DNA of 46,966 bases from an uncultured Opitutia bacterium. Lineage in GTDB: Bacteria; Verrucomicrobiota; Verrucomicrobiia; Opitutales; Opitutaceae. The notes beneath the pieces were generated by a model that worked only from the letters and a program-made list of their open reading frames with translations, was not told where the DNA came from and ran no database searches. The stretch is taken from contig CAIUOU010000106.1 in assembly GCA_903900845.1 (NCBI GenBank), positions 1-46,966 of the forward strand, written 5' to 3'. Below, piece after piece: positions 1 to 46,966 of this stretch (the stretch's first letter is position 1; each line of letters begins with the position of its first letter). The position numbers and the translations under genes were made by a program.

Positions 1-139
1 CCACGCCGTCGCCGCCGGGAACGGCCGGCGCCGCCGGCCGCGGGCGCGGCGGCGGCGCGGTGGGCACGCCGGGCGGCGGCGTAAACAAACCGGGAAGTTC
101 CTGCTGCGCGGTGATCAAACCGGCCGCGAGTGAACGCAA
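1..139 (-). CDS. possible N-terminus of a downstream gene (partial, runs off window)
   Basis: A minus-strand frame is open from about base 139 to the window edge. It encodes a peptide starting like LRSLAAGLITAQQELPG and then turning Pro/Ala-rich (TPPPGVPTAPPPRPRP). No ATG is present; TTG at 139 and TTG at 119 are the possible starts. It would lie 37 bases downstream of the phosphatidyltransferase stop and on the same strand, so it could be the third gene of that run. Only about 46 codons are visible, no domain can be recognised, and Pro/Ala-rich open frames arise easily in DNA this GC-rich. This is a tentative call. Confidence 0.3.
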   Translation of the reverse strand, partial: MRSLAAGLITAQQELPGLFTPPPGVPTAPPPRPRPAAPAVPGGDGV

Positions 140-176
140 CGGCGTCCGCGGCGCGAGCGCGTTATGCGAAAGGCCC

Positions 177-761
177 TCAGCCGCCCTCCGCACGCGCCCG
201 GCGCCGCCGCAGCGCGTGCCACACCGTCGGCATCTCGCCCCCGTGATCCGGCAACACCAGCGCGATCGCGATCTCCTCCAACCCGGCCAGCACCAGCCAG
301 ACGATCGCCGCGTGGAAAGGCGCCGCCGTACCTCCCGACAACAGCGGCACAAGCGTCAGCGGACATGCCACCGCCCCGGCCTTGGAGGCCCACGTGTGGT
401 AGCAGGGCGCGCGGCCCAGCCGCACGAATCCGTGGACGATCACCGCGAGGAACGCCGCGAGGCCGGTCACCACCCAGGGCAACTCCCGCCGCATCACGTC
501 GGGCCACAGGAGCGCGATGCCCCAGACCCCGGCCACGAGCGTCACGTAGTCCGCGGCGCTGTCGAGTTTGCGCCCGAACTCCGAGAAGGCCTTGAGCCGG
601 CGCGCCAGGAAACCGTCCAGCGCGTCCGTCGCCAGCGCCGCCGCGATCAGCGCCGTGAACCACCACCGCGAACCCGCCAAGGCGGCGGCCAGCACGGCCG
701 GCATCAGCGCGATGCGGGTCGCCGTGAGGAGATTGGGCCAGAACCGGGGGTCGATGCGCAT
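177..761 (-). CDS. CDP-alcohol phosphatidyltransferase family protein
   Basis: A 194-residue integral membrane protein that should transfer a phosphatidyl group from CDP-diacylglycerol to an alcohol in phospholipid synthesis at the inner membrane. The family signature D-G-x2-A-R-x8-G-x3-D-x3-D is complete: D49 G50, A53 R54, G63, D67, D71, with a further Asp at 46. Several hydrophobic segments follow (about 75-100, 135-170), consistent with six membrane helices. The length fits PgsA/PssA-type enzymes, but the acceptor (glycerol phosphate, serine, inositol phosphate) cannot be read from the sequence. The ATG start lies 22 bases after the stop of the upstream metallophosphoesterase, so the two are probably cotranscribed. 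The C-terminus is Arg-rich. Confidence 0.88.
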   Translation of the reverse strand: MRIDPRFWPNLLTATRIALMPAVLAAALAGSRWWFTALIAAALATDALDGFLARRLKAFSEFGRKLDSAADYVTLVAGVWGIALLWPDVMRRELPWVVTGLAAFLAVIVHGFVRLGRAPCYHTWASKAGAVACPLTLVPLLSGGTAAPFHAAIVWLVLAGLEEIAIALVLPDHGGEMPTVWHALRRRRARAEGG

Positions 762-783
762 GGCGACGCGGGCACGGAACCGT

Positions 784-1221
784 TCACAGTCGCTCCGGCA
801 GCCAGCCGGCCGGGTGGCCGTTCTCGAGGTGAAGCCACGCGAACGCCGCGGGCGCGCCGCGATTGGGGCGCGTGATGCAGCCCGGATTCAACCAGCGCAC
901 CCCCAGCGGGTCGGTCTCGTCCCGCGGCACATGCGTGTGACCGTGCAACACGAGTTCGGCGCCGGGCGGAGGGCGACGCGGCGGGATATGCACGAGGTGC
1001 ACGCGGCGCCCCGCGCGACGCAGGTCGAGCGCCAGGGGCCAGGGATGGGCGTCGCAGTTGCCGCGCACCACGAGGAGCGGCGCGCCCGACTCCGCCAGCG
1101 CGTCGAGCGTGTCCGGCGCGCACACGTCGCCCAGGTGCCAGATCTCATCGGCGCCGCGCAGCCGCGCGGGCAGGTCGGCGGGCAGTCGGTCGTGGGTGTC
1201 GGCGATCACGGCGATCCGCAT
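784..1221 (-). CDS. YfcE/MJ0936-type metallophosphoesterase
   Basis: A 145-residue cytoplasmic phosphodiesterase of the calcineurin-like superfamily. The metal-binding motifs are in order: D8-x-H10 near the N-terminus, G31-D32, G54-N-C-D57 and the terminal G94-H-T-H97. These hold the two-metal centre that hydrolyses phosphoesters; the physiological substrate of this small subfamily is usually unknown. I chose ATG at 1221 because GGAG sits five bases upstream. An upstream TTG at 1230 would add three residues but overlap that ribosome-binding site. It is first in a minus-strand pair with the phosphatidyltransferase and is divergent from the large cytochrome fusion. Confident in family, not in substrate. 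Confidence 0.85.
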   Translation of the reverse strand: MRIAVIADTHDRLPADLPARLRGADEIWHLGDVCAPDTLDALAESGAPLLVVRGNCDAHPWPLALDLRRAGRRVHLVHIPPRRPPPGAELVLHGHTHVPRDETDPLGVRWLNPGCITRPNRGAPAAFAWLHLENGHPAGWLPERL

Positions 1222-1370
1222 CGTCTCCAATCTGACGCAGGTTTGCGCCTTTGGACAGGGCGAAACGCGGAATTACCGCCGCCCGGCACGGCGCTCTTGC
1301 CCCGCCGGGAACCGCGGTCCTTTGATGAAAAGGCCCCGCGCGACGTGTCGCGCCCCGCCCCGTCCACCCC

Positions 1371-4300
1371 ATGCCCACCCTCCGTCTCCTCCTGCCCTGC
1401 GCCCTCCTCACCGCCGCGCTCCCGGCCGCGCCGGCGCCGCGACCCCTCTTCGACGGCCGCACCCTGGACGGATGGGAAGGTGACGCGCGCAGCTGGCGCG
1501 TGGAGGCAGGCGCCATCACCGGTGAGATCGCCGCGGGCGCGACGCTGGCACGGAACGAGTTCCTGTACTGGCGCGGCGAAGTCGCCGACTTCGAGCTCAC
1601 CGCCGAGTTCCGGATCAGCGGGGATGCCAGCGCGAACTCCGGCCTCCAGTTCCGCTCGCGGCGCGAACCCGACGGACACGCCGCCGGCTACCAGGCCGAC
1701 CTGGATCTGGGGCGGACCTGGCTCGGACGGCTTTACGAAGAGCACGGGCGCAAGCTGCTCGTCGAACGCGGCGACCGCGTCTCGATCGCTCCGGACGGCC
1801 GGCGCTGGAGCGAGAAATTCGGCGAGCCGGCCGATTACGCCGCGCTCCTCCGGCCCGCGCCCGCCTGGAACACCTACCGCGTCACCGCACGCGGACCGCA
1901 CATCGAACTGTGGCTCAACGGCACGCGCGTCGCCGTGCTCGATGACCACCAGACGGGGGCCGCGGCACACCGCGGGCTACTCGCGTTCCAGCTGCACAGC
2001 GGCCCCGGGCCGGTGAAGGTGCAGTTCCGCGATATCCACCTCACCGATCTCGGAGCCACCGAGGCGCCGCCCGCGCGTCCCGCCGCGCAGGCCGCGGCGA
2101 AGGCGCCCGCGATCGACCCCAACATCGGAGCGGTGCGCAAGAACGGCGACCCTCCCCTGCGCCGCAACGCCGGCGTCGATGACCTAACCCGGCTCCACGC
2201 CAGTCCCGTGCTCTGGCACCTCCGCGATAATCCCGCGAAGCCGTCCGCGGTCGCGAATCCCGCCGCGCAGAAACTCGTCGCGGGACTGAAGCTCGTGCAC
2301 GGCTTCCAGGCCGAGCTTGTCGCCGCCGAGCCCGGCATCCGCCAGCCGGTCGCGTTCGCCTTCGACGACCGCGGGCGCATCTGGGTCGCCGAGGCGCACG
2401 GTTATCCCAACCGCCAGCCCGAGGGACAGGGTCGCGACCGCATCATCATCCTGGAGGACAGCGATGGCGACGGTGAGTTCGAGACGCGCAAGGTTTTCGC
2501 CGAGAACCTCAACCTCGTGAGCGGTCTCGAGGTCGGATTCGGCGGCGTGTGGGTCGGCGCCGCGCCCCACCTGCTGTTCATCCCTGACCACGATGGCGAC
2601 GACCGGCCCGACGGCCCGGCGCGGGTCCTGCTCGACGGCTGGGGATTCCAGGACACGCACGAGACGCTCAACAGCTTCACCTGGGGCGTCGACGGCTGGC
2701 TCTACGGGTGCCACGGCGTCTTCACGTTCTCGAACGTCGGCAAACCGGGCGATCCGGCGGCCGGGCGCCAGAAGATCCGCGCGGGCGTGTGGCGTTACCA
2801 TCCGGTGCGCCACGAGTTCGAGGTCTTCGCGCATGGCACGAGCAATCCGTGGGGACTCGATTTCAACGCCGAGGGCCATCTCTTCATGACCCATTGCCGC
2901 AGCTTCTGGGGCGGCGGCGGCACGACCTACGTCATCCGCAACGCCCATTACTGGAACCAGGCCAACAACGACTACGCGCCGTGGATCTCCAACCGCGGCC
3001 CCGACTTCGCGCCCGGCCTGCGCAATTACCTGCTCGCGTCCGCGCGCTACGACAGCGGCGAGGGCGGCGCCGGCGCCCCCGGCACCTCCGCGGTGTACGG
3101 CGGGCACTCGCACGTCGGCACCATGATCTATCTCGGTGACAACTGGCCCGCCGTCTACCGCGACCACCTGTTCACCCACAATCTCCACGGGCACCAGATC
3201 AACCACCAGGTCAACGTCCGCGCCGGCTCCGCCTACGAGACTTTCCACGGTGGCCATGACGTGCTCTTCGCACCCGACGCCACCTACCTGCCCGTCGACC
3301 TGCAGTATGGGCCAGACGGCGCGGTCTACGTCATCGACTGGAGCGACATCCAGCACTGCCACAACCCGCGCGACGAGGTGTGGGATCGCTCCAACGGCCG
3401 CCTTTACCGCGTATCCTGGGCCGCCACCTGGCGCCCCGCGAAGGTGAACCTCGGCGCCCGTTCCGACACCGAGCTCGCCGCGCTCCACCTGCACCGCAGC
3501 GAATGGCACGTGCGCGTCGCCCGTCGTCTCCTGCAGCACCGCGCCGCCCAACGCGCCCTCGAACCCGCCGCGGTCGCCGCCCTGCGCCGCCAGGCCGCGA
3601 ACACCGCCGACGAGGTGTCCACACAGCTCCGCGCCCTCTGGACACTCCACGCAACCCGCAACCTCGACGACGCCTTGCTCGGGTCCGCCCTGGGCCACGC
3701 CTCCGGGACCGTGCGAGCCTGGGCCGTGCAACTCGCCACCGAGCGGCCGGACAAACTCCGCTTGTCCGCGGACCAACTCGCGGCCCTCGCGCGCACGGAT
3801 GCCTCGCCCGCGGTGCGCCTCGCCGTCGCCGCCGCCATCCCCGCCTTGCCCGTCGCGGAACGCTGGATACCCGCCGCGGCGCTCGCCAACCGCGGCGAGG
3901 ACAACGGCGACCGCTTCCTGCCGAAGATGACGTGGTTCGCCCTCGCTCCCGGAGTGGGCGGCGACCTCGCCCGCGCGCTCGAACTCGCCGCCGCCACTCC
4001 GCTGCGCGAGGTCGCCGATTCAATCCTCTGGTTCGTCTCGCGTACCGCCGAAGGACGCGAACAGGTCGCCGCCCGCCTCGCCGCGTGGCCGGCGGAGACC
4101 GCCGCCCGCGCCCTCCGCGTACTCGCCTTTTCGCTCGAGAACGACGCGGGGCTCACCGCGCCGCTCTCATGGCCCGCCGCGGCGCGGCGTTTCGCCGACT
4201 CCAAGGATCCGGGCCTTCGCGGCGCCGTCGAGCAGCTCTCGGCCCTCTTCGGCGACAAGTCTGTGCTCGGCCCGGTCCGCACCCGGCTGGCCGACGCCAC

Positions 4301-5159
4301 CACCCCGCTCGTGGAGCGCCGCCGCGCCCTCGACTTGCTGCGCCGCGCCGGCGACACCGAGTCCGCGGCCCTGCTGGTCAGCCTGCTCGAGGACCGGGAC
4401 CTGCGCTCCGCCGTGATCCCACTGCTAGGCATCTCGGCCGACAACGCGCGCGCGGCCGAGGGCCTGATCACCCGCTTCGGCTCATTCGGCGGCGCCGACC
4501 GCAACGCCGCCCTGGCCGCCTTCACCAGCCGCCCCGCGCTCGCCCTGCCTCTGCTTCGCGCGGTCGAGGCCGGCCGTTTCGATCGCCAGTTCCTCACCGC
4601 CCTCCACGCCCGCCAGCTGCGCCGGTTGAACGACCCGCAGGTCAACGCAGCGCTCGACCGGGTTTGGGGCCGCGCCAGCGAATCCTCGGCTGACGCCAAG
4701 GCCACCATCGCGCGGATCCGCGACGTCTACCGCAACGCCCCGGTGTGGTCCTATGAGCTCGAGGCCGGCCGCAAGGTCTACGAGCGCGCCTGCTCCGCCT
4801 GCCATGCCATGGGAGGAAGCTCCGGTGGCAAACTCGGCCCCGACCTCGGCGGCACTTGGCGCAACGGGCTCGATTATTTCCTCGAGAACATCATCGACCC
4901 CAACGCCGTCGTCGGCGCCGCCTACGAGATGCACGTCCTCACCAAGCGCGACGGCACCGTGCTTTCGGGCATGATAGACCGCGAGACCGAGACCGCGGTT
5001 GTGATCCGCGGGGTGACGGAGACGGTCACCGTGGCCAAGTCCGAGATCCGCGAACGGCAGAAAACCACGCAGTCGCTGATGCCGGCCGGCCTCCTCGAGG
5101 CGCTGCCCGAGCGCGAGACCGTCGAACTGCTCAAGTTTCTCACCACCGAGCCGCGCTGA
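1371..5159 (+). CDS. secreted PVC-type cytochrome c with 3-keto-glycoside hydrolase-like (DUF1080) and dehydrogenase propeller domains
   Basis: A 1262-residue protein. Residues 1-20 are a signal peptide. About 25-222 is a DUF1080/3-keto-disaccharide hydrolase domain, opening with LFDGRTLDGW and ending with the VQFRDIHL strand. A Pro/Ala linker follows. About 300-660 is the PVC membrane-bound dehydrogenase propeller related to PQQ sugar dehydrogenases (FDDRGRIWVAEAHGYPN, YGPDGAVYVIDWSD). About 680-1110 is an Ala/Leu-rich HEAT-like helical region. The C-terminus is the PVC haem domain, with CSACH at 1141-1145 and the typical SLMPAGLLEAL segment near 1237. In characterised systems DUF1080 proteins hydrolyse 3-keto-glycosides made by an oxidoreductase. 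Having the hydrolase, dehydrogenase and electron acceptor in one periplasmic chain suggests oxidation and cleavage of a glycoside by one protein; that is inference. It stands alone, divergent from the phosphoesterase pair. Confidence 0.9.
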   Translation: MPTLRLLLPCALLTAALPAAPAPRPLFDGRTLDGWEGDARSWRVEAGAITGEIAAGATLARNEFLYWRGEVADFELTAEFRISGDASANSGLQFRSRREPDGHAAGYQADLDLGRTWLGRLYEEHGRKLLVERGDRVSIAPDGRRWSEKFGEPADYAALLRPAPAWNTYRVTARGPHIELWLNGTRVAVLDDHQTGAAAHRGLLAFQLHSGPGPVKVQFRDIHLTDLGATEAPPARPAAQAAAKAPAIDPNIGAVRKNGDPPLRRNAGVDDLTRLHASPVLWHLRDNPAKPSAVANPAAQKLVAGLKLVHGFQAELVAAEPGIRQPVAFAFDDRGRIWVAEAHGYPNRQPEGQGRDRIIILEDSDGDGEFETRKVFAENLNLVSGLEVGFGGVWVGAAPHLLFIPDHDGDDRPDGPARVLLDGWGFQDTHETLNSFTWGVDGWLYGCHGVFTFSNVGKPGDPAAGRQKIRAGVWRYHPVRHEFEVFAHGTSNPWGLDFNAEGHLFMTHCRSFWGGGGTTYVIRNAHYWNQANNDYAPWISNRGPDFAPGLRNYLLASARYDSGEGGAGAPGTSAVYGGHSHVGTMIYLGDNWPAVYRDHLFTHNLHGHQINHQVNVRAGSAYETFHGGHDVLFAPDATYLPVDLQYGPDGAVYVIDWSDIQHCHNPRDEVWDRSNGRLYRVSWAATWRPAKVNLGARSDTELAALHLHRSEWHVRVARRLLQHRAAQRALEPAAVAALRRQAANTADEVSTQLRALWTLHATRNLDDALLGSALGHASGTVRAWAVQLATERPDKLRLSADQLAALARTDASPAVRLAVAAAIPALPVAERWIPAAALANRGEDNGDRFLPKMTWFALAPGVGGDLARALELAAATPLREVADSILWFVSRTAEGREQVAARLAAWPAETAARALRVLAFSLENDAGLTAPLSWPAAARRFADSKDPGLRGAVEQLSALFGDKSVLGPVRTRLADATTPLVERRRALDLLRRAGDTESAALLVSLLEDRDLRSAVIPLLGISADNARAAEGLITRFGSFGGADRNAALAAFTSRPALALPLLRAVEAGRFDRQFLTALHARQLRRLNDPQVNAALDRVWGRASESSADAKATIARIRDVYRNAPVWSYELEAGRKVYERACSACHAMGGSSGGKLGPDLGGTWRNGLDYFLENIIDPNAVVGAAYEMHVLTKRDGTVLSGMIDRETETAVVIRGVTETVTVAKSEIRERQKTTQSLMPAGLLEALPERETVELLKFLTTEPR

Positions 5160-5189
5160 GGTGGCGCCCGTCGCGTCCTTCCGGCCGGC

Positions 5190-5969
5190 TCAGGGAGCGC
5201 GGCCGGCGAGGAAGGCCTGCAGCGCGTCCAGCCGGTCCGCGCCGATGACATCGACGCCGGCATCGGCCAGCTGCGTCCACGCCGCCGGCGAGTCGGGCAC
5301 GTTCCAGAAGCGTAGGCGGCGGCCGCGCGCCCGGGCCTTCGCCACCCACTCCCCAAGGGCGGTCCGCACCTCCGCCGGCATCGGCCCGCTCCAATTCCAC
5401 GTCGAGAACGTCCGCCAGTTCTCGCTGATCCAGGGAATGAGCTCGGCCGGCGCGTCGGAATCGAGGTGCGCCTTCCGCCCGTCCATGGCGGCGAAGCGCA
5501 CCGCCTGCGCGCGCAGCGCGGCCTCGTCGCGGTTGCCCGAGACGATCACCGTCATGGCCCGCGGAGTCCTCGTCCCGCCCCGGAACTCCGTCAGCAGTTC
5601 CGCATAGCCGGCGAGAACCGCGTGGAGCGCGGCGTAGGTCGGCCCGGCGGCTGACTTCACGTCGACCAGCAGCGTGAACCCATCCAGCCCGGGCTGCACC
5701 CGCCCGCCGTTCGCGCGCACGCGCTCGCGCAGCGGATCGAGGTAGAGGGACTGCAGCGTGCGGCCGGGCCGGACGTCCTTGCGGTCGTGCGCCACGAGCA
5801 GTTCGCCGTCGACCAGCCAGATGTCGGCCTCGACGCTCCCGAAACCGCGCGCGAGGGCGTCGAGTAGCGGCCGCGGATGCTCGTAGTCGTTGTGGGCGTG
5901 GGCGAGCGGGGCACCGCGCAACCCGGCGGCGGACAAGAAAAGGACGGCGGCGATCAGGCGCGCGATCAT
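5190..5969 (-). CDS. exported GDPD/PI-PLC-like phosphodiesterase
   Basis: A 259-residue protein with a clear signal peptide (residues 1-19, ending LRGAP). The mature protein starts with the motif AHAHNDYEHPRPLLDAL. This, with FGSVEADIWLVDGELLVAHD, gives the His-Asn, Glu-x-Asp and His residues of the metal-dependent TIM-barrel glycerophosphodiester and phosphatidylinositol phosphodiesterases. DVK follows in LLVDVKSA, as expected for a barrel strand. Bacterial members with this HNDYEHPRPL opening are mostly uncharacterised periplasmic proteins and may act on lipid head groups. It is the last gene of a minus-strand series, separated from the AEC carrier by a 220-base gap carrying short phrase-like repeats. 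It is convergent with the cytochrome fusion, 30 bases away. Confidence 0.8.
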   Translation of the reverse strand: MIARLIAAVLFLSAAGLRGAPLAHAHNDYEHPRPLLDALARGFGSVEADIWLVDGELLVAHDRKDVRPGRTLQSLYLDPLRERVRANGGRVQPGLDGFTLLVDVKSAAGPTYAALHAVLAGYAELLTEFRGGTRTPRAMTVIVSGNRDEAALRAQAVRFAAMDGRKAHLDSDAPAELIPWISENWRTFSTWNWSGPMPAEVRTALGEWVAKARARGRRLRFWNVPDSPAAWTQLADAGVDVIGADRLDALQAFLAGRAP

Positions 5970-6067
5970 GCCGCACCCTGGGCCGCCGGCCGCCCCGCCC
6001 GCAAGCCCGCGCGCGGCGAACAGGTCACCCGCTGGACGGCGGAGCCGGGAGCGCGGAGGGTCCGGAG

Positions 6068-6164
6068 ATCACGGAGGCCACGGAGGTCGAGAGCTTCGTG
6101 GTCTCCCACGTTTCCCCAGTCTCCTCCGTCTCCGACGTCCTCCAAGTCTCCGTGCTCCGTGTCC
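6068..6164. repeat. inverted pair of short-period CCGTG-type phrase repeats
   Basis: In the 220-base gap before the phosphodiesterase, two copies of a CACGGAGG-like unit nine bases apart (6068-6086) face two copies of TCCGTG seven bases apart (6147-6164), with related CTCC-rich sequence between. The same unit recurs in other gaps of this window. I see no gene in the gap. Confidence 0.5.
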
Positions 6165-6189
6165 CCGGTTGGAATCTTCCGGCGGCGCC

Positions 6190-7089
6190 TCAGCCGCCGA
6201 TCCAGCCGAGGCCGGCGCGCAGCCAGAGCGGGATGGTGAGGATGCCGACGGCGGTGGTGCCCACGACGATCTGCACCGCGGTGCGCGGATGCCCGCCGTA
6301 AAGCCGCGCGAGGATGACGGGTACCATCGCGGATGGCATGGCGGCCTGGACGACCAGCACGCGCTTCAGCTCCACCGAGCAGGGCAACAAGAGAGCGAGC
6401 CCGATGATCGCGAGCGGCAGCACGGCCAGTCGCAGGGCGCCGGCGGCGCAGGAGACGCGGGCATCGAAAAGCTCGCGCGGCGAGGACAGGTGCCCCGCGA
6501 GGCTCACGCCGGTCATCACGAGCCCGAGCGGGATGCCGCACAACGCGAGCGCGTGCACGGCGTCGAGCAGCACCTTGGGCAGGTGCGAAAACACCCCGGC
6601 GAGATTGCAGCCGATGGCGACGACGAGCGTGACCAGCACGGGGCTCAGCAGTTTCCGCCAGCCGTCGCGCAGCGACTGCCCGCTCAGCACCAGCAGCCCG
6701 ACGGTCCAGATCGCCGCCTCGACCCCGACATTGTGCACGAGGAGCAGCCCGCGGCTCTGCGGCCCCCAGATCGCCTCCATGATTGGCAACGGCAGGAAGC
6801 CATAGTTGGCGATGCCGGCCGTGAGCGCGAAGGTGCGGAGACCGGTGCCGACCTGGAGTCCGATCGCGCGGGCCACCGCGCGGCAGAACAGGATGCCCGC
6901 GGCGGTGACGCCGAAGCCCAGCAGCGGCGGCAACAGAAGATTGCCGGGCGTGCGCAAAGCCGAGTTGCCCGCCACGGCCTCGAACGTGAGGCACGGGTAG
7001 CATACATTCACGGTGAACCGGATGAGGCTCGTCTCCGCCTCACCCTCGATCCAATGCACCCGCCGAACGGCGACGCCCACGCCGATCAA
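6190..7089 (-). CDS. AEC-family (auxin efflux carrier) transporter
   Basis: At least 299 residues, with about ten hydrophobic segments arranged as in AEC/PIN-type permeases (two five-helix bundles around a polar loop). The family exports or exchanges organic acids and other small anions across the inner membrane; the substrate is unknown here. The start is uncertain. The first conventional start is TTG at 7089, which falls inside the first membrane helix. The frame stays open 16 codons further upstream and encodes IPTYLQLLFLVLPVFLL, exactly what AEC N-termini look like. The only candidate there is ATT at 7137. The stop of the upstream flavoprotein gene (7171-7173) closes this frame. The genes are adjacent on the same strand and probably cotranscribed. 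Confidence 0.82.
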   Translation of the reverse strand: MIGVGVAVRRVHWIEGEAETSLIRFTVNVCYPCLTFEAVAGNSALRTPGNLLLPPLLGFGVTAAGILFCRAVARAIGLQVGTGLRTFALTAGIANYGFLPLPIMEAIWGPQSRGLLLVHNVGVEAAIWTVGLLVLSGQSLRDGWRKLLSPVLVTLVVAIGCNLAGVFSHLPKVLLDAVHALALCGIPLGLVMTGVSLAGHLSSPRELFDARVSCAAGALRLAVLPLAIIGLALLLPCSVELKRVLVVQAAMPSAMVPVILARLYGGHPRTAVQIVVGTTAVGILTIPLWLRAGLGWIGG

Positions 7090-7170
7090 AAGGAAGACCG
7101 GCAGGACGAGGAACAGCAGCTGGAGGTAGGTGGGAATAGACGAACGGAATGGGCCGGGACGGCGGCGCGT

Positions 7171-8436
7171 TCAAGCCGGGGCGGCATCACCGGCCGGGCC
7201 GGCTCCCGCGGCCATCGCACGTCCCGCGATCCAACCCGTGGTCCAGGCGGCCTGGAAGTTGAAGCCTCCGGTAACCCCGTCGATGTCGAGCACCTCGCCG
7301 GCGAAATGCAGCCCGGGTCGCAGGCGGCTCTCCATCGTGCGGAAGTCGACCTCGCTGAGGCGCACGCCACCGCACGTCACGAACTCATCCTTGAACAGGC
7401 TCTTGCCCTCGATCTTGAAGTCGGCGGCGGTGATCTGCCCGGCGAGCGCGCCGAGCGCGGCGTTGCCGGCCGAGGTCCACGTCGCGACGGGCGCGAGGCC
7501 CGCCGCGGCGACCAGCCGCTCCCACAGCCGCAGCGGCAGACCGAGCGGGCACCAGGTGGCGAGCTGCTTGCGCGGATTGGCCGCCCTAGCCGCCGACAAC
7601 TCGCGGACGACGTCCTCTCGCGTGCGTCCCGGCGCAAAGCTGACGCGGACGACAAACTGGTAGTTGCGGGAGGCCAGCTCGCGCGCACCCCACGCGGAGA
7701 GTTTCAGGATAACCGGGCCGCTCAGGCCCCAGTGCGTGATGAGCATCGGACCGCGCTCGGCGAGTTTCGTGCCGGCGACGACGGCGGCCGCGTCGGCCAC
7801 GCTCAGACCGGAGAGTCCGACCAGGCGCGGATCGTCGCTGTGAAAGGTGAACAGCGAGGGCACCAGCGGCTCGATCGTGTGGCCGAAGGACTCCGCGATG
7901 GTGAAGCCGGCCGAGGACCGGTTGCCGCCGGTCGCGATCAGCAAGCGCTCGCAGCGCACCTCGGAGCCATCCGTGAGCGTGAGCCAGAAGGATCCGGGGC
8001 CCGCCGCCTCCGCGCGGCGCACGCCGCTGGTCGTGAGCACCCGCACACCGGCCGTATCCGCCGCACGCCGGAGACAGTCGATGATCGTGGCGGAGTCGTC
8101 GGTGACGGGAAACATGCGGCCGTCGTCCTCCACCTTGGTCTCGACGCCACGCGCCGCGAACCATGAGACGGTGTCGCGCGGCTGCCAGCGGTGGAAGGCG
8201 CCGATCAACTCGCGGCCGCCGCGCGGGTAGCGGCGCACGAGTTCACGCGGCTCGAAGCAGGCGTGGGTGACGTTGCAGCGGCCGCCGCCCGAGACGCGCA
8301 CCTTGGCGAGCGGATGGGCCGTCGCCTCGTGCAACGTGACCTCACCCGCCGCGCCGAGCGCCTCCGCGCAGGCGATCGCCGCGAAAAAACCGGCGGCGCC
8401 GCCGCCGGCGATCACCACCCGCCGCTTTTCCTGCAT
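7171..8436 (-). CDS. HI0933/BaiN-family FAD-dependent oxidoreductase
   Basis: A 421-residue flavoprotein. The N-terminus VVIAGGGAAGFFAA is the dinucleotide-binding GxGxxG of the Rossmann fold, and KVRVSGGGRCNVTH is the hallmark of the HI0933 family. A mid-protein IATGGNRSSAGF and the C-terminal LHFAGEVLDIDGVTGGFNFQ complete the FAD site. Family members are cytoplasmic and include enzymes acting on aminoacetone or reducing bile-acid intermediates, but most have no known substrate. I chose ATG at 8436 because the Rossmann strand begins six residues later; the open frame continues upstream through a low-complexity stretch and an A-tract that belong to the terminator region. The AEC gene follows downstream with almost no gap. 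Confidence 0.88.
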   Translation of the reverse strand: MQEKRRVVIAGGGAAGFFAAIACAEALGAAGEVTLHEATAHPLAKVRVSGGGRCNVTHACFEPRELVRRYPRGGRELIGAFHRWQPRDTVSWFAARGVETKVEDDGRMFPVTDDSATIIDCLRRAADTAGVRVLTTSGVRRAEAAGPGSFWLTLTDGSEVRCERLLIATGGNRSSAGFTIAESFGHTIEPLVPSLFTFHSDDPRLVGLSGLSVADAAAVVAGTKLAERGPMLITHWGLSGPVILKLSAWGARELASRNYQFVVRVSFAPGRTREDVVRELSAARAANPRKQLATWCPLGLPLRLWERLVAAAGLAPVATWTSAGNAALGALAGQITAADFKIEGKSLFKDEFVTCGGVRLSEVDFRTMESRLRPGLHFAGEVLDIDGVTGGFNFQAAWTTGWIAGRAMAAGAGPAGDAAPA

Positions 8437-8499
8437 GGCGCGACGTTGCCCGCGCCCGCCGTCATGGAAAGGGCAAACTCCGGGCGCGTCGCGTGGACG

Positions 8500-8535
8500 A
8501 AAAAAGGCCGCCGCGGGCTGCGATCCGCGGCGGCC
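8500..8535 (-). terminator. rho-independent terminator of the Spy-like gene
   Basis: A perfect 11-bp stem, GGCCGCCGCGG (8506-8516) with CCGCGGCGGCC (8525-8535), and an 8-base loop. On the minus strand it is followed at once by six T residues (A-tract 8500-8505). It lies 35 bases past the stop of the Spy-like gene, so that gene is likely a single transcription unit. Confidence 0.85.
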
Positions 8536-8570
8536 AACTAACACCAACCCCTGACAAGTTCAGCGGCGGC

Positions 8571-8981
8571 TCAGTTGCCGCCCTTGCGGCCGCCGCCCCC
8601 TCCGGGAGCGCCGCGGCCTTGGCCCATCTGGGCCATCATTTCGTCGTACTTCTTCTGCTGCTCCTCGGTGAGGACCGCGCGCACGGCGCGACCGGACTCG
8701 CGCATCAGCTCCATGCCCTTCTCGCGACGCTCGTCGTCGGACAAGGCCTGCATCTTCTCGGAAGTCTTGGCGTAGATATCCTTGATCTTCGCCTTCTGGG
8801 TATCGGTGAGCTTACCCAACGCCTCCTCAAGCCGCTCGATGCGCTGCTCGGCGCTCATCATCCCGCGACCACCACCGCCGCCGGGGCCACGGCCCTTCTT
8901 GGCGTCCTGGGCATTGAGGAGAGGCAGCGCGGCGACCGTACCGAGCGAGGCAAGGAGAAGCAGGAGCGAGCGAATTTTCAT
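8571..8981 (-). CDS. Spy/CpxP-like periplasmic protein with Gly/Arg-rich tails
   Basis: A 136-residue protein: signal peptide 1-25 (ending LPLLNAQ), a Gly-rich segment (GRGPGGGGGRGMM), a helical core of about 75 residues, then a second Gly-rich tail (RGAPGGGGGRKGGN). The core carries two LTxxQ motifs, LTDTQ and LTEEQ, the signature of the Spy/CpxP fold, with an EERLEEALG-like amphipathic helix before them. Spy is a periplasmic holdase chaperone and CpxP a stress sensor. Small LTxxQ proteins of this kind are common in Verrucomicrobia and lack assigned roles. ATG at 8981 precedes the signal peptide directly. A hairpin terminator follows, and the gene is divergent from the zincin gene. Confidence 0.78.
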   Translation of the reverse strand: MKIRSLLLLLASLGTVAALPLLNAQDAKKGRGPGGGGGRGMMSAEQRIERLEEALGKLTDTQKAKIKDIYAKTSEKMQALSDDERREKGMELMRESGRAVRAVLTEEQQKKYDEMMAQMGQGRGAPGGGGGRKGGN

Positions 8982-9065
8982 GACGGTAAACGGGGCTTGG
9001 GGAGGTTTCGGCGCCACCTGCCGCGGGGCGCGCAAAGGGCAAGACGGGCCCGTCGGGGAAGAGTT

Positions 9066-9086
9066 GCGGTTTTTTTCAAAAACCGC
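9066..9086. promoter_or_regulatory. small perfect hairpin in the divergent gap
   Basis: GCGGTTTTT (9066-9074) pairs with AAAAACCGC (9078-9086) around a 3-base loop. It lies between the divergent Spy-like and zincin genes, about 85 bases upstream of the Spy-like start. It could be an operator-like site or chance; nothing else is recognisable in this 260-base gap. Confidence 0.3.
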
Positions 9087-9241
9087 GGCGCCGGCGCTTT
9101 TCGGATTTGCCGCGGGAGACCGGCTCGCCGACCTCTCCCTCATGAACCTCGAGCGCGGCCGACGACGGCGAAACGATCTCCCGCGGGGCCGCGGCGCGAG
9201 GCGACGCCGCGGGGTTGGATAGGCCCGAGGCGACGGCATCC

Positions 9242-9613
9242 ATGGACCACGAACTCCCGACCAAGCTGGCCGCCGACGCCGTCGGCGCGGCGCAGCGGCG
9301 GCTGCCACCCGAGCTGCGCGCCCTCGCGCGCGGCGTCGCCGTCCACTACGAACGCAAGCCCCGGGCCGATGTCATCGACGAGGGCTTCCCGCCCGACATC
9401 CTCGGCCTGTTCACTGGCGCGGCCCACGGCACCGAGCTGAGCGCCGACAATCTCACTCCCCCTCAAATTTTGCTCTACCTGGAGAATCTTTGGGAATTCG
9501 CCGAAGGCTCCGAGGACGTGTTCCGGGAGGAAGTCGAACGCACGTATCTCCATGAGCTCGGCCATTATCTGGGATGGGATGAAGACGACGTCGCGGCCCG
9601 CGGCCTCGATTGA
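9242..9613 (+). CDS. minimal zincin-like metallopeptidase (PF06262 family)
   Basis: A 123-residue cytosolic protein with the zinc-protease motif HELGH at 104-108, followed by YLGWDEDD, which is how the small PF06262 family ends. The preceding segment VIDEGFPPDILGLFTG and the helix PPQILLYLENLWEFAEGS match the family core. Members of this minimal zincin family are widespread and conserved, but their physiological substrate is not established. ATG at 9242 gives the usual family length; an upstream TTG at 9215 would add nine residues of low-complexity sequence. The gene is divergent from the Spy-like gene and followed by the separately promoted SYLF gene. Confidence 0.85.
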   Translation: MDHELPTKLAADAVGAAQRRLPPELRALARGVAVHYERKPRADVIDEGFPPDILGLFTGAAHGTELSADNLTPPQILLYLENLWEFAEGSEDVFREEVERTYLHELGHYLGWDEDDVAARGLD

Positions 9614-9716
9614 GCAGGGCCTCGGTGCGTCCGGGATGGGAACCCGGCGCAATCGGCGCTTTCCAACCGGCCTCGCGTTTGTGTAGTGTCGCCCGCTTCC
9701 GATTTTCCGCTCCGCC

Positions 9717-10394
9717 ATGAAGAAACTCCTGCTCCTCCTGCTCGCCTCCCTGGCGGGCGCCTCGTTCGGCCGAGCCGACACCACGCGCGCGGACCTGGTG
9801 GCCCGGGTAGAGTCCTGCGAGGCGATCCTGCAGGATTTCCAGTCCCGCTCCCGCACCGCGATCCCGCCAGCCGTATGGCAGCGCGCGCGCGCGGTCATCA
9901 TCCTCAACCAGTTCAAGGCCGGCTTCCTTCTGGGCATCCAGGAGGGCTATGGCGTGATCATGGTCAAGCGGGCCGACGGCCGCTGGAGCATCCCGGTGCT
10001 GATCAGCGCGGGCGAGACGAGCCTCGGCTTCCAGCTGGGCGCCAAGGCGGTCGAGAGCGTGTTCATCGTGACCGATGACGCGACCCCGCGCATGCTGTTC
10101 AACCGACGCTTCAATGTCGGCGTCGACGCCAAGGCTGTGATCGGCCCGAAGGCGGCGGAGTCCGAGCGCGTCAACGAGGAGCTGCTGCGCACGCCGATGC
10201 TCGCCTACGTGAAATCGGCCGGCGTGTTCGCCGGCGCGACGGTGAAGGCGGGCCGCATCGCGCGGAACGACAAGGCCAATTTCTCCCTCTACAACACCCG
10301 CTACACCATGCCGGAGCTGCTCTACAGCGACTGGGTGCAGGCGCCCGCGGAGATCCAGCCGCTGATGGCGATGGTGCAGCGTCTCGCGCCCTGA
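9717..10394 (+). CDS. exported SYLF/Ysc84-domain lipid-binding protein
   Basis: A 225-residue protein with signal peptide 1-19 (ending SFGRAD) followed by a full-length SYLF (Ysc84/DUF500) domain. Typical elements are AIPPAVWQRARAVIILNQFK near the start, then FLLGIQEGYGVIMVKRADG, the glycine-rich strands SIPVLISAGETSLGFQLG, and the C-terminal FYN-like SLYNTRYT. SYLF domains bind phosphoinositides in eukaryotes; bacterial exported versions are thought to associate with envelope lipids, but their function is unsettled. It stands alone on the plus strand and is convergent with cinA with only seven bases between stops. Confidence 0.87.
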   Translation: MKKLLLLLLASLAGASFGRADTTRADLVARVESCEAILQDFQSRSRTAIPPAVWQRARAVIILNQFKAGFLLGIQEGYGVIMVKRADGRWSIPVLISAGETSLGFQLGAKAVESVFIVTDDATPRMLFNRRFNVGVDAKAVIGPKAAESERVNEELLRTPMLAYVKSAGVFAGATVKAGRIARNDKANFSLYNTRYTMPELLYSDWVQAPAEIQPLMAMVQRLAP

Positions 10395-10401
10395 GCGCAG
10401 C

Positions 10402-10899
10402 TCAGCGCGCCCGCAGGCGCTCGACGAGCAGCGCCAAGGCCGCGTCGGCCACTTTCGACTGCGCCTCGGCGCGTACCGTGCCGGCGCAGTCCACGCGCGT
10501 CACGCGCCACAGCCGGGCGGCGCCACCAGACGATTCGGCCAGCGCGACCCACGCGAAGGGATGGGTGACGCCATCGGCGGGCGAGGGCTCGGCGTAGCCC
10601 GTCGTCGCGAGGGCCAGCTCGGCGCGGAACAGACGGCAGGCGCCCAAAGCCATCTCGCCGGCGACCCGCTCCGAAACGCAGTTCACGGCGGCGGCATGCG
10701 CCTCGTCGACGCCCAGCAGGGCGACTTTCCGGTCGAGGGTGTACGCGGTGATTCCGCCGAGGAAGAAGCTCGAGGCGCCGGAAATTCCGGTGAGGCGCGC
10801 CTGCAGGCGGCCGCCGGTCATGCTCTCCGCGACCGCGAGGCGCGGGCGCCCCGGGGCGGCGAGCAACAGCGACTTGAGGTCGGCGGGCGCGGCTTCCAT
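10402..10899 (-). CDS. CinA-family nicotinamide-nucleotide amidohydrolase (PncC-type)
   Basis: A 165-residue protein consisting only of the CinA C-terminal domain. The family motif AESMTGG is at 24-30, followed by LTGISGASSFFLGGITAYT, then ATTGYAEPS. Stand-alone versions such as E. coli PncC deamidate nicotinamide mononucleotide to nicotinic acid mononucleotide in NAD recycling in the cytoplasm. The length matches PncC rather than full CinA, which carries an extra N-terminal molybdopterin-binding-like domain. It begins six bases after the exonuclease III stop on the same strand, so the two are probably one transcript; NAD recycling after DNA-repair ligation is a possible link, as inference. 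Confidence 0.85.
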   Translation of the reverse strand: MEAAPADLKSLLLAAPGRPRLAVAESMTGGRLQARLTGISGASSFFLGGITAYTLDRKVALLGVDEAHAAAVNCVSERVAGEMALGACRLFRAELALATTGYAEPSPADGVTHPFAWVALAESSGGAARLWRVTRVDCAGTVRAEAQSKVADAALALLVERLRAR

Positions 10900-10905
10900 G
10901 GCGTT

Positions 10906-11661
10906 TCAACCGAGCTCGAGCCCGACGGGGCAATGATCGCTGCCGCGCACGTGCGGCTCGATCCACGCGCGCCGCAGCCGGGGGCGGAGCGCCGCGCTGG
11001 CCATCACGTAGTCAATGCGCCACCCGATGTTACGTTCCCGCGCCCCCGCGCGGTAGGTCCACCAGCTGTAGTGGCCCGGCCCGGGCTCGAACACGCGGAA
11101 CGTGTCGATGAAGCCCGCCCCGAGGAAGGCGCGGAAGCCATCGCGTTCCTCATCGGAAAACCCCGGGTTGCCCACGTTCTCCCTCGGCCGGGCGAGATCG
11201 ATCTCCTCGTGCGCCACGTTCAGATCACCGCAGAAGACCACCGGCTTTTTTTTCTCCAGCCGCCGCACATGGGCGAGCAGCCCGCGATCCCACTCCTGCC
11301 GGAAAGCGAGCCGCGCCAGCTCGTGCTGGGCATTGGGCACATAGACCCCCACCACAAAACAGTCCTCGAACTCGGCCGTGATCGCCCGGCCCTCGGCGTC
11401 GTGCTCCGGCCGCCCGATGCCGGTGGTGACCGCCAGAGGCCGGCGGCGTGAGAACAACGCCGTGCCGCTGTAACCCTTCCGCCCCGCGGCGTTCCAAACC
11501 ACCTCGTACTCGCGCGGCCACTCGATGTGCTGCACGTCGCCCGGGGTGGCCTTGACCTCCTGCAGGCAGATCACGTCGGCGCGCGACGCCCGCATCCATT
11601 CCAGCAGGCCCTTGCCGAGCGCCGCCCGCACCCCGTTCACGTTCCACGACAGGACCTTCAT
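10906..11661 (-). CDS. xth: exodeoxyribonuclease III (AP endonuclease)
   Basis: A 251-residue enzyme of base-excision repair that cuts at abasic sites and degrades duplex DNA 3' to 5'. The exonuclease-endonuclease-phosphatase fold residues are all in place: N7 in SWNVNG, E35 in CLQEVKA, D146 and N148 in CGDLNVAH, D217 in WRIDYVM, and D242-H243 in GSDHCPV. The substrate-recognition segment GYSGTALFS is present at 63-71. ATG at 11661 starts exactly at the first strand (MKVLSWNVNG). The upstream sequence belongs to the divergent gap shared with the cystathionine gamma-synthase-like gene. The gene is followed six bases later by cinA/pncC. Confidence 0.93.
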   Translation of the reverse strand: MKVLSWNVNGVRAALGKGLLEWMRASRADVICLQEVKATPGDVQHIEWPREYEVVWNAAGRKGYSGTALFSRRRPLAVTTGIGRPEHDAEGRAITAEFEDCFVVGVYVPNAQHELARLAFRQEWDRGLLAHVRRLEKKKPVVFCGDLNVAHEEIDLARPRENVGNPGFSDEERDGFRAFLGAGFIDTFRVFEPGPGHYSWWTYRAGARERNIGWRIDYVMASAALRPRLRRAWIEPHVRGSDHCPVGLELG

Positions 11662-11769
11662 CGCCCGCAACATCCCGCGCGGGCGACGCCGGCCGCAACG
11701 TTCTTCTTGCCGGGCCCAAGACGCTGTTGCCTCGGCTCCGACCCGCCGCACGCTCCACCACCCTTTCCC

Positions 11770-13290
11770 ATGGCCGTCTTCGACCCTCTGCCACTCGGTC
11801 AACGCATCCCCGGGGGGCCGCACTCGGTGTCGTGCAGCCTGCCCACGATGCGCGCCGTCCGCGGCTACGAGGAAAAGGACCCGGAGGTGATGCGCGCCCT
11901 CAGCTCCGGCTACCCGCGCTTCGTCGTGCACCCTTTCGCCCGCCGCCTGACGGAGCACCTCGTCTCCTCCGACCCCGGCCTGCGCGGCCGCGGGCTCTGG
12001 CTGACGCCTTCCGGCCGCGCCGCGGCGCGGCTGGCGGAGCACCTCGGACCAGGCTCCGGCGCACGGCTCTTCCGGAGCGAAGGGCTGGAAGGGGTGTCGC
12101 ATCCGGGCTCGGCGGATCTCGCCGCCCGGGCCAAGACCTACCTCCAAAACACGGGGGGATTCCTTTCCTCCCGGCAGGCCGAGGATCAACTCGTACGACT
12201 CGGCTTGCTGGCCGTCGCGCAAACCGAGTCGCTGTTCCCGGGTGACGCCGAGGCGTGCGTGCGCGCCGACTTGCGCGGGGCCATGCCGGCGGCGGCCGAC
12301 GCCGACCTGTTCCTCGCCCCCTGCGGCATGAACGCCATGTGGGCGGCTTTCCGCGCCGCGGCGGGGCTGCAGGCCGCCCGCGGCCGGCCCGTCTGGCTGC
12401 AACTCGGCTGGCTCTATCTCGATACCATCGCGATTCTCCAGCGTTTCACGGGCGCGACCGGCAACCACATCCACGTGCGCGACCCGCTGGACCTGGAAGC
12501 CATCGCCCGCCTCCTCACGGACCACCCGGAGCGCATCGCCGGCGTGATCGCGGAGGTGCCCACCAACCCCCTGATCCAAACGCCCGATCTGCCTGCGCTC
12601 GGCGAGTTGTGCCGGCGCCACGGCGCCGCGCTGATCGTCGATCCCTCCATCGCCTCGATCCACAACGTGGACGTGCTGCCGCACGCCGACCTTGTGGTGT
12701 CGAGCCTCACGAAATACTCCGCGCGCGAGGGGGATCTCACCGCGGGGGTCGTGGCGGTGAACCCGGCCGGGCGCGACGCGGCCGCTTTGCGAGCGGCGGT
12801 GCCCCGGGAACTTGAACCCGTCTACCCGCGGGACCTTTCTCGCCTGGCGGCGCAGATCGGCGGCACGCGCGACACGCTGGAACGAATCCACGCCAACACC
12901 GCGCGGGTCGCGTCCTTCCTGCGCTCCCACCCCGCGATCGCCGAGGTCCGCTGGGCGCTGCAGCCGGGCTGCGCCGGGAACTTCGAGCGCATCGCCCACC
13001 GGCCCGGCGCCACCGGTGGCGTGATCACCTTCACCCTGCGGCGGAAGGGGGGCCTGGAGCCTTTCTACGATCGGCTGCGACTGCCCAAGGGCCCCAGCTT
13101 CGGCATGACGACCACGCTGATCTGCCCGTTCATGTACTTGGCGCACTACGATCTCGTGACCACCCCGTCGGGTCTGGCCGAACTGGCGGCGAGCGGAGTC
13201 GACCCTGACCTGCTCCGGCTGTGCTGCGGCACGGAGCCCGCGGAGGAGATCGTCGGCGCACTGAACGAGGCGCTCGAAGCCGTCACGTGA
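11770..13290 (+). CDS. cystathionine gamma-synthase-like PLP enzyme
   Basis: A 506-residue member of the Cys/Met-metabolism PLP-dependent family. The presumed PLP lysine is K315 in SSLTKYSAREGD, preceded by the cofactor-binding Asp in ALIVDPSIAS. The N-terminus (PHSVSCSLPTMRAVRGYEE, then SGYPRF) is of the long type known from fungal cystathionine gamma-synthases rather than the 380-400-residue bacterial MetB. The expected reaction joins an activated homoserine and cysteine, or related gamma-replacement, in methionine synthesis. The C-terminus (LRLCCGTEPAEEIVGALNEAL) matches the family end. The start ATG follows a GC-rich divergent gap. Its TGA stop overlaps the GTG start of the DUF167 gene. 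The exact reaction is not provable from sequence. Confidence 0.82.
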   Translation: MAVFDPLPLGQRIPGGPHSVSCSLPTMRAVRGYEEKDPEVMRALSSGYPRFVVHPFARRLTEHLVSSDPGLRGRGLWLTPSGRAAARLAEHLGPGSGARLFRSEGLEGVSHPGSADLAARAKTYLQNTGGFLSSRQAEDQLVRLGLLAVAQTESLFPGDAEACVRADLRGAMPAAADADLFLAPCGMNAMWAAFRAAAGLQAARGRPVWLQLGWLYLDTIAILQRFTGATGNHIHVRDPLDLEAIARLLTDHPERIAGVIAEVPTNPLIQTPDLPALGELCRRHGAALIVDPSIASIHNVDVLPHADLVVSSLTKYSAREGDLTAGVVAVNPAGRDAAALRAAVPRELEPVYPRDLSRLAAQIGGTRDTLERIHANTARVASFLRSHPAIAEVRWALQPGCAGNFERIAHRPGATGGVITFTLRRKGGLEPFYDRLRLPKGPSFGMTTTLICPFMYLAHYDLVTTPSGLAELAASGVDPDLLRLCCGTEPAEEIVGALNEALEAVT

Positions 13291-13568
13291 CACCCGCCTC
13301 CTGCACCCTCGCGGTCAAAGCCATCCCCAACGCCCCGCAGAGCGCGGTCGCCGGCTGGCTCGGTGACGCCCTGAAGGTGAAGGTGCAGGCGCCGCCCGTC
13401 GAGGGACGCGCCAACGAGAAGCTCTGCACGTTCCTCGCCGCCCAACTCGGGCTTCCGCGCCGCGCCGTGACCGTGCTGCGCGGGGACTCCTCGCGCCAGA
13501 AGATCATCCGCATCGAAGGCCTCGCCGAGGTTGACGTTCGGGCGCGGCTGGCCTCCGTGGCCCCATGA
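13287..13568 (+). CDS. DUF167/YggU-family protein
   Basis: A 93-residue protein of the small DUF167 (YggU) family, recognisable by VKAIPNAPQSAVAGW, LKVKVQAPPVEGRANEKL and VTVLRGDSSRQKIIRIEG. The family has a two-layer alpha/beta fold and no assigned biochemical role. GTG at 13287 is the start: its last two bases are the first two of the upstream TGA stop (GTGA), a typical translational-coupling junction, and an upstream start in this frame would only add residues overlapping the PLP enzyme. It probably forms an operon with the cystathionine gamma-synthase-like gene; the outer-membrane barrel gene follows 42 bases later. Confidence 0.88.
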   Translation: MTPASCTLAVKAIPNAPQSAVAGWLGDALKVKVQAPPVEGRANEKLCTFLAAQLGLPRRAVTVLRGDSSRQKIIRIEGLAEVDVRARLASVAP

Positions 13569-13610
13569 CCCGGCGTGCATCCCGCCCTGGATCCGAAACG
13601 TAACCCTTCC

Positions 13611-14525
13611 ATGAAACGTCCTCTTTCCCGACTCCTGCTGCTCGCGGCCGGCGCCACCTTCCTTTCCCCGGTCGCCTCCGGCGCCTCCGCCCCGTCCGGA
13701 CGCCCCGCCTCGGCCCGCATCTCGCTCACGCTGGAATCCGGCTTCACCGGTCAAACCGATCTGGAGGCGCGGGGCGCCGCGGCGGGCGGGGTCTCCGTCT
13801 TCCAGACCAGCGCGCGGATCAACATGCCGCTGCCGCCGCTGAGCGCCCAATGGTTTCCCGGGGTGAGCCTGCGCTATCGCCACCACCGTCTCGACCGCGA
13901 GGCGGGCACGCCGCTGCCCGCCGATCTCCAAAGCATCAGCCTCGGCCTCAACGCCTACGGCGTGCTGTCGCCCGACTGGACCTTCATCGGCTCGGTGAGC
14001 CCGGGTGTGGCGGGGGCCGGTGGCCTCGGCTCCCGCGGCTTCGGGGTCGGCGTCATGGGAATTGCCCTGCGGAAATTCGGTCCGGACCTAAGCGCGGGTT
14101 TCGGCCTGCGGTACGACTCGCTGGCCCGCGGCTCCACGCGGATCCTTCCGATCGCCACCTTCGACTGGGCGCCCGCGCCGGGCTGGAAAGCGTTCCTCGG
14201 TTTCCCCCGCACCGGCGCCTCCTGGCGCATCGACAACTCGTGGTCCGCGGAATTCACCGCCGAAATGGACTTCGGCTCATTCCAGATGAACGACGATCCG
14301 TTGCCGGCCGGCCGCAACAAGCCGCCGCTGAACCGCACGCGGCTGGAATACAAGGCCGTGCGGGTCGGTCCGGCGCTGAAATGGGAGGCCTCGCCCGACC
14401 TTTCCGCGCGACTTGGCGCGGGAATCGTGCCTTTCCTCGAGGCCGAATACGAGCAGCGCGGCTACCAGCTGAAGTCCGGCGGGGCGACGGGCTTCGCCAG
14501 CCTCGAGCTCGACTGGAAATTCTAG
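13611..14525 (+). CDS. DUF6268-like outer-membrane beta-barrel protein
   Basis: A 304-residue exported protein. The signal peptide covers about residues 1-24 (ending VASGASA). The mature part is made of alternating amphipathic strands with many aromatic and Gly residues (VSLRYRHHRLDRE, SISLGLNAYGVL, SAGFGLRYDSLARG) and ends in LELDWKF. The terminal Phe and strand pattern are those of a barrel inserted by BamA. It resembles the DUF6268 family, whose function is unknown. ATG at 13611 places the signal peptide at the N-terminus; an in-frame upstream ATG would add 12 unlikely residues. It is convergent with the MATE gene; the two stop codons share the four bases CTAG (14522-14525). Confidence 0.75.
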   Translation: MKRPLSRLLLLAAGATFLSPVASGASAPSGRPASARISLTLESGFTGQTDLEARGAAAGGVSVFQTSARINMPLPPLSAQWFPGVSLRYRHHRLDREAGTPLPADLQSISLGLNAYGVLSPDWTFIGSVSPGVAGAGGLGSRGFGVGVMGIALRKFGPDLSAGFGLRYDSLARGSTRILPIATFDWAPAPGWKAFLGFPRTGASWRIDNSWSAEFTAEMDFGSFQMNDDPLPAGRNKPPLNRTRLEYKAVRVGPALKWEASPDLSARLGAGIVPFLEAEYEQRGYQLKSGGATGFASLELDWKF

Positions 14526-15862
14526 GCGGCCGCCGGCCGCGTGAGGCGCGCGAGGCGGGCCACGAGGAAAACCGCGGCGAAGGCGAGCCCGCCCGCGATG
14601 CCGACCCAGATGCCGGCGGCGCCGTGGCCCGCCGGGAAACCCAGCCCGTAACCGAGCGGGAGCGCGATGATCCAGTAGGCCACCAGTGTCATCACGGCAG
14701 GGATCCGCGCGTCCATGATCCCGCGGAGCGCCGCCGCCGCGATCACCTGCACGCCGTCGGCCAGCTGGAAAACGGCGGCCACGCCGAGCAGTTGCACCGC
14801 CAAGGCGATGACCGCCGCGTCGTGCACGAAACGCCGCGCGATGAAGTCGCCACCGATCCAGAACACGAGCGCGAAGACGGCCATCACGACGACCCCGAGC
14901 GCGGTGATGCCGAACGCGATGGGCCGCAGGCGGTGGCGCTCGCCCGCGCCGGCCGCGCGGCTCATCCGCATGCCGGCCGCGATCGAGAGGCCGAGCGGCA
15001 CCATGAAGGCGAAGCTCGCGCACGTGATCGCGATCTGGTGCGCCGCGAGCGGCACCGTCCCGAGCCAGCCGACCATGATGCCGGAAAACGCGAAGGCGGT
15101 CGTCTCGAACAGCAGCATGCCCGCCGCCGGGGCTCCCAGACCCAGCATCCGCCGGAAACGTTCGCGTGAAAAGGCCCCGCGCCACGAACGGGGCCACGCC
15201 TCGCGGATGGCCGGGTAGCGCGTGAGCCAAAGAAAGATCACCAGCGCCCCAAGCGTGCGCGAGACGAGCGTGGATATACCCGCCCCGGTGAGGCCCAGCG
15301 CGGGCATGCCCAGGCGACCGTAGATGAAGATCCAGTTGAGCAGCGCGTTCAGACCCACACCGGCCAGCATGATGAACATCGGCACCCAGGGGTGGCCCAT
15401 CGCCTCGGCGAATTGCCGCAAAGCGAGATAGACGAGCACCGGCACGATCGATGCCGCGAAAAGCAGGTAGAACGGCGTGACGATCGCCAACACCTCCGGT
15501 GGCTGGCCGAACCAGTGCAGTTGCGTCGCCAGCAGCGCCATCACGGCGAACTCCGCCACTCCTATCACCAGCGCGAGGGCGAGTCCGTGCCGCAGGTACT
15601 CCGCCGCCTCCGCGGGCTCCCCCGCGCCCCGGGCGCGGGAAACGAAGATGGAGACCGGGATCATCCACCCGATGCCGAACACGTAGAAGATGTTGAAGAT
15701 GTTACCGCCGAAGGCCGAAGCGGCCAGCGGCACCGTGCCGGCGTGCCCGATCATCACGCTGTCTGTCACGCCCATGAGCATCTGGCTCAGCTGCCCGACC
15801 ACGATCGGCGCCGCCAACGCGAGCGTCGGCCTTAGCTCGCGCAGGTAGTCGGAGGACGGCAT
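14522..15862 (-). CDS. MATE-family efflux transporter
   Basis: A 446-residue polytopic membrane protein with twelve predicted helices in two six-helix halves. Diagnostic segments are LAAPIVVGQLSQMLMGVTDSVM in helix 1, SAFGGNIFNIFYVFGIG in helix 2, and the second-half equivalents LGAPAAGMLLFETTAFAFSG and ALRGIMDARIPAVMTLVAYW. MATE proteins (NorM/DinF group) extrude cationic drugs, dyes or metabolites using Na+ or H+ gradients; this sequence does not reveal the substrate. The length is normal. ATG at 15862 directly precedes the conserved first helix. It is divergent from the S9 peptidase gene across an 86-base gap and shares its stop region with the barrel gene. Confidence 0.9.
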   Translation of the reverse strand: MPSSDYLRELRPTLALAAPIVVGQLSQMLMGVTDSVMIGHAGTVPLAASAFGGNIFNIFYVFGIGWMIPVSIFVSRARGAGEPAEAAEYLRHGLALALVIGVAEFAVMALLATQLHWFGQPPEVLAIVTPFYLLFAASIVPVLVYLALRQFAEAMGHPWVPMFIMLAGVGLNALLNWIFIYGRLGMPALGLTGAGISTLVSRTLGALVIFLWLTRYPAIREAWPRSWRGAFSRERFRRMLGLGAPAAGMLLFETTAFAFSGIMVGWLGTVPLAAHQIAITCASFAFMVPLGLSIAAGMRMSRAAGAGERHRLRPIAFGITALGVVVMAVFALVFWIGGDFIARRFVHDAAVIALAVQLLGVAAVFQLADGVQVIAAAALRGIMDARIPAVMTLVAYWIIALPLGYGLGFPAGHGAAGIWVGIAGGLAFAAVFLVARLARLTRPAAA

Positions 15863-15948
15863 CGCGACGAGCCGATGCTAAACCACCCGCGCCGTCGAGC
15901 CCCGCCCCGCGGTTGCCTCCGCCGCGCGGGCGCTGCATGGTCCCCGCC

Positions 15949-18366
15949 ATGCCCCTCTCCCCCGCCCTCCGGCGCGTTCCTCTCCTCCTGATCGCGGCCC
16001 TGCCGCTCACCGCCGCGGACGATCCCGTTTACCGCCGGCCCAGCGCGCCGCTCGCCGCGCTCGTCGACGCCCCCAGCTCGCCCGTGGCCGTGCTGAGCCC
16101 TGATCGCACCCGGCTGCTCCTGCTCGACCGCCCTGAGGCGCCGTCCATCGCCGAACTGGCCCAGCCCGAGTTGAAACTCGCCGGGCTGCGCGTGAACCCC
16201 GCGACCAACGGCCGCAGCCGTGAGGCCACCTACACCGGACTTTCCTTCCAACCGCTGGAGGGCGGCCCCGCGCGCCGCGTGACGGGCCTGCCCACGGGCG
16301 CAAGGATCGCCGGCTACGAGTGGAGCCGGGACGGTCGCCACCTCGCGCTCACCCTGCTGTTCAGTCAGGGCTCGGCGCTCTGGCTGGTCGATGTCGCCAC
16401 CGCCGCGGTCCGCCGCCTCACCGACCCCGTCCTCAACGGCTTCTTCGGCGATCCCGTCGCGTGGCTCGATTCCGAAACGCTGCTCGTCCGTCGCATCCCG
16501 GCCGGCCGCGGACCGGCCCCGGTGGAGCCCGCGGCGCCCGCCGGACCGGTCGTGCAGGAGAGCAAGGGGACGCGCGCGGGCGCGCGCACCTACGACGGGC
16601 TCCTCACCGGCCCGCACGACGAGGCGCTCCTCGATCACTACGGCACCAGCGAGCTTGCGCTCATCGCCCTCGACGGCGCGGAGACCGTGCTGCCCGTGCG
16701 CGGGCTGCTGTCGTCCGTCCTGCCCTCGCCCGACGGCCGGCACTTCATCATCGAGACGCTTCGACGCCCCTATTCCTACCTGGTGCCCGCCAGCCGTTTC
16801 CCGGTCTCGATCGACGTGCATGACCGCGCCGGGCGCCTCGCGCACCGGGTAGCCTCCCTGCCTCTCAATGAGGGCTCCGACAACGGCAGCGTGCGCCCTG
16901 GCCCCCGCGGCGTCGGCTGGCGGGCCGACGCCCCCGCGACGCTCAGCTGGGCGCAGGATCTCGGCCGCGGCGCGAAGCAGCCCGATGGAAAAACCGCGCG
17001 CGACGCCTGGTTCACCCACGCCGCGCCTTTCGCGGGCCAGCCGGTCGAGCTCCAGCGCTTCGAGTACCGCGTGACCGGCGCCAGCTGGGGGGACGACGGG
17101 CTCGCGCTCGTCACCGAGACCTGGACGACCACGCGTGTAACCCGCCTCTGGAACGTCGCCCCCGGGCAGCCCGGCGCCGCGCGCCAGCTGCTCTTCGAGC
17201 GAAAAACCGAGGATCGCTACCGCGATCCGGGCCGGCCCGCGACGGCGCGCAACGCCCTCGGGCGCCTCGTGCTCGCGCGCGGTGCCGGCGGCCGGCTCTT
17301 CCTTCACGGACCGGGCGCGTCGCCCGACGGTGACCGGCCCTTCCTCGACGAGCTTGATCCCGCGACCGGAACCACCCGGCGCCTCTGGCGCTCCACGCCG
17401 CCGCACTACGAGGAGTTCGTCGCGTTCCTCGACGCCGGCTTCACGCGGGCGCTCGTGAGCCGCGAGTCCGCGACCGAGCCGCTCAATTTCCTGGTGCGCG
17501 ATTACGCCACCGGCGCGCTCACGCCGCTGACGTCGAACCGCAACCCGCACCCCGCGTTCAACGACGTGCGCCGCGAGGTGGTGCGCTACCAGCGGCCCGA
17601 CGGCGTGCCGCTCTCGGGCACGCTCCACCTGCCGCCCGGCTGGACGCCCGCGCAGGGTCCGCTGCCGACGCTGCTCTGGGCCTACCCGCGCGAGTTCCTC
17701 GACGCGGAGAGCGCGAGCCAGATGAAGGCGACGCCGGAGCGCTTCGCGCGGGTGAGCCCGAACGGGCCGCTGCCCTTCACGTTGGCGGGCTACGCGGTGT
17801 TCGACGACCCGGCGATGCCCATCATCGCCCCGAAAGGCGGCAAGCCCAACGACGCCTACGTCGAACAGTTGGTGGCCAACGCCCAGGCCGCCGTCGACGA
17901 GTTGGTTCGTCGCGGGGTGACGGATCCGAAGCGCGTCGCGGTGGGCGGCCACAGCTACGGGGCCTTCATGACGGCGAACCTCCTCGCGCACTCGACGCTC
18001 TTCCGCGCCGGCATCGCGCGCAGCGGGGCCTACAACCGCACGCTCACGCCGTTCGGGTTCCAGAGCGAGACGCGCTGGTTCTGGCAGGCGCCGCAGGTGT
18101 ACGCGCAGATGTCGCCCTTCAACCACGCCAATCGCATCAAGGCGCCCATCCTGCTGATCCACGGCGCCAGCGACAACAACTCGGGCACGTTCCCGATCCA
18201 AAGCGAACGCTTCTACGCGGCGCTCAAGGGCCACGGCGCGACCGCCCGCTACGTGGTCCTGCCGCACGAGAGCCACGGCTACCGCGCCCGCGAGAGCCTT
18301 CTGCACGTGCTGTGGGAGACGGAGACGTGGCTCGCCACCCATCTCGCCAAAGCCGGGCCGCCGTGA
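15949..18366 (+). CDS. exported S9-family prolyl-oligopeptidase-like serine peptidase (glutamyl endopeptidase type)
   Basis: An 805-residue protein: signal peptide 1-21 (ending LPLTAADD), a beta-propeller of about 500 residues, and a C-terminal alpha/beta-hydrolase domain. The catalytic triad is visible: S669 in GGHSYGAFM, D742 in HGASDNN and H776 in HESHGYR. The layout and the conserved SETRWFWQAPQVYAQMSPF segment match the S9D group related to plant chloroplast glutamyl endopeptidase. It would cleave short peptides in the periplasm. ATG at 15949 starts the signal peptide; two upstream in-frame ATG codons precede it without improving the fit. The TGA stop overlaps the GTG start of the next gene, so at least two genes are coupled. 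Confidence 0.88.
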   Translation: MPLSPALRRVPLLLIAALPLTAADDPVYRRPSAPLAALVDAPSSPVAVLSPDRTRLLLLDRPEAPSIAELAQPELKLAGLRVNPATNGRSREATYTGLSFQPLEGGPARRVTGLPTGARIAGYEWSRDGRHLALTLLFSQGSALWLVDVATAAVRRLTDPVLNGFFGDPVAWLDSETLLVRRIPAGRGPAPVEPAAPAGPVVQESKGTRAGARTYDGLLTGPHDEALLDHYGTSELALIALDGAETVLPVRGLLSSVLPSPDGRHFIIETLRRPYSYLVPASRFPVSIDVHDRAGRLAHRVASLPLNEGSDNGSVRPGPRGVGWRADAPATLSWAQDLGRGAKQPDGKTARDAWFTHAAPFAGQPVELQRFEYRVTGASWGDDGLALVTETWTTTRVTRLWNVAPGQPGAARQLLFERKTEDRYRDPGRPATARNALGRLVLARGAGGRLFLHGPGASPDGDRPFLDELDPATGTTRRLWRSTPPHYEEFVAFLDAGFTRALVSRESATEPLNFLVRDYATGALTPLTSNRNPHPAFNDVRREVVRYQRPDGVPLSGTLHLPPGWTPAQGPLPTLLWAYPREFLDAESASQMKATPERFARVSPNGPLPFTLAGYAVFDDPAMPIIAPKGGKPNDAYVEQLVANAQAAVDELVRRGVTDPKRVAVGGHSYGAFMTANLLAHSTLFRAGIARSGAYNRTLTPFGFQSETRWFWQAPQVYAQMSPFNHANRIKAPILLIHGASDNNSGTFPIQSERFYAALKGHGATARYVVLPHESHGYRARESLLHVLWETETWLATHLAKAGPP

Positions 18367-18593
18367 ATGGACTGCGGAGCCTCATCCTGCGTCTCGCCCC
18401 CGAGCGCTGGGCCCGGTCGATGGAGTCGGAGTCCCGCCTCTGGCGCTCGCTTTGCAACTGCGGGCACGAGTGGTCGGTCTGGGACGAGGGCGGCATCCGA
18501 TGGGGCGCCGCGGGCGAACCCCGCCGGCTCCGACGTTGCCCGTCCTGCGGGCGGGTCGCTTGGCGCGTCGTGAGAAAACACCTCTCCTCCTGA
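18363..18593 (+). CDS. small zinc-ribbon-like protein
   Basis: A 76-residue protein with GTG start at 18363, whose last bases form the TGA stop of the S9 peptidase gene (GTGA). It contains SLCNCGHEWSVWDEGGIRW and then RRCPSCGRVAW, that is Cys-x-Cys and Cys-x2-Cys pairs about 30 residues apart, typical of a small zinc ribbon. The N-terminal half is a charged helix (LRSLILRLAPERWARSMESESR). I do not recognise a named family with certainty, though short proteins with ESESR and a GGIRW-like stretch between Cys pairs occur in other bacteria. It lies between the peptidase and a proline-rich membrane protein, with 4 bases to the latter. No function is assigned. Confidence 0.72.
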   Translation: MNGLRSLILRLAPERWARSMESESRLWRSLCNCGHEWSVWDEGGIRWGAAGEPRRLRRCPSCGRVAWRVVRKHLSS

Positions 18594-18597
18594 AACC

Positions 18598-19005
18598 ATG
18601 AGATCCCGCCTTATCTGGAGCGCCGTGCTCGTCGCCGCGATCGCCGGCTTTTATTTCGCCACGATCCGGCCGGCGCTGCGCGAAAGCCCGGCCGTGCCCG
18701 ACCGGCGGAGCATCAACCGCGAGTTCGCCGGATTCCAGCCGCCGCCGATCCCGCCGCCGCCCCTGCCGGAAATCAGGATGCCCGCCCTGCCGCTCCCGCC
18801 GCCCCCATCGGTGGCAGGTGCTGTCCGCCGCGACGATTCCGCGCCGGCTACCCTCGAGGTACCGATCCAGAACGGCGCCACGATCGACTTCTCCACCGGC
18901 GCCGCGCATGTGCGCATGCAGGGCGCGGACAAGGAGGCCCTGGACCGCGCGCTGCGCGACATGACGGACGCCACGAAGGATACCCGCTTTCCGCCGCGGA
19001 AGTGA
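18598..19005 (+). CDS. membrane-anchored proline-rich hypothetical protein
   Basis: A 135-residue protein. Residues 5-21 form one hydrophobic segment (LIWSAVLVAAIAGFYFA), likely an inner-membrane anchor with the remainder outside. Residues 48-78 are strongly proline-rich (PPPIPPPPLPEIRMPALP and LPPPPSV), which should form an extended spacer. The C-terminal 45 residues (LEVPIQNGATIDFSTGAAHVRM) look folded and end in a charged helix. A TonB-like membrane-anchor-plus-proline-spacer layout comes to mind, but the C-terminal domain is too short and lacks TonB motifs, so I do not call it that. It begins four bases after the zinc-ribbon gene and is convergent with the exported protein at 19024. Confidence 0.65.
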   Translation: MRSRLIWSAVLVAAIAGFYFATIRPALRESPAVPDRRSINREFAGFQPPPIPPPPLPEIRMPALPLPPPPSVAGAVRRDDSAPATLEVPIQNGATIDFSTGAAHVRMQGADKEALDRALRDMTDATKDTRFPPRK

Positions 19006-19023
19006 GCCGGCGGCCGTGGGCCG

Positions 19024-19806
19024 TCAGCGACGTCCCGTGAGCATATCCTCCATCAGCGCGAGCGCGGTCGCCTCCGTGATTTCCGGCGCGCTGAACCGCC
19101 GCACAGCCCGGCCCGCCTGCGCGCCGCGGCCGATCACGTCACTGGCCGACGCCTGACCCACGATGGCGGCGTCCTTGAGTCGGATCGCTGTCGCCTGGAT
19201 GTCGGGCACCGTCAGAACAGCGTCCCCGCCTACCCCGGGCACCACCAGGCTGCGGCTGGAGATGAGGATTTCGATCGCGACGTCGGCGACCTTGGCCAGG
19301 GCCTCGCGCTGGCGCGCGGCGGGATCGCCGGTGAGAGGCGCGCCCGCCTCGGCGGGCAACAGCGTCGCGGCGACCGCCTGATCGGCGAGTTGCGCTCCCG
19401 CGTGACGGAAGGCGCGGCCGAACAAGCGCTCGACCTCGCGCACCGTCTGCTGATCGGCCAGCGCGGGGGTGGTCCGGGCCGGGGGCGCTTTCTCGGAGGC
19501 GACCGACGCCGGGTCGACGAGGGCACGATTGACGTAGATCACGATGCGGGGCGCCCCGTCGGTCTTGTAGACCCGCCGGAAGCCCTCGAGGACGCCATCC
19601 GCGTTCTGCCGGGAGACGAGGGTGTCGGGCGTCGGAGGGAACACCCGCTGGCCCGGGTTCGCGCGCGGGACGTCGGGCGCCGGAGCGCGCGCGGGCGCGT
19701 GCGCGACCGGCGGCGGCCCGGGAGGGGACTCGCGCGAATCCTGCGCGGGCAGGACCGAGGCCCCGAGAAGGAATCCAGCCGGAAGCAGGCGGGGGAGTGT
19801 TTTCAT
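19024..19806 (-). CDS. exported hypothetical protein, last gene of the LpoB-type operon
   Basis: A 260-residue protein with a signal peptide (residues 1-21, ending SVLPAQD) followed by a Pro/Ala-rich spacer to about residue 55. The folded part has strand-helix segments PRIVIYVNRAL, VREVERLFGRAFRHAGAQLAD and KVADVAIEILISSRSLVV, which recall the alternating fold of LpoB/CsgG-type lipoproteins: a conserved 'IVIYVNR' strand early and an 'ADVAIEI' strand later. No lipobox Cys is present. I do not recognise a family. It is the last of five same-strand genes, 17 bases after the YcfL-like gene, so a role with LpoB at the outer membrane is the best contextual guess. Confidence 0.68.
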   Translation of the reverse strand: MKTLPRLLPAGFLLGASVLPAQDSRESPPGPPPVAHAPARAPAPDVPRANPGQRVFPPTPDTLVSRQNADGVLEGFRRVYKTDGAPRIVIYVNRALVDPASVASEKAPPARTTPALADQQTVREVERLFGRAFRHAGAQLADQAVAATLLPAEAGAPLTGDPAARQREALAKVADVAIEILISSRSLVVPGVGGDAVLTVPDIQATAIRLKDAAIVGQASASDVIGRGAQAGRAVRRFSAPEITEATALALMEDMLTGRR

Positions 19807-19823
19807 CGTGGGCGGGAGCCGGG

Positions 19824-20243
19824 TCAGCGCACCTGCCGGACGCGCACGGTGTAACGCCGGGCGACGGTGTTCATCGCGGTGAACCGCACCGCCTCGGTCG
19901 CGTACTCGGAAAGGATCAACGTCTGCCAGGGCGTCTCGTCCCCGGTGGAGAAACCCTGCGCATCCTTGAACACGCAGTTGATCTGGACCTGGATCCGCCG
20001 GTTTTCGCGGTTCTTCACGTTGGCGACGACCTCCAGCCGGCCGTCCGCCAACGGAACCTCCTGGAGGCCCGTGCAGGTGACGGAATTCTGCGCGGCCTGG
20101 TCGAGCAGCACGAAGCGGTCGGAGTTCTCCAGGGTGAACTTGGTCGTGTCCAAGGGCGGGAAAGGACCGGTCTTGTGGACGCAGCCCGCGAGCCCGAGGG
20201 CGGCGAGGACCACGCCGAGCGGCGGGAGGGCGGGGAGTTTCAT
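19824..20243 (-). CDS. YcfL-family lipoprotein (DUF1425)
   Basis: A 139-residue lipoprotein: signal peptide with lipobox LGLAGC, lipidated Cys at 21, then a beta-sandwich-type domain. The segments ENSDRFVLLDQ, LEVVANVKNRENRRIQVQINCVFKD and ETPWQTLILSEYATEAVRF match the DUF1425/YcfL fold, in which a two-sheet domain faces the periplasm. In E. coli ycfL lies next to lpoB, and the same neighbours are found here, which supports the call. Its own activity is unknown. ATG at 20243 starts the signal peptide; it follows the COG3014-type gene by 35 bases and precedes the last gene of the operon by 17. Confidence 0.8.
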   Translation of the reverse strand: MKLPALPPLGVVLAALGLAGCVHKTGPFPPLDTTKFTLENSDRFVLLDQAAQNSVTCTGLQEVPLADGRLEVVANVKNRENRRIQVQINCVFKDAQGFSTGDETPWQTLILSEYATEAVRFTAMNTVARRYTVRVRQVR

Positions 20244-20278
20244 GGTGCGGTGCGGGGCGCTTGGAGTGGGACCGGGAT

Positions 20279-21481
20279 TCAAGGGGTAAGTTCGCTCAAA
20301 ATCACGACGGTGTCGCGCCCGCCCTCCGCGACCTCGAAGGAGATCGGCCGCGAGCGAGCGGTGAGGACCTGTCCCTGCTGGTCGAGGAACTCGATGCGAC
20401 CCGCGTGGTTTCCGGGGGACAAACGCAGGGCGGCGAAGCTCAGACGCTGCGGCAGGTTGCCCCATTGCCGGATGTCGGCCTCGGGTCGGGTCGCCGCCGA
20501 GACGACTTTGCCGATCGCGCCGAGCACCCCGAGCCCGAGCGCGGCCACCTCGGCGTCGTCGCCGTCACGGCCGCGCTTCTCGCGGCGGCGCGCCTCGTCG
20601 CTCGCGATCACCGCGCCGGCGAGCGCGACGTCGCTCGCGGCGTCCACGCCCGCCTTGAAGACCGCCTTCCGGCCCAGGATGTGGTCCATCACACGACGGC
20701 CGCGGGTCACCGCCTGGTATCCCAGGTCGTCGTAGGCCGGCAGCGGCACCACCTTGCGGCCGCCTTCGAGCACGAGCCGCGCGGAGCGCGACGGCGAATC
20801 CTCCACGTGGAAACGCAACTGGTCGCCGTACGGGCCGGCGGCGTACTTGCGCGGACCGCGGCCGTACTCCGCGAAGACGAGCACGTTGGCCGAGGGGTTG
20901 TAGTCCGGCAGCGGCCGCCGCTCCCCCGCGTGCGTGCGGGCCCGCGCGAGCGCCTCCGCGCCGTCGCCCTGCAGCTTCACCGTCGCGAGGCCTTCGAGGT
21001 AGTCGAGCAGGACGTAGTCGGCGTCGTGCTTCTCCTCCGCCGCACCGGCGTCGATGAAACTGCCCGAGCGGAAACAGGCCCTCGCGTTGTCCGGCTCGCC
21101 GTCGCGCCAGTAGAGCAGGCCCCGGTAGTAATAGACCATCACGCGCTCGTAGGGCTCGCCGATGAAGACCTTGGAGTCCTCGGAGGCGAACAAGCCGCGG
21201 GCGCGCGCGGCGGACGCGTCGTCGGTGATGAGGCCTCCGATGCGCGCGATGGCCTCGTCGAGCCGGGCCTTCGCCACGTCGTGGCGGCCGGCGCGCAAAG
21301 CCGCGGACGCCTCGCGGCAGGCGTGCAGCACGCGGTCGCGCTCCACGCCCTCGGCCATCCCGCGGGTGGCGCCGTCCCCTGCGCCCGTTTCACCGGGCGG
21401 CGTGGCGCAAGCGGCGAGCAGCAGGCACAGCGCGGACGCCAAAGGAAGGAGGCGGCTCGGCGATGACACCGGCGAAGCCAA
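20279..21481 (-). CDS. COG3014-type outer-membrane lipoprotein
   Basis: A 400-residue lipoprotein with lipobox LLAAC (Cys 25). The N-terminal third is helical and TPR-like (ACREASAALRAGRHDVAKARLDE; GLLYWRDGEPDNARACFRSG), with the stretch ERVMVYYYRGLLYW that is typical of COG3014 proteins. The C-terminal part carries beta-rich segments and a Gly/Ala-rich, possibly membrane-interacting region around residues 285-315. COG3014 proteins often neighbour LpoB and YcfL genes but have no described activity. The start is TTG at 21481, four bases after the lpoB stop; a GTG at 21469 is an alternative four codons on. It sits in the middle of the operon. Confidence 0.78.
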   Translation of the reverse strand: MASPVSSPSRLLPLASALCLLLAACATPPGETGAGDGATRGMAEGVERDRVLHACREASAALRAGRHDVAKARLDEAIARIGGLITDDASAARARGLFASEDSKVFIGEPYERVMVYYYRGLLYWRDGEPDNARACFRSGSFIDAGAAEEKHDADYVLLDYLEGLATVKLQGDGAEALARARTHAGERRPLPDYNPSANVLVFAEYGRGPRKYAAGPYGDQLRFHVEDSPSRSARLVLEGGRKVVPLPAYDDLGYQAVTRGRRVMDHILGRKAVFKAGVDAASDVALAGAVIASDEARRREKRGRDGDDAEVAALGLGVLGAIGKVVSAATRPEADIRQWGNLPQRLSFAALRLSPGNHAGRIEFLDQQGQVLTARSRPISFEVAEGGRDTVVILSELTP

Positions 21482-21485
21482 GGTT

Positions 21486-22121
21486 CTAGCGGTAGGCCGC
21501 GTCCTCCAGCCCCTGCTTCTTGATCTCGGCGGCGTCCTCCCAGACGATCCGGCTGGTGTGCGCGTCGGTGAGACGGAAGCTGTAGAGGATGTAGTCGCTG
21601 GTGCCGGCGCTCGTGCGCGTCGACATGCCCTCCAGTTTTCCCGTGAGGAAGTAATCCGCGCCGCCGAACTCGACCACGTTGGGGTCGGAACTGGCCGTGA
21701 CCTCCCCGGAGCGCTTCAGCTCCCGCTCCCGCTGCAGGGTCCGCATCATCTCGCGGTCGAGGAAACTCACCCGGCCGGCGGACTTGGAGTTCAGCTGCGT
21801 GCGCAGGCGCGTGAGAAAGATCTCCTTGTTGACGGGAAAACGCGTGTTGTTGACCACGGGCTCCAGCACGATGCTCGGCGGGTTCTGGGCCCGCGCGATC
21901 TGCGGGATGCCCACGATGCTGCGTGCCATCCGGTCCGTGACCGCCACCAGGTCCTGCGACTCGATGCCCGTGCCGGCGACGAAGCCGCGTTCATCGGGGC
22001 GCATCTCGGTCACCGGCACGCCGGAGGGATTCTTGACGCCCTCGGTGGTGGTGCAGCCGGCGAGGAAGAGGCTGCCGAGCGCCAGGGTGGCGAGGAGGAG
22101 ACGGGAGAGCACGGTCGTCAT
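21486..22121 (-). CDS. lpoB: penicillin-binding protein activator LpoB
   Basis: A 211-residue outer-membrane lipoprotein. The lipobox FLAGC places the lipidated Cys at 23, followed by a short linker and the LpoB globular domain: DLVAVTDRMARSIVGIPQI, PPSIVLEPVVNNTRFPVNKE, LRTQLNSKS and GGADYFLTGKLEGMS, with the C-terminal strand DYILYSFRLTDAHTSRIVWED. In E. coli LpoB reaches through the peptidoglycan to activate PBP1b. Here the linker is short, so the reach would be smaller. ATG at 22121 gives a good signal peptide. It lies 71 bases after the glycine-zipper gene and 4 before the COG3014-type gene. The YcfL neighbour downstream supports the name. Confidence 0.87.
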   Translation of the reverse strand: MTTVLSRLLLATLALGSLFLAGCTTTEGVKNPSGVPVTEMRPDERGFVAGTGIESQDLVAVTDRMARSIVGIPQIARAQNPPSIVLEPVVNNTRFPVNKEIFLTRLRTQLNSKSAGRVSFLDREMMRTLQRERELKRSGEVTASSDPNVVEFGGADYFLTGKLEGMSTRTSAGTSDYILYSFRLTDAHTSRIVWEDAAEIKKQGLEDAAYR

Positions 22122-22192
22122 GGTTGGGAACAGGGGTAAGGACGTGGTGACCACGGGCAAAGTCACAGCGGACGTCCGGTGATGAACAAGGC

Positions 22193-22822
22193 TCAGCGGC
22201 CGAAAAGGCTGTTGGCCGCGCTCATCGGCGAGGCGCCGTAGTAGTTATTGATGATCGTGACCTGCGGCGGAGGCGACGCCGCGGGAGCGGGAGCGGCAGC
22301 GGCGGCGGCCTGAACCGGAGCGTACACGACCGCCGGACCAGGCGGACGAACATGAACCTCGCGGGCGCGCTCTGCATCCAACACGGAACCGAGCAGCAAA
22401 CCGGCGCCCGCGCCCCAGGCGGCACCCCGCCAACCACTGTGACCGAAGGCTCCGCTGTTGTTGCCGATGATGCCGCCAGCCAAAGCCCCGAGCAGCATAC
22501 CGGTGGAGGCGGCGGAAGGTGATGCTTGGACCCCGTAGTAGGGGTAATCGACGCCGTAGCCCGGATAGTAGCCGTAGGCGTAACCGGGGTGTTGGCCGTA
22601 GGCGTGTCTGGGGCCATGGTAGCCGTAGCCGAACCCGACAACCCGGCTAGGGCCGTGGGCATGGCCGTGCCAACGCGCCGGCGGTGCTGGGCGGTGCTCG
22701 CCACGCGGTCCTCCGCGCGGAGCCTCAGCCGGGCCGGGCCGGCCACCGCCGGGCCGGAAAACCTCCGCCCGAACGGGCGCGACCAGCAGCAGAGCGAGGA
22801 AGGCGGCGACGGTGGTTTTCAT
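22193..22822 (-). CDS. exported Gly/Tyr-rich protein with a glycine zipper
   Basis: A 209-residue protein with signal peptide 1-19 (ending VRAEV). A Pro/Gly/His-rich stretch follows, then a Gly-Tyr-rich segment (GYGYHGPRHAYGQHPGYAYG). A glycine-zipper region then has two Gly-spaced hydrophobic stretches (GMLLGALAGGIIGNNSG and GAAWGAGAGLLLGSV), the pattern that inserts into or packs within membranes. The C-terminus is Ala/Pro-rich and ends VTIINNYYG. Glycine-zipper proteins of this kind are often outer-membrane associated. It is the first gene of the minus-strand LpoB run, 71 bases before lpoB, so it may be cotranscribed or have its own promoter. It is divergent from a PQQ-propeller gene. Confidence 0.75.
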   Translation of the reverse strand: MKTTVAAFLALLLVAPVRAEVFRPGGGRPGPAEAPRGGPRGEHRPAPPARWHGHAHGPSRVVGFGYGYHGPRHAYGQHPGYAYGYYPGYGVDYPYYGVQASPSAASTGMLLGALAGGIIGNNSGAFGHSGWRGAAWGAGAGLLLGSVLDAERAREVHVRPPGPAVVYAPVQAAAAAAPAPAASPPPQVTIINNYYGASPMSAANSLFGR

Positions 22823-22935
22823 GGGTACAAGGCAAGGTGTCCGACACGAGGGACGTCGCAAGGTTTCCACCGAATTCCACGCCACACCCGCGGTTGACGT
22901 CAGCCTTCACGGCAAACTCTCTCGGCTCACCCCGC

Positions 22936-24465
22936 ATGAGCCGACCCACCCCGCTGGAGCGCAAGAGGACGATCGAATACTTTTCGCGGCGTCGCGCCAC
23001 AGAGGTCCTCGCGCTGGCGCTGCTCACCACCGGTGCCGTCCAAGTTCTCGCGGCCGGGAAGGTCTTCACCGATCCCGCGCCGCCGGTGTTCGAGGCCGGG
23101 CCGGCGCCCGCGGCCGCCAAGCCGCAGGTCAATCCCGAGGCGACAGCGCACGCCGCCCCGCGGGCCTTGGCGCCCGGCGCGCACACCTCGGACTGGCCGA
23201 ACTTTCTCGGGCCCGCGCACAACCTCGCCTCCCAGGAAACGCTCCTGCGCCGCGAGTTTCCCGCCGCGGGACCCACGCCGGTCTGGGAGATGCGCAAGGG
23301 GGAAGGTTACGCTTCGCCCGTGATCGTCGGCGAACGACTGGTGCTGTTTCACCGCGTGGGCGCGGAGGAGGTGGTGGACTGCGTCCACGCTGGCGACGGA
23401 CGCCGCTTCTGGCAGGTGAAGTACCCCGCGGCCTACCGCGACCGCTACGGCTACAATCCGGGGCCGCGCGCCACGCCCGCGATCGCCGGCGGACGCGTCT
23501 TCACGTTCGGCGCCGAGGGGCGGCTGCATTGCATCGACCTCGCCTCCGGACGCGTGAATTGGCGGCGCGATCTCCACGGCGAGTTCGGCATCAAGCAGAA
23601 CTTCTTCGGAGTCGGCGCCAGTCCGCTCGTGGCCCGCGATGTCGTCATCGTGCAACTCGGCGCGCCCGGCGGGCCCGGCGTGGCGGCGTTCGACGTCGTC
23701 ACGGGAAAAATGCGCTGGGGCGCCGAGACCGAATGGGGCGCGAGTTACGCGTCGCCTGTGCCGGCCACGTTGCACGGGCGCGAGCGGGTGCTGATTTTCG
23801 CCGGCGGGGAAAGCCGGCCGCCCACCGGCGGGCTGCTGTGCATCGATCCGGCGACCGGCGCGGTTGATTTCCGCTTCCCTTGGCGCGGCACCCGCTACGA
23901 GTCCGTCAACGCCGCCTCACCGGTCGTCTTGGGCGACCGCGTGCTGGTCGCGGAATGCTACGGTTCCGGCGGCGCGCTGGTGGAGGCGCGGGCCGACGGC
24001 ACGGCGGCGATCGTCTGGAAAAACCCAACGTTCGGGATGCATTTCATGTCGGCCCTCAGGATCGGCGACCATCTTTACGGCGTGCACGGGCACGGCCCGC
24101 AGGACGCCGAGTTGGTGTGCATTGAAGTCGCGACCGGACGCGAGGTCTGGCGTGACCAGCCGCTATGGACGGAGACGGTGCGCGAAGCGCGGGGGCCGCG
24201 GGAGATCCGCACCGGCCTGTTCCGCGCCTTTCTGCTCGCGGTCGACGGGCAGGTGCTGGCGCTGGGCGAGTTCGGCCATCTCGCGCGGTTGGACCTCTCG
24301 CCGCAGGGGGTGCGCGTCGTTGAGCGCGCGTGGCTCTTCGCCGCCACGGAGACCTGGACCCCGCCCGCGCTCAGCCGCGGACTGCTTTACGTCTGCCAGA
24401 ACACCCGCGACACGCTTCGCGGCACGCCGCCGCGCCTGCTCTGCTACGACCTGCGCGGGGAATAG
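22936..24465 (+). CDS. PQQ-propeller (quinoprotein-like) protein
   Basis: A 509-residue beta-propeller protein. Repeated blades follow the PQQ/quinoprotein alcohol dehydrogenase-like pattern: LHCIDLASGRVNWRRDLHG, VAAFDVVTGKMRWGAETEWG, LLCIDPATGAVDFRFPWRG and LVCIEVATGREVWRDQP, each with the A/D-x-x-x-G-x-x-x-W tryptophan-docking element. There is no haem motif or clear PQQ-binding acid, so it may be a structural propeller rather than a dehydrogenase. The N-terminus is unusual: 21 charged residues with SRRRAT before the hydrophobic stretch LALALLTTGAVQVLAAG, which could be a Tat signal or a membrane anchor. ATG at 22936 is used. It stands alone, followed by a 590-base gap rich in repeats. Confidence 0.82.
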   Translation: MSRPTPLERKRTIEYFSRRRATEVLALALLTTGAVQVLAAGKVFTDPAPPVFEAGPAPAAAKPQVNPEATAHAAPRALAPGAHTSDWPNFLGPAHNLASQETLLRREFPAAGPTPVWEMRKGEGYASPVIVGERLVLFHRVGAEEVVDCVHAGDGRRFWQVKYPAAYRDRYGYNPGPRATPAIAGGRVFTFGAEGRLHCIDLASGRVNWRRDLHGEFGIKQNFFGVGASPLVARDVVIVQLGAPGGPGVAAFDVVTGKMRWGAETEWGASYASPVPATLHGRERVLIFAGGESRPPTGGLLCIDPATGAVDFRFPWRGTRYESVNAASPVVLGDRVLVAECYGSGGALVEARADGTAAIVWKNPTFGMHFMSALRIGDHLYGVHGHGPQDAELVCIEVATGREVWRDQPLWTETVREARGPREIRTGLFRAFLLAVDGQVLALGEFGHLARLDLSPQGVRVVERAWLFAATETWTPPALSRGLLYVCQNTRDTLRGTPPRLLCYDLRGE

Positions 24466-25054
24466 GCTGTGCGGGAATGGCAGCCAATGGGCCATTTAAC
24501 CACGGAGACACAAAGGCACAGAGAGGAGAAGATGCGGGAGACGCCGGCCAACAGGAGCAAACGGAGGTAACTGAGAGGGGCCTTGGACCGCCTACCTGCT
24601 GCGTGTTGATCGGTGTCCATCCGTCGTTGAACCCCATTGGCTGATTTGAATCCGCCTCTTGCGCCTTATACGCCTCCTCGCGGCCATCACGCGATTAGCC
24701 GCGAAAATGCGCCAGGAGCTCGGAGGTGTTCGTTGAGCAGAATGGTCGGTGGTTTGGAGAGGTGGTCTCCCTCATCCGCGCCATCCGCGAAATCCGCGGT
24801 GAACTCCGGGCTGTTCGGAATCGCCTTCGGCCGTCGCAGATCCGGCATGGTCCGTGGCGGCCAGCCGCAGCCAAAGCAAGCCCGGCTCATCCGTGTCGAT
24901 CCGTGGTTACCCACCCGCGGAGCGAATCGGCATCGCCTCGCGACTCCACGGTCGGGCCGCCCGCGAACGTCGGTTGCGGCGAAACCGTGGCGCTTTTCGC
25001 TTGGTCGCGGTCGTGTGCGGCCGCTACACCTTCTCCTTTAAACACGCCATCACC
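24466..25054. other. gene-free 589-base gap filled with phrase-like short repeats
   Basis: No credible coding frame is present. The gap holds several short-period repeats: CCACGGAGAC-ACAAAGGC-ACAGAGAG (24500-24525), a GATCGGTGTCCATCCGTCG string (24608-24632), three ATCCGCG units nine bases apart (24774-24800), and two ATCCGTG units ten bases apart (24889-24906). It also holds a 21-base copy (24551-24571, minus strand) of a GTTACCTC element found in two other gaps. The TIM-barrel gene's promoter should lie in its last 100 bases, but no clear -35/-10 pair stands out. Confidence 0.65.
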
Positions 25055-25942
25055 ATGAAGTTCCCCGACCGCTTCACCGTCATTTCCGATGAGATCTCGC
25101 AGGACCTGCCCGACCTCGTCCGCTTCGCCAAGGAGTTCGGACTGCCCGGCTACGAGCTGCGCAGCATGTTCGGCCGGGCGTTCAAGGATCTCACCCCCGC
25201 CGACATCAAGGAGATCGCGAAGGTCGCCCGCGGCGAGGGCTGGCGGATCTTCGGCTGCTCGTCGCCGGTGTTCAAATGCGACATCGACGACGCGGCGGCG
25301 GTGCGCGCCCATCAAGACGAGTTCAAGCGCAGCCTCGGCGTCGCCCTGGAGCTCGGGTGCGACCTGGTGCGCGTGTTCACGTTCCTCCGTCGCTCGGCGG
25401 CCGACAACGCCGCCCTCACCCCGCGCGTGGTGGAGGAGCTGCGGAAGCTCGACGCGATCGCCGCGGGCACGAAGGTGCGCATCGGCGTCGAGAACGAGCA
25501 CAGTTGCATCCTCGGTTCGGCGCTCGAGGGCGCCCAGATCATCGCCCACCTGCCCGCCCCGCGTTTCGGCATCGTCTGGGATCCGTGCAACGTCCTCTAC
25601 GTCCCGGGCGCGCCGCAGGATCCGACGGCGGGCTTCGAAGCCATCAGCGGTCGCATCCACCACATCCATGTGAAGGACTCCCGCCGCGTCGCGCCGAAGC
25701 CCGGCGCGCTGCAGGCGGTCGCGACCCCGGTGGGTCTGGGCGACGTGGGCTGGAGGGCGCACCTCGCGCAGATCCAGCGCAGCGGCTACTCCGGGAACTT
25801 TTCCCTGGAGACGCACTGGCGCGTCGTGCAGATCGACGAAAAGGACCTGCACTTGCCCGCCGGCTACGGCTTCTCCCGCGGCGGCATCGAGGCCTCGCGC
25901 ACCTGCCTCCACAACCTGCGCGAGCTGCTGCCCGCCGCCTGA
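25055..25942 (+). CDS. sugar phosphate isomerase/epimerase-type TIM-barrel protein
   Basis: A 295-residue cytoplasmic protein of the xylose-isomerase-like TIM-barrel family (PF01261). The metal-site residues expected of the family are visible: E146 in GVENEH, D176 in WDPCN, H205 in HIHVKD and E252 in SLETHW. Related enzymes epimerise or isomerise free and phosphorylated sugars, dehydrate inosose, or act as lyases on keto-sugars. No signal peptide is present. ATG at 25055 starts directly with the first strand (RFTVISDEIS). Its nearest neighbours are a CE15 esterase, convergent with six bases between stops, and a TonB receptor, which suggests sugar or uronate catabolism. The exact substrate is open. 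Confidence 0.85.
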   Translation: MKFPDRFTVISDEISQDLPDLVRFAKEFGLPGYELRSMFGRAFKDLTPADIKEIAKVARGEGWRIFGCSSPVFKCDIDDAAAVRAHQDEFKRSLGVALELGCDLVRVFTFLRRSAADNAALTPRVVEELRKLDAIAAGTKVRIGVENEHSCILGSALEGAQIIAHLPAPRFGIVWDPCNVLYVPGAPQDPTAGFEAISGRIHHIHVKDSRRVAPKPGALQAVATPVGLGDVGWRAHLAQIQRSGYSGNFSLETHWRVVQIDEKDLHLPAGYGFSRGGIEASRTCLHNLRELLPAA

Positions 25943-25948
25943 GCCGGC

Positions 25949-27253
25949 TCAGCGCCGCAGCACGCGGTCGGCGTGGTCGAGGTACCGCGCCCAGTCGTAC
26001 GGCGTGATGTCGTGCTTACCGGTGCGGATGTGGTACGCGACGCCGTCGCCGATCACCGGCTGGTTGACCGCGGGCATATCGGCGACGCCGAGCCCGCGGC
26101 GGCCCAGCAGGGCGTAAACCGGACCGGCATGGCGGGCCGCGAGGAATTCACCGCGCGGATCAGCCCAGCGGTCGTCCTCCGCGCTGGCGACATGGACCGC
26201 GCGCGGCGCGATCAGCGCGATGAGCTGGTGCTGGTCGACGGGGAGCCCGGCCTCGCGGCGGTTGTAGGCCCGGAAGTTGCGCGCGAACCAGAACGGGAAC
26301 GACGTGTTGATGCGCTCCACGTTCTCGCCGAACACGCGCATGCTCAGCGCGGCGCCGCCGCAGCCGGAGTTGTTGGAGATGACCAGGGCGAAGCGCTCGT
26401 CCTGCGCCCCGGCCCAGAGCGCGGTCTTGCCGAGCCGGGAGTGTCCGTGCACCGCGACGCGCGACGCGTCGATCTCAGGGTCGGCCGCCAGCACGTCCAG
26501 CGCGCGACTGAGACCCCACGCCCAGATGCCGATCGCGCCCCACGCGTCCGGCGAGCGCATCTCGGCGGAGCCGGTGCGGAACAACGCACCGACGTCGCGC
26601 TCGACTCCCTCGCCGCGATCCTCGCAGAGATCGCCGTAATACACCGTGGCGGTCGCATAGCCGCGGGCCACCACCGTCTCGATGTCCCAGCGTGAGGCGT
26701 GCACCCCACGCGTGCCCTCGGTCGCGCGGTTGCCGACGATCTTGAACTCGGCGTTCGGGCGCATCCAGGCCTGCGACAGCGTGATGCCGGGGTCGGCGTT
26801 CACGCACTGGTTGCCGTAGTAATTGTAGCCGAGGAACGCCGGCCTCGGCCGGTGCGCGCCGGCGGCGCCCGGCGGCTGGTAGACCAGAAGGTGCATGCGC
26901 GGACCGTCTTTCCGCTCCGTGAACCACACGGTGATCTCCTTGCGCACCGCCTTGCCTCCCAGGGCCGCGCGGTCGACCGAGGTCGTCTCCCAGTGCATCC
27001 CGGCGGGCCGCCCGGCGGGGGTGCGCCCGTAGACCTCGCGGGAAAAGACCTCAAGCAGCTCGAGCCGGCGCTTCCTCCACGCCGCAGCTTCACGCACCGC
27101 GGAACCGTCGGCCGCGACCAGCGGGTCGGGCAGCCGGTACGCCGGCACCTTGCCCTCGTCGTAATTGACCGGGATCTCAGGCGGCCGGGCCGCGAACACA
27201 GGGGAAAGGGCGACGCAAATGGCCGCGAGCAGCCGGCACGGGCGGGGGTTCAT
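25949..27253 (-). CDS. exported CE15 glucuronoyl esterase-like hydrolase
   Basis: A 434-residue alpha/beta hydrolase with signal peptide 1-21 (ending SPVFAA). The nucleophile is S272 in VHGHSRLGK, the CE15 consensus G-x-S-R-x-G-K. SNNSGCGGAALS follows, then the SAEDDRWADPRGEF segment, and the catalytic His is H414 in GKHDITPYDW. CE15 enzymes cleave ester bonds between lignin alcohols and the 4-O-methyl-glucuronate side chains of xylan. Several from Opitutus terrae are characterised, and this sequence is of the same bacterial type. Acetyl-xylan esterase-like activity is the alternative. ATG at 27253 is preferred over GTG at 27268. It lies 59 bases downstream of a TonB receptor on the same strand, consistent with hemicellulose breakdown linked to uptake. 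Confidence 0.84.
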   Translation of the reverse strand: MNPRPCRLLAAICVALSPVFAARPPEIPVNYDEGKVPAYRLPDPLVAADGSAVREAAAWRKRRLELLEVFSREVYGRTPAGRPAGMHWETTSVDRAALGGKAVRKEITVWFTERKDGPRMHLLVYQPPGAAGAHRPRPAFLGYNYYGNQCVNADPGITLSQAWMRPNAEFKIVGNRATEGTRGVHASRWDIETVVARGYATATVYYGDLCEDRGEGVERDVGALFRTGSAEMRSPDAWGAIGIWAWGLSRALDVLAADPEIDASRVAVHGHSRLGKTALWAGAQDERFALVISNNSGCGGAALSMRVFGENVERINTSFPFWFARNFRAYNRREAGLPVDQHQLIALIAPRAVHVASAEDDRWADPRGEFLAARHAGPVYALLGRRGLGVADMPAVNQPVIGDGVAYHIRTGKHDITPYDWARYLDHADRVLRR

Positions 27254-27312
27254 GTTCGCACGCTGCACCGCCGGCCGCCGCGGATCAATCCGCGGGATGG
27301 CGGCGGGCGCGG

Positions 27313-30159
27313 TCAGAAATCGAGCGTCGTCGTCAGGCGGAAGCTGCGCGGCTCATTGAAATAAACGCGGCGGACGCCCGTGTAGTTGTCGTTGTAGCGG
27401 CCGACATTCGCGAGGTACGAGTTCGAGACGTTGCGAACGTTGAGCTGCACGGTGGCGTTGATCCGCGAGCGCGGCACCCGGAAGCGGTGGCCGGCGAAGA
27501 CGTCGCCGAGCAGCGACTCGTTGCCCCAGTAAACGTAACCGGTCGCCTTGTCCCAGCTGAGGAAGTTCTTGCCGTTGTAGCGCACGGACCCGCCCAGGAA
27601 GACGCCCTTGAGCCGGCCCTCGCTGAAACGATAGCGCGCGGTCCCGTTGGCCTTGTGCGGGCGCGTGCCGAACGGCGAGTTCTGGCGGTCGACCTGGAAA
27701 TCGAGCTCGCTGTAGAGGTCGCGGGCGGCCGTCTCGAGCGACGCGAGCTCCACCGGGTTGTTGGCGAGAAGCTTCCGCCATTCGGGGACACGGGAGTCGA
27801 AGAACTGGAAGACCTCGGTGAAGAAGTTCTGCCGCTTGCGCTCGGAGTGAGAGTAGCTCGCGCGCAGCGTGAGGTTGCGCGTGGGGTTGGCCACGACCTC
27901 GATCTCCACGCCCTTGGTCAGCACGTCGATCGAGGCCGAGGTCCAGGAGATCGCCTGGCGGTCGTAGTCGGCCTGCGAGATCTTCCCCGCGGTGAGCAGG
28001 GCCCCCAGCATGGTGGTGAGGTTGTCGACGCCGAGGGCGTTGCTGCCCGGCAGGATCGGCGAATCGTTAAGCTGCTCGGTCTGGTACCACGTGGTGCGCA
28101 CGAAGAGCCGGTCTTCGCCCAGCAGGTCGATCATCAGCCCGAAGTCGCGGCCGCGGCCCTCGGTCGGCTCCGGCACGTCCCCGTTGGGCAGCACCGTGCG
28201 GTCGAAGCGGGGCTGGCCGTTGTTGCGGGAGAAGTTCACGAACGCCGAGACACGCTTGTGCGCGTGCAGCACACCCCCGGCGGTGAACGTCGTGGGCGTG
28301 TAGCGATAGGTGGTGGAGTTGCCGTCGAAATACCACTCGCCCACCGCGACTTCCTTGGACCGCACACGGGGGTGATTGGGGTCGAGGATGCGCGCTTCCT
28401 GCGCGTTACGGAACCGGATCTCGTCGCGCCGCGCGCCGAGGGTCGTCACGAGGCGGTCGCGCCACCAGAAGCTCTGGCTGGCGACCATGAACGACGTGAT
28501 GTCCTTCAGCGAATGGGTGTTGGCCCGCGCGCGGGACGCGTACGTGGCCTGGTAACGCTTCCCGTTCCAGATGAAGGGCGGCACGGGCACGCTGGAGTCG
28601 CTCGCATACCAGGTGCGGTAATCGGTCGTCGTGGCATAGTTCCGGCGGATGAGCTGGTTCTGCGCGCTCTCCGCGTTCGTCGCGCTGGTGATCGGCGTGT
28701 TGGTGTCGTCGACGAGGATCTCGTCGCGCCAGCGCCGCAGCCGGTCCTGCGCCGAGTGCTCCGCCAGTCCGGCGATCCGGTGGCGGCCGAACCAACGGTC
28801 GGATCGGCCGACATCCGCCGCGAGGCTCGCGCGCCAGATCTCGTTGTCCGTGAGGATGCGGTCCTTGAACCAGATCGCCTCGAAATAAAGGCGGCCCGCG
28901 AACGCGTTCGGCACCGTGCCGGCCGTGCCGTCGGGGCGCGGCAGGGTGAGGTTCGGGTCGGCGCGAAGATTGGATCCGCCGACGGCCATGCCGTTGGCCT
29001 CGACGTCCGCGCGGTTGCGGAAATACGCGAGCTCCAGCATCAGCCCGCGCGGGAGGCGCTGCTGCACGGTGATCTGCCGGTTCAGGAAGGTCTGGTGCCG
29101 CACGCCACCCGGACCGGTGAGGTTGTAGTCATAGGGCGAGACCGAAGGAGGCAGGAGCGTCTCCACGCCGTAACGGCCGGTGCTCTGGAACTCGCCGCGC
29201 AGGTTGTACGAAACTCCATCCTGCTGGTTGAAGGTGAAGCGGTTGTTGGTCGCGCTGAAACGGTTCGTGCCGGGGACCGCCACCGTGCCGTCAAAGACCG
29301 GCCGCCCGCCGTCCCACCACGCCGTGATCTGGTCCGTCGCGTTCCAACCGATCGTGAGGCTGTTGTCGGTGTGGCCCTTCTCGACCGAGACATGCACGGC
29401 GGTGTCACGGAACGGTTGATACGCCACCGCGGCCGTCCATCGCGCCGAGTCATTGAAGTCCCAGTGGCGCCAGCCCTGGTTGTTTTGGTAGAGGCCCAGC
29501 AGACGCAGCGACAACTTCCGCGGCAGGAGCACCTGGTTATGGTCGGCCTCGTAACGCTCGTAGTGCCAGGAGCCGTGCATCGACTTGAGCGTTGTCCGCG
29601 TGCGCTGGAGGTTGGCGCGCTTGCCCGACAGCGACACCAGGCCGCCCGCCTGCCCTAGGCCGAAGAGGATGGAGTTCGGCCCGCTCGCCACCTCCGCGCG
29701 CTCCACGTTATAAAGGTCGACCGGGATGCTGGACTCGACGAAGTCACGCGAGGCCCCGGCGGGCGAACCGCGCATGCGGAACTGGTAGTCATTGCCGTCG
29801 GCCCCGCGGCCCTGCGGGTTGTTGAAGCCGGCGTTGGCATCCTCGACGTCGATCTCGATGTTGGTCGCATGGGCCAGCATCTCCTCGAGATTGGTCGCGG
29901 CGATGTCGGCGAGAAACTCGGGCGTGAAGGCCGCCACGGCCGCCGGCGTGTCGCGCAGCCGGGAGTTGAGCCGCGAGCCACTCGTGGTGTTGGCCGCCTG
30001 GTAGCCGACGTCGTTGTCGGCCCGCACCTCGAAGGGCGAGAGCTCGACCACCGGCCTTTCCCCCGCGGCGGGCGCAGGCGAGGCGGGAGGCGCGGCGGTC
30101 TGGGCCGCGAGCGGCAGCGCGATGAGACCGAGGACGAGGGAGCGGAGAAGTCCGTGCAT
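27313..30159 (-). CDS. TonB-dependent receptor (large, carbohydrate-type)
   Basis: A 948-residue outer-membrane receptor. The signal peptide is residues 1-20 (ending LPLAAQ). It is followed by a short spacer and VELSPFEVRADNDVGYQAANT, the N-terminal segment typical of Opitutaceae receptors. The plug domain (about 60-180) contains NPQGRGADGNDYQFRMRG and VERAEVASGPNSILFG. The remaining 750 residues are barrel strands, ending in RSFRLTTTLDF with terminal Phe. There is no SusD gene nearby. ATG at 30159 is chosen because the signal peptide begins there. The CE15 gene follows 59 bases later, suggesting uptake of hemicellulose fragments, as inference. The upstream region carries a phrase-type repeat at 30234-30261. 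Confidence 0.9.
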   Translation of the reverse strand: MHGLLRSLVLGLIALPLAAQTAAPPASPAPAAGERPVVELSPFEVRADNDVGYQAANTTSGSRLNSRLRDTPAAVAAFTPEFLADIAATNLEEMLAHATNIEIDVEDANAGFNNPQGRGADGNDYQFRMRGSPAGASRDFVESSIPVDLYNVERAEVASGPNSILFGLGQAGGLVSLSGKRANLQRTRTTLKSMHGSWHYERYEADHNQVLLPRKLSLRLLGLYQNNQGWRHWDFNDSARWTAAVAYQPFRDTAVHVSVEKGHTDNSLTIGWNATDQITAWWDGGRPVFDGTVAVPGTNRFSATNNRFTFNQQDGVSYNLRGEFQSTGRYGVETLLPPSVSPYDYNLTGPGGVRHQTFLNRQITVQQRLPRGLMLELAYFRNRADVEANGMAVGGSNLRADPNLTLPRPDGTAGTVPNAFAGRLYFEAIWFKDRILTDNEIWRASLAADVGRSDRWFGRHRIAGLAEHSAQDRLRRWRDEILVDDTNTPITSATNAESAQNQLIRRNYATTTDYRTWYASDSSVPVPPFIWNGKRYQATYASRARANTHSLKDITSFMVASQSFWWRDRLVTTLGARRDEIRFRNAQEARILDPNHPRVRSKEVAVGEWYFDGNSTTYRYTPTTFTAGGVLHAHKRVSAFVNFSRNNGQPRFDRTVLPNGDVPEPTEGRGRDFGLMIDLLGEDRLFVRTTWYQTEQLNDSPILPGSNALGVDNLTTMLGALLTAGKISQADYDRQAISWTSASIDVLTKGVEIEVVANPTRNLTLRASYSHSERKRQNFFTEVFQFFDSRVPEWRKLLANNPVELASLETAARDLYSELDFQVDRQNSPFGTRPHKANGTARYRFSEGRLKGVFLGGSVRYNGKNFLSWDKATGYVYWGNESLLGDVFAGHRFRVPRSRINATVQLNVRNVSNSYLANVGRYNDNYTGVRRVYFNEPRSFRLTTTLDF

Positions 30160-30233
30160 GCAGGATGAGGCCCGGAAGGGCGGGGTTGAGCGGGAAAAAA
30201 AGCTGCCGACGCGCCAGAAGCAAGGAGTGGTGG

Positions 30234-30261
30234 AGCCACGAACTACACAAAGCGCACGAAA
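30234..30261 (-). repeat. three-unit phrase repeat upstream of the TonB receptor
   Basis: Read on the minus strand it is TTCGTGCGC, TTTGTGTAG and TTCGTGGCT, three units with nine-base period. It is about 75-100 bases before the receptor start and has the same unit structure as repeats at 24774-24800 and 33883-33909. Confidence 0.5.
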
Positions 30262-30440
30262 CCGAACCGGGTGGCCCACGGAATTCTCGGAAAACGCGGA
30301 ATGACCTGCTCCGCCTGATGTATGCGGTCTGAGAGATCCGCGGCTCAACGGATCGGGCTCGGGCGGGAGCGAGGGAGGTTTGATGGAAGGAATCGCCGAC
30401 CGTCCGAGGGAGCCCGCCACAGGCAGGTGGCTACCCTCAA

Positions 30441-30470
30441 CGGCGCGATCGTGGTTCCATGATCGCGCCG
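30441..30470. repeat. strong hairpin in intergenic gap
   Basis: CGGCGCGATC (30441-30450) pairs perfectly with GATCGCGCCG (30461-30470). Including one G-T pair the stem extends to 13 bp with a 4-base loop. No T-tract follows on either strand, so it is not an ordinary terminator. It is 271 bases beyond the neighbouring gene's stop. Confidence 0.55.
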
Positions 30471-30494
30471 CCGTCACGCCGGAGCCCCGAGCTC

Positions 30495-30564
30495 CCAATT
30501 TCCAGATTCCCCCCGTTCTTCGTTACCTCTGTTTTCTCATGTGCCGCGGTTTGGGCCACTCCGC
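30495..30564 (+). repeat. dispersed repeat of about 70 bases, copy 1
   Basis: Aligns without gaps to 33951-34020 with 49 of 70 identical bases by hand count. The best-conserved parts are GTTACCTC and TTGGGCC. A shorter version of its left end is found at 30685-30710 in the same gap. Confidence 0.7.
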
Positions 30565-30740
30565 CCTGCGACGGTCCGGTTGCAGGACGGAGGTGCCGGT
30601 AGCGCGCCTGGCAAATCCGCGGCTTCAGCCGCGCCTACATCGAATGCCTGTCCGCATGCGCCGCCGACCTGCACACCGGATCCTGAGCTCCTGATTTCCA
30701 AGTTCCCCGGCTTCCCCACCCGCCTGCTCCCGCGGCCAAC

Positions 30741-32114
30741 TCAACCTTCCGAGATGCAGTAGAGGTACCGGTGCCCGCGGAGGAAAAGGTCTTTCCCGAG
30801 GATGACGGGCGACGCGTCGAAGCGGTCGTCGAGCTGGTTGCTCGAGACCACCTCGAATTGAGCGGCGTCCCGGATGACCATCGCGGTGCCCTCGCGCCCG
30901 ATCAGGTAGACATAGCCGCCGGCAGCGAGCGGCGAGGCGTACATCCCGCGCAGGCCTTCAAGCCGCTGGTCCTGGTACAGCACGGCGCCGGTGCGGGCGT
31001 CGAGGCACGAGAGAACGGCCTCGTTGCTCTTGATCATGTAGAGCCGGTCGCCCGACAGCACCGGCGAGGGCACGTAGGGCGCGCTCTTGCGCACATTCCA
31101 GACGATCGCGGGCGAATCGGTGACGTCGCCCTTCGCGTCGAGCCGGATCGCCTGGATCGCGTAGCCGCGAAAACCGCTCATCACATAAACCAGCCCGTGC
31201 CCGGTGACCGGCATCGGGATGACATTTTCCGTGAGCCCGCCGGCCTCCCAGATGATCTCGCCGGTGGCCGGATCATAGCTCCGCGTGCGGCCCGCGGCGG
31301 CGACGATGGCCTGCCGGCGCCCCGCGGCCTCGACCACGAGGGGCGTCGACCACGACGAGCGTTCGGCGCGTTCCTTCCGCCAGACCTCCCGGCCGGTACG
31401 TTTGTCGAGGGCGACCACGAAGGACCCCTCCTCCTGGTCGCAGGTGATGAGCAGGTGGTCGCCGGCGAGCGCGGGGGAGGAGCCCTCGCCGAAGGAATTG
31501 CGCGTGCGCAGATCGCCGAGGTCTTTTTCCCAGATGAGTTTCCCATCAAGATCGTAGCAGTAGTAGCCGCGTGATCCGAACGTGACGTAGAGGCGTTCGC
31601 CGTCGGTGATGGGCGAACCCGAGGCAAAGCTGTTGGTGGCGTGTTTGCCCTCGTGGGGCACCTCGCGGCGGGCTACCTGCCGCCATACCGTCCGACCCGT
31701 GGCGCGGTCCAGGGCCAGGACGACGAACTCATGCGGCGAGGAGGGTTTCATACCGCCCCCGAAACCGCCGGGTGGCCCTCCGCGCTTGCCGCCGCGGCCC
31801 TTGCCGCCCTCCACGGGCACGGGCACGGCCTGGGCCGGTGCCGCGGCGGCCTCACCACCGGTGTCGACCGCGGTAAGGACGTAGACGCGATCCTTCCACA
31901 CGATCGGAGTCGAGAAACCGAGCCCCGGCACCTCCGCCTTCCACCGGATGTTACGGTTGTCGCTCCACTTCACGGGAGGCTTGGCACCGGCGACGACCCC
32001 GGTACCGCCGGTGCCGCGCCAAGCGGGCCAGTCGGTGGTGGGCAAGTCGGCGCGGGCGGCGACGGCGAGCAGGAAAAGAGGCGCAAGGGCGAGGCGGGGA
32101 GACGGCATGATCAT
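30741..32114 (-). CDS. exported PQQ-propeller protein
   Basis: A 457-residue protein with a signal peptide (about residues 1-22, ending AARADLP) and quinoprotein-like propeller blades: VLALDRATGRTVWRQVARR, CYDLDGKLIWEKDLGD, VVALDKRTGREVWRKERAE and SYDPATGEIIWEAGGL. Blade one is interrupted by a Gly/Lys-rich loop (GGKGRGGKRGGPPGGFGGG) at about residues 104-122. This outer-membrane or periplasmic propeller type is abundant in planctomycetes and Verrucomicrobia and is usually without an assigned substrate. No haem or clear PQQ site is visible. The start could be ATG at 32114 or at 32108, two codons on. It is divergent from the MFS gene, 112 bases apart. Confidence 0.82.
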   Translation of the reverse strand: MIMPSPRLALAPLFLLAVAARADLPTTDWPAWRGTGGTGVVAGAKPPVKWSDNRNIRWKAEVPGLGFSTPIVWKDRVYVLTAVDTGGEAAAAPAQAVPVPVEGGKGRGGKRGGPPGGFGGGMKPSSPHEFVVLALDRATGRTVWRQVARREVPHEGKHATNSFASGSPITDGERLYVTFGSRGYYCYDLDGKLIWEKDLGDLRTRNSFGEGSSPALAGDHLLITCDQEEGSFVVALDKRTGREVWRKERAERSSWSTPLVVEAAGRRQAIVAAAGRTRSYDPATGEIIWEAGGLTENVIPMPVTGHGLVYVMSGFRGYAIQAIRLDAKGDVTDSPAIVWNVRKSAPYVPSPVLSGDRLYMIKSNEAVLSCLDARTGAVLYQDQRLEGLRGMYASPLAAGGYVYLIGREGTAMVIRDAAQFEVVSSNQLDDRFDASPVILGKDLFLRGHRYLYCISEG

Positions 32115-32226
32115 GGCGGGGGGCGAGGACCCTTGACGAAATCGAGAGTCGCGCGACGGTCAACCCACGCGCCCAGGCGGAATCCTCGCTTGAACCGGCG
32201 CGTCATACCTCCGCACGCTTCCCACC

Positions 32227-33759
32227 ATGACCCCGAGCCCCTCCGCCGCCGCGCCGGCGCCGCTGACCCGCACCGCCTGGCTGATCTGCATCATCGCTTC
32301 GATCGGTTTCGCGTTCGACATCTACGAGCTGCTGATGCTGCCGCTGATCATCAAGCCGGCGATCGCCTCGCTCAGCGCCCCGCTGGTGGAGCAGTTGGTG
32401 GCGGGCGGTATGGACCGCGCGAAGGCCGCGGCCATGTGGTCGCCCGGTGGCGAGGCCTACGTGCAATGGGCGCGGACGCTCTTCTTCGTGCCGGCGATCG
32501 CCGGCGGCATCTTCGGGCTGCTCGGAGGATATCTCACCGACCTGCTCGGCCGCCGGCGGGTACTGACGTTCAGCATCCTGCTCTACGCCTTCGCGGCGTT
32601 CGCGGCGGGTTACGCCACCTCGCTGGAACAGCTCTTGTTCTACCGCTGCCTCGTGTTCATCGGCGTCTGCGTGGAGTTCGTGGCCGCGGTGGCCTGGCTC
32701 GCGGAAATCTTCACCCATCCCGCGCAACGCGAGAAGGTGCTCGGTTACACGCAGGCCTTCTCCTCCTTCGGCGGACTGCTGGTCGCGGGCGCCAATATCC
32801 TTGCCGCGCGCTGGGCGGCGGACCTGCCGGCGATCAACGGCGGCCACGAGGCCTGGCGGTACACCCTGATTTCGGGCGTGTTCCCGGCGCTGCCGCTGAT
32901 CCTGATCCGACCTTTCCTGCCGGAGTCGCCGATCTGGCAGCGCAAACGGGAGACCGGAACCCTCAAACGGCCGAGCGTGGCGGCGCTTTTCGCACCGGAG
33001 CTGCGCAAGACGACGATCCTCACCACCATCGTCTTCGCCTCGAGCTACGGCATCGCCTTCGGCGCCATCCAGCAGCTGCCGCAGATCATCGGCGCCCAGC
33101 GCATCGGCACACCCGCGGAGGCGGGACACGCCGCGGTGCGCGCCGAGGCCAAGGAAAAGGGCCGAGCGGCGATGGAGGCGGCCAAGGCGGCGAAAAAACC
33201 CGAGCCCGTCGCCCAGCGGGAGATGCGGCAGGCGGCCGGCAACGCCAGCGACCAGATGGTGGCCGGCGTCACGGTCTGGCAGGAGATCGGCGGCCTCGCC
33301 GGGCGCTTCGCCCTCGCCATGCTCGCCGTGGCCGTCATCTCGCGGCGCAACCTGCTCCGTGTCTTCCAACTGCCCGCTCTGCTGTTCGTGCCGCTGTTCT
33401 TCTGGTGGATGTCGGGCCAGCTGGCCGATGCCGGCAGCCTCACTTGGATCAAAGTCGGTATATTCGTCGCCGGATTCCTCACGGTGGCACAGTTCAGCTT
33501 CTGGGGTAACTACATCCCGCTCGTCTTCCCGGTGCACCTACGCGGTACCGGCGAGAGCTTCGCCGCCAACATCGGCGGGCGCGTCCTCGGCACCGCCGCG
33601 GCGTGGATCACACTCACCCTCTCGGCCTCCGAGAAACCTGATCCGGCCCGCATGGCGATCGTCGGCGCGTGTGTCGCCGGCGCCTACGTCCTGATCGGCG
33701 CCCTGCTCACGCAGTTCCTGCCCGAGCCCAAGGAGGAGTCGGAGGAAGGCGCCCGCTGA
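32227..33759 (+). CDS. MFS transporter with extended periplasmic loops
   Basis: A 510-residue inner-membrane carrier of the sugar/metabolite:H+ symporter type of the major facilitator superfamily. The motif between helices 2 and 3 is GGYLTDLLGRRRVL (G-x3-D-x2-G-R-R), and the end of helix 6 region is PESPIWQRKRE, both diagnostic. Two loops are longer than usual. One is about 45 residues between helices 1 and 2. The other is about 60 residues between helices 7 and 8 (residues 288-351), rich in Ala, Glu and Lys and probably helical. Both should face the periplasm. No substrate can be named; nearby sugar enzymes suggest a sugar or uronate. ATG at 32227 is used. Confidence 0.88.
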   Translation: MTPSPSAAAPAPLTRTAWLICIIASIGFAFDIYELLMLPLIIKPAIASLSAPLVEQLVAGGMDRAKAAAMWSPGGEAYVQWARTLFFVPAIAGGIFGLLGGYLTDLLGRRRVLTFSILLYAFAAFAAGYATSLEQLLFYRCLVFIGVCVEFVAAVAWLAEIFTHPAQREKVLGYTQAFSSFGGLLVAGANILAARWAADLPAINGGHEAWRYTLISGVFPALPLILIRPFLPESPIWQRKRETGTLKRPSVAALFAPELRKTTILTTIVFASSYGIAFGAIQQLPQIIGAQRIGTPAEAGHAAVRAEAKEKGRAAMEAAKAAKKPEPVAQREMRQAAGNASDQMVAGVTVWQEIGGLAGRFALAMLAVAVISRRNLLRVFQLPALLFVPLFFWWMSGQLADAGSLTWIKVGIFVAGFLTVAQFSFWGNYIPLVFPVHLRGTGESFAANIGGRVLGTAAAWITLTLSASEKPDPARMAIVGACVAGAYVLIGALLTQFLPEPKEESEEGAR

Positions 33760-33882
33760 GCCGGGCGGAGACCAGCTGGAATTCAGGAACTCAGGCGGCC
33801 GGTGCGAGACGGCTCGAATCTACAGGCAGGCAGGCCGATGGAATTTCCGGGAGCGGCGGAAGGCCGCGGGACTTCAGCCCTG

Positions 33883-33909
33883 TTCCGTGGCTTCCGTGAG
33901 CTCCGTGGG
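33883..33909 (+). repeat. three-unit CCGTG phrase repeat
   Basis: TCCGTGGCT, TCCGTGAGC and TCCGTGGGC follow each other with a nine-base period. The same nine-base architecture occurs in other gaps of the window with altered units. Confidence 0.55.
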
Positions 33910-33950
33910 CCCATCTTGTTACCCTTTCCCCCCCGCCTAACGCCGGAATC

Positions 33951-34020
33951 CTGATTCCCAGATCCGCCCCGGTCTCTGTTACCTCAGATTGCTGCTGTAC
34001 CTTCGCTTGGGCCGTTTCGC
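33951..34020 (+). repeat. dispersed repeat of about 70 bases, copy 2
   Basis: Partner of the element at 30495-30564, about 70% identical without gaps. It ends 17 bases before a large palindrome, whereas copy 1 has no such palindrome to its right. Confidence 0.7.
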
Positions 34021-34037
34021 ATTACGGACTCCCCCAC

Positions 34038-34108
34038 GGGGTCAGGGCGTTGAACGTTTTTAGACGCGCCTGTTCGACCCGTTTGTAAACGGTCAACGCC
34101 CTGACCCC
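34038..34108. repeat. REP/REPIN-like palindromic element
   Basis: The arms GGGGTCAGGGCGTTGA (34038-34053) and TCAACGCCCTGACCCC (34093-34108) are perfect reverse complements. The wider 29-base arms (34038-34066 and 34080-34108) pair at 25 of 29 positions around a 13-base loop. GGGGTCAGG...CCTGACCCC ends are the kind recognised by RAYT-type Y1 transposases that mobilise REP sequences. No transposase is in this window. Confidence 0.75.
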
Positions 34109-34186
34109 TTTGGCGTTTACCCAAATTCATCCGTCGTTCAGCCCTCTGCCCGAGGGCACCATTTTCCTCCCCAAGCCGTTCCGCCC

Positions 34187-35137
34187 ATGCGTACCCGCCT
34201 TCCGACCCCCGCCTCGCGCCGCTTCCTGGTTCTGCTGTTCACTCTCGTGCTGGTTCCCGCCGGGCTACTCGGCGCCGAAACCGCACCGGTGCGGGTGCTG
34301 TTCCTAGGCAATAGCTTCCTCTTCGGGTCGGGCTCGCCCGTGCGGTTTTTCCGGCCCGGTACGGTCAACGACCTGAACCAGGCAGGGGTCGGCGGAGTGC
34401 CGGCCTTGTTCAAGGCGTTCACGCGCGACGCCGGCCTGGCTTACGACGTCGGCATGGAGACCGCCTCGGGACAGGGCTTCGACTACCATCTGGAGAAGAA
34501 GGCGGCCGTGATCGCCCGTCCCTGGGACATCGTGGTGATGCAGTCGCACAGCGTGCTCAACCAGGCCAAGCCCGGCGATCCAGACCTGCTGATCCGCTCC
34601 TCAAAGGCGCTCGGGGAATTGTTCGCGCGGCACAATCCGCGGGTCGATGTGCGCCTGATCGCGACGTGGCCGCGGGCCGATCTGGTCTATCCGGAGAAAG
34701 GCGCGTGGCACGGGAAAGGCCTGGAGGGCATGGCGCGCGACGTGCGCGCCGCCTACGACCGCGCGGCGGCCGCCACCCCGCAGGTGCGCGGGGTGATTCC
34801 GGTGGGCGAGTCGTGGCTGCGCGCAATGCGCGCGGGCTTCGCCGACGAGAACCCCTACGACGGCATCGCGTTCGGACAGGTGAGCCTCTGGACCCACGAC
34901 CACTACCACGCCAGCACGACCGGTTACTACCTGGAGGCCCTGATGGTCTTCGGCCACGTGACCAACCGCGACCCGCGCTCGCTGGGCGGAGACGAGACGG
35001 CCGCGTTCGAATTGGGAATGTCCAAGGAGCAGGCCGAGGCGCTGCAGCGGATCGCCGCCGAGGAACTGTCGGCGGCCGGCGTGCGGCTCGAGCCGTTCAA
35101 GACGACCGCTCCGCCGCTCGTCCGCCGGATCGAATGA
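34187..35137 (+). CDS. exported SGNH/GDSL-type hydrolase
   Basis: A 316-residue protein with signal peptide about 1-30 (ending PAGLLGAE). The mature protein opens with VRVLFLGNSFLFG, where S43 in GNS is the expected nucleophile of SGNH hydrolases; WDIVVMQSHSVLNQ supplies the third-block polar residue. The C-terminal SLWTHDHYHASTTGYYLEAL carries the Asp/His block. Proteins of this type deacetylate or de-esterify carbohydrates and lipids; this one may remove acetyl groups from plant polysaccharide, given the CE15 gene nearby. ATG at 34187 starts the signal peptide. It follows the repeat-filled gap. It is convergent with the second TonB receptor across 268 bases. Confidence 0.76.
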   Translation: MRTRLPTPASRRFLVLLFTLVLVPAGLLGAETAPVRVLFLGNSFLFGSGSPVRFFRPGTVNDLNQAGVGGVPALFKAFTRDAGLAYDVGMETASGQGFDYHLEKKAAVIARPWDIVVMQSHSVLNQAKPGDPDLLIRSSKALGELFARHNPRVDVRLIATWPRADLVYPEKGAWHGKGLEGMARDVRAAYDRAAAATPQVRGVIPVGESWLRAMRAGFADENPYDGIAFGQVSLWTHDHYHASTTGYYLEALMVFGHVTNRDPRSLGGDETAAFELGMSKEQAEALQRIAAEELSAAGVRLEPFKTTAPPLVRRIE

Positions 35138-35405
35138 CGGCGGCAGGGAAAGATCGGGTTGCACAGGAAGGTCGGGGAAGGCGGGAAGGAGTGCGGTGAT
35201 TCGTCATCGAAGCGCGGGATTTCCCATCCGACGCGTGCCGTGCCATCCCGCCCTTCCGCGGTATCGCCATACTCCCCGAACACGCGGCGCAAAGCTCTTC
35301 CCGTCTCCTAACCACTCTTTCCCGCGGAAACTCCGTGTCCTCGGATTTTCCCCGTGAACTCTGGGTCGAGGGATCGGCCGCTTCCGTTCGGGCAACGCGT
35401 CCCGT
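35138..35405. other. 268-base convergent gap with phrase-like sequence
   Basis: Between two stop codons. It holds CTCCGTGTCCTCGG with CCCCGTGAACTCTGGG (35331-35374), related to the phrase repeats elsewhere, and a C/T-rich opposite-strand stretch near 35158-35190. No terminator hairpin with a T-tract is evident. Confidence 0.45.
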
Positions 35406-38400
35406 TCAGAACGTGCCCTTCAGACCGAGCGTCCAGAGCGAGCCGAAGTCGAGGCGCTGGCGGAAGCGCGCGTGGGCGGGCGTGCTCGGGCCGGCGATCT
35501 GCTGGTCCTCGGTGGCGTCCCCGAGGTTGCGCAGGTTGGCGAAGAGCGCGACGCGGCGCGTGAGCGAGTACTCCCCCGAGACGTCGACGTAGAGGCGCTT
35601 CGAACCCCAGTTGAACGTGCCGGGCTCGATGCCGGCGCCGGACGCGACCGCGCCGCGCCGCTGGCGGCCGCGGTAGTTCCAGTTCACGCGCGCGTTCCAC
35701 CGCTCGCGCGTCACGCTGAAGCCCCAGCTTCCGCTGCGGGGGATGTAACCCGCGAAGTTCTCCGCCGCCTCGCCCGTGGCGCGCTGGGCGCTGGCGTTGA
35801 CGAAGACCTGCACGCCGCGCGCCCACGGGGGCAGGAACGTCAGGGCCTGCTTGTAGCTGAAGTCCAATCCCGTGGTCCGCAGCCTCCCGCGGACATTCTC
35901 CTGCGTCGCCACCTCGTAGCGCTCAAAGGTCGCCGGTTCGAGGCCGTACAGGGCGAGGAACTCGGACGTCGCGGGAAAGAAGGTGCCGCCGAAGAAATTC
36001 CGGAAATCGCGGCGGAATACCCCGGCGGAGACCTGGCCGACGCCCTCGAAGTAGTATTCGACGCGTGCGTTGGTGGACTCCGCGGCCCAGGGCCTGATCG
36101 CGGCGTTGTTCACCGTGATCAGATTGGAGCGGCTCGGCGGCGCCTCCACGTCGGGCAAGGTGAGACCACCCGCGTACTGGTTGAAATCGGGCCGCCCGAT
36201 CGACGTGTAGCGCGCGGCGCGCAGGATCAGGTTGTCGCGGACGTTGAACGACACGTTCAGGTTGGGGAAAAGTCGCAGGTACTCCTTTTCCACGGAAGCC
36301 CCGCGTTCCAGGTAGGTGAGCTGAGAGAATCCGAGGGTGCCGGACGGAAAGATCGCCGCGGGCACGCGGCGCGCGGGATCGGCGGGGATGGGACTGGCGA
36401 CGGTGACGACGCGCCCCGCGGCGTCGCGCTGGTAGTTGCGCGTGACGTCGGTGAAAGGCCCTTGGGCGTCGATGTTGGTTTGCTCCGCGCGGAGACCGCC
36501 CACGATCCGCAGCCGGCGGTTGAGGAGCGCGAGGTCACCCCGCAGGTAAGCGGCGGAGACGACCTCGGAAGCGAACTTGGACGCACCCACTTGGTTCCGG
36601 TAGCGGGCGTTCTGGTCGATCGTGAACAGGGACGGGGTTGCCCGAAAAGCCTCCCATGTCTTCGCCTGACTCACCCATTGCGCGGCCGGGAAACCCCACG
36701 GCAGCGCGCGCTCCGAGAGCGCGGTCGCCCAGTAGGGCGCGGCGCCGTCGTCGCTTCCCACCGGCGTCGTGCTGCCGCGGCCGTCGGCCCCGACGTAGGC
36801 GTAATTGGTGGTGACGGGACGCAGGTCGCGCCGGGCCTCGCGCACGTCGAAGCCGGTTCGCAGCGAGAAGGGCGCGACGCCGCCGAAGTCGCGCCGGGCG
36901 TTCGCAAACGCCGTGCGCTGCCGGTCGTTGGAGTCGACGATGCCGCTGGTGGTGCCGGTGAGCGCGTAGCTGGAAAGGCTGAACGGGTCCACCGCCACGC
37001 CAGTCAGCGCGTCGCGCACGTTGATCGCGCCGGGCCGCAGGTAGAAGATGTCCTCGAACGCGATCGCGACGTTGGTGCGCTGGGCGGTGGTGTTCTGGAA
37101 CATGCCGCGCTCGATATCGGCTCCGGTGTAGCGGGCACGGGAGAGGCCGGCGCCCGCGTCGAGCTTCCAGACGGGCCCATCGTGGCGCCATGTGAGCGTG
37201 GGCATGTAGGTGCGGTTGAAGCGGTAGGTGCCGCCGTTGGTCTGCTGGAGGGTGCCGGCCCCGGCGCCGGCATCGCCGCGCGTGAAGGCCGGGGAGAAAG
37301 CGCCGGGCGGCACGCGGTTGATGGTGAACGTGAGCGCCTGCTGGCTGTAATTCTCCTCGAAAGTGGAGGCCTGGAGGGCGAGCGTGAGGCGGTCGCGCGG
37401 CCCGAGCCGCCAGTCGACGGTGGCCGCGATGGAGTTGCGGATCGTCTCCTTGCCGCCGCCGCGCACGGTGTAGGCGGTGAGGTAGGGACGGTCGGGCGTG
37501 GTGTGCGGGAACGCGGCGCCGTTGGTCGCCGCGCCGGTCCCGCGCCAGGTGTTCTGCGAGAAATCCTGACCGGCGTACTGCGTCGTCCGGCCGCCGGAGA
37601 GGCTGAAGCCGAGATTCCGGTTGATCGGCACCACCCAGGAGAAATCAAAACCGGGATAGACCTTGCGCGTGCGGGTCTCGCGCGGGATCGCCGTGCGGTG
37701 GGTTTCGCGGCGGTTGTCGCGCATCATCACGTACGCGCTGCCGTTGAACACCGGCCGGGCGCGCTCGAAGGCGCTGCGCGAGACCATGTTCACCGAGCCC
37801 GCCAGCGCCGAGCCGGGCGAGTCGGGCGTCGGCGAATAGGACACCTCGAGCCGCGACAGTCCGTTGATCGAAACCATGTCGACCGCCGCCGCGCGACCGG
37901 TGCCGTTGCCGACCGCGCTCGCGAGGTTGAAGCCGTCCACCGTCACCGGCACGTACGCGGCCGGCGCGCCGTTGATGGAGATCTCGCGGGCGTTGCCGCC
38001 GGCGTACTCCATCGTGACCCCGGGCAGGAACTTCATGAACTCGCCCACGTGGCCCTCCGCCACGGTGCCGAACTCGTCGGTCGAGACCACCGTGCGCAGG
38101 TTCGAGGCGAAGCGCTGCTCGTTGATCGCGATGGCGGCGGCGTCCATCTCCCGCGAGGCCGCGACGGCGAACGCCTCCAGCCGCACCGTCTCGCCGGCCC
38201 GCCCCCCGGCCGGCGCCAGCGTGATATCGCGCCGCACCGTGGCGCCGGCGGGCACCTCGACCGCGAGGACCTGCGGCGCGAGCCCGGTGAAGAAGACGCG
38301 CAGGCGCGCCGTGCCGGCGGGCAGGGGCGCGAGCGTGAAAGAGCCGTCGGAACGCGTGGCGGCCTCGAGGTTGGTGCCCTCGAGCGCGACGCGCGCGTTC

Positions 38401-38561
38401 TCCAGATAATCGCCGCTGCCGCCGTGGAGCACCCGGCCCTCGACGACACCGGACGCGCCGGGGCCTTCGGCCGCCCGGAGCGCGGGCGCGGAGAAAAGGC
38501 CGGCAGCAACGATCAAGGCCGCGGCGCAGGCGCGACCCAGGGGCGAACGGGACGAGGTCAT
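35406..38561 (-). CDS. TonB-dependent receptor with N-terminal carboxypeptidase-regulatory-like domain
   Basis: A 1051-residue outer-membrane receptor. The signal peptide is about residues 1-31 (ending ALRAAEG). The N-terminal extension at about 38-118 (VVEGRVLHGGSGDYLENARV, then SDGSFTLAPLPAGTARLRV) is a CarboxypepD-reg-like beta-sandwich, common in SusC-type and other large receptors. The plug follows (about 150-265) with EFMKFLPGVTMEYAGGNARE, ISINGAPAAYVPVTVDGF and RLEVSYSPTPDSPGSALAGSVNM. The barrel ends LWTLGLKGTF with the expected terminal Phe. No SusD gene is adjacent. ATG at 38561 precedes the signal peptide. It is divergent from the Gfo/Idh/MocA gene across 151 bases, so substrate uptake and intracellular oxidation may be co-controlled, as inference. 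Confidence 0.9.
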   Translation of the reverse strand: MTSSRSPLGRACAAALIVAAGLFSAPALRAAEGPGASGVVEGRVLHGGSGDYLENARVALEGTNLEAATRSDGSFTLAPLPAGTARLRVFFTGLAPQVLAVEVPAGATVRRDITLAPAGGRAGETVRLEAFAVAASREMDAAAIAINEQRFASNLRTVVSTDEFGTVAEGHVGEFMKFLPGVTMEYAGGNAREISINGAPAAYVPVTVDGFNLASAVGNGTGRAAAVDMVSINGLSRLEVSYSPTPDSPGSALAGSVNMVSRSAFERARPVFNGSAYVMMRDNRRETHRTAIPRETRTRKVYPGFDFSWVVPINRNLGFSLSGGRTTQYAGQDFSQNTWRGTGAATNGAAFPHTTPDRPYLTAYTVRGGGKETIRNSIAATVDWRLGPRDRLTLALQASTFEENYSQQALTFTINRVPPGAFSPAFTRGDAGAGAGTLQQTNGGTYRFNRTYMPTLTWRHDGPVWKLDAGAGLSRARYTGADIERGMFQNTTAQRTNVAIAFEDIFYLRPGAINVRDALTGVAVDPFSLSSYALTGTTSGIVDSNDRQRTAFANARRDFGGVAPFSLRTGFDVREARRDLRPVTTNYAYVGADGRGSTTPVGSDDGAAPYWATALSERALPWGFPAAQWVSQAKTWEAFRATPSLFTIDQNARYRNQVGASKFASEVVSAAYLRGDLALLNRRLRIVGGLRAEQTNIDAQGPFTDVTRNYQRDAAGRVVTVASPIPADPARRVPAAIFPSGTLGFSQLTYLERGASVEKEYLRLFPNLNVSFNVRDNLILRAARYTSIGRPDFNQYAGGLTLPDVEAPPSRSNLITVNNAAIRPWAAESTNARVEYYFEGVGQVSAGVFRRDFRNFFGGTFFPATSEFLALYGLEPATFERYEVATQENVRGRLRTTGLDFSYKQALTFLPPWARGVQVFVNASAQRATGEAAENFAGYIPRSGSWGFSVTRERWNARVNWNYRGRQRRGAVASGAGIEPGTFNWGSKRLYVDVSGEYSLTRRVALFANLRNLGDATEDQQIAGPSTPAHARFRQRLDFGSLWTLGLKGTF

Positions 38562-38670
38562 GGGGCGGGGAGACGGCCACCACCCTAGCAGGTCCGCGGC
38601 CCCGCGCCTAGTGGGCGACCGGCGGGTTTTGGTGGAATCGCGTCCGGAGCCGTTGCGGCGCAGAAAGTGG

Positions 38671-38700
38671 TTGCCGGTTGTTTTTCACCGCGGCGATAGT
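38671..38700 (+). promoter_or_regulatory. possible sigma-70-type promoter of the Gfo/Idh/MocA gene
   Basis: TTGCCG (38671-38676) and GATAGT (38695-38700) match the -35 and -10 consensus at four of six positions each, with an 18-base spacer. They end 12 bases before the ATG, so transcription would begin close to the start codon with a very short leader. No other candidate is better in this gap. Confidence 0.35.
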
Positions 38701-38712
38701 CCGCGTCCACCT

Positions 38713-39876
38713 ATGAAAAACGTCCGCCTCGGGATCGTCGGTCTGGGCAACATCGGCCGGTTCCACACCGGGTACCTGCTGGAGAACAAGGTCTCGCGCT
38801 GCACGCTGGCGGCGGTGAGCGACGCCTTCGCGCCGAGCCTCGAGTCGTTCAAGGGCAAACCCGGCCTTAAGACCTACGCCGACGCCGGCGAGATGATCCG
38901 GTCGGGGGAGATCGACGCGATCGTCATAGCCACGCCCCACTTCCTCCACACCTCCCTAGGCATCGAGGCCCTGAAGGCGGGACTGCACGTGATGGTCGAA
39001 AAGCCGATCTCCGCCCACAAGGCCGACGCCGAACGGCTGATCGCGGCGGCGAAAGAACGGCCGAAGCAGGTTTTCGCCGGCATGTTCCAGATGCGGGTCG
39101 AGCCGCGCTACCTGAAGATCCGGAATCTCATCCGCAACGGCGACCTCGGCGAGATCGTGCGCGTGAACTGGATCATCACCGACTGGTTCCGCACCGAGGC
39201 CTACTACGCGAGCGGCGGCTGGCGCGCGACGTGGAAGGGCGAGGGCGGCGGCGTGCTGCTCAACCAATGCCTGCACCAGCTCGACATGCTCCAGTGGCTC
39301 TGCGGCATGCCGGCGCGCGTGCGCGGCTTCTGCCAGCTCGGCCGGTTCCACAACATCGAGGTCGAGGACAACATCACCACCTACCTCGAGTGGGCCACCG
39401 GCGCCACCGGCGTCTTCATCTCTTCCACGGGCGAGGCCCCCGGCACCAACCGCTTCGAGATCTGCGGCACGCGCGGCAAGGTGGTGCTCGAGAACAACAA
39501 GATCACCTTCACGCGCAATGATGCCGACATGGTCGAGTTCAGCCGCACGTCGAAAAGCGGTTTCGCCAAGCCCGAGGTCTGGAACGTCGAGATCCCGTTC
39601 GACAACGCCGGCAACCCGCACTGCACGCTGATCCAGAACTTCGTCGACTCCATCCTCGACGGCTCGCCGCTCATCGCGCCCGGCGCCGACGGCATGGGCT
39701 CGGTCGAGCTCGCCAACGTCCTGCTCTACTCGTCGCTCATCAACCAGAACGTCGAGCTGCCGATGGACAGCGCCGCGTGGGAGAAGAAGCTCAACGAGCT
39801 GATTGCCGGCTCGCGCCACGAGAAAAAGGTCGTCCAGCAGGTCGCGGAGGACTTCACGAAGTCCTTCCGTCGCTGA
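38713..39876 (+). CDS. Gfo/Idh/MocA-family oxidoreductase
   Basis: A 387-residue NAD(P)-dependent dehydrogenase. The N-terminal Rossmann fold shows LGIVGLGNIGRFHTGY, the IDAIVIATPHFLHTSLGIEA strand-helix pair and the EKP motif at 96-98 (MVEKPIS). The C-terminal half is the family's open beta-sheet with the substrate-side segment GGGVLLNQCLHQLDMLQWLCG, in which the His-Gln/Asp pair is typical for sugar-binding. Members oxidise sugars, inositols or glycosides at a ring carbon, including C3 of glycosides in 3-keto pathways. No signal peptide is seen, so it acts in the cytoplasm. ATG at 38713 is used. It is followed 17 bases later by a small membrane protein and is divergent from the TonB receptor. 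Confidence 0.92.
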   Translation: MKNVRLGIVGLGNIGRFHTGYLLENKVSRCTLAAVSDAFAPSLESFKGKPGLKTYADAGEMIRSGEIDAIVIATPHFLHTSLGIEALKAGLHVMVEKPISAHKADAERLIAAAKERPKQVFAGMFQMRVEPRYLKIRNLIRNGDLGEIVRVNWIITDWFRTEAYYASGGWRATWKGEGGGVLLNQCLHQLDMLQWLCGMPARVRGFCQLGRFHNIEVEDNITTYLEWATGATGVFISSTGEAPGTNRFEICGTRGKVVLENNKITFTRNDADMVEFSRTSKSGFAKPEVWNVEIPFDNAGNPHCTLIQNFVDSILDGSPLIAPGADGMGSVELANVLLYSSLINQNVELPMDSAAWEKKLNELIAGSRHEKKVVQQVAEDFTKSFRR

Positions 39877-39893
39877 CGAGCCGCGGGGCCGCC

Positions 39894-40142
39894 GTGCCGC
39901 TCCCGCGCGAGGAAGCCTGGTTCCCGGCCAAGCGCTACGGCTGGGGCTGGGGTGTGCCGCGCCGCTGGCAGGGCGTGGCGGTCTTCGCCGGCTATTTCAC
40001 CGTCCTGATCGGCGCGGCGATCGTCGCCGGTCGCCGCACCGGCTGGTACATTGTCACCGTGCTCGCCGCGAGCGCGGTGCTTGTGGTGATCTGCTGGTGG
40101 AAGGGCGAGAGGCCGCGCTGGCGTTGGGGCGGGGACCAGTGA
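39894..40142 (+). CDS. small two-helix membrane protein
   Basis: An 82-residue protein. A conserved-looking N-terminal part (EEAWFPAKRYGWGWGVPRRWQG) precedes two hydrophobic helices (VAVFAGYFTVLIGAAIVAG and GWYIVTVLAASAVLVVICWW), with a charged C-terminus. The YGWGWG-xP-xx-WQG opening occurs in many short bacterial membrane proteins without known function. GTG at 39894 is chosen because it places the start right before that opening; it is 17 bases after the Gfo/Idh/MocA stop. Its last 89 bases overlap, on the opposite strand, the 3' end of the prmB gene (40054-40142), so one of the two ends may be shorter in reality. Confidence 0.7.
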   Translation: MPLPREEAWFPAKRYGWGWGVPRRWQGVAVFAGYFTVLIGAAIVAGRRTGWYIVTVLAASAVLVVICWWKGERPRWRWGGDQ

Positions 40143-41064
40143 CCGTGCCGGCCGCCGTCAACGACGCGGCGCGAAAAACGACCACGCAATCGCTGCCGTC
40201 CTGCGTCGGCAGCCACTCCGGCCGCAGGGCGGCGAACTCGCGGTTGATCGCGGCGTGCAGTCCGCCCACCTCGATCGCGAGCAGGCCGTGTGGCGCGAGG
40301 CGGTTTGCCGCCTGGTGGATGAGTTTCCGGATGATCACCAAGCCGTCCCGGCCGCCGTCGTGCGCCATCCGCGGCTCCGCGGCGAACTCAGGCGCCTGCG
40401 TGTCGACGTGCGCGCTGGGCTCGTAGGGCGGGTTGCTGATGATCAGGTCGTAGGCGGCTGGCGGCACGGCATCGAACACGTCGCTGCGGAACAGGCCCAC
40501 GCGATCCGCCAAGTGGTGTTCGCGCACGTTCACGCGGGCGACGTCGAGCGCGTCGGCCGACAGGTCGCACGCGTCGACTTGCGCTTCCGGAAACCCGTGC
40601 GCCAGCAGGATCGCGAGACAGCCGGAACCCGTGCAGACGTCGACGGCGCGGCGCACGCGCGTGCCCCGCGGCAGGCAGGCGGCCAGGGCTCCGGGGATGA
40701 GTTCGAGAAAATAGCTGCGGGGGATGATGACGCGTTCGTCGACGAGGAACCGGTGCGGTCCGAGCCAAGCCTCGCGCGTCAGGTAGGCGGCGGGCACGCG
40801 ATCGACCGCGCGCCGCCGGAAGACCGCCTCGAGCCGCGCGCGTTCTTCCGGTTTCAGACTCCGCCGTAGCACGGCCGGCCCGCTCTCCAGCGGCAGCCCA
40901 AGGGTGCGGAGGATGAGGTAGAGCGCCTCGTCGTGCGCGTCGGTCGCCACCTGACCGAGGGCGACGCCGGCCTTTTCCAGGAGCGCGGTGGCGAAGGCCA
41001 GCCAGGCGCCGGGCGTGGCAAGATCCGCGGCGCCCGCGAGCGGATCAGCGGCGGGCCGCCTCAT
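40054..41064 (-). CDS. prmB: ribosomal protein L3 N5-glutamine methyltransferase PrmB
   Basis: A 336-residue HemK-type methyltransferase. The AdoMet site is DVCTGSGCLAILLAHGFP, followed by ACDLSADALDVARVN, and the catalytic NPPY is at 211-214 (ISNPPYEP), the signature of glutamine-amide methyltransferases. EPRMAHDGGRDGL follows, as in the family. The N-terminal helical part (LYLILRTLGLPLE, RVPAAYLTREAWLG) matches PrmB better than PrmC. PrmB methylates ribosomal protein L3. ATG at 41064 overlaps the end of the upstream rhomboid-like gene by 20 bases. The C-terminus is odd: after VVVFRA it continues about 40 residues of Ser/Arg/Pro-rich sequence antisense to the small membrane gene; a normal protein would end near there. 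Confidence 0.88.
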   Translation of the reverse strand: MRRPAADPLAGAADLATPGAWLAFATALLEKAGVALGQVATDAHDEALYLILRTLGLPLESGPAVLRRSLKPEERARLEAVFRRRAVDRVPAAYLTREAWLGPHRFLVDERVIIPRSYFLELIPGALAACLPRGTRVRRAVDVCTGSGCLAILLAHGFPEAQVDACDLSADALDVARVNVREHHLADRVGLFRSDVFDAVPPAAYDLIISNPPYEPSAHVDTQAPEFAAEPRMAHDGGRDGLVIIRKLIHQAANRLAPHGLLAIEVGGLHAAINREFAALRPEWLPTQDGSDCVVVFRAASLTAAGTVTGPRPNASAASRPSTSRSPQAPRSRRAR

Positions 41065-41866
41065 CGGGGGCCACGACATGCGCGTGGTTCTGGATGTGCT
41101 CCGGGCAATAGCATTGGTCGCCGGCGCACTTGGAGCAGTAGCGGAAGTCCAACTCCGGGTTGGTGCGGTCGGTGCGACCGCACACGTGGCAGACATGGCG
41201 CGCCCGGACCTCCTCGGCGGCCCGTTCCGCGCGGCGTTCCGCCTGCCGGCGACCGCTGCGGAGCCGCAGGAGGATATCAGGCCCGAAGAAGACCAGGAAG
41301 GTGACCACCGGCGCCGCGATCTGCAGGCGCAGGCCGAGGTCGCCACGCACGAATTGCACAAGGTTCAGCGCCCAGGTGATGATCGCGAGCCACTTGATCT
41401 TCACCGGCAGGATGAAGAACAGCATCAGCTCGAAGTCGGGATTCAGGAAGGCGAAGGCCAGGAAAACCGAGCCGAGGATGAACAGGTTGGTGACGCCGTT
41501 GAGCGGGGCGAGGAACGACAACGCCACGGTGAGGAGGTAACTCAACAGCAGGAAGAGATTGAAGCGGAACGCGCCCCAATGCTGCTCCAGCGCACCGCTC
41601 ATCAGGTAGAAAATGTACCAGCCGAACACCGTGAAGACGATGCCGAACGTGCCGCCTGGCATGGGCACCAGCAGCATGAAGGTCAGGATGCGCCACCACT
41701 CGCCGCCCGCGGTCACCAGCGCCGGCGCGAAGTCGAGGCGCGCCGGATCCAGCAGGCGGAACATCACGGCCAGCAGCACGAACGCCTGGCCGATGACGAG
41801 GTACAAGCCCGCGTTGGGAATCGCGAAGCGCCCCAGGGCGCGCTCGAGTCGGTCGAGGAAAGACAT
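41045..41866 (-). CDS. rhomboid-like membrane protein without catalytic residues, with C-terminal zinc finger
   Basis: A 273-residue protein with a rhomboid-type membrane core of about six helices (residues 15-205). NPDFELMLFFILPVKIKWLA has the sequence expected between rhomboid helices 4 and 5. In place of the catalytic G-x-S-G there is LNGVTNLFILG, and no His is found in the last helices, so peptidase activity is unlikely; a Derlin-like role in binding membrane proteins is possible. After a charged helix comes a Cys/His cluster: C226, C229, C244, C247, C252, C254, H257, H261 and H263, likely binding two zinc ions. It sits between the TPR gene and prmB on the minus strand, overlapping prmB by 20 bases. 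Confidence 0.75.
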   Translation of the reverse strand: MSFLDRLERALGRFAIPNAGLYLVIGQAFVLLAVMFRLLDPARLDFAPALVTAGGEWWRILTFMLLVPMPGGTFGIVFTVFGWYIFYLMSGALEQHWGAFRFNLFLLLSYLLTVALSFLAPLNGVTNLFILGSVFLAFAFLNPDFELMLFFILPVKIKWLAIITWALNLVQFVRGDLGLRLQIAAPVVTFLVFFGPDILLRLRSGRRQAERRAERAAEEVRARHVCHVCGRTDRTNPELDFRYCSKCAGDQCYCPEHIQNHAHVVAPDEAARR

Positions 41867-41928
41867 GAGACTGGGTCAGGGTGCGGGAGGCGCCGCGGGC
41901 TCGGCAAGACTTGCCGCGAGGCGCCCCC

Positions 41929-42789
41929 TCACTTGCCCGCGTTCTCCAGCAGCGGCTTCAACCGGTCCTTCTGCCCCTGCAGCCCGGGTTCGGTCACGGT
42001 CTCCAACAGGATGCGCGCATGGCCGGCCCGGCCGGTCTTGATCAGGATGTTGGCCGCGTGGAGGCGCATGGTCTGCCGCTCGATGTCGCTGGGGGCCTTC
42101 TCCTCCAACGCGCTCCACAGCTTCAGCGCGGCGCCCCAGTCGGGTCTCTCCAGGTCGTAGTACGACTCCGCATGACGGTAGGCGAATTCGAAGCGGTCGG
42201 GGGCCAGCTCCGAGGCCTTGCGGAACGCCTCGAGCACGGCGTTGTCGAGGTTCGCCCTCGTCCACTGCCCGTTTTTCAGGAACTCGTCCCGCGCCTCCAC
42301 CAGCAGCGTGCCGAGCTGGTAGTGGTAAACCGGCTCGCCGGGCTCCAGCTTGATCGCGGCGATGAAGTACGGGGCGGCCTGCAGCGGCTTCCCGTCCTCC
42401 GCGAGGAGGTTCCCGATCTGGTTCTTCACGATCGCGATGTCGGGATCGAGCTCGTTGGCCTTGAGCAGCATCGCCGCGGCCTCCTTGCGCATGTCGACCT
42501 TGCCCAGCAGCAGGCCGTAGGCCGCGTACCCCGCGGCGTAGCGCGGGTTGTCGCGCAGCAGCACCTCATAGTCGTGCGAGATTTCCTGCAGGCGGCGCTT
42601 GAGCGAACTGGCGTCAAGGTTGTCGCCCTGCTTCGCGGCGTCGGCGAAAGCCTCCTTCTGGCGGTCGATGATCCGGCGGAGGTTGCGCTCGGCGAGGTTC
42701 TCCGCCTCGGCCGCGCGGGGGACGGCGGCGATCAGGAGTGGCAGGGCAAGAAGGAGTCGGAGGCGGCGCACAGGCGGATCCGACACCAT
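41929..42789 (-). CDS. exported tetratricopeptide-repeat protein
   Basis: A 286-residue protein with an N-terminal signal peptide (about 1-29, ending AAEAEN). The rest is helical, with TPR-type repeats: YAAGYAAYGLLLGKVDMRKEAAAMLLKANELDPD, AIVKNQIGNLLAEDGKPLQA and FAYRHAESYYDLERPDWGAAL. It should act as a periplasmic protein-protein interaction scaffold. No partner can be named. The ATG at 42789 overlaps the TGA stop of the upstream fdhD gene (TGATG on the minus strand), so translation is probably coupled. The rhomboid-like gene follows 62 bases downstream. Confidence 0.82.
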   Translation of the reverse strand: MVSDPPVRRLRLLLALPLLIAAVPRAAEAENLAERNLRRIIDRQKEAFADAAKQGDNLDASSLKRRLQEISHDYEVLLRDNPRYAAGYAAYGLLLGKVDMRKEAAAMLLKANELDPDIAIVKNQIGNLLAEDGKPLQAAPYFIAAIKLEPGEPVYHYQLGTLLVEARDEFLKNGQWTRANLDNAVLEAFRKASELAPDRFEFAYRHAESYYDLERPDWGAALKLWSALEEKAPSDIERQTMRLHAANILIKTGRAGHARILLETVTEPGLQGQKDRLKPLLENAGK

Positions 42790-43619
42790 CAACCGGCGAC
42801 GGTGCCGGCGTAAACATTCATCCGCATCGGCGAGCCGGGTCCGCCCGCGGGTCGGAGGAAACCGACAAGCGTCTGGCCGCTCTCCACCGCGAATTCCACC
42901 GCGGCGGAGGTCGGCGCGGAAATCGCCGCCACGCAGCCGGCGCCCGCCGCCAGCGCCTTCTGCATGAGCTCAAACGACACTCGCCCGCTCACGAGCACGA
43001 TCCGGCCCGCCAGCGGCACGCGGCCGTCGAGCACCGCGCGGCCGATCACCTTGTCGAGGGCGTTGTGGCGGCCGACGTCCTCGTGCGCGCCCTCCAGGTT
43101 GCCGTCGGCGTCGAACACCGCGCACGCGTGCAGGCCGCCGGTCACCGCGAACGCGGTCTGGGCGGCGCGGAGGCGTCCCGGCAGCGACGCGAGCACGTCG
43201 CGCCGGGGTGGCGCGGCGGGCGGCAGCGGGGGGAAAATGCCGCGGATGGCGGCGAGCGTGGCCTTGCCGCAGATCCCGCAGCTGGACGCGGTGAACAGGT
43301 GGCGCGTGAGCCGCGCCTCGTCCAGGATGACGCCGGGGGAGGGCACGGCGTCGATCACGTTGGACGAGGGCTCACCGGAATCCCCGCGGCAGCGCACCAG
43401 ATCGAGCAGGTCGTCGCCCGTCCGGATGATTCCCTCGGTGACGAAGAAACCCGCCGCAAGCTCGCGGTCGTTTCCCGGCGTGCGCATGACCACCGCCACG
43501 CTGCGGCCGGCGAAACGGATCTCCAGCGGCTCCTCGACCGCCACCGCGTCCTCGGCCGCGACCGCCGCTCCCCCGCCCTCCAGGCGCTGGATCGGCTTCG
43601 CGAGGATGGCGGGCGGCAT
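42789..43619 (-). CDS. fdhD: formate dehydrogenase accessory sulfurtransferase FdhD
   Basis: A 276-residue cytoplasmic sulfurtransferase that carries sulfur from IscS to the molybdenum cofactor of formate dehydrogenases. The active Cys motif CGICG is at 114-118 (C114 and C117). Family segments GFFVTEGIIRTGDDL, FAVTGGLHACAVFD, EDVGRHNALDKVIG and SGRVSFELMQKAL are all intact. ATG at 43619 is chosen because MPPAILAKPIQR directly precedes the first conserved strand. No formate dehydrogenase, molybdenum transport or cofactor-synthesis gene is in this window, so its client is elsewhere or is another molybdoenzyme. It is divergent from the radical SAM gene across 57 bases and coupled to the TPR gene. 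Confidence 0.92.
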   Translation of the reverse strand: MPPAILAKPIQRLEGGGAAVAAEDAVAVEEPLEIRFAGRSVAVVMRTPGNDRELAAGFFVTEGIIRTGDDLLDLVRCRGDSGEPSSNVIDAVPSPGVILDEARLTRHLFTASSCGICGKATLAAIRGIFPPLPPAAPPRRDVLASLPGRLRAAQTAFAVTGGLHACAVFDADGNLEGAHEDVGRHNALDKVIGRAVLDGRVPLAGRIVLVSGRVSFELMQKALAAGAGCVAAISAPTSAAVEFAVESGQTLVGFLRPAGGPGSPMRMNVYAGTVAG

Positions 43620-43676
43620 GGCGCGACCAAAACGAATCACACTGGCGTCGCCACGATTTTCGTTACGGTGCCGGGC

Positions 43677-44759
43677 ATGAGTTCGTCGACACCCGCGCCT
43701 TCCGGTCCGCCGGGCCGCGGTGCGGCGACCAATCCGCCCAACCGCTTCGAGCGCCTGCACCTCGCGCCCGACCCCGACGCGGCGGCGGCCGATCCGGACG
43801 ACGACGGGACTGGTCCGCATCCGCACACGGAGTTTTACGACGACGCCTCGGAATCGATCCTGTCCCGCAACGACAGCCCCGACGTCCCGTACACCTGGGG
43901 CCTCAACCCTTACCGCGGCTGCGAACACGGTTGCGCCTACTGTTTCGCGCGGCCGTACCATGAGTACCTCGGCTTCTCCAGCGGCCTCGACTTCGAGACG
44001 CGCATCATGGTGAAGCGCCGCGCGCCCGACCTGTTGCGCGAGAAGCTGCTCTCACCCTCCTGGCGCGGCGAGGCGATCACGCTCAGCGGCGCCACCGACT
44101 GCTACCAGCCGGCCGAGCGGCGTTTCCGCCTCACGCGCGCCTGCCTGGAGGTGTGCGCGGGATTCCGCCAGCCCGTCGCGATCGTCACCAAGAACGCGCT
44201 GGTGAGCCGCGACGCCGACGTGCTCGGCGACCTGGCCCGCGACCAGGCTGCGATGGTGCTGGTGACCGTGACCACGCTGGACACGGATCTCGCGGGCCGG
44301 CTCGAGCCCCGAGCATCGCGCCCCGCGGCCCGCTTGCGTGCGATCAGCGCGCTGGCCGCGGCGGGGGTGCCGGTGGGTGTGCTCGTCGCTCCCGTCGTCC
44401 CCGGGCTGACCGAGCATGAGATCCCGGGCATCATCCGTGCGGTATCCGAAGCCGGCGCGACTTTCGGCGGGTACCTCGTGCTGCGCCTGCCGCACGCGGT
44501 GAAGGACCTCTTCCGCGACTGGCTGGCAACGCACGAGCCGGGCAAATCCGCCCGCGTGCTCGATCGCGTGCGGGCCATGCGCGGAGGCGAGCTCAACGTG
44601 AGCGAGTGGGGTGCGCGCATGAAGGGGGAGGGCATTCACGCGGAGCAGATCCGCGCGATGTTCGAGACGGCCGCGCGCCGCCATGGTCTCGATCCGCGGC
44701 GCCCCGGGTTGAGCTCGGAGGCATTTCGCCGGCCCGGCGAACAGCTTTCCCTGCTTTAG
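43677..44759 (+). CDS. PA0069-family radical SAM protein
   Basis: A 360-residue protein. After a low-complexity N-terminus (residues 1-50) comes TWGLNPYRGCEHGCAYCFARPYHE, where C82, C86 and C89 form the C-x3-C-x2-C iron-sulfur motif of radical SAM enzymes. SGATDCYQPAERRFRLTR and VLVAPVVPGLTEHEI are typical of the PA0069/SplB-like group. Members are related to spore photoproduct lyase, but their reaction in non-spore-formers is unknown. The length and C-terminus are normal. ATG at 43677 is used. It is divergent from fdhD. Its stop overlaps by four bases the stop of a possible 56-residue antisense gene (44756-44926). Confidence 0.88.
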   Translation: MSSSTPAPSGPPGRGAATNPPNRFERLHLAPDPDAAAADPDDDGTGPHPHTEFYDDASESILSRNDSPDVPYTWGLNPYRGCEHGCAYCFARPYHEYLGFSSGLDFETRIMVKRRAPDLLREKLLSPSWRGEAITLSGATDCYQPAERRFRLTRACLEVCAGFRQPVAIVTKNALVSRDADVLGDLARDQAAMVLVTVTTLDTDLAGRLEPRASRPAARLRAISALAAAGVPVGVLVAPVVPGLTEHEIPGIIRAVSEAGATFGGYLVLRLPHAVKDLFRDWLATHEPGKSARVLDRVRAMRGGELNVSEWGARMKGEGIHAEQIRAMFETAARRHGLDPRRPGLSSEAFRRPGEQLSLL

Positions 44760-44926
44760 GCGAAATCCGGAGAGGCGGTTGGCCGCGCTGAACTGTCCGC
44801 GAAACCGCTGGTGAACGGGCTTGCGCCGACCAAATCCGCCCGCAACTCCTTGATGCTTTGCAACCGGGCGACGAAGCGCTCCGTCTGCCGTTTGCGTCCC
44901 ACCCTGAAGTTTTTCCCGGAAATCAT
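44756..44926 (-). CDS. possible 56-residue gene between radical SAM and TonB receptor genes
   Basis: A minus-strand frame from ATG (44926-44924) to TAA (44758-44756), giving a peptide that starts MISGKNFRVGRKRQTERF and continues as a basic amphipathic helix (VARLQSIKELRADLVG), ending SPDFA. It fills the gap between its neighbours exactly: the start shares CATG with the TonB receptor start on the other strand, and the stop overlaps the radical SAM stop. GGGAGG lies 11 bases upstream. Third codon positions are mostly G or C (about 78% by hand), while the second positions are mixed. I do not recognise the protein. Chance cannot be excluded at this size. Confidence 0.4.
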   Translation of the reverse strand: MISGKNFRVGRKRQTERFVARLQSIKELRADLVGASPFTSGFADSSARPTASPDFA

Positions 44927-46966
44927 GCCCTGCCAAACCTCCCGTCACGTCGCGCGTGCGATCGCCGCGCTGCTCCTTGCGCCCCAACCGGCGCTTTTCG
45001 CCGCCGCCAGCGGCACCACGGTGATGACACCGTTCAAGGTGGAGGCCGAGTTCGGGGTGGATGGTCTCCGCATCCAGCCGGCGACCGCGGTTCTGAATCC
45101 GTACTTATTGGAGCAGCACGGGATCCGGCAATTGCAGGACCTGTCAGGGGCGGCACCCAATCTGTTTGTGAGCAACAGCGACACCCGAGGGTTCGGGGAT
45201 GTGATCGCTCTCCGCGGAGTGACGAACTCGATCTTCTTCAGCTCGCCGGGAGTGGCACTCTACATCGATGACGTCCCCAGTGGCTCGGTGTCGGCTTATC
45301 CGAGCAATCTGCTCAACATCGCGAGCCTCACGGTCAAGGCGGGCCCGCAAGGCACCGAGTACGGCCGCAACGCGGCGGGCGGGGTGATCGAGGTCCAGAC
45401 CCGCGAGCCCGGCAACCGCCATCAAGGCAACTTAAAAGTGTCTTACGGTTCTTTCAACGCTTCGTCCGCCCAAGCCTCTTTTGAGGGGCCGCTCAGCGCC
45501 GGGTTCGGCTATTCGATTGGGTTTGGCGTAGAGGAGCATGAGGGATTTATAACCAATACCTTACAAAAGCGATCGGCTGACGATCGCCGTTCTGTCTCAC
45601 TGCGTGGCGCGCTGTTCTGGCGCCCCGATGCAGCCACCCGGGTGCGGCTCTCGGTGCGCCAAGAAACGATGAGCGACGACGCCACGCGGCTCACCTCCCT
45701 GTTCAGCCCGGATCGTTTCGCGGCGGCCAGCAACATCAACGGCGAGACGAAGGTCGATCGCGCCCAGTACTCCGCGCAATTCCGGCGCCAACTCAGCTGG
45801 GGCTCGTTCGTCGCGACCTCTGCCCGGCAGTCCTGGAAATTGGATCCGTCTCTGACCGATCTGGATCTTTCCCCGCTACCGCTCGCCTTCTCCCGGGTGG
45901 TGCAGGAGGAGGATCTGTGGACCCACGAGATGCGGGTGGAATCGAAATCCGCCGCCGGGGAGCGTCGCTGGCGCGCCGGGCTGTTCGCCTCGGACCTTGA
46001 AACGGGGTCGGACGCCCAGCGCGAATTCATCGTGCCGCCGAGCGCCTACGTGCCGCCAGGTTTCATCCAAACCGAGCGTACTCAATACGGCATCGGCCAG
46101 AAGTCCCTCGCCGCGTTCGGCTCACTGGACCAGCCCTTCACCTCCCGCACCACGGCGAAGCTGGGCGTTCGCCTGGAGGAAAGTGATTCGTCGATCGACC
46201 GCTCCAAGGTCAGCTCGAACAACTTCCGCTTCCCGGTTCCGCCGGAGCCGCGTTTGCTTCGCGACCAGAGCCGAAACGAATTCTCCGCCAGCGCCGGCCT
46301 TCAGCACAGCGTCTCTAGCAACGCCAACCTCATTCTGCGCAGCGCCTTGGGTAAAAAGCCCGAGGGCTACAGCGGGTTCACGAGCAATCCTAATATTGCT
46401 CGCTTTGGCGGCGAGCGCCAGTGGTCCAATGAGGTGGGTCTGACTTTCGGCGACACCCGCAGCCGTTTCGGGGGCAGCGTCTTGGGCTATTGGTCGGTCA
46501 TCAAGGACTACCAGTTCGAACGCACCGTGCCGAACTCCACCGATTATGTCGTGGTCAACGCCAAAAAGGTCGCCTCCCGCGGCGTTGAGGCGAAGTTGAT
46601 GTGGAGCCCGATGGAAAACTTGTGGTGGGACGTGCAGCTGGGAACCACCTACGCGACTTTCCGCGATCACGCCGACTCGTCCGGTACCAAGGTCAACGGA
46701 CGCCAGGTTCCTTTTGTGCCAAAGTACACCTTGCGCACCGGAGCGACCCTCAGCCTGAGCCGGGCTCTTTCGGTCAACGCCAGCTACGCGGCCACCGGCA
46801 GCACGGCCTACGACGAGCGCAACACCGCGACCTTCTCCCAGAAGGCCTACGGGCTCTTCAACGCCCAGATCCGGTACCAAGTGGAGGGGTGGACGGTCGC
46901 GCTTTACGGCCACAATCTCTCCGATCGCCGCTACGACCAGTTCATCAATCCGGAAATCTTCGCCGG
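44925..46966 (+). CDS. TonB-dependent receptor (partial, cut by window end)
   Basis: At least 680 residues without an in-frame stop to the end of the window. Signal peptide about 1-28 (ending ALFAAAS), then TPFKVEA and a plug of the iron-complex receptor type: LEQHGIRQLQDLSGAAPNLF, VIALRGVTNSIFFSSPGVA, LYIDDVPSG and VKAGPQGTEYGRNAAGGVIE. Barrel strands follow, reaching LYGHNLSDRRYDQFINP, which is usually very near the C-terminus, so few residues are missing. There is no long N-terminal extension. It is more like a siderophore or cobalamin receptor than the two carbohydrate-type receptors here. The region 45420-45600 has more A/T-rich codons than its surroundings. Confidence 0.88.
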   Translation, partial: MPCQTSRHVARAIAALLLAPQPALFAAASGTTVMTPFKVEAEFGVDGLRIQPATAVLNPYLLEQHGIRQLQDLSGAAPNLFVSNSDTRGFGDVIALRGVTNSIFFSSPGVALYIDDVPSGSVSAYPSNLLNIASLTVKAGPQGTEYGRNAAGGVIEVQTREPGNRHQGNLKVSYGSFNASSAQASFEGPLSAGFGYSIGFGVEEHEGFITNTLQKRSADDRRSVSLRGALFWRPDAATRVRLSVRQETMSDDATRLTSLFSPDRFAAASNINGETKVDRAQYSAQFRRQLSWGSFVATSARQSWKLDPSLTDLDLSPLPLAFSRVVQEEDLWTHEMRVESKSAAGERRWRAGLFASDLETGSDAQREFIVPPSAYVPPGFIQTERTQYGIGQKSLAAFGSLDQPFTSRTTAKLGVRLEESDSSIDRSKVSSNNFRFPVPPEPRLLRDQSRNEFSASAGLQHSVSSNANLILRSALGKKPEGYSGFTSNPNIARFGGERQWSNEVGLTFGDTRSRFGGSVLGYWSVIKDYQFERTVPNSTDYVVVNAKKVASRGVEAKLMWSPMENLWWDVQLGTTYATFRDHADSSGTKVNGRQVPFVPKYTLRTGATLSLSRALSVNASYAATGSTAYDERNTATFSQKAYGLFNAQIRYQVEGWTVALYGHNLSDRRYDQFINPEIFA

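Follow-up and report, generated by a model that had tools for sequence, protein, structure and literature searches.

The 3-keto-disaccharide hydrolase domain DUF1080 (PF06439) is known from several solved structures—BT3469 (4jqt), BT2157 (3osd), the eliminase/hydratases 8rr2 and 9fbe, and the AL2 glucal hydratases 8tda and 8v31—and PVC-type heme-binding CxxCH proteins are known to combine a propeller (TIGR02604) with a haem domain (TIGR02603). In this report, we analysed a 46,966-nucleotide stretch of DNA from an uncultured Opitutia bacterium, hereafter the window, in which a single gene joins these parts. Its DUF1080 resembles the PF06439 family in domain, fold and conserved motifs, with BT3469 the closest by both sequence and fold, but the solved chains consist of DUF1080 alone (in tandem in BT3469), whereas that of the window is fused to a propeller and a haem domain. 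PVC-type proteins share the latter two with the window protein, which adds DUF1080. PQQ-dependent soluble aldose/glucose dehydrogenases (YliI/Asd, sGDH and AA12) share the propeller fold and the Asn of the RNPQG motif, but the window protein differs from them in three aligned arginines and in having a haem domain within the chain.

Two described systems are closest in function or layout. In the 3'-ketolactose pathway of LacABC and DUF1080, periplasmic oxidation at C3 followed by cleavage has been proposed; in the accessible text of that study these are separate genes, whereas here DUF1080 and the propeller form one polypeptide (PMC9007349). Lac161_ORF7, encoded on DNA assigned to Chthoniobacter and reported to release glucose from lactose, has a TIGR02604, HEAT and haem domain layout like that of the window protein, and DUF1080 is not named in the portion of the paper available to us (PMC5342196). 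According to the same portion, Lac161_ORF7 was purified from IPTG-induced BL21(DE3)pLysS and two unrelated proteins, one of them a GGDEF protein, had a similar Km (PMC5342196). Because of this source and the similar Km of the GGDEF protein, we set Lac161_ORF7 aside as functional proof; carry-over of LacZ may explain its activity. The literature that we searched held no secure substrate for any PVC-type propeller protein and no description of the exact DUF1080–propeller–haem fusion, the latter a weak negative as subscription papers were mostly outside reach. The parts are thus known, and it is their recurrent combination for which that literature held no description.

Results

The order of domains put forward by the original prediction—N-terminus, DUF1080, propeller, HEAT-like stretch and CSACH motif—is found in one open reading frame (Table 1), the product of which is probably secreted. 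All 16 members of the A1 set, window protein included, match PF06439, DUF7133, PF00034, TIGR02604 and TIGR02603, and the combination is therefore not a chance one. The HEAT-like label held less well: the stretch is present, but no Pfam HEAT model matches the window protein, and HEAT_2 matches two of the 16 A1 members. The linker is predicted to be disordered or flexible: the predicted structure drops under pLDDT 50 across residues 240-264 of the window protein, numbered 221-245 in the model. A single-sequence model of residues 19-690 was discarded (mean pLDDT 34.1). The c-type haem domain is intact, with a TIGR02603 match above the cut-off (E 2.3e-28, 98.9 bits versus 68.15); two cytochrome c Pfam models also match at the CXXCH motif, weakly and near their cut-offs.

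Table 1. Features of the gene and its product, with nucleotide positions in the window
Feature	Residues	Positions	Strand	Remark
Whole gene		1371..5159	+	1262-aa ORF, ATG start
Signal-peptide-like N-terminus	~1-22	1371..1436	+	read by eye
DUF1080 / 3-keto-disaccharide hydrolase domain	24-224	1440..2042	+	PF06439
NSG motif	89-91	1635..1643	+	NSG kept in 19/21 fused rows
Q207-x-H209	207-209	1989..1997	+	both residues in 19/21 fused rows; H209 in 23/25 other DUF1080 rows
Pro/Ala-rich linker	225-300	2043..2270	+	length varies
PVC-type propeller (DUF7133/TIGR02604)	305-682	2283..3416	+	profile matches
H430 of DTH motif	430	2658..2660	+	at most 1 residue from YliI H147 (profile alignment); H in 55/57 rows
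S491-N492	491-492	2841..2846	+	aligned with YliI R214-N215 (RNPQG motif); Asn kept, Arg replaced
L640 and V642	640, 642	3288..3296	+	aligned with YliI R341 and R343
Conserved polar residues, D656 to H664	656-664	3336..3362	+	D656 in 57/57 rows, H664 in 56/57
HEAT-like region	~700-1110	3468..4700	+	weak label
TIGR02603 c-type haem domain	1130-1259	4758..5147	+	profile match
CSACH haem-attachment motif	1141-1145	4791..4805	+	CXXCH type
M1237, candidate sixth haem ligand	1237	5079..5081	+	M, C or H there in three solved dihaem-protein sequences

The DUF1080 domain matches PF06439 with an E value of 2.6e-33 (116.1 bits versus a cut-off of 26.8), and its nearest fold is that of BT3469 (Z 23.4, 2.3 A, 184 residues, 30% identity), which is also closer to profile A2 than 8rr2 is (E 5.9e-67 versus 9.9e-18). 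BT3469 bears only the title "putative glycosyl hydrolase", and we found no named activity for it. Judging by the aligned sequences, the family-conserved residues are not degraded in the window copy: NSG, R95, Q108, W166-N167, N183, Q207 and H209, each found in at least 22 of the 25 other DUF1080 rows, are all kept, as are Q93, D110 and E124, found in 15 to 19 of these 25. Membership of a 3-keto-glycoside family, as originally predicted, is supported by ligand-bound solved relatives, which are titled 3-keto-glycoside eliminase/hydratase; the chemistry that these titles name is elimination and hydration, not plain hydrolysis. Among close relatives, L028 and L040 have lost both NSG and QxH, and the orthologs L022 and L042 have no DUF1080.

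The likeness of the propeller to soluble sugar dehydrogenases is supported by predicted fold and by profile. Matches to DUF7133 (E 3.8e-67, residues 305-682) and TIGR02604 (E 3e-105, 352.6 bits versus 122.2, residues 311-682) are strong, and the predicted model, which is of low confidence at residues 547-572, has the PQQ sugar dehydrogenase 3a9g as its nearest fold (Z 29.8, 3.1 A, 297 residues aligned), with further matches to 2ism (Z 27.5), AA12 (26.6) and YliI (26.1), and to unrelated propellers at about 23. Profile comparison with YliI-type enzymes gave 82-92% probability; in a search of the propeller profile against PDB sequences no sugar dehydrogenase came up, and the matches were generic ones of WD40, NHL and SEC13 type. 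A kept PQQ site is not supported: YliI R214, R341 and R343, aligned with arginines that bind PQQ, fall on S491, L640 and V642 in the profile alignment. An arginine at position 640 occurs in 17 of 36 propeller-only rows versus one of 21 fused rows, that one (L080) lying outside the fused clade. The GSDH profile (PF07995) does not match the window protein up to E 1. PqqC has no match in the organism's own draft genome and matched in eight of 387 genomes of the phylum (six above the cut-off); a PqqC search of 19 relatives gave no match, and neither did its control. The own genome also holds six GSDH-family match rows, and a paralogue on its contig C151 scores above the cut-offs for TIGR02604 and for the GSDH family alike.

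The survey of this exact domain order, suggested earlier as a check, found it in at least 21 other distinct homologs from the window's family and one further family of its class, a lower bound because the best six or best two scored candidates per genome were considered. In the propeller tree, 23 rows—21 fused and two without DUF1080—form one clade with a support of 100/100. The association between DUF1080 and the propeller takes other forms too: in the A1 member L029, from a planctomycete, DUF1080 lies at the C-terminal end; L030 and L035 have separate DUF1080 genes just upstream of their propeller genes; and a second N-terminal fusion probably exists. In four genomes, ten of 72 DUF1080 genes have a PVC gene no more than 5 kb away to which they are not fused, a count that omits TIGR02604 rows under the cut-off and second DUF1080 matches within one frame. 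Random placement, which takes no account of operons or contig ends, gave a mean of 2.1 and a maximum of 8 in 5000 trials; G064, one of the four genomes, has zero such pairs. These genes thus recur fused or near each other. The own genome has 19 TIGR02604 genes above the cut-off, and two proteins with both DUF1080 and such a propeller were seen, that of the window and one on C163.

Five near neighbours, at window 177-761 and 5190-10391, were checked, and none is a sugar-pathway gene. Conserved neighbourhood was rejected as a functional clue: ten proteins flanking homologs were scanned, with matches to subtilase, AAA, sulfatase, YgjP-like, trigger factor, a lectin-like domain and TonB-dependent receptors, and two of the ten had no profile match. 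The TonB-dependent receptors lie immediately downstream of L009 and in the vicinity of L025.

Discussion

The most likely reading of this protein, to which we give a probability of about 0.4, is that it physically couples 3-keto-glycoside cleavage to a haem-linked dehydrogenase. It would be a secreted periplasmic PVC-type cytochrome protein. Its propeller would most likely be a working sugar dehydrogenase, or a descendant of one, with a cofactor other than canonically bound PQQ, and would pass electrons to the C-terminal haem. The tethered N-terminal DUF1080 would cleave the 3-keto-glycoside by elimination and hydration, and the fusion would hold the oxidised sugar near its consumer. Because the PQQ-site arginines are replaced and the genome has no PqqC match, we only infer that the propeller oxidises its substrate, presumably at C3. 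Secretion, electron transfer to the haem and hand-over of the 3-keto product to DUF1080 are likewise putative, while the analysis does show the domains, their conservation, the predicted fold and the recurrence of the association. The self-contained glycosidase originally envisaged is partly supported, by its domains, fold, haem and recurrence, and is weakened by the arginines, by PqqC and by orthologs in which DUF1080 is missing or degraded. Further points against our main reading are the disordered linker, which gives no sign of channelling, the bare title of BT3469, the near neighbours outside sugar pathways and the lack of unfused pairs in G064. Its fullest version—one periplasmic chain in which the propeller would oxidise a glycoside at a non-PQQ, possibly histidine-metal site, the haem would feed respiration and DUF1080 would eliminate and hydrate the 3-keto-glycoside, so that glycosidic bonds are broken without a classical glycoside hydrolase—seems to us rather doubtful.

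The propeller might instead be a non-oxidising scaffold or ligand-binding domain, with DUF1080 using 3-keto-glycosides made by separate enzymes, GMC or Gfo/Idh dehydrogenases for instance, and the haem having a different redox role. This is somewhat unlikely, even though the replaced arginines would fit it and the fold is shared with the Hedgehog-interacting protein (HHIP, Z 24.9), which is not known to be an enzyme. In the own genome, a GMC gene (C57:42561, minus strand) and a DUF1080 gene (C57:44453, plus strand) are separated by about 1.5 kb, a pairing of the kind proposed for lactose use in the accessible text of PMC9007349. Against a mere scaffold, H430, N492, D656, H664 and R677 are each conserved in 55 to 57 of 57 propeller rows, which suggests an important site; the propeller changes slowly (dN/dS 0.055 between the window and L009, with 0.113 for DUF1080); and it is lastingly joined to the haem domain.

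That the propeller is a true PQQ dehydrogenase with a divergent site, using scavenged PQQ, is quite improbable. PQQ can be scavenged, the nearest propeller folds are PQQ enzymes, GSDH-family genes occur in the own genome, and YliI is a PQQ enzyme of E. coli, which is not known to make PQQ; the replaced arginines, the scarcity of R640 among fused rows and the missing PqqC and GSDH matches all argue the other way. Doubt may also be cast on DUF1080, which could be a carbohydrate-binding module aiming a PVC dehydrogenase at glycans, or a direct hydrolase. The CBM66 structures 4azz and 4b1m match this domain, an overlap between CBM66 and DUF1080 is remarked on in the available part of PMC5673643, and a Thermogutta DUF1080 protein is reported, in what is accessible of PMC10881899, to hydrolyse xanthan and glucans. 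The loss or decay of DUF1080 in some orthologs and its presence at either end of the chain are compatible with such a role, which we nevertheless consider unlikely: NSG and QxH are kept together in 19 of 21 fused and 19 of 25 other DUF1080 rows, and BT3469, a DUF1080 protein, ranks ahead of CBM66 in fold.

The recurrent fusion or adjacency of PVC-type propellers with a domain whose 3-keto-glycoside chemistry is known offers a testable guess at the substrates of some of these propellers. If physical coupling of cleavage to a haem-linked dehydrogenase is true, glycan breakdown would be tied directly to respiration within one protein. If, furthermore, the propeller oxidises without PQQ, this protein would belong to a large class of cytochromes in the PVC phyla that process glycans in a redox-linked way.

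Results

The original prediction of a DUF1080 domain, a propeller and a CSACH haem motif joined in that order in one polypeptide is borne out by Pfam and NCBIfam matches in a single open frame (see table). The HEAT-like label is weak: HEAT_2 matches occur in 2 of 16 aligned members, but the window protein has no Pfam HEAT match between residues 700 and 1110. In the haem domain, the M1237 column holds M, C or H in three solved dihaem-protein sequences, which we read as a putative axial-ligand series.

Fused gene of the window and features of its product
Feature	Position	Strand	Basis
Fused gene	1371-5159	+	1262-residue open frame
Signal peptide, putative	N-terminus		By eye
PF06439 (DUF1080, 3-keto-disaccharide hydrolase domain)	residues 24-224		Pfam
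DUF7133	residues 305-682		Pfam
TIGR02604	residues 311-682		NCBIfam, over cut-off
TIGR02603 haem-binding domain	residues 1130-1259		NCBIfam, over cut-off
CSACH motif	residues 1141-1145

In the closest relative, L009, a TonB-dependent receptor gene (L009:5343-8498) directly follows the fused gene. The window encodes TonB plug domains in two genes that lie farther away, at 27313-30498 and at 35406-38561. An 836-residue window frame (15832-18342, minus strand) with zero Pfam matches at E 1 may have stayed open by chance, because the DNA is rich in GC.

The domains of the fused protein are known families in a recurrent combination, of which we found no description in the literature searched. A single scan of genome contigs yielded 27 loci, and DUF1080 precedes the propeller in 19 of the 20 loci L009-L028 (the exception being L022). 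Custom profiles run on 121 loci recovered the order DUF1080-propeller-HEAT-haem in 25 frames, or 21 distinct ones once the window (L036) and contigs counted twice (L037, L038 and L039) are set aside, with the haem domain of L016 cut off at a contig end. Most come from the window's family or carry the names Opitutaceae, Opitutus or Verrucomicrobia; L066 and L067 belong to a different family of the same class. L020 and L023 stop short of the haem domain, and L044 has an extra FG-GAP part ahead of the fusion. Matches to the window protein, DUF1080-only and propeller-only ones included, occur in at least 61 of 100 genomes of the family and at least 72 of 288 of the phylum. The window's own genome encodes a second protein with both DUF1080 and a PVC-type propeller (contig C163). 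In genome G048, a DUF1080 match adjoins a TIGR02604 match under cut-off, each within a 1093-residue open frame (C1:3995305-3997053), perhaps a further fusion.

In a tree of 58 propeller rows, 21 fused rows and the unfused L022 and L042 share one clade (support 100/100), so that one old gain and two losses of DUF1080 is the simplest reading. The fused L080 falls outside on a long branch whose placement the tree tool considers unsure. The two partners also meet in other arrangements: a planctomycete protein (L029:3798-9077) has the order FG-GAP repeats, propeller, HEAT, haem and C-terminal DUF1080, and in L030:5291-9827 and L035:7923-10504 a standalone DUF1080 gene immediately upstream of an FG-GAP/propeller gene resembles an unfused version of the fusion. 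Four genomes together contain 72 DUF1080 genes, of which 13 have a PVC gene over cut-off no more than 5 kb away; in 10 of these cases the two are not fused to each other (random mean 2.1, maximum 8 in 5000 trials). By genome, unfused pairs number 4/24 in the window's own (70 of 5000 random trials as high), 3/25 (141 of 5000), 3/12 (8 of 5000) and 0/11, the last in G064, which thus has nothing apart from its fusion.

The window DUF1080 retains the family-conserved NSG 89-91, Q93, R95, Q108, D110, E124, W166-N167, N183, Q207 and H209. NSG and QxH are jointly kept in 19/21 other fused rows and 19/25 further DUF1080 rows (the L029 C-terminal domain among them), D110 and E124 being less general (15/25 and 16/25). 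Between window and L009, dN/dS, a rough value because synonymous sites are close to saturation, is 0.037 for the haem domain, 0.055 for the propeller, 0.113 for DUF1080, 0.169 for the linker and 0.191 for the HEAT-like region. In two members of the sister group of window plus L009 on the propeller tree, L028 (7819-8412) and L040 (3172-5184, minus strand), DUF1080 has lost NSG and QxH while propeller and haem domain are still conserved. Their DUF1080 dN/dS against the window (0.534 and 0.394) is the highest among five relatives compared (L019, 0.146, and L010, 0.266, both likewise rough). DUF1080 therefore seems dispensable in these two loci, a natural decay of one partner domain.

A structure model of residues 20-704 (83 rows; mean pLDDT 86.1, pTM 0.81; below 50 at linker residues 240-264 and propeller residues 547-572) supports the predicted sugar-dehydrogenase-type propeller as regards fold. 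The best matches of the predicted propeller are PQQ-dependent sugar dehydrogenases (3a9g, Z 29.8; 2ism, 27.5; 7cgz, 26.9; 3das, 26.7; AA12 6h7t, 26.6; E. coli YliI 2g8s, 26.1; sGDH 1qbi, 25.1). Unrelated propellers reach Z of about 23, and Hedgehog-interacting protein, which is not known to carry PQQ, 24.9. Comparing profiles with YliI plus eight relatives points to the same kinship, and a paralogue on contig C151 of the same genome is over cut-off for both TIGR02604 and the GSDH family. In the alignment, YliI R214, R341 and R343, which would bind PQQ as in the Acinetobacter enzyme, are replaced by S491, L640 and V642. YliI N215 aligns with N492, and H147 falls at most one residue from H430. 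No PqqC match was found in the window's own genome, by a search that does pick it up elsewhere: 8 genomes out of 387 from the phylum match, six of them over cut-off. Conserved in the 57 other rows are H430 (55), N492 (55), D656 (57), H664 (56) and R677 (57), and H508, H579, H581, H606, H608 and H626 each occur in 20 of 21 fused rows (L080 excepted). Such conservation would fit a metal site, a guess on our part.

Discussion

The proposal of a self-contained glycosidase, in which the propeller would oxidise a sugar, the haem drain electrons and DUF1080 cleave, is partly supported: all required parts are present in one chain, and DUF1080 is repeatedly associated with such propeller proteins, but the PQQ-site arginines are not kept. 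Co-occurrence does not show C3 oxidation by the propeller or product passage to the attached DUF1080, both of them putative: the linker is disordered (low model confidence), and the same genome carries a GMC oxidoreductase gene with a different DUF1080 gene some 1.5 kb away on the opposite strand (C57:42561-45058). That pair is reminiscent of the lactose 3-dehydrogenase pairing in a two-gene oxidoreductase and DUF1080 arrangement proposed, in the text available, for lactose use (PMC9007349).

The nearest solved structure to the window DUF1080 is BT3469 (4jqt; Z 23.4, 30% identity, 184 residues). Because remoter solved relatives are titled 3-keto-glycoside eliminase/hydratase (8rr2, 9fbe) or 3-keto-2-hydroxy-glucal hydratase (8tda, 8v31), elimination plus hydration would be the chemistry expected by analogy. 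The only published activity found for a relative in the literature searched is lactose cleavage by Lac161_ORF7, for which the accessible text names no DUF1080 (PMC5342196). It carries little weight as functional evidence, since the protein was made in IPTG-induced BL21(DE3)pLysS and the Km was much the same for a GGDEF protein to which it is not related (PMC5342196). A Thermogutta DUF1080 protein reportedly hydrolyses xanthan and glucans, according to the portion available (PMC10881899), and hydrolysis of that type would require no oxidation whatsoever. Because all the parts needed for oxidation, electron drainage and cleavage are in one chain, and DUF1080 has joined PVC-type cytochromes repeatedly, a functional link between the two is likely.
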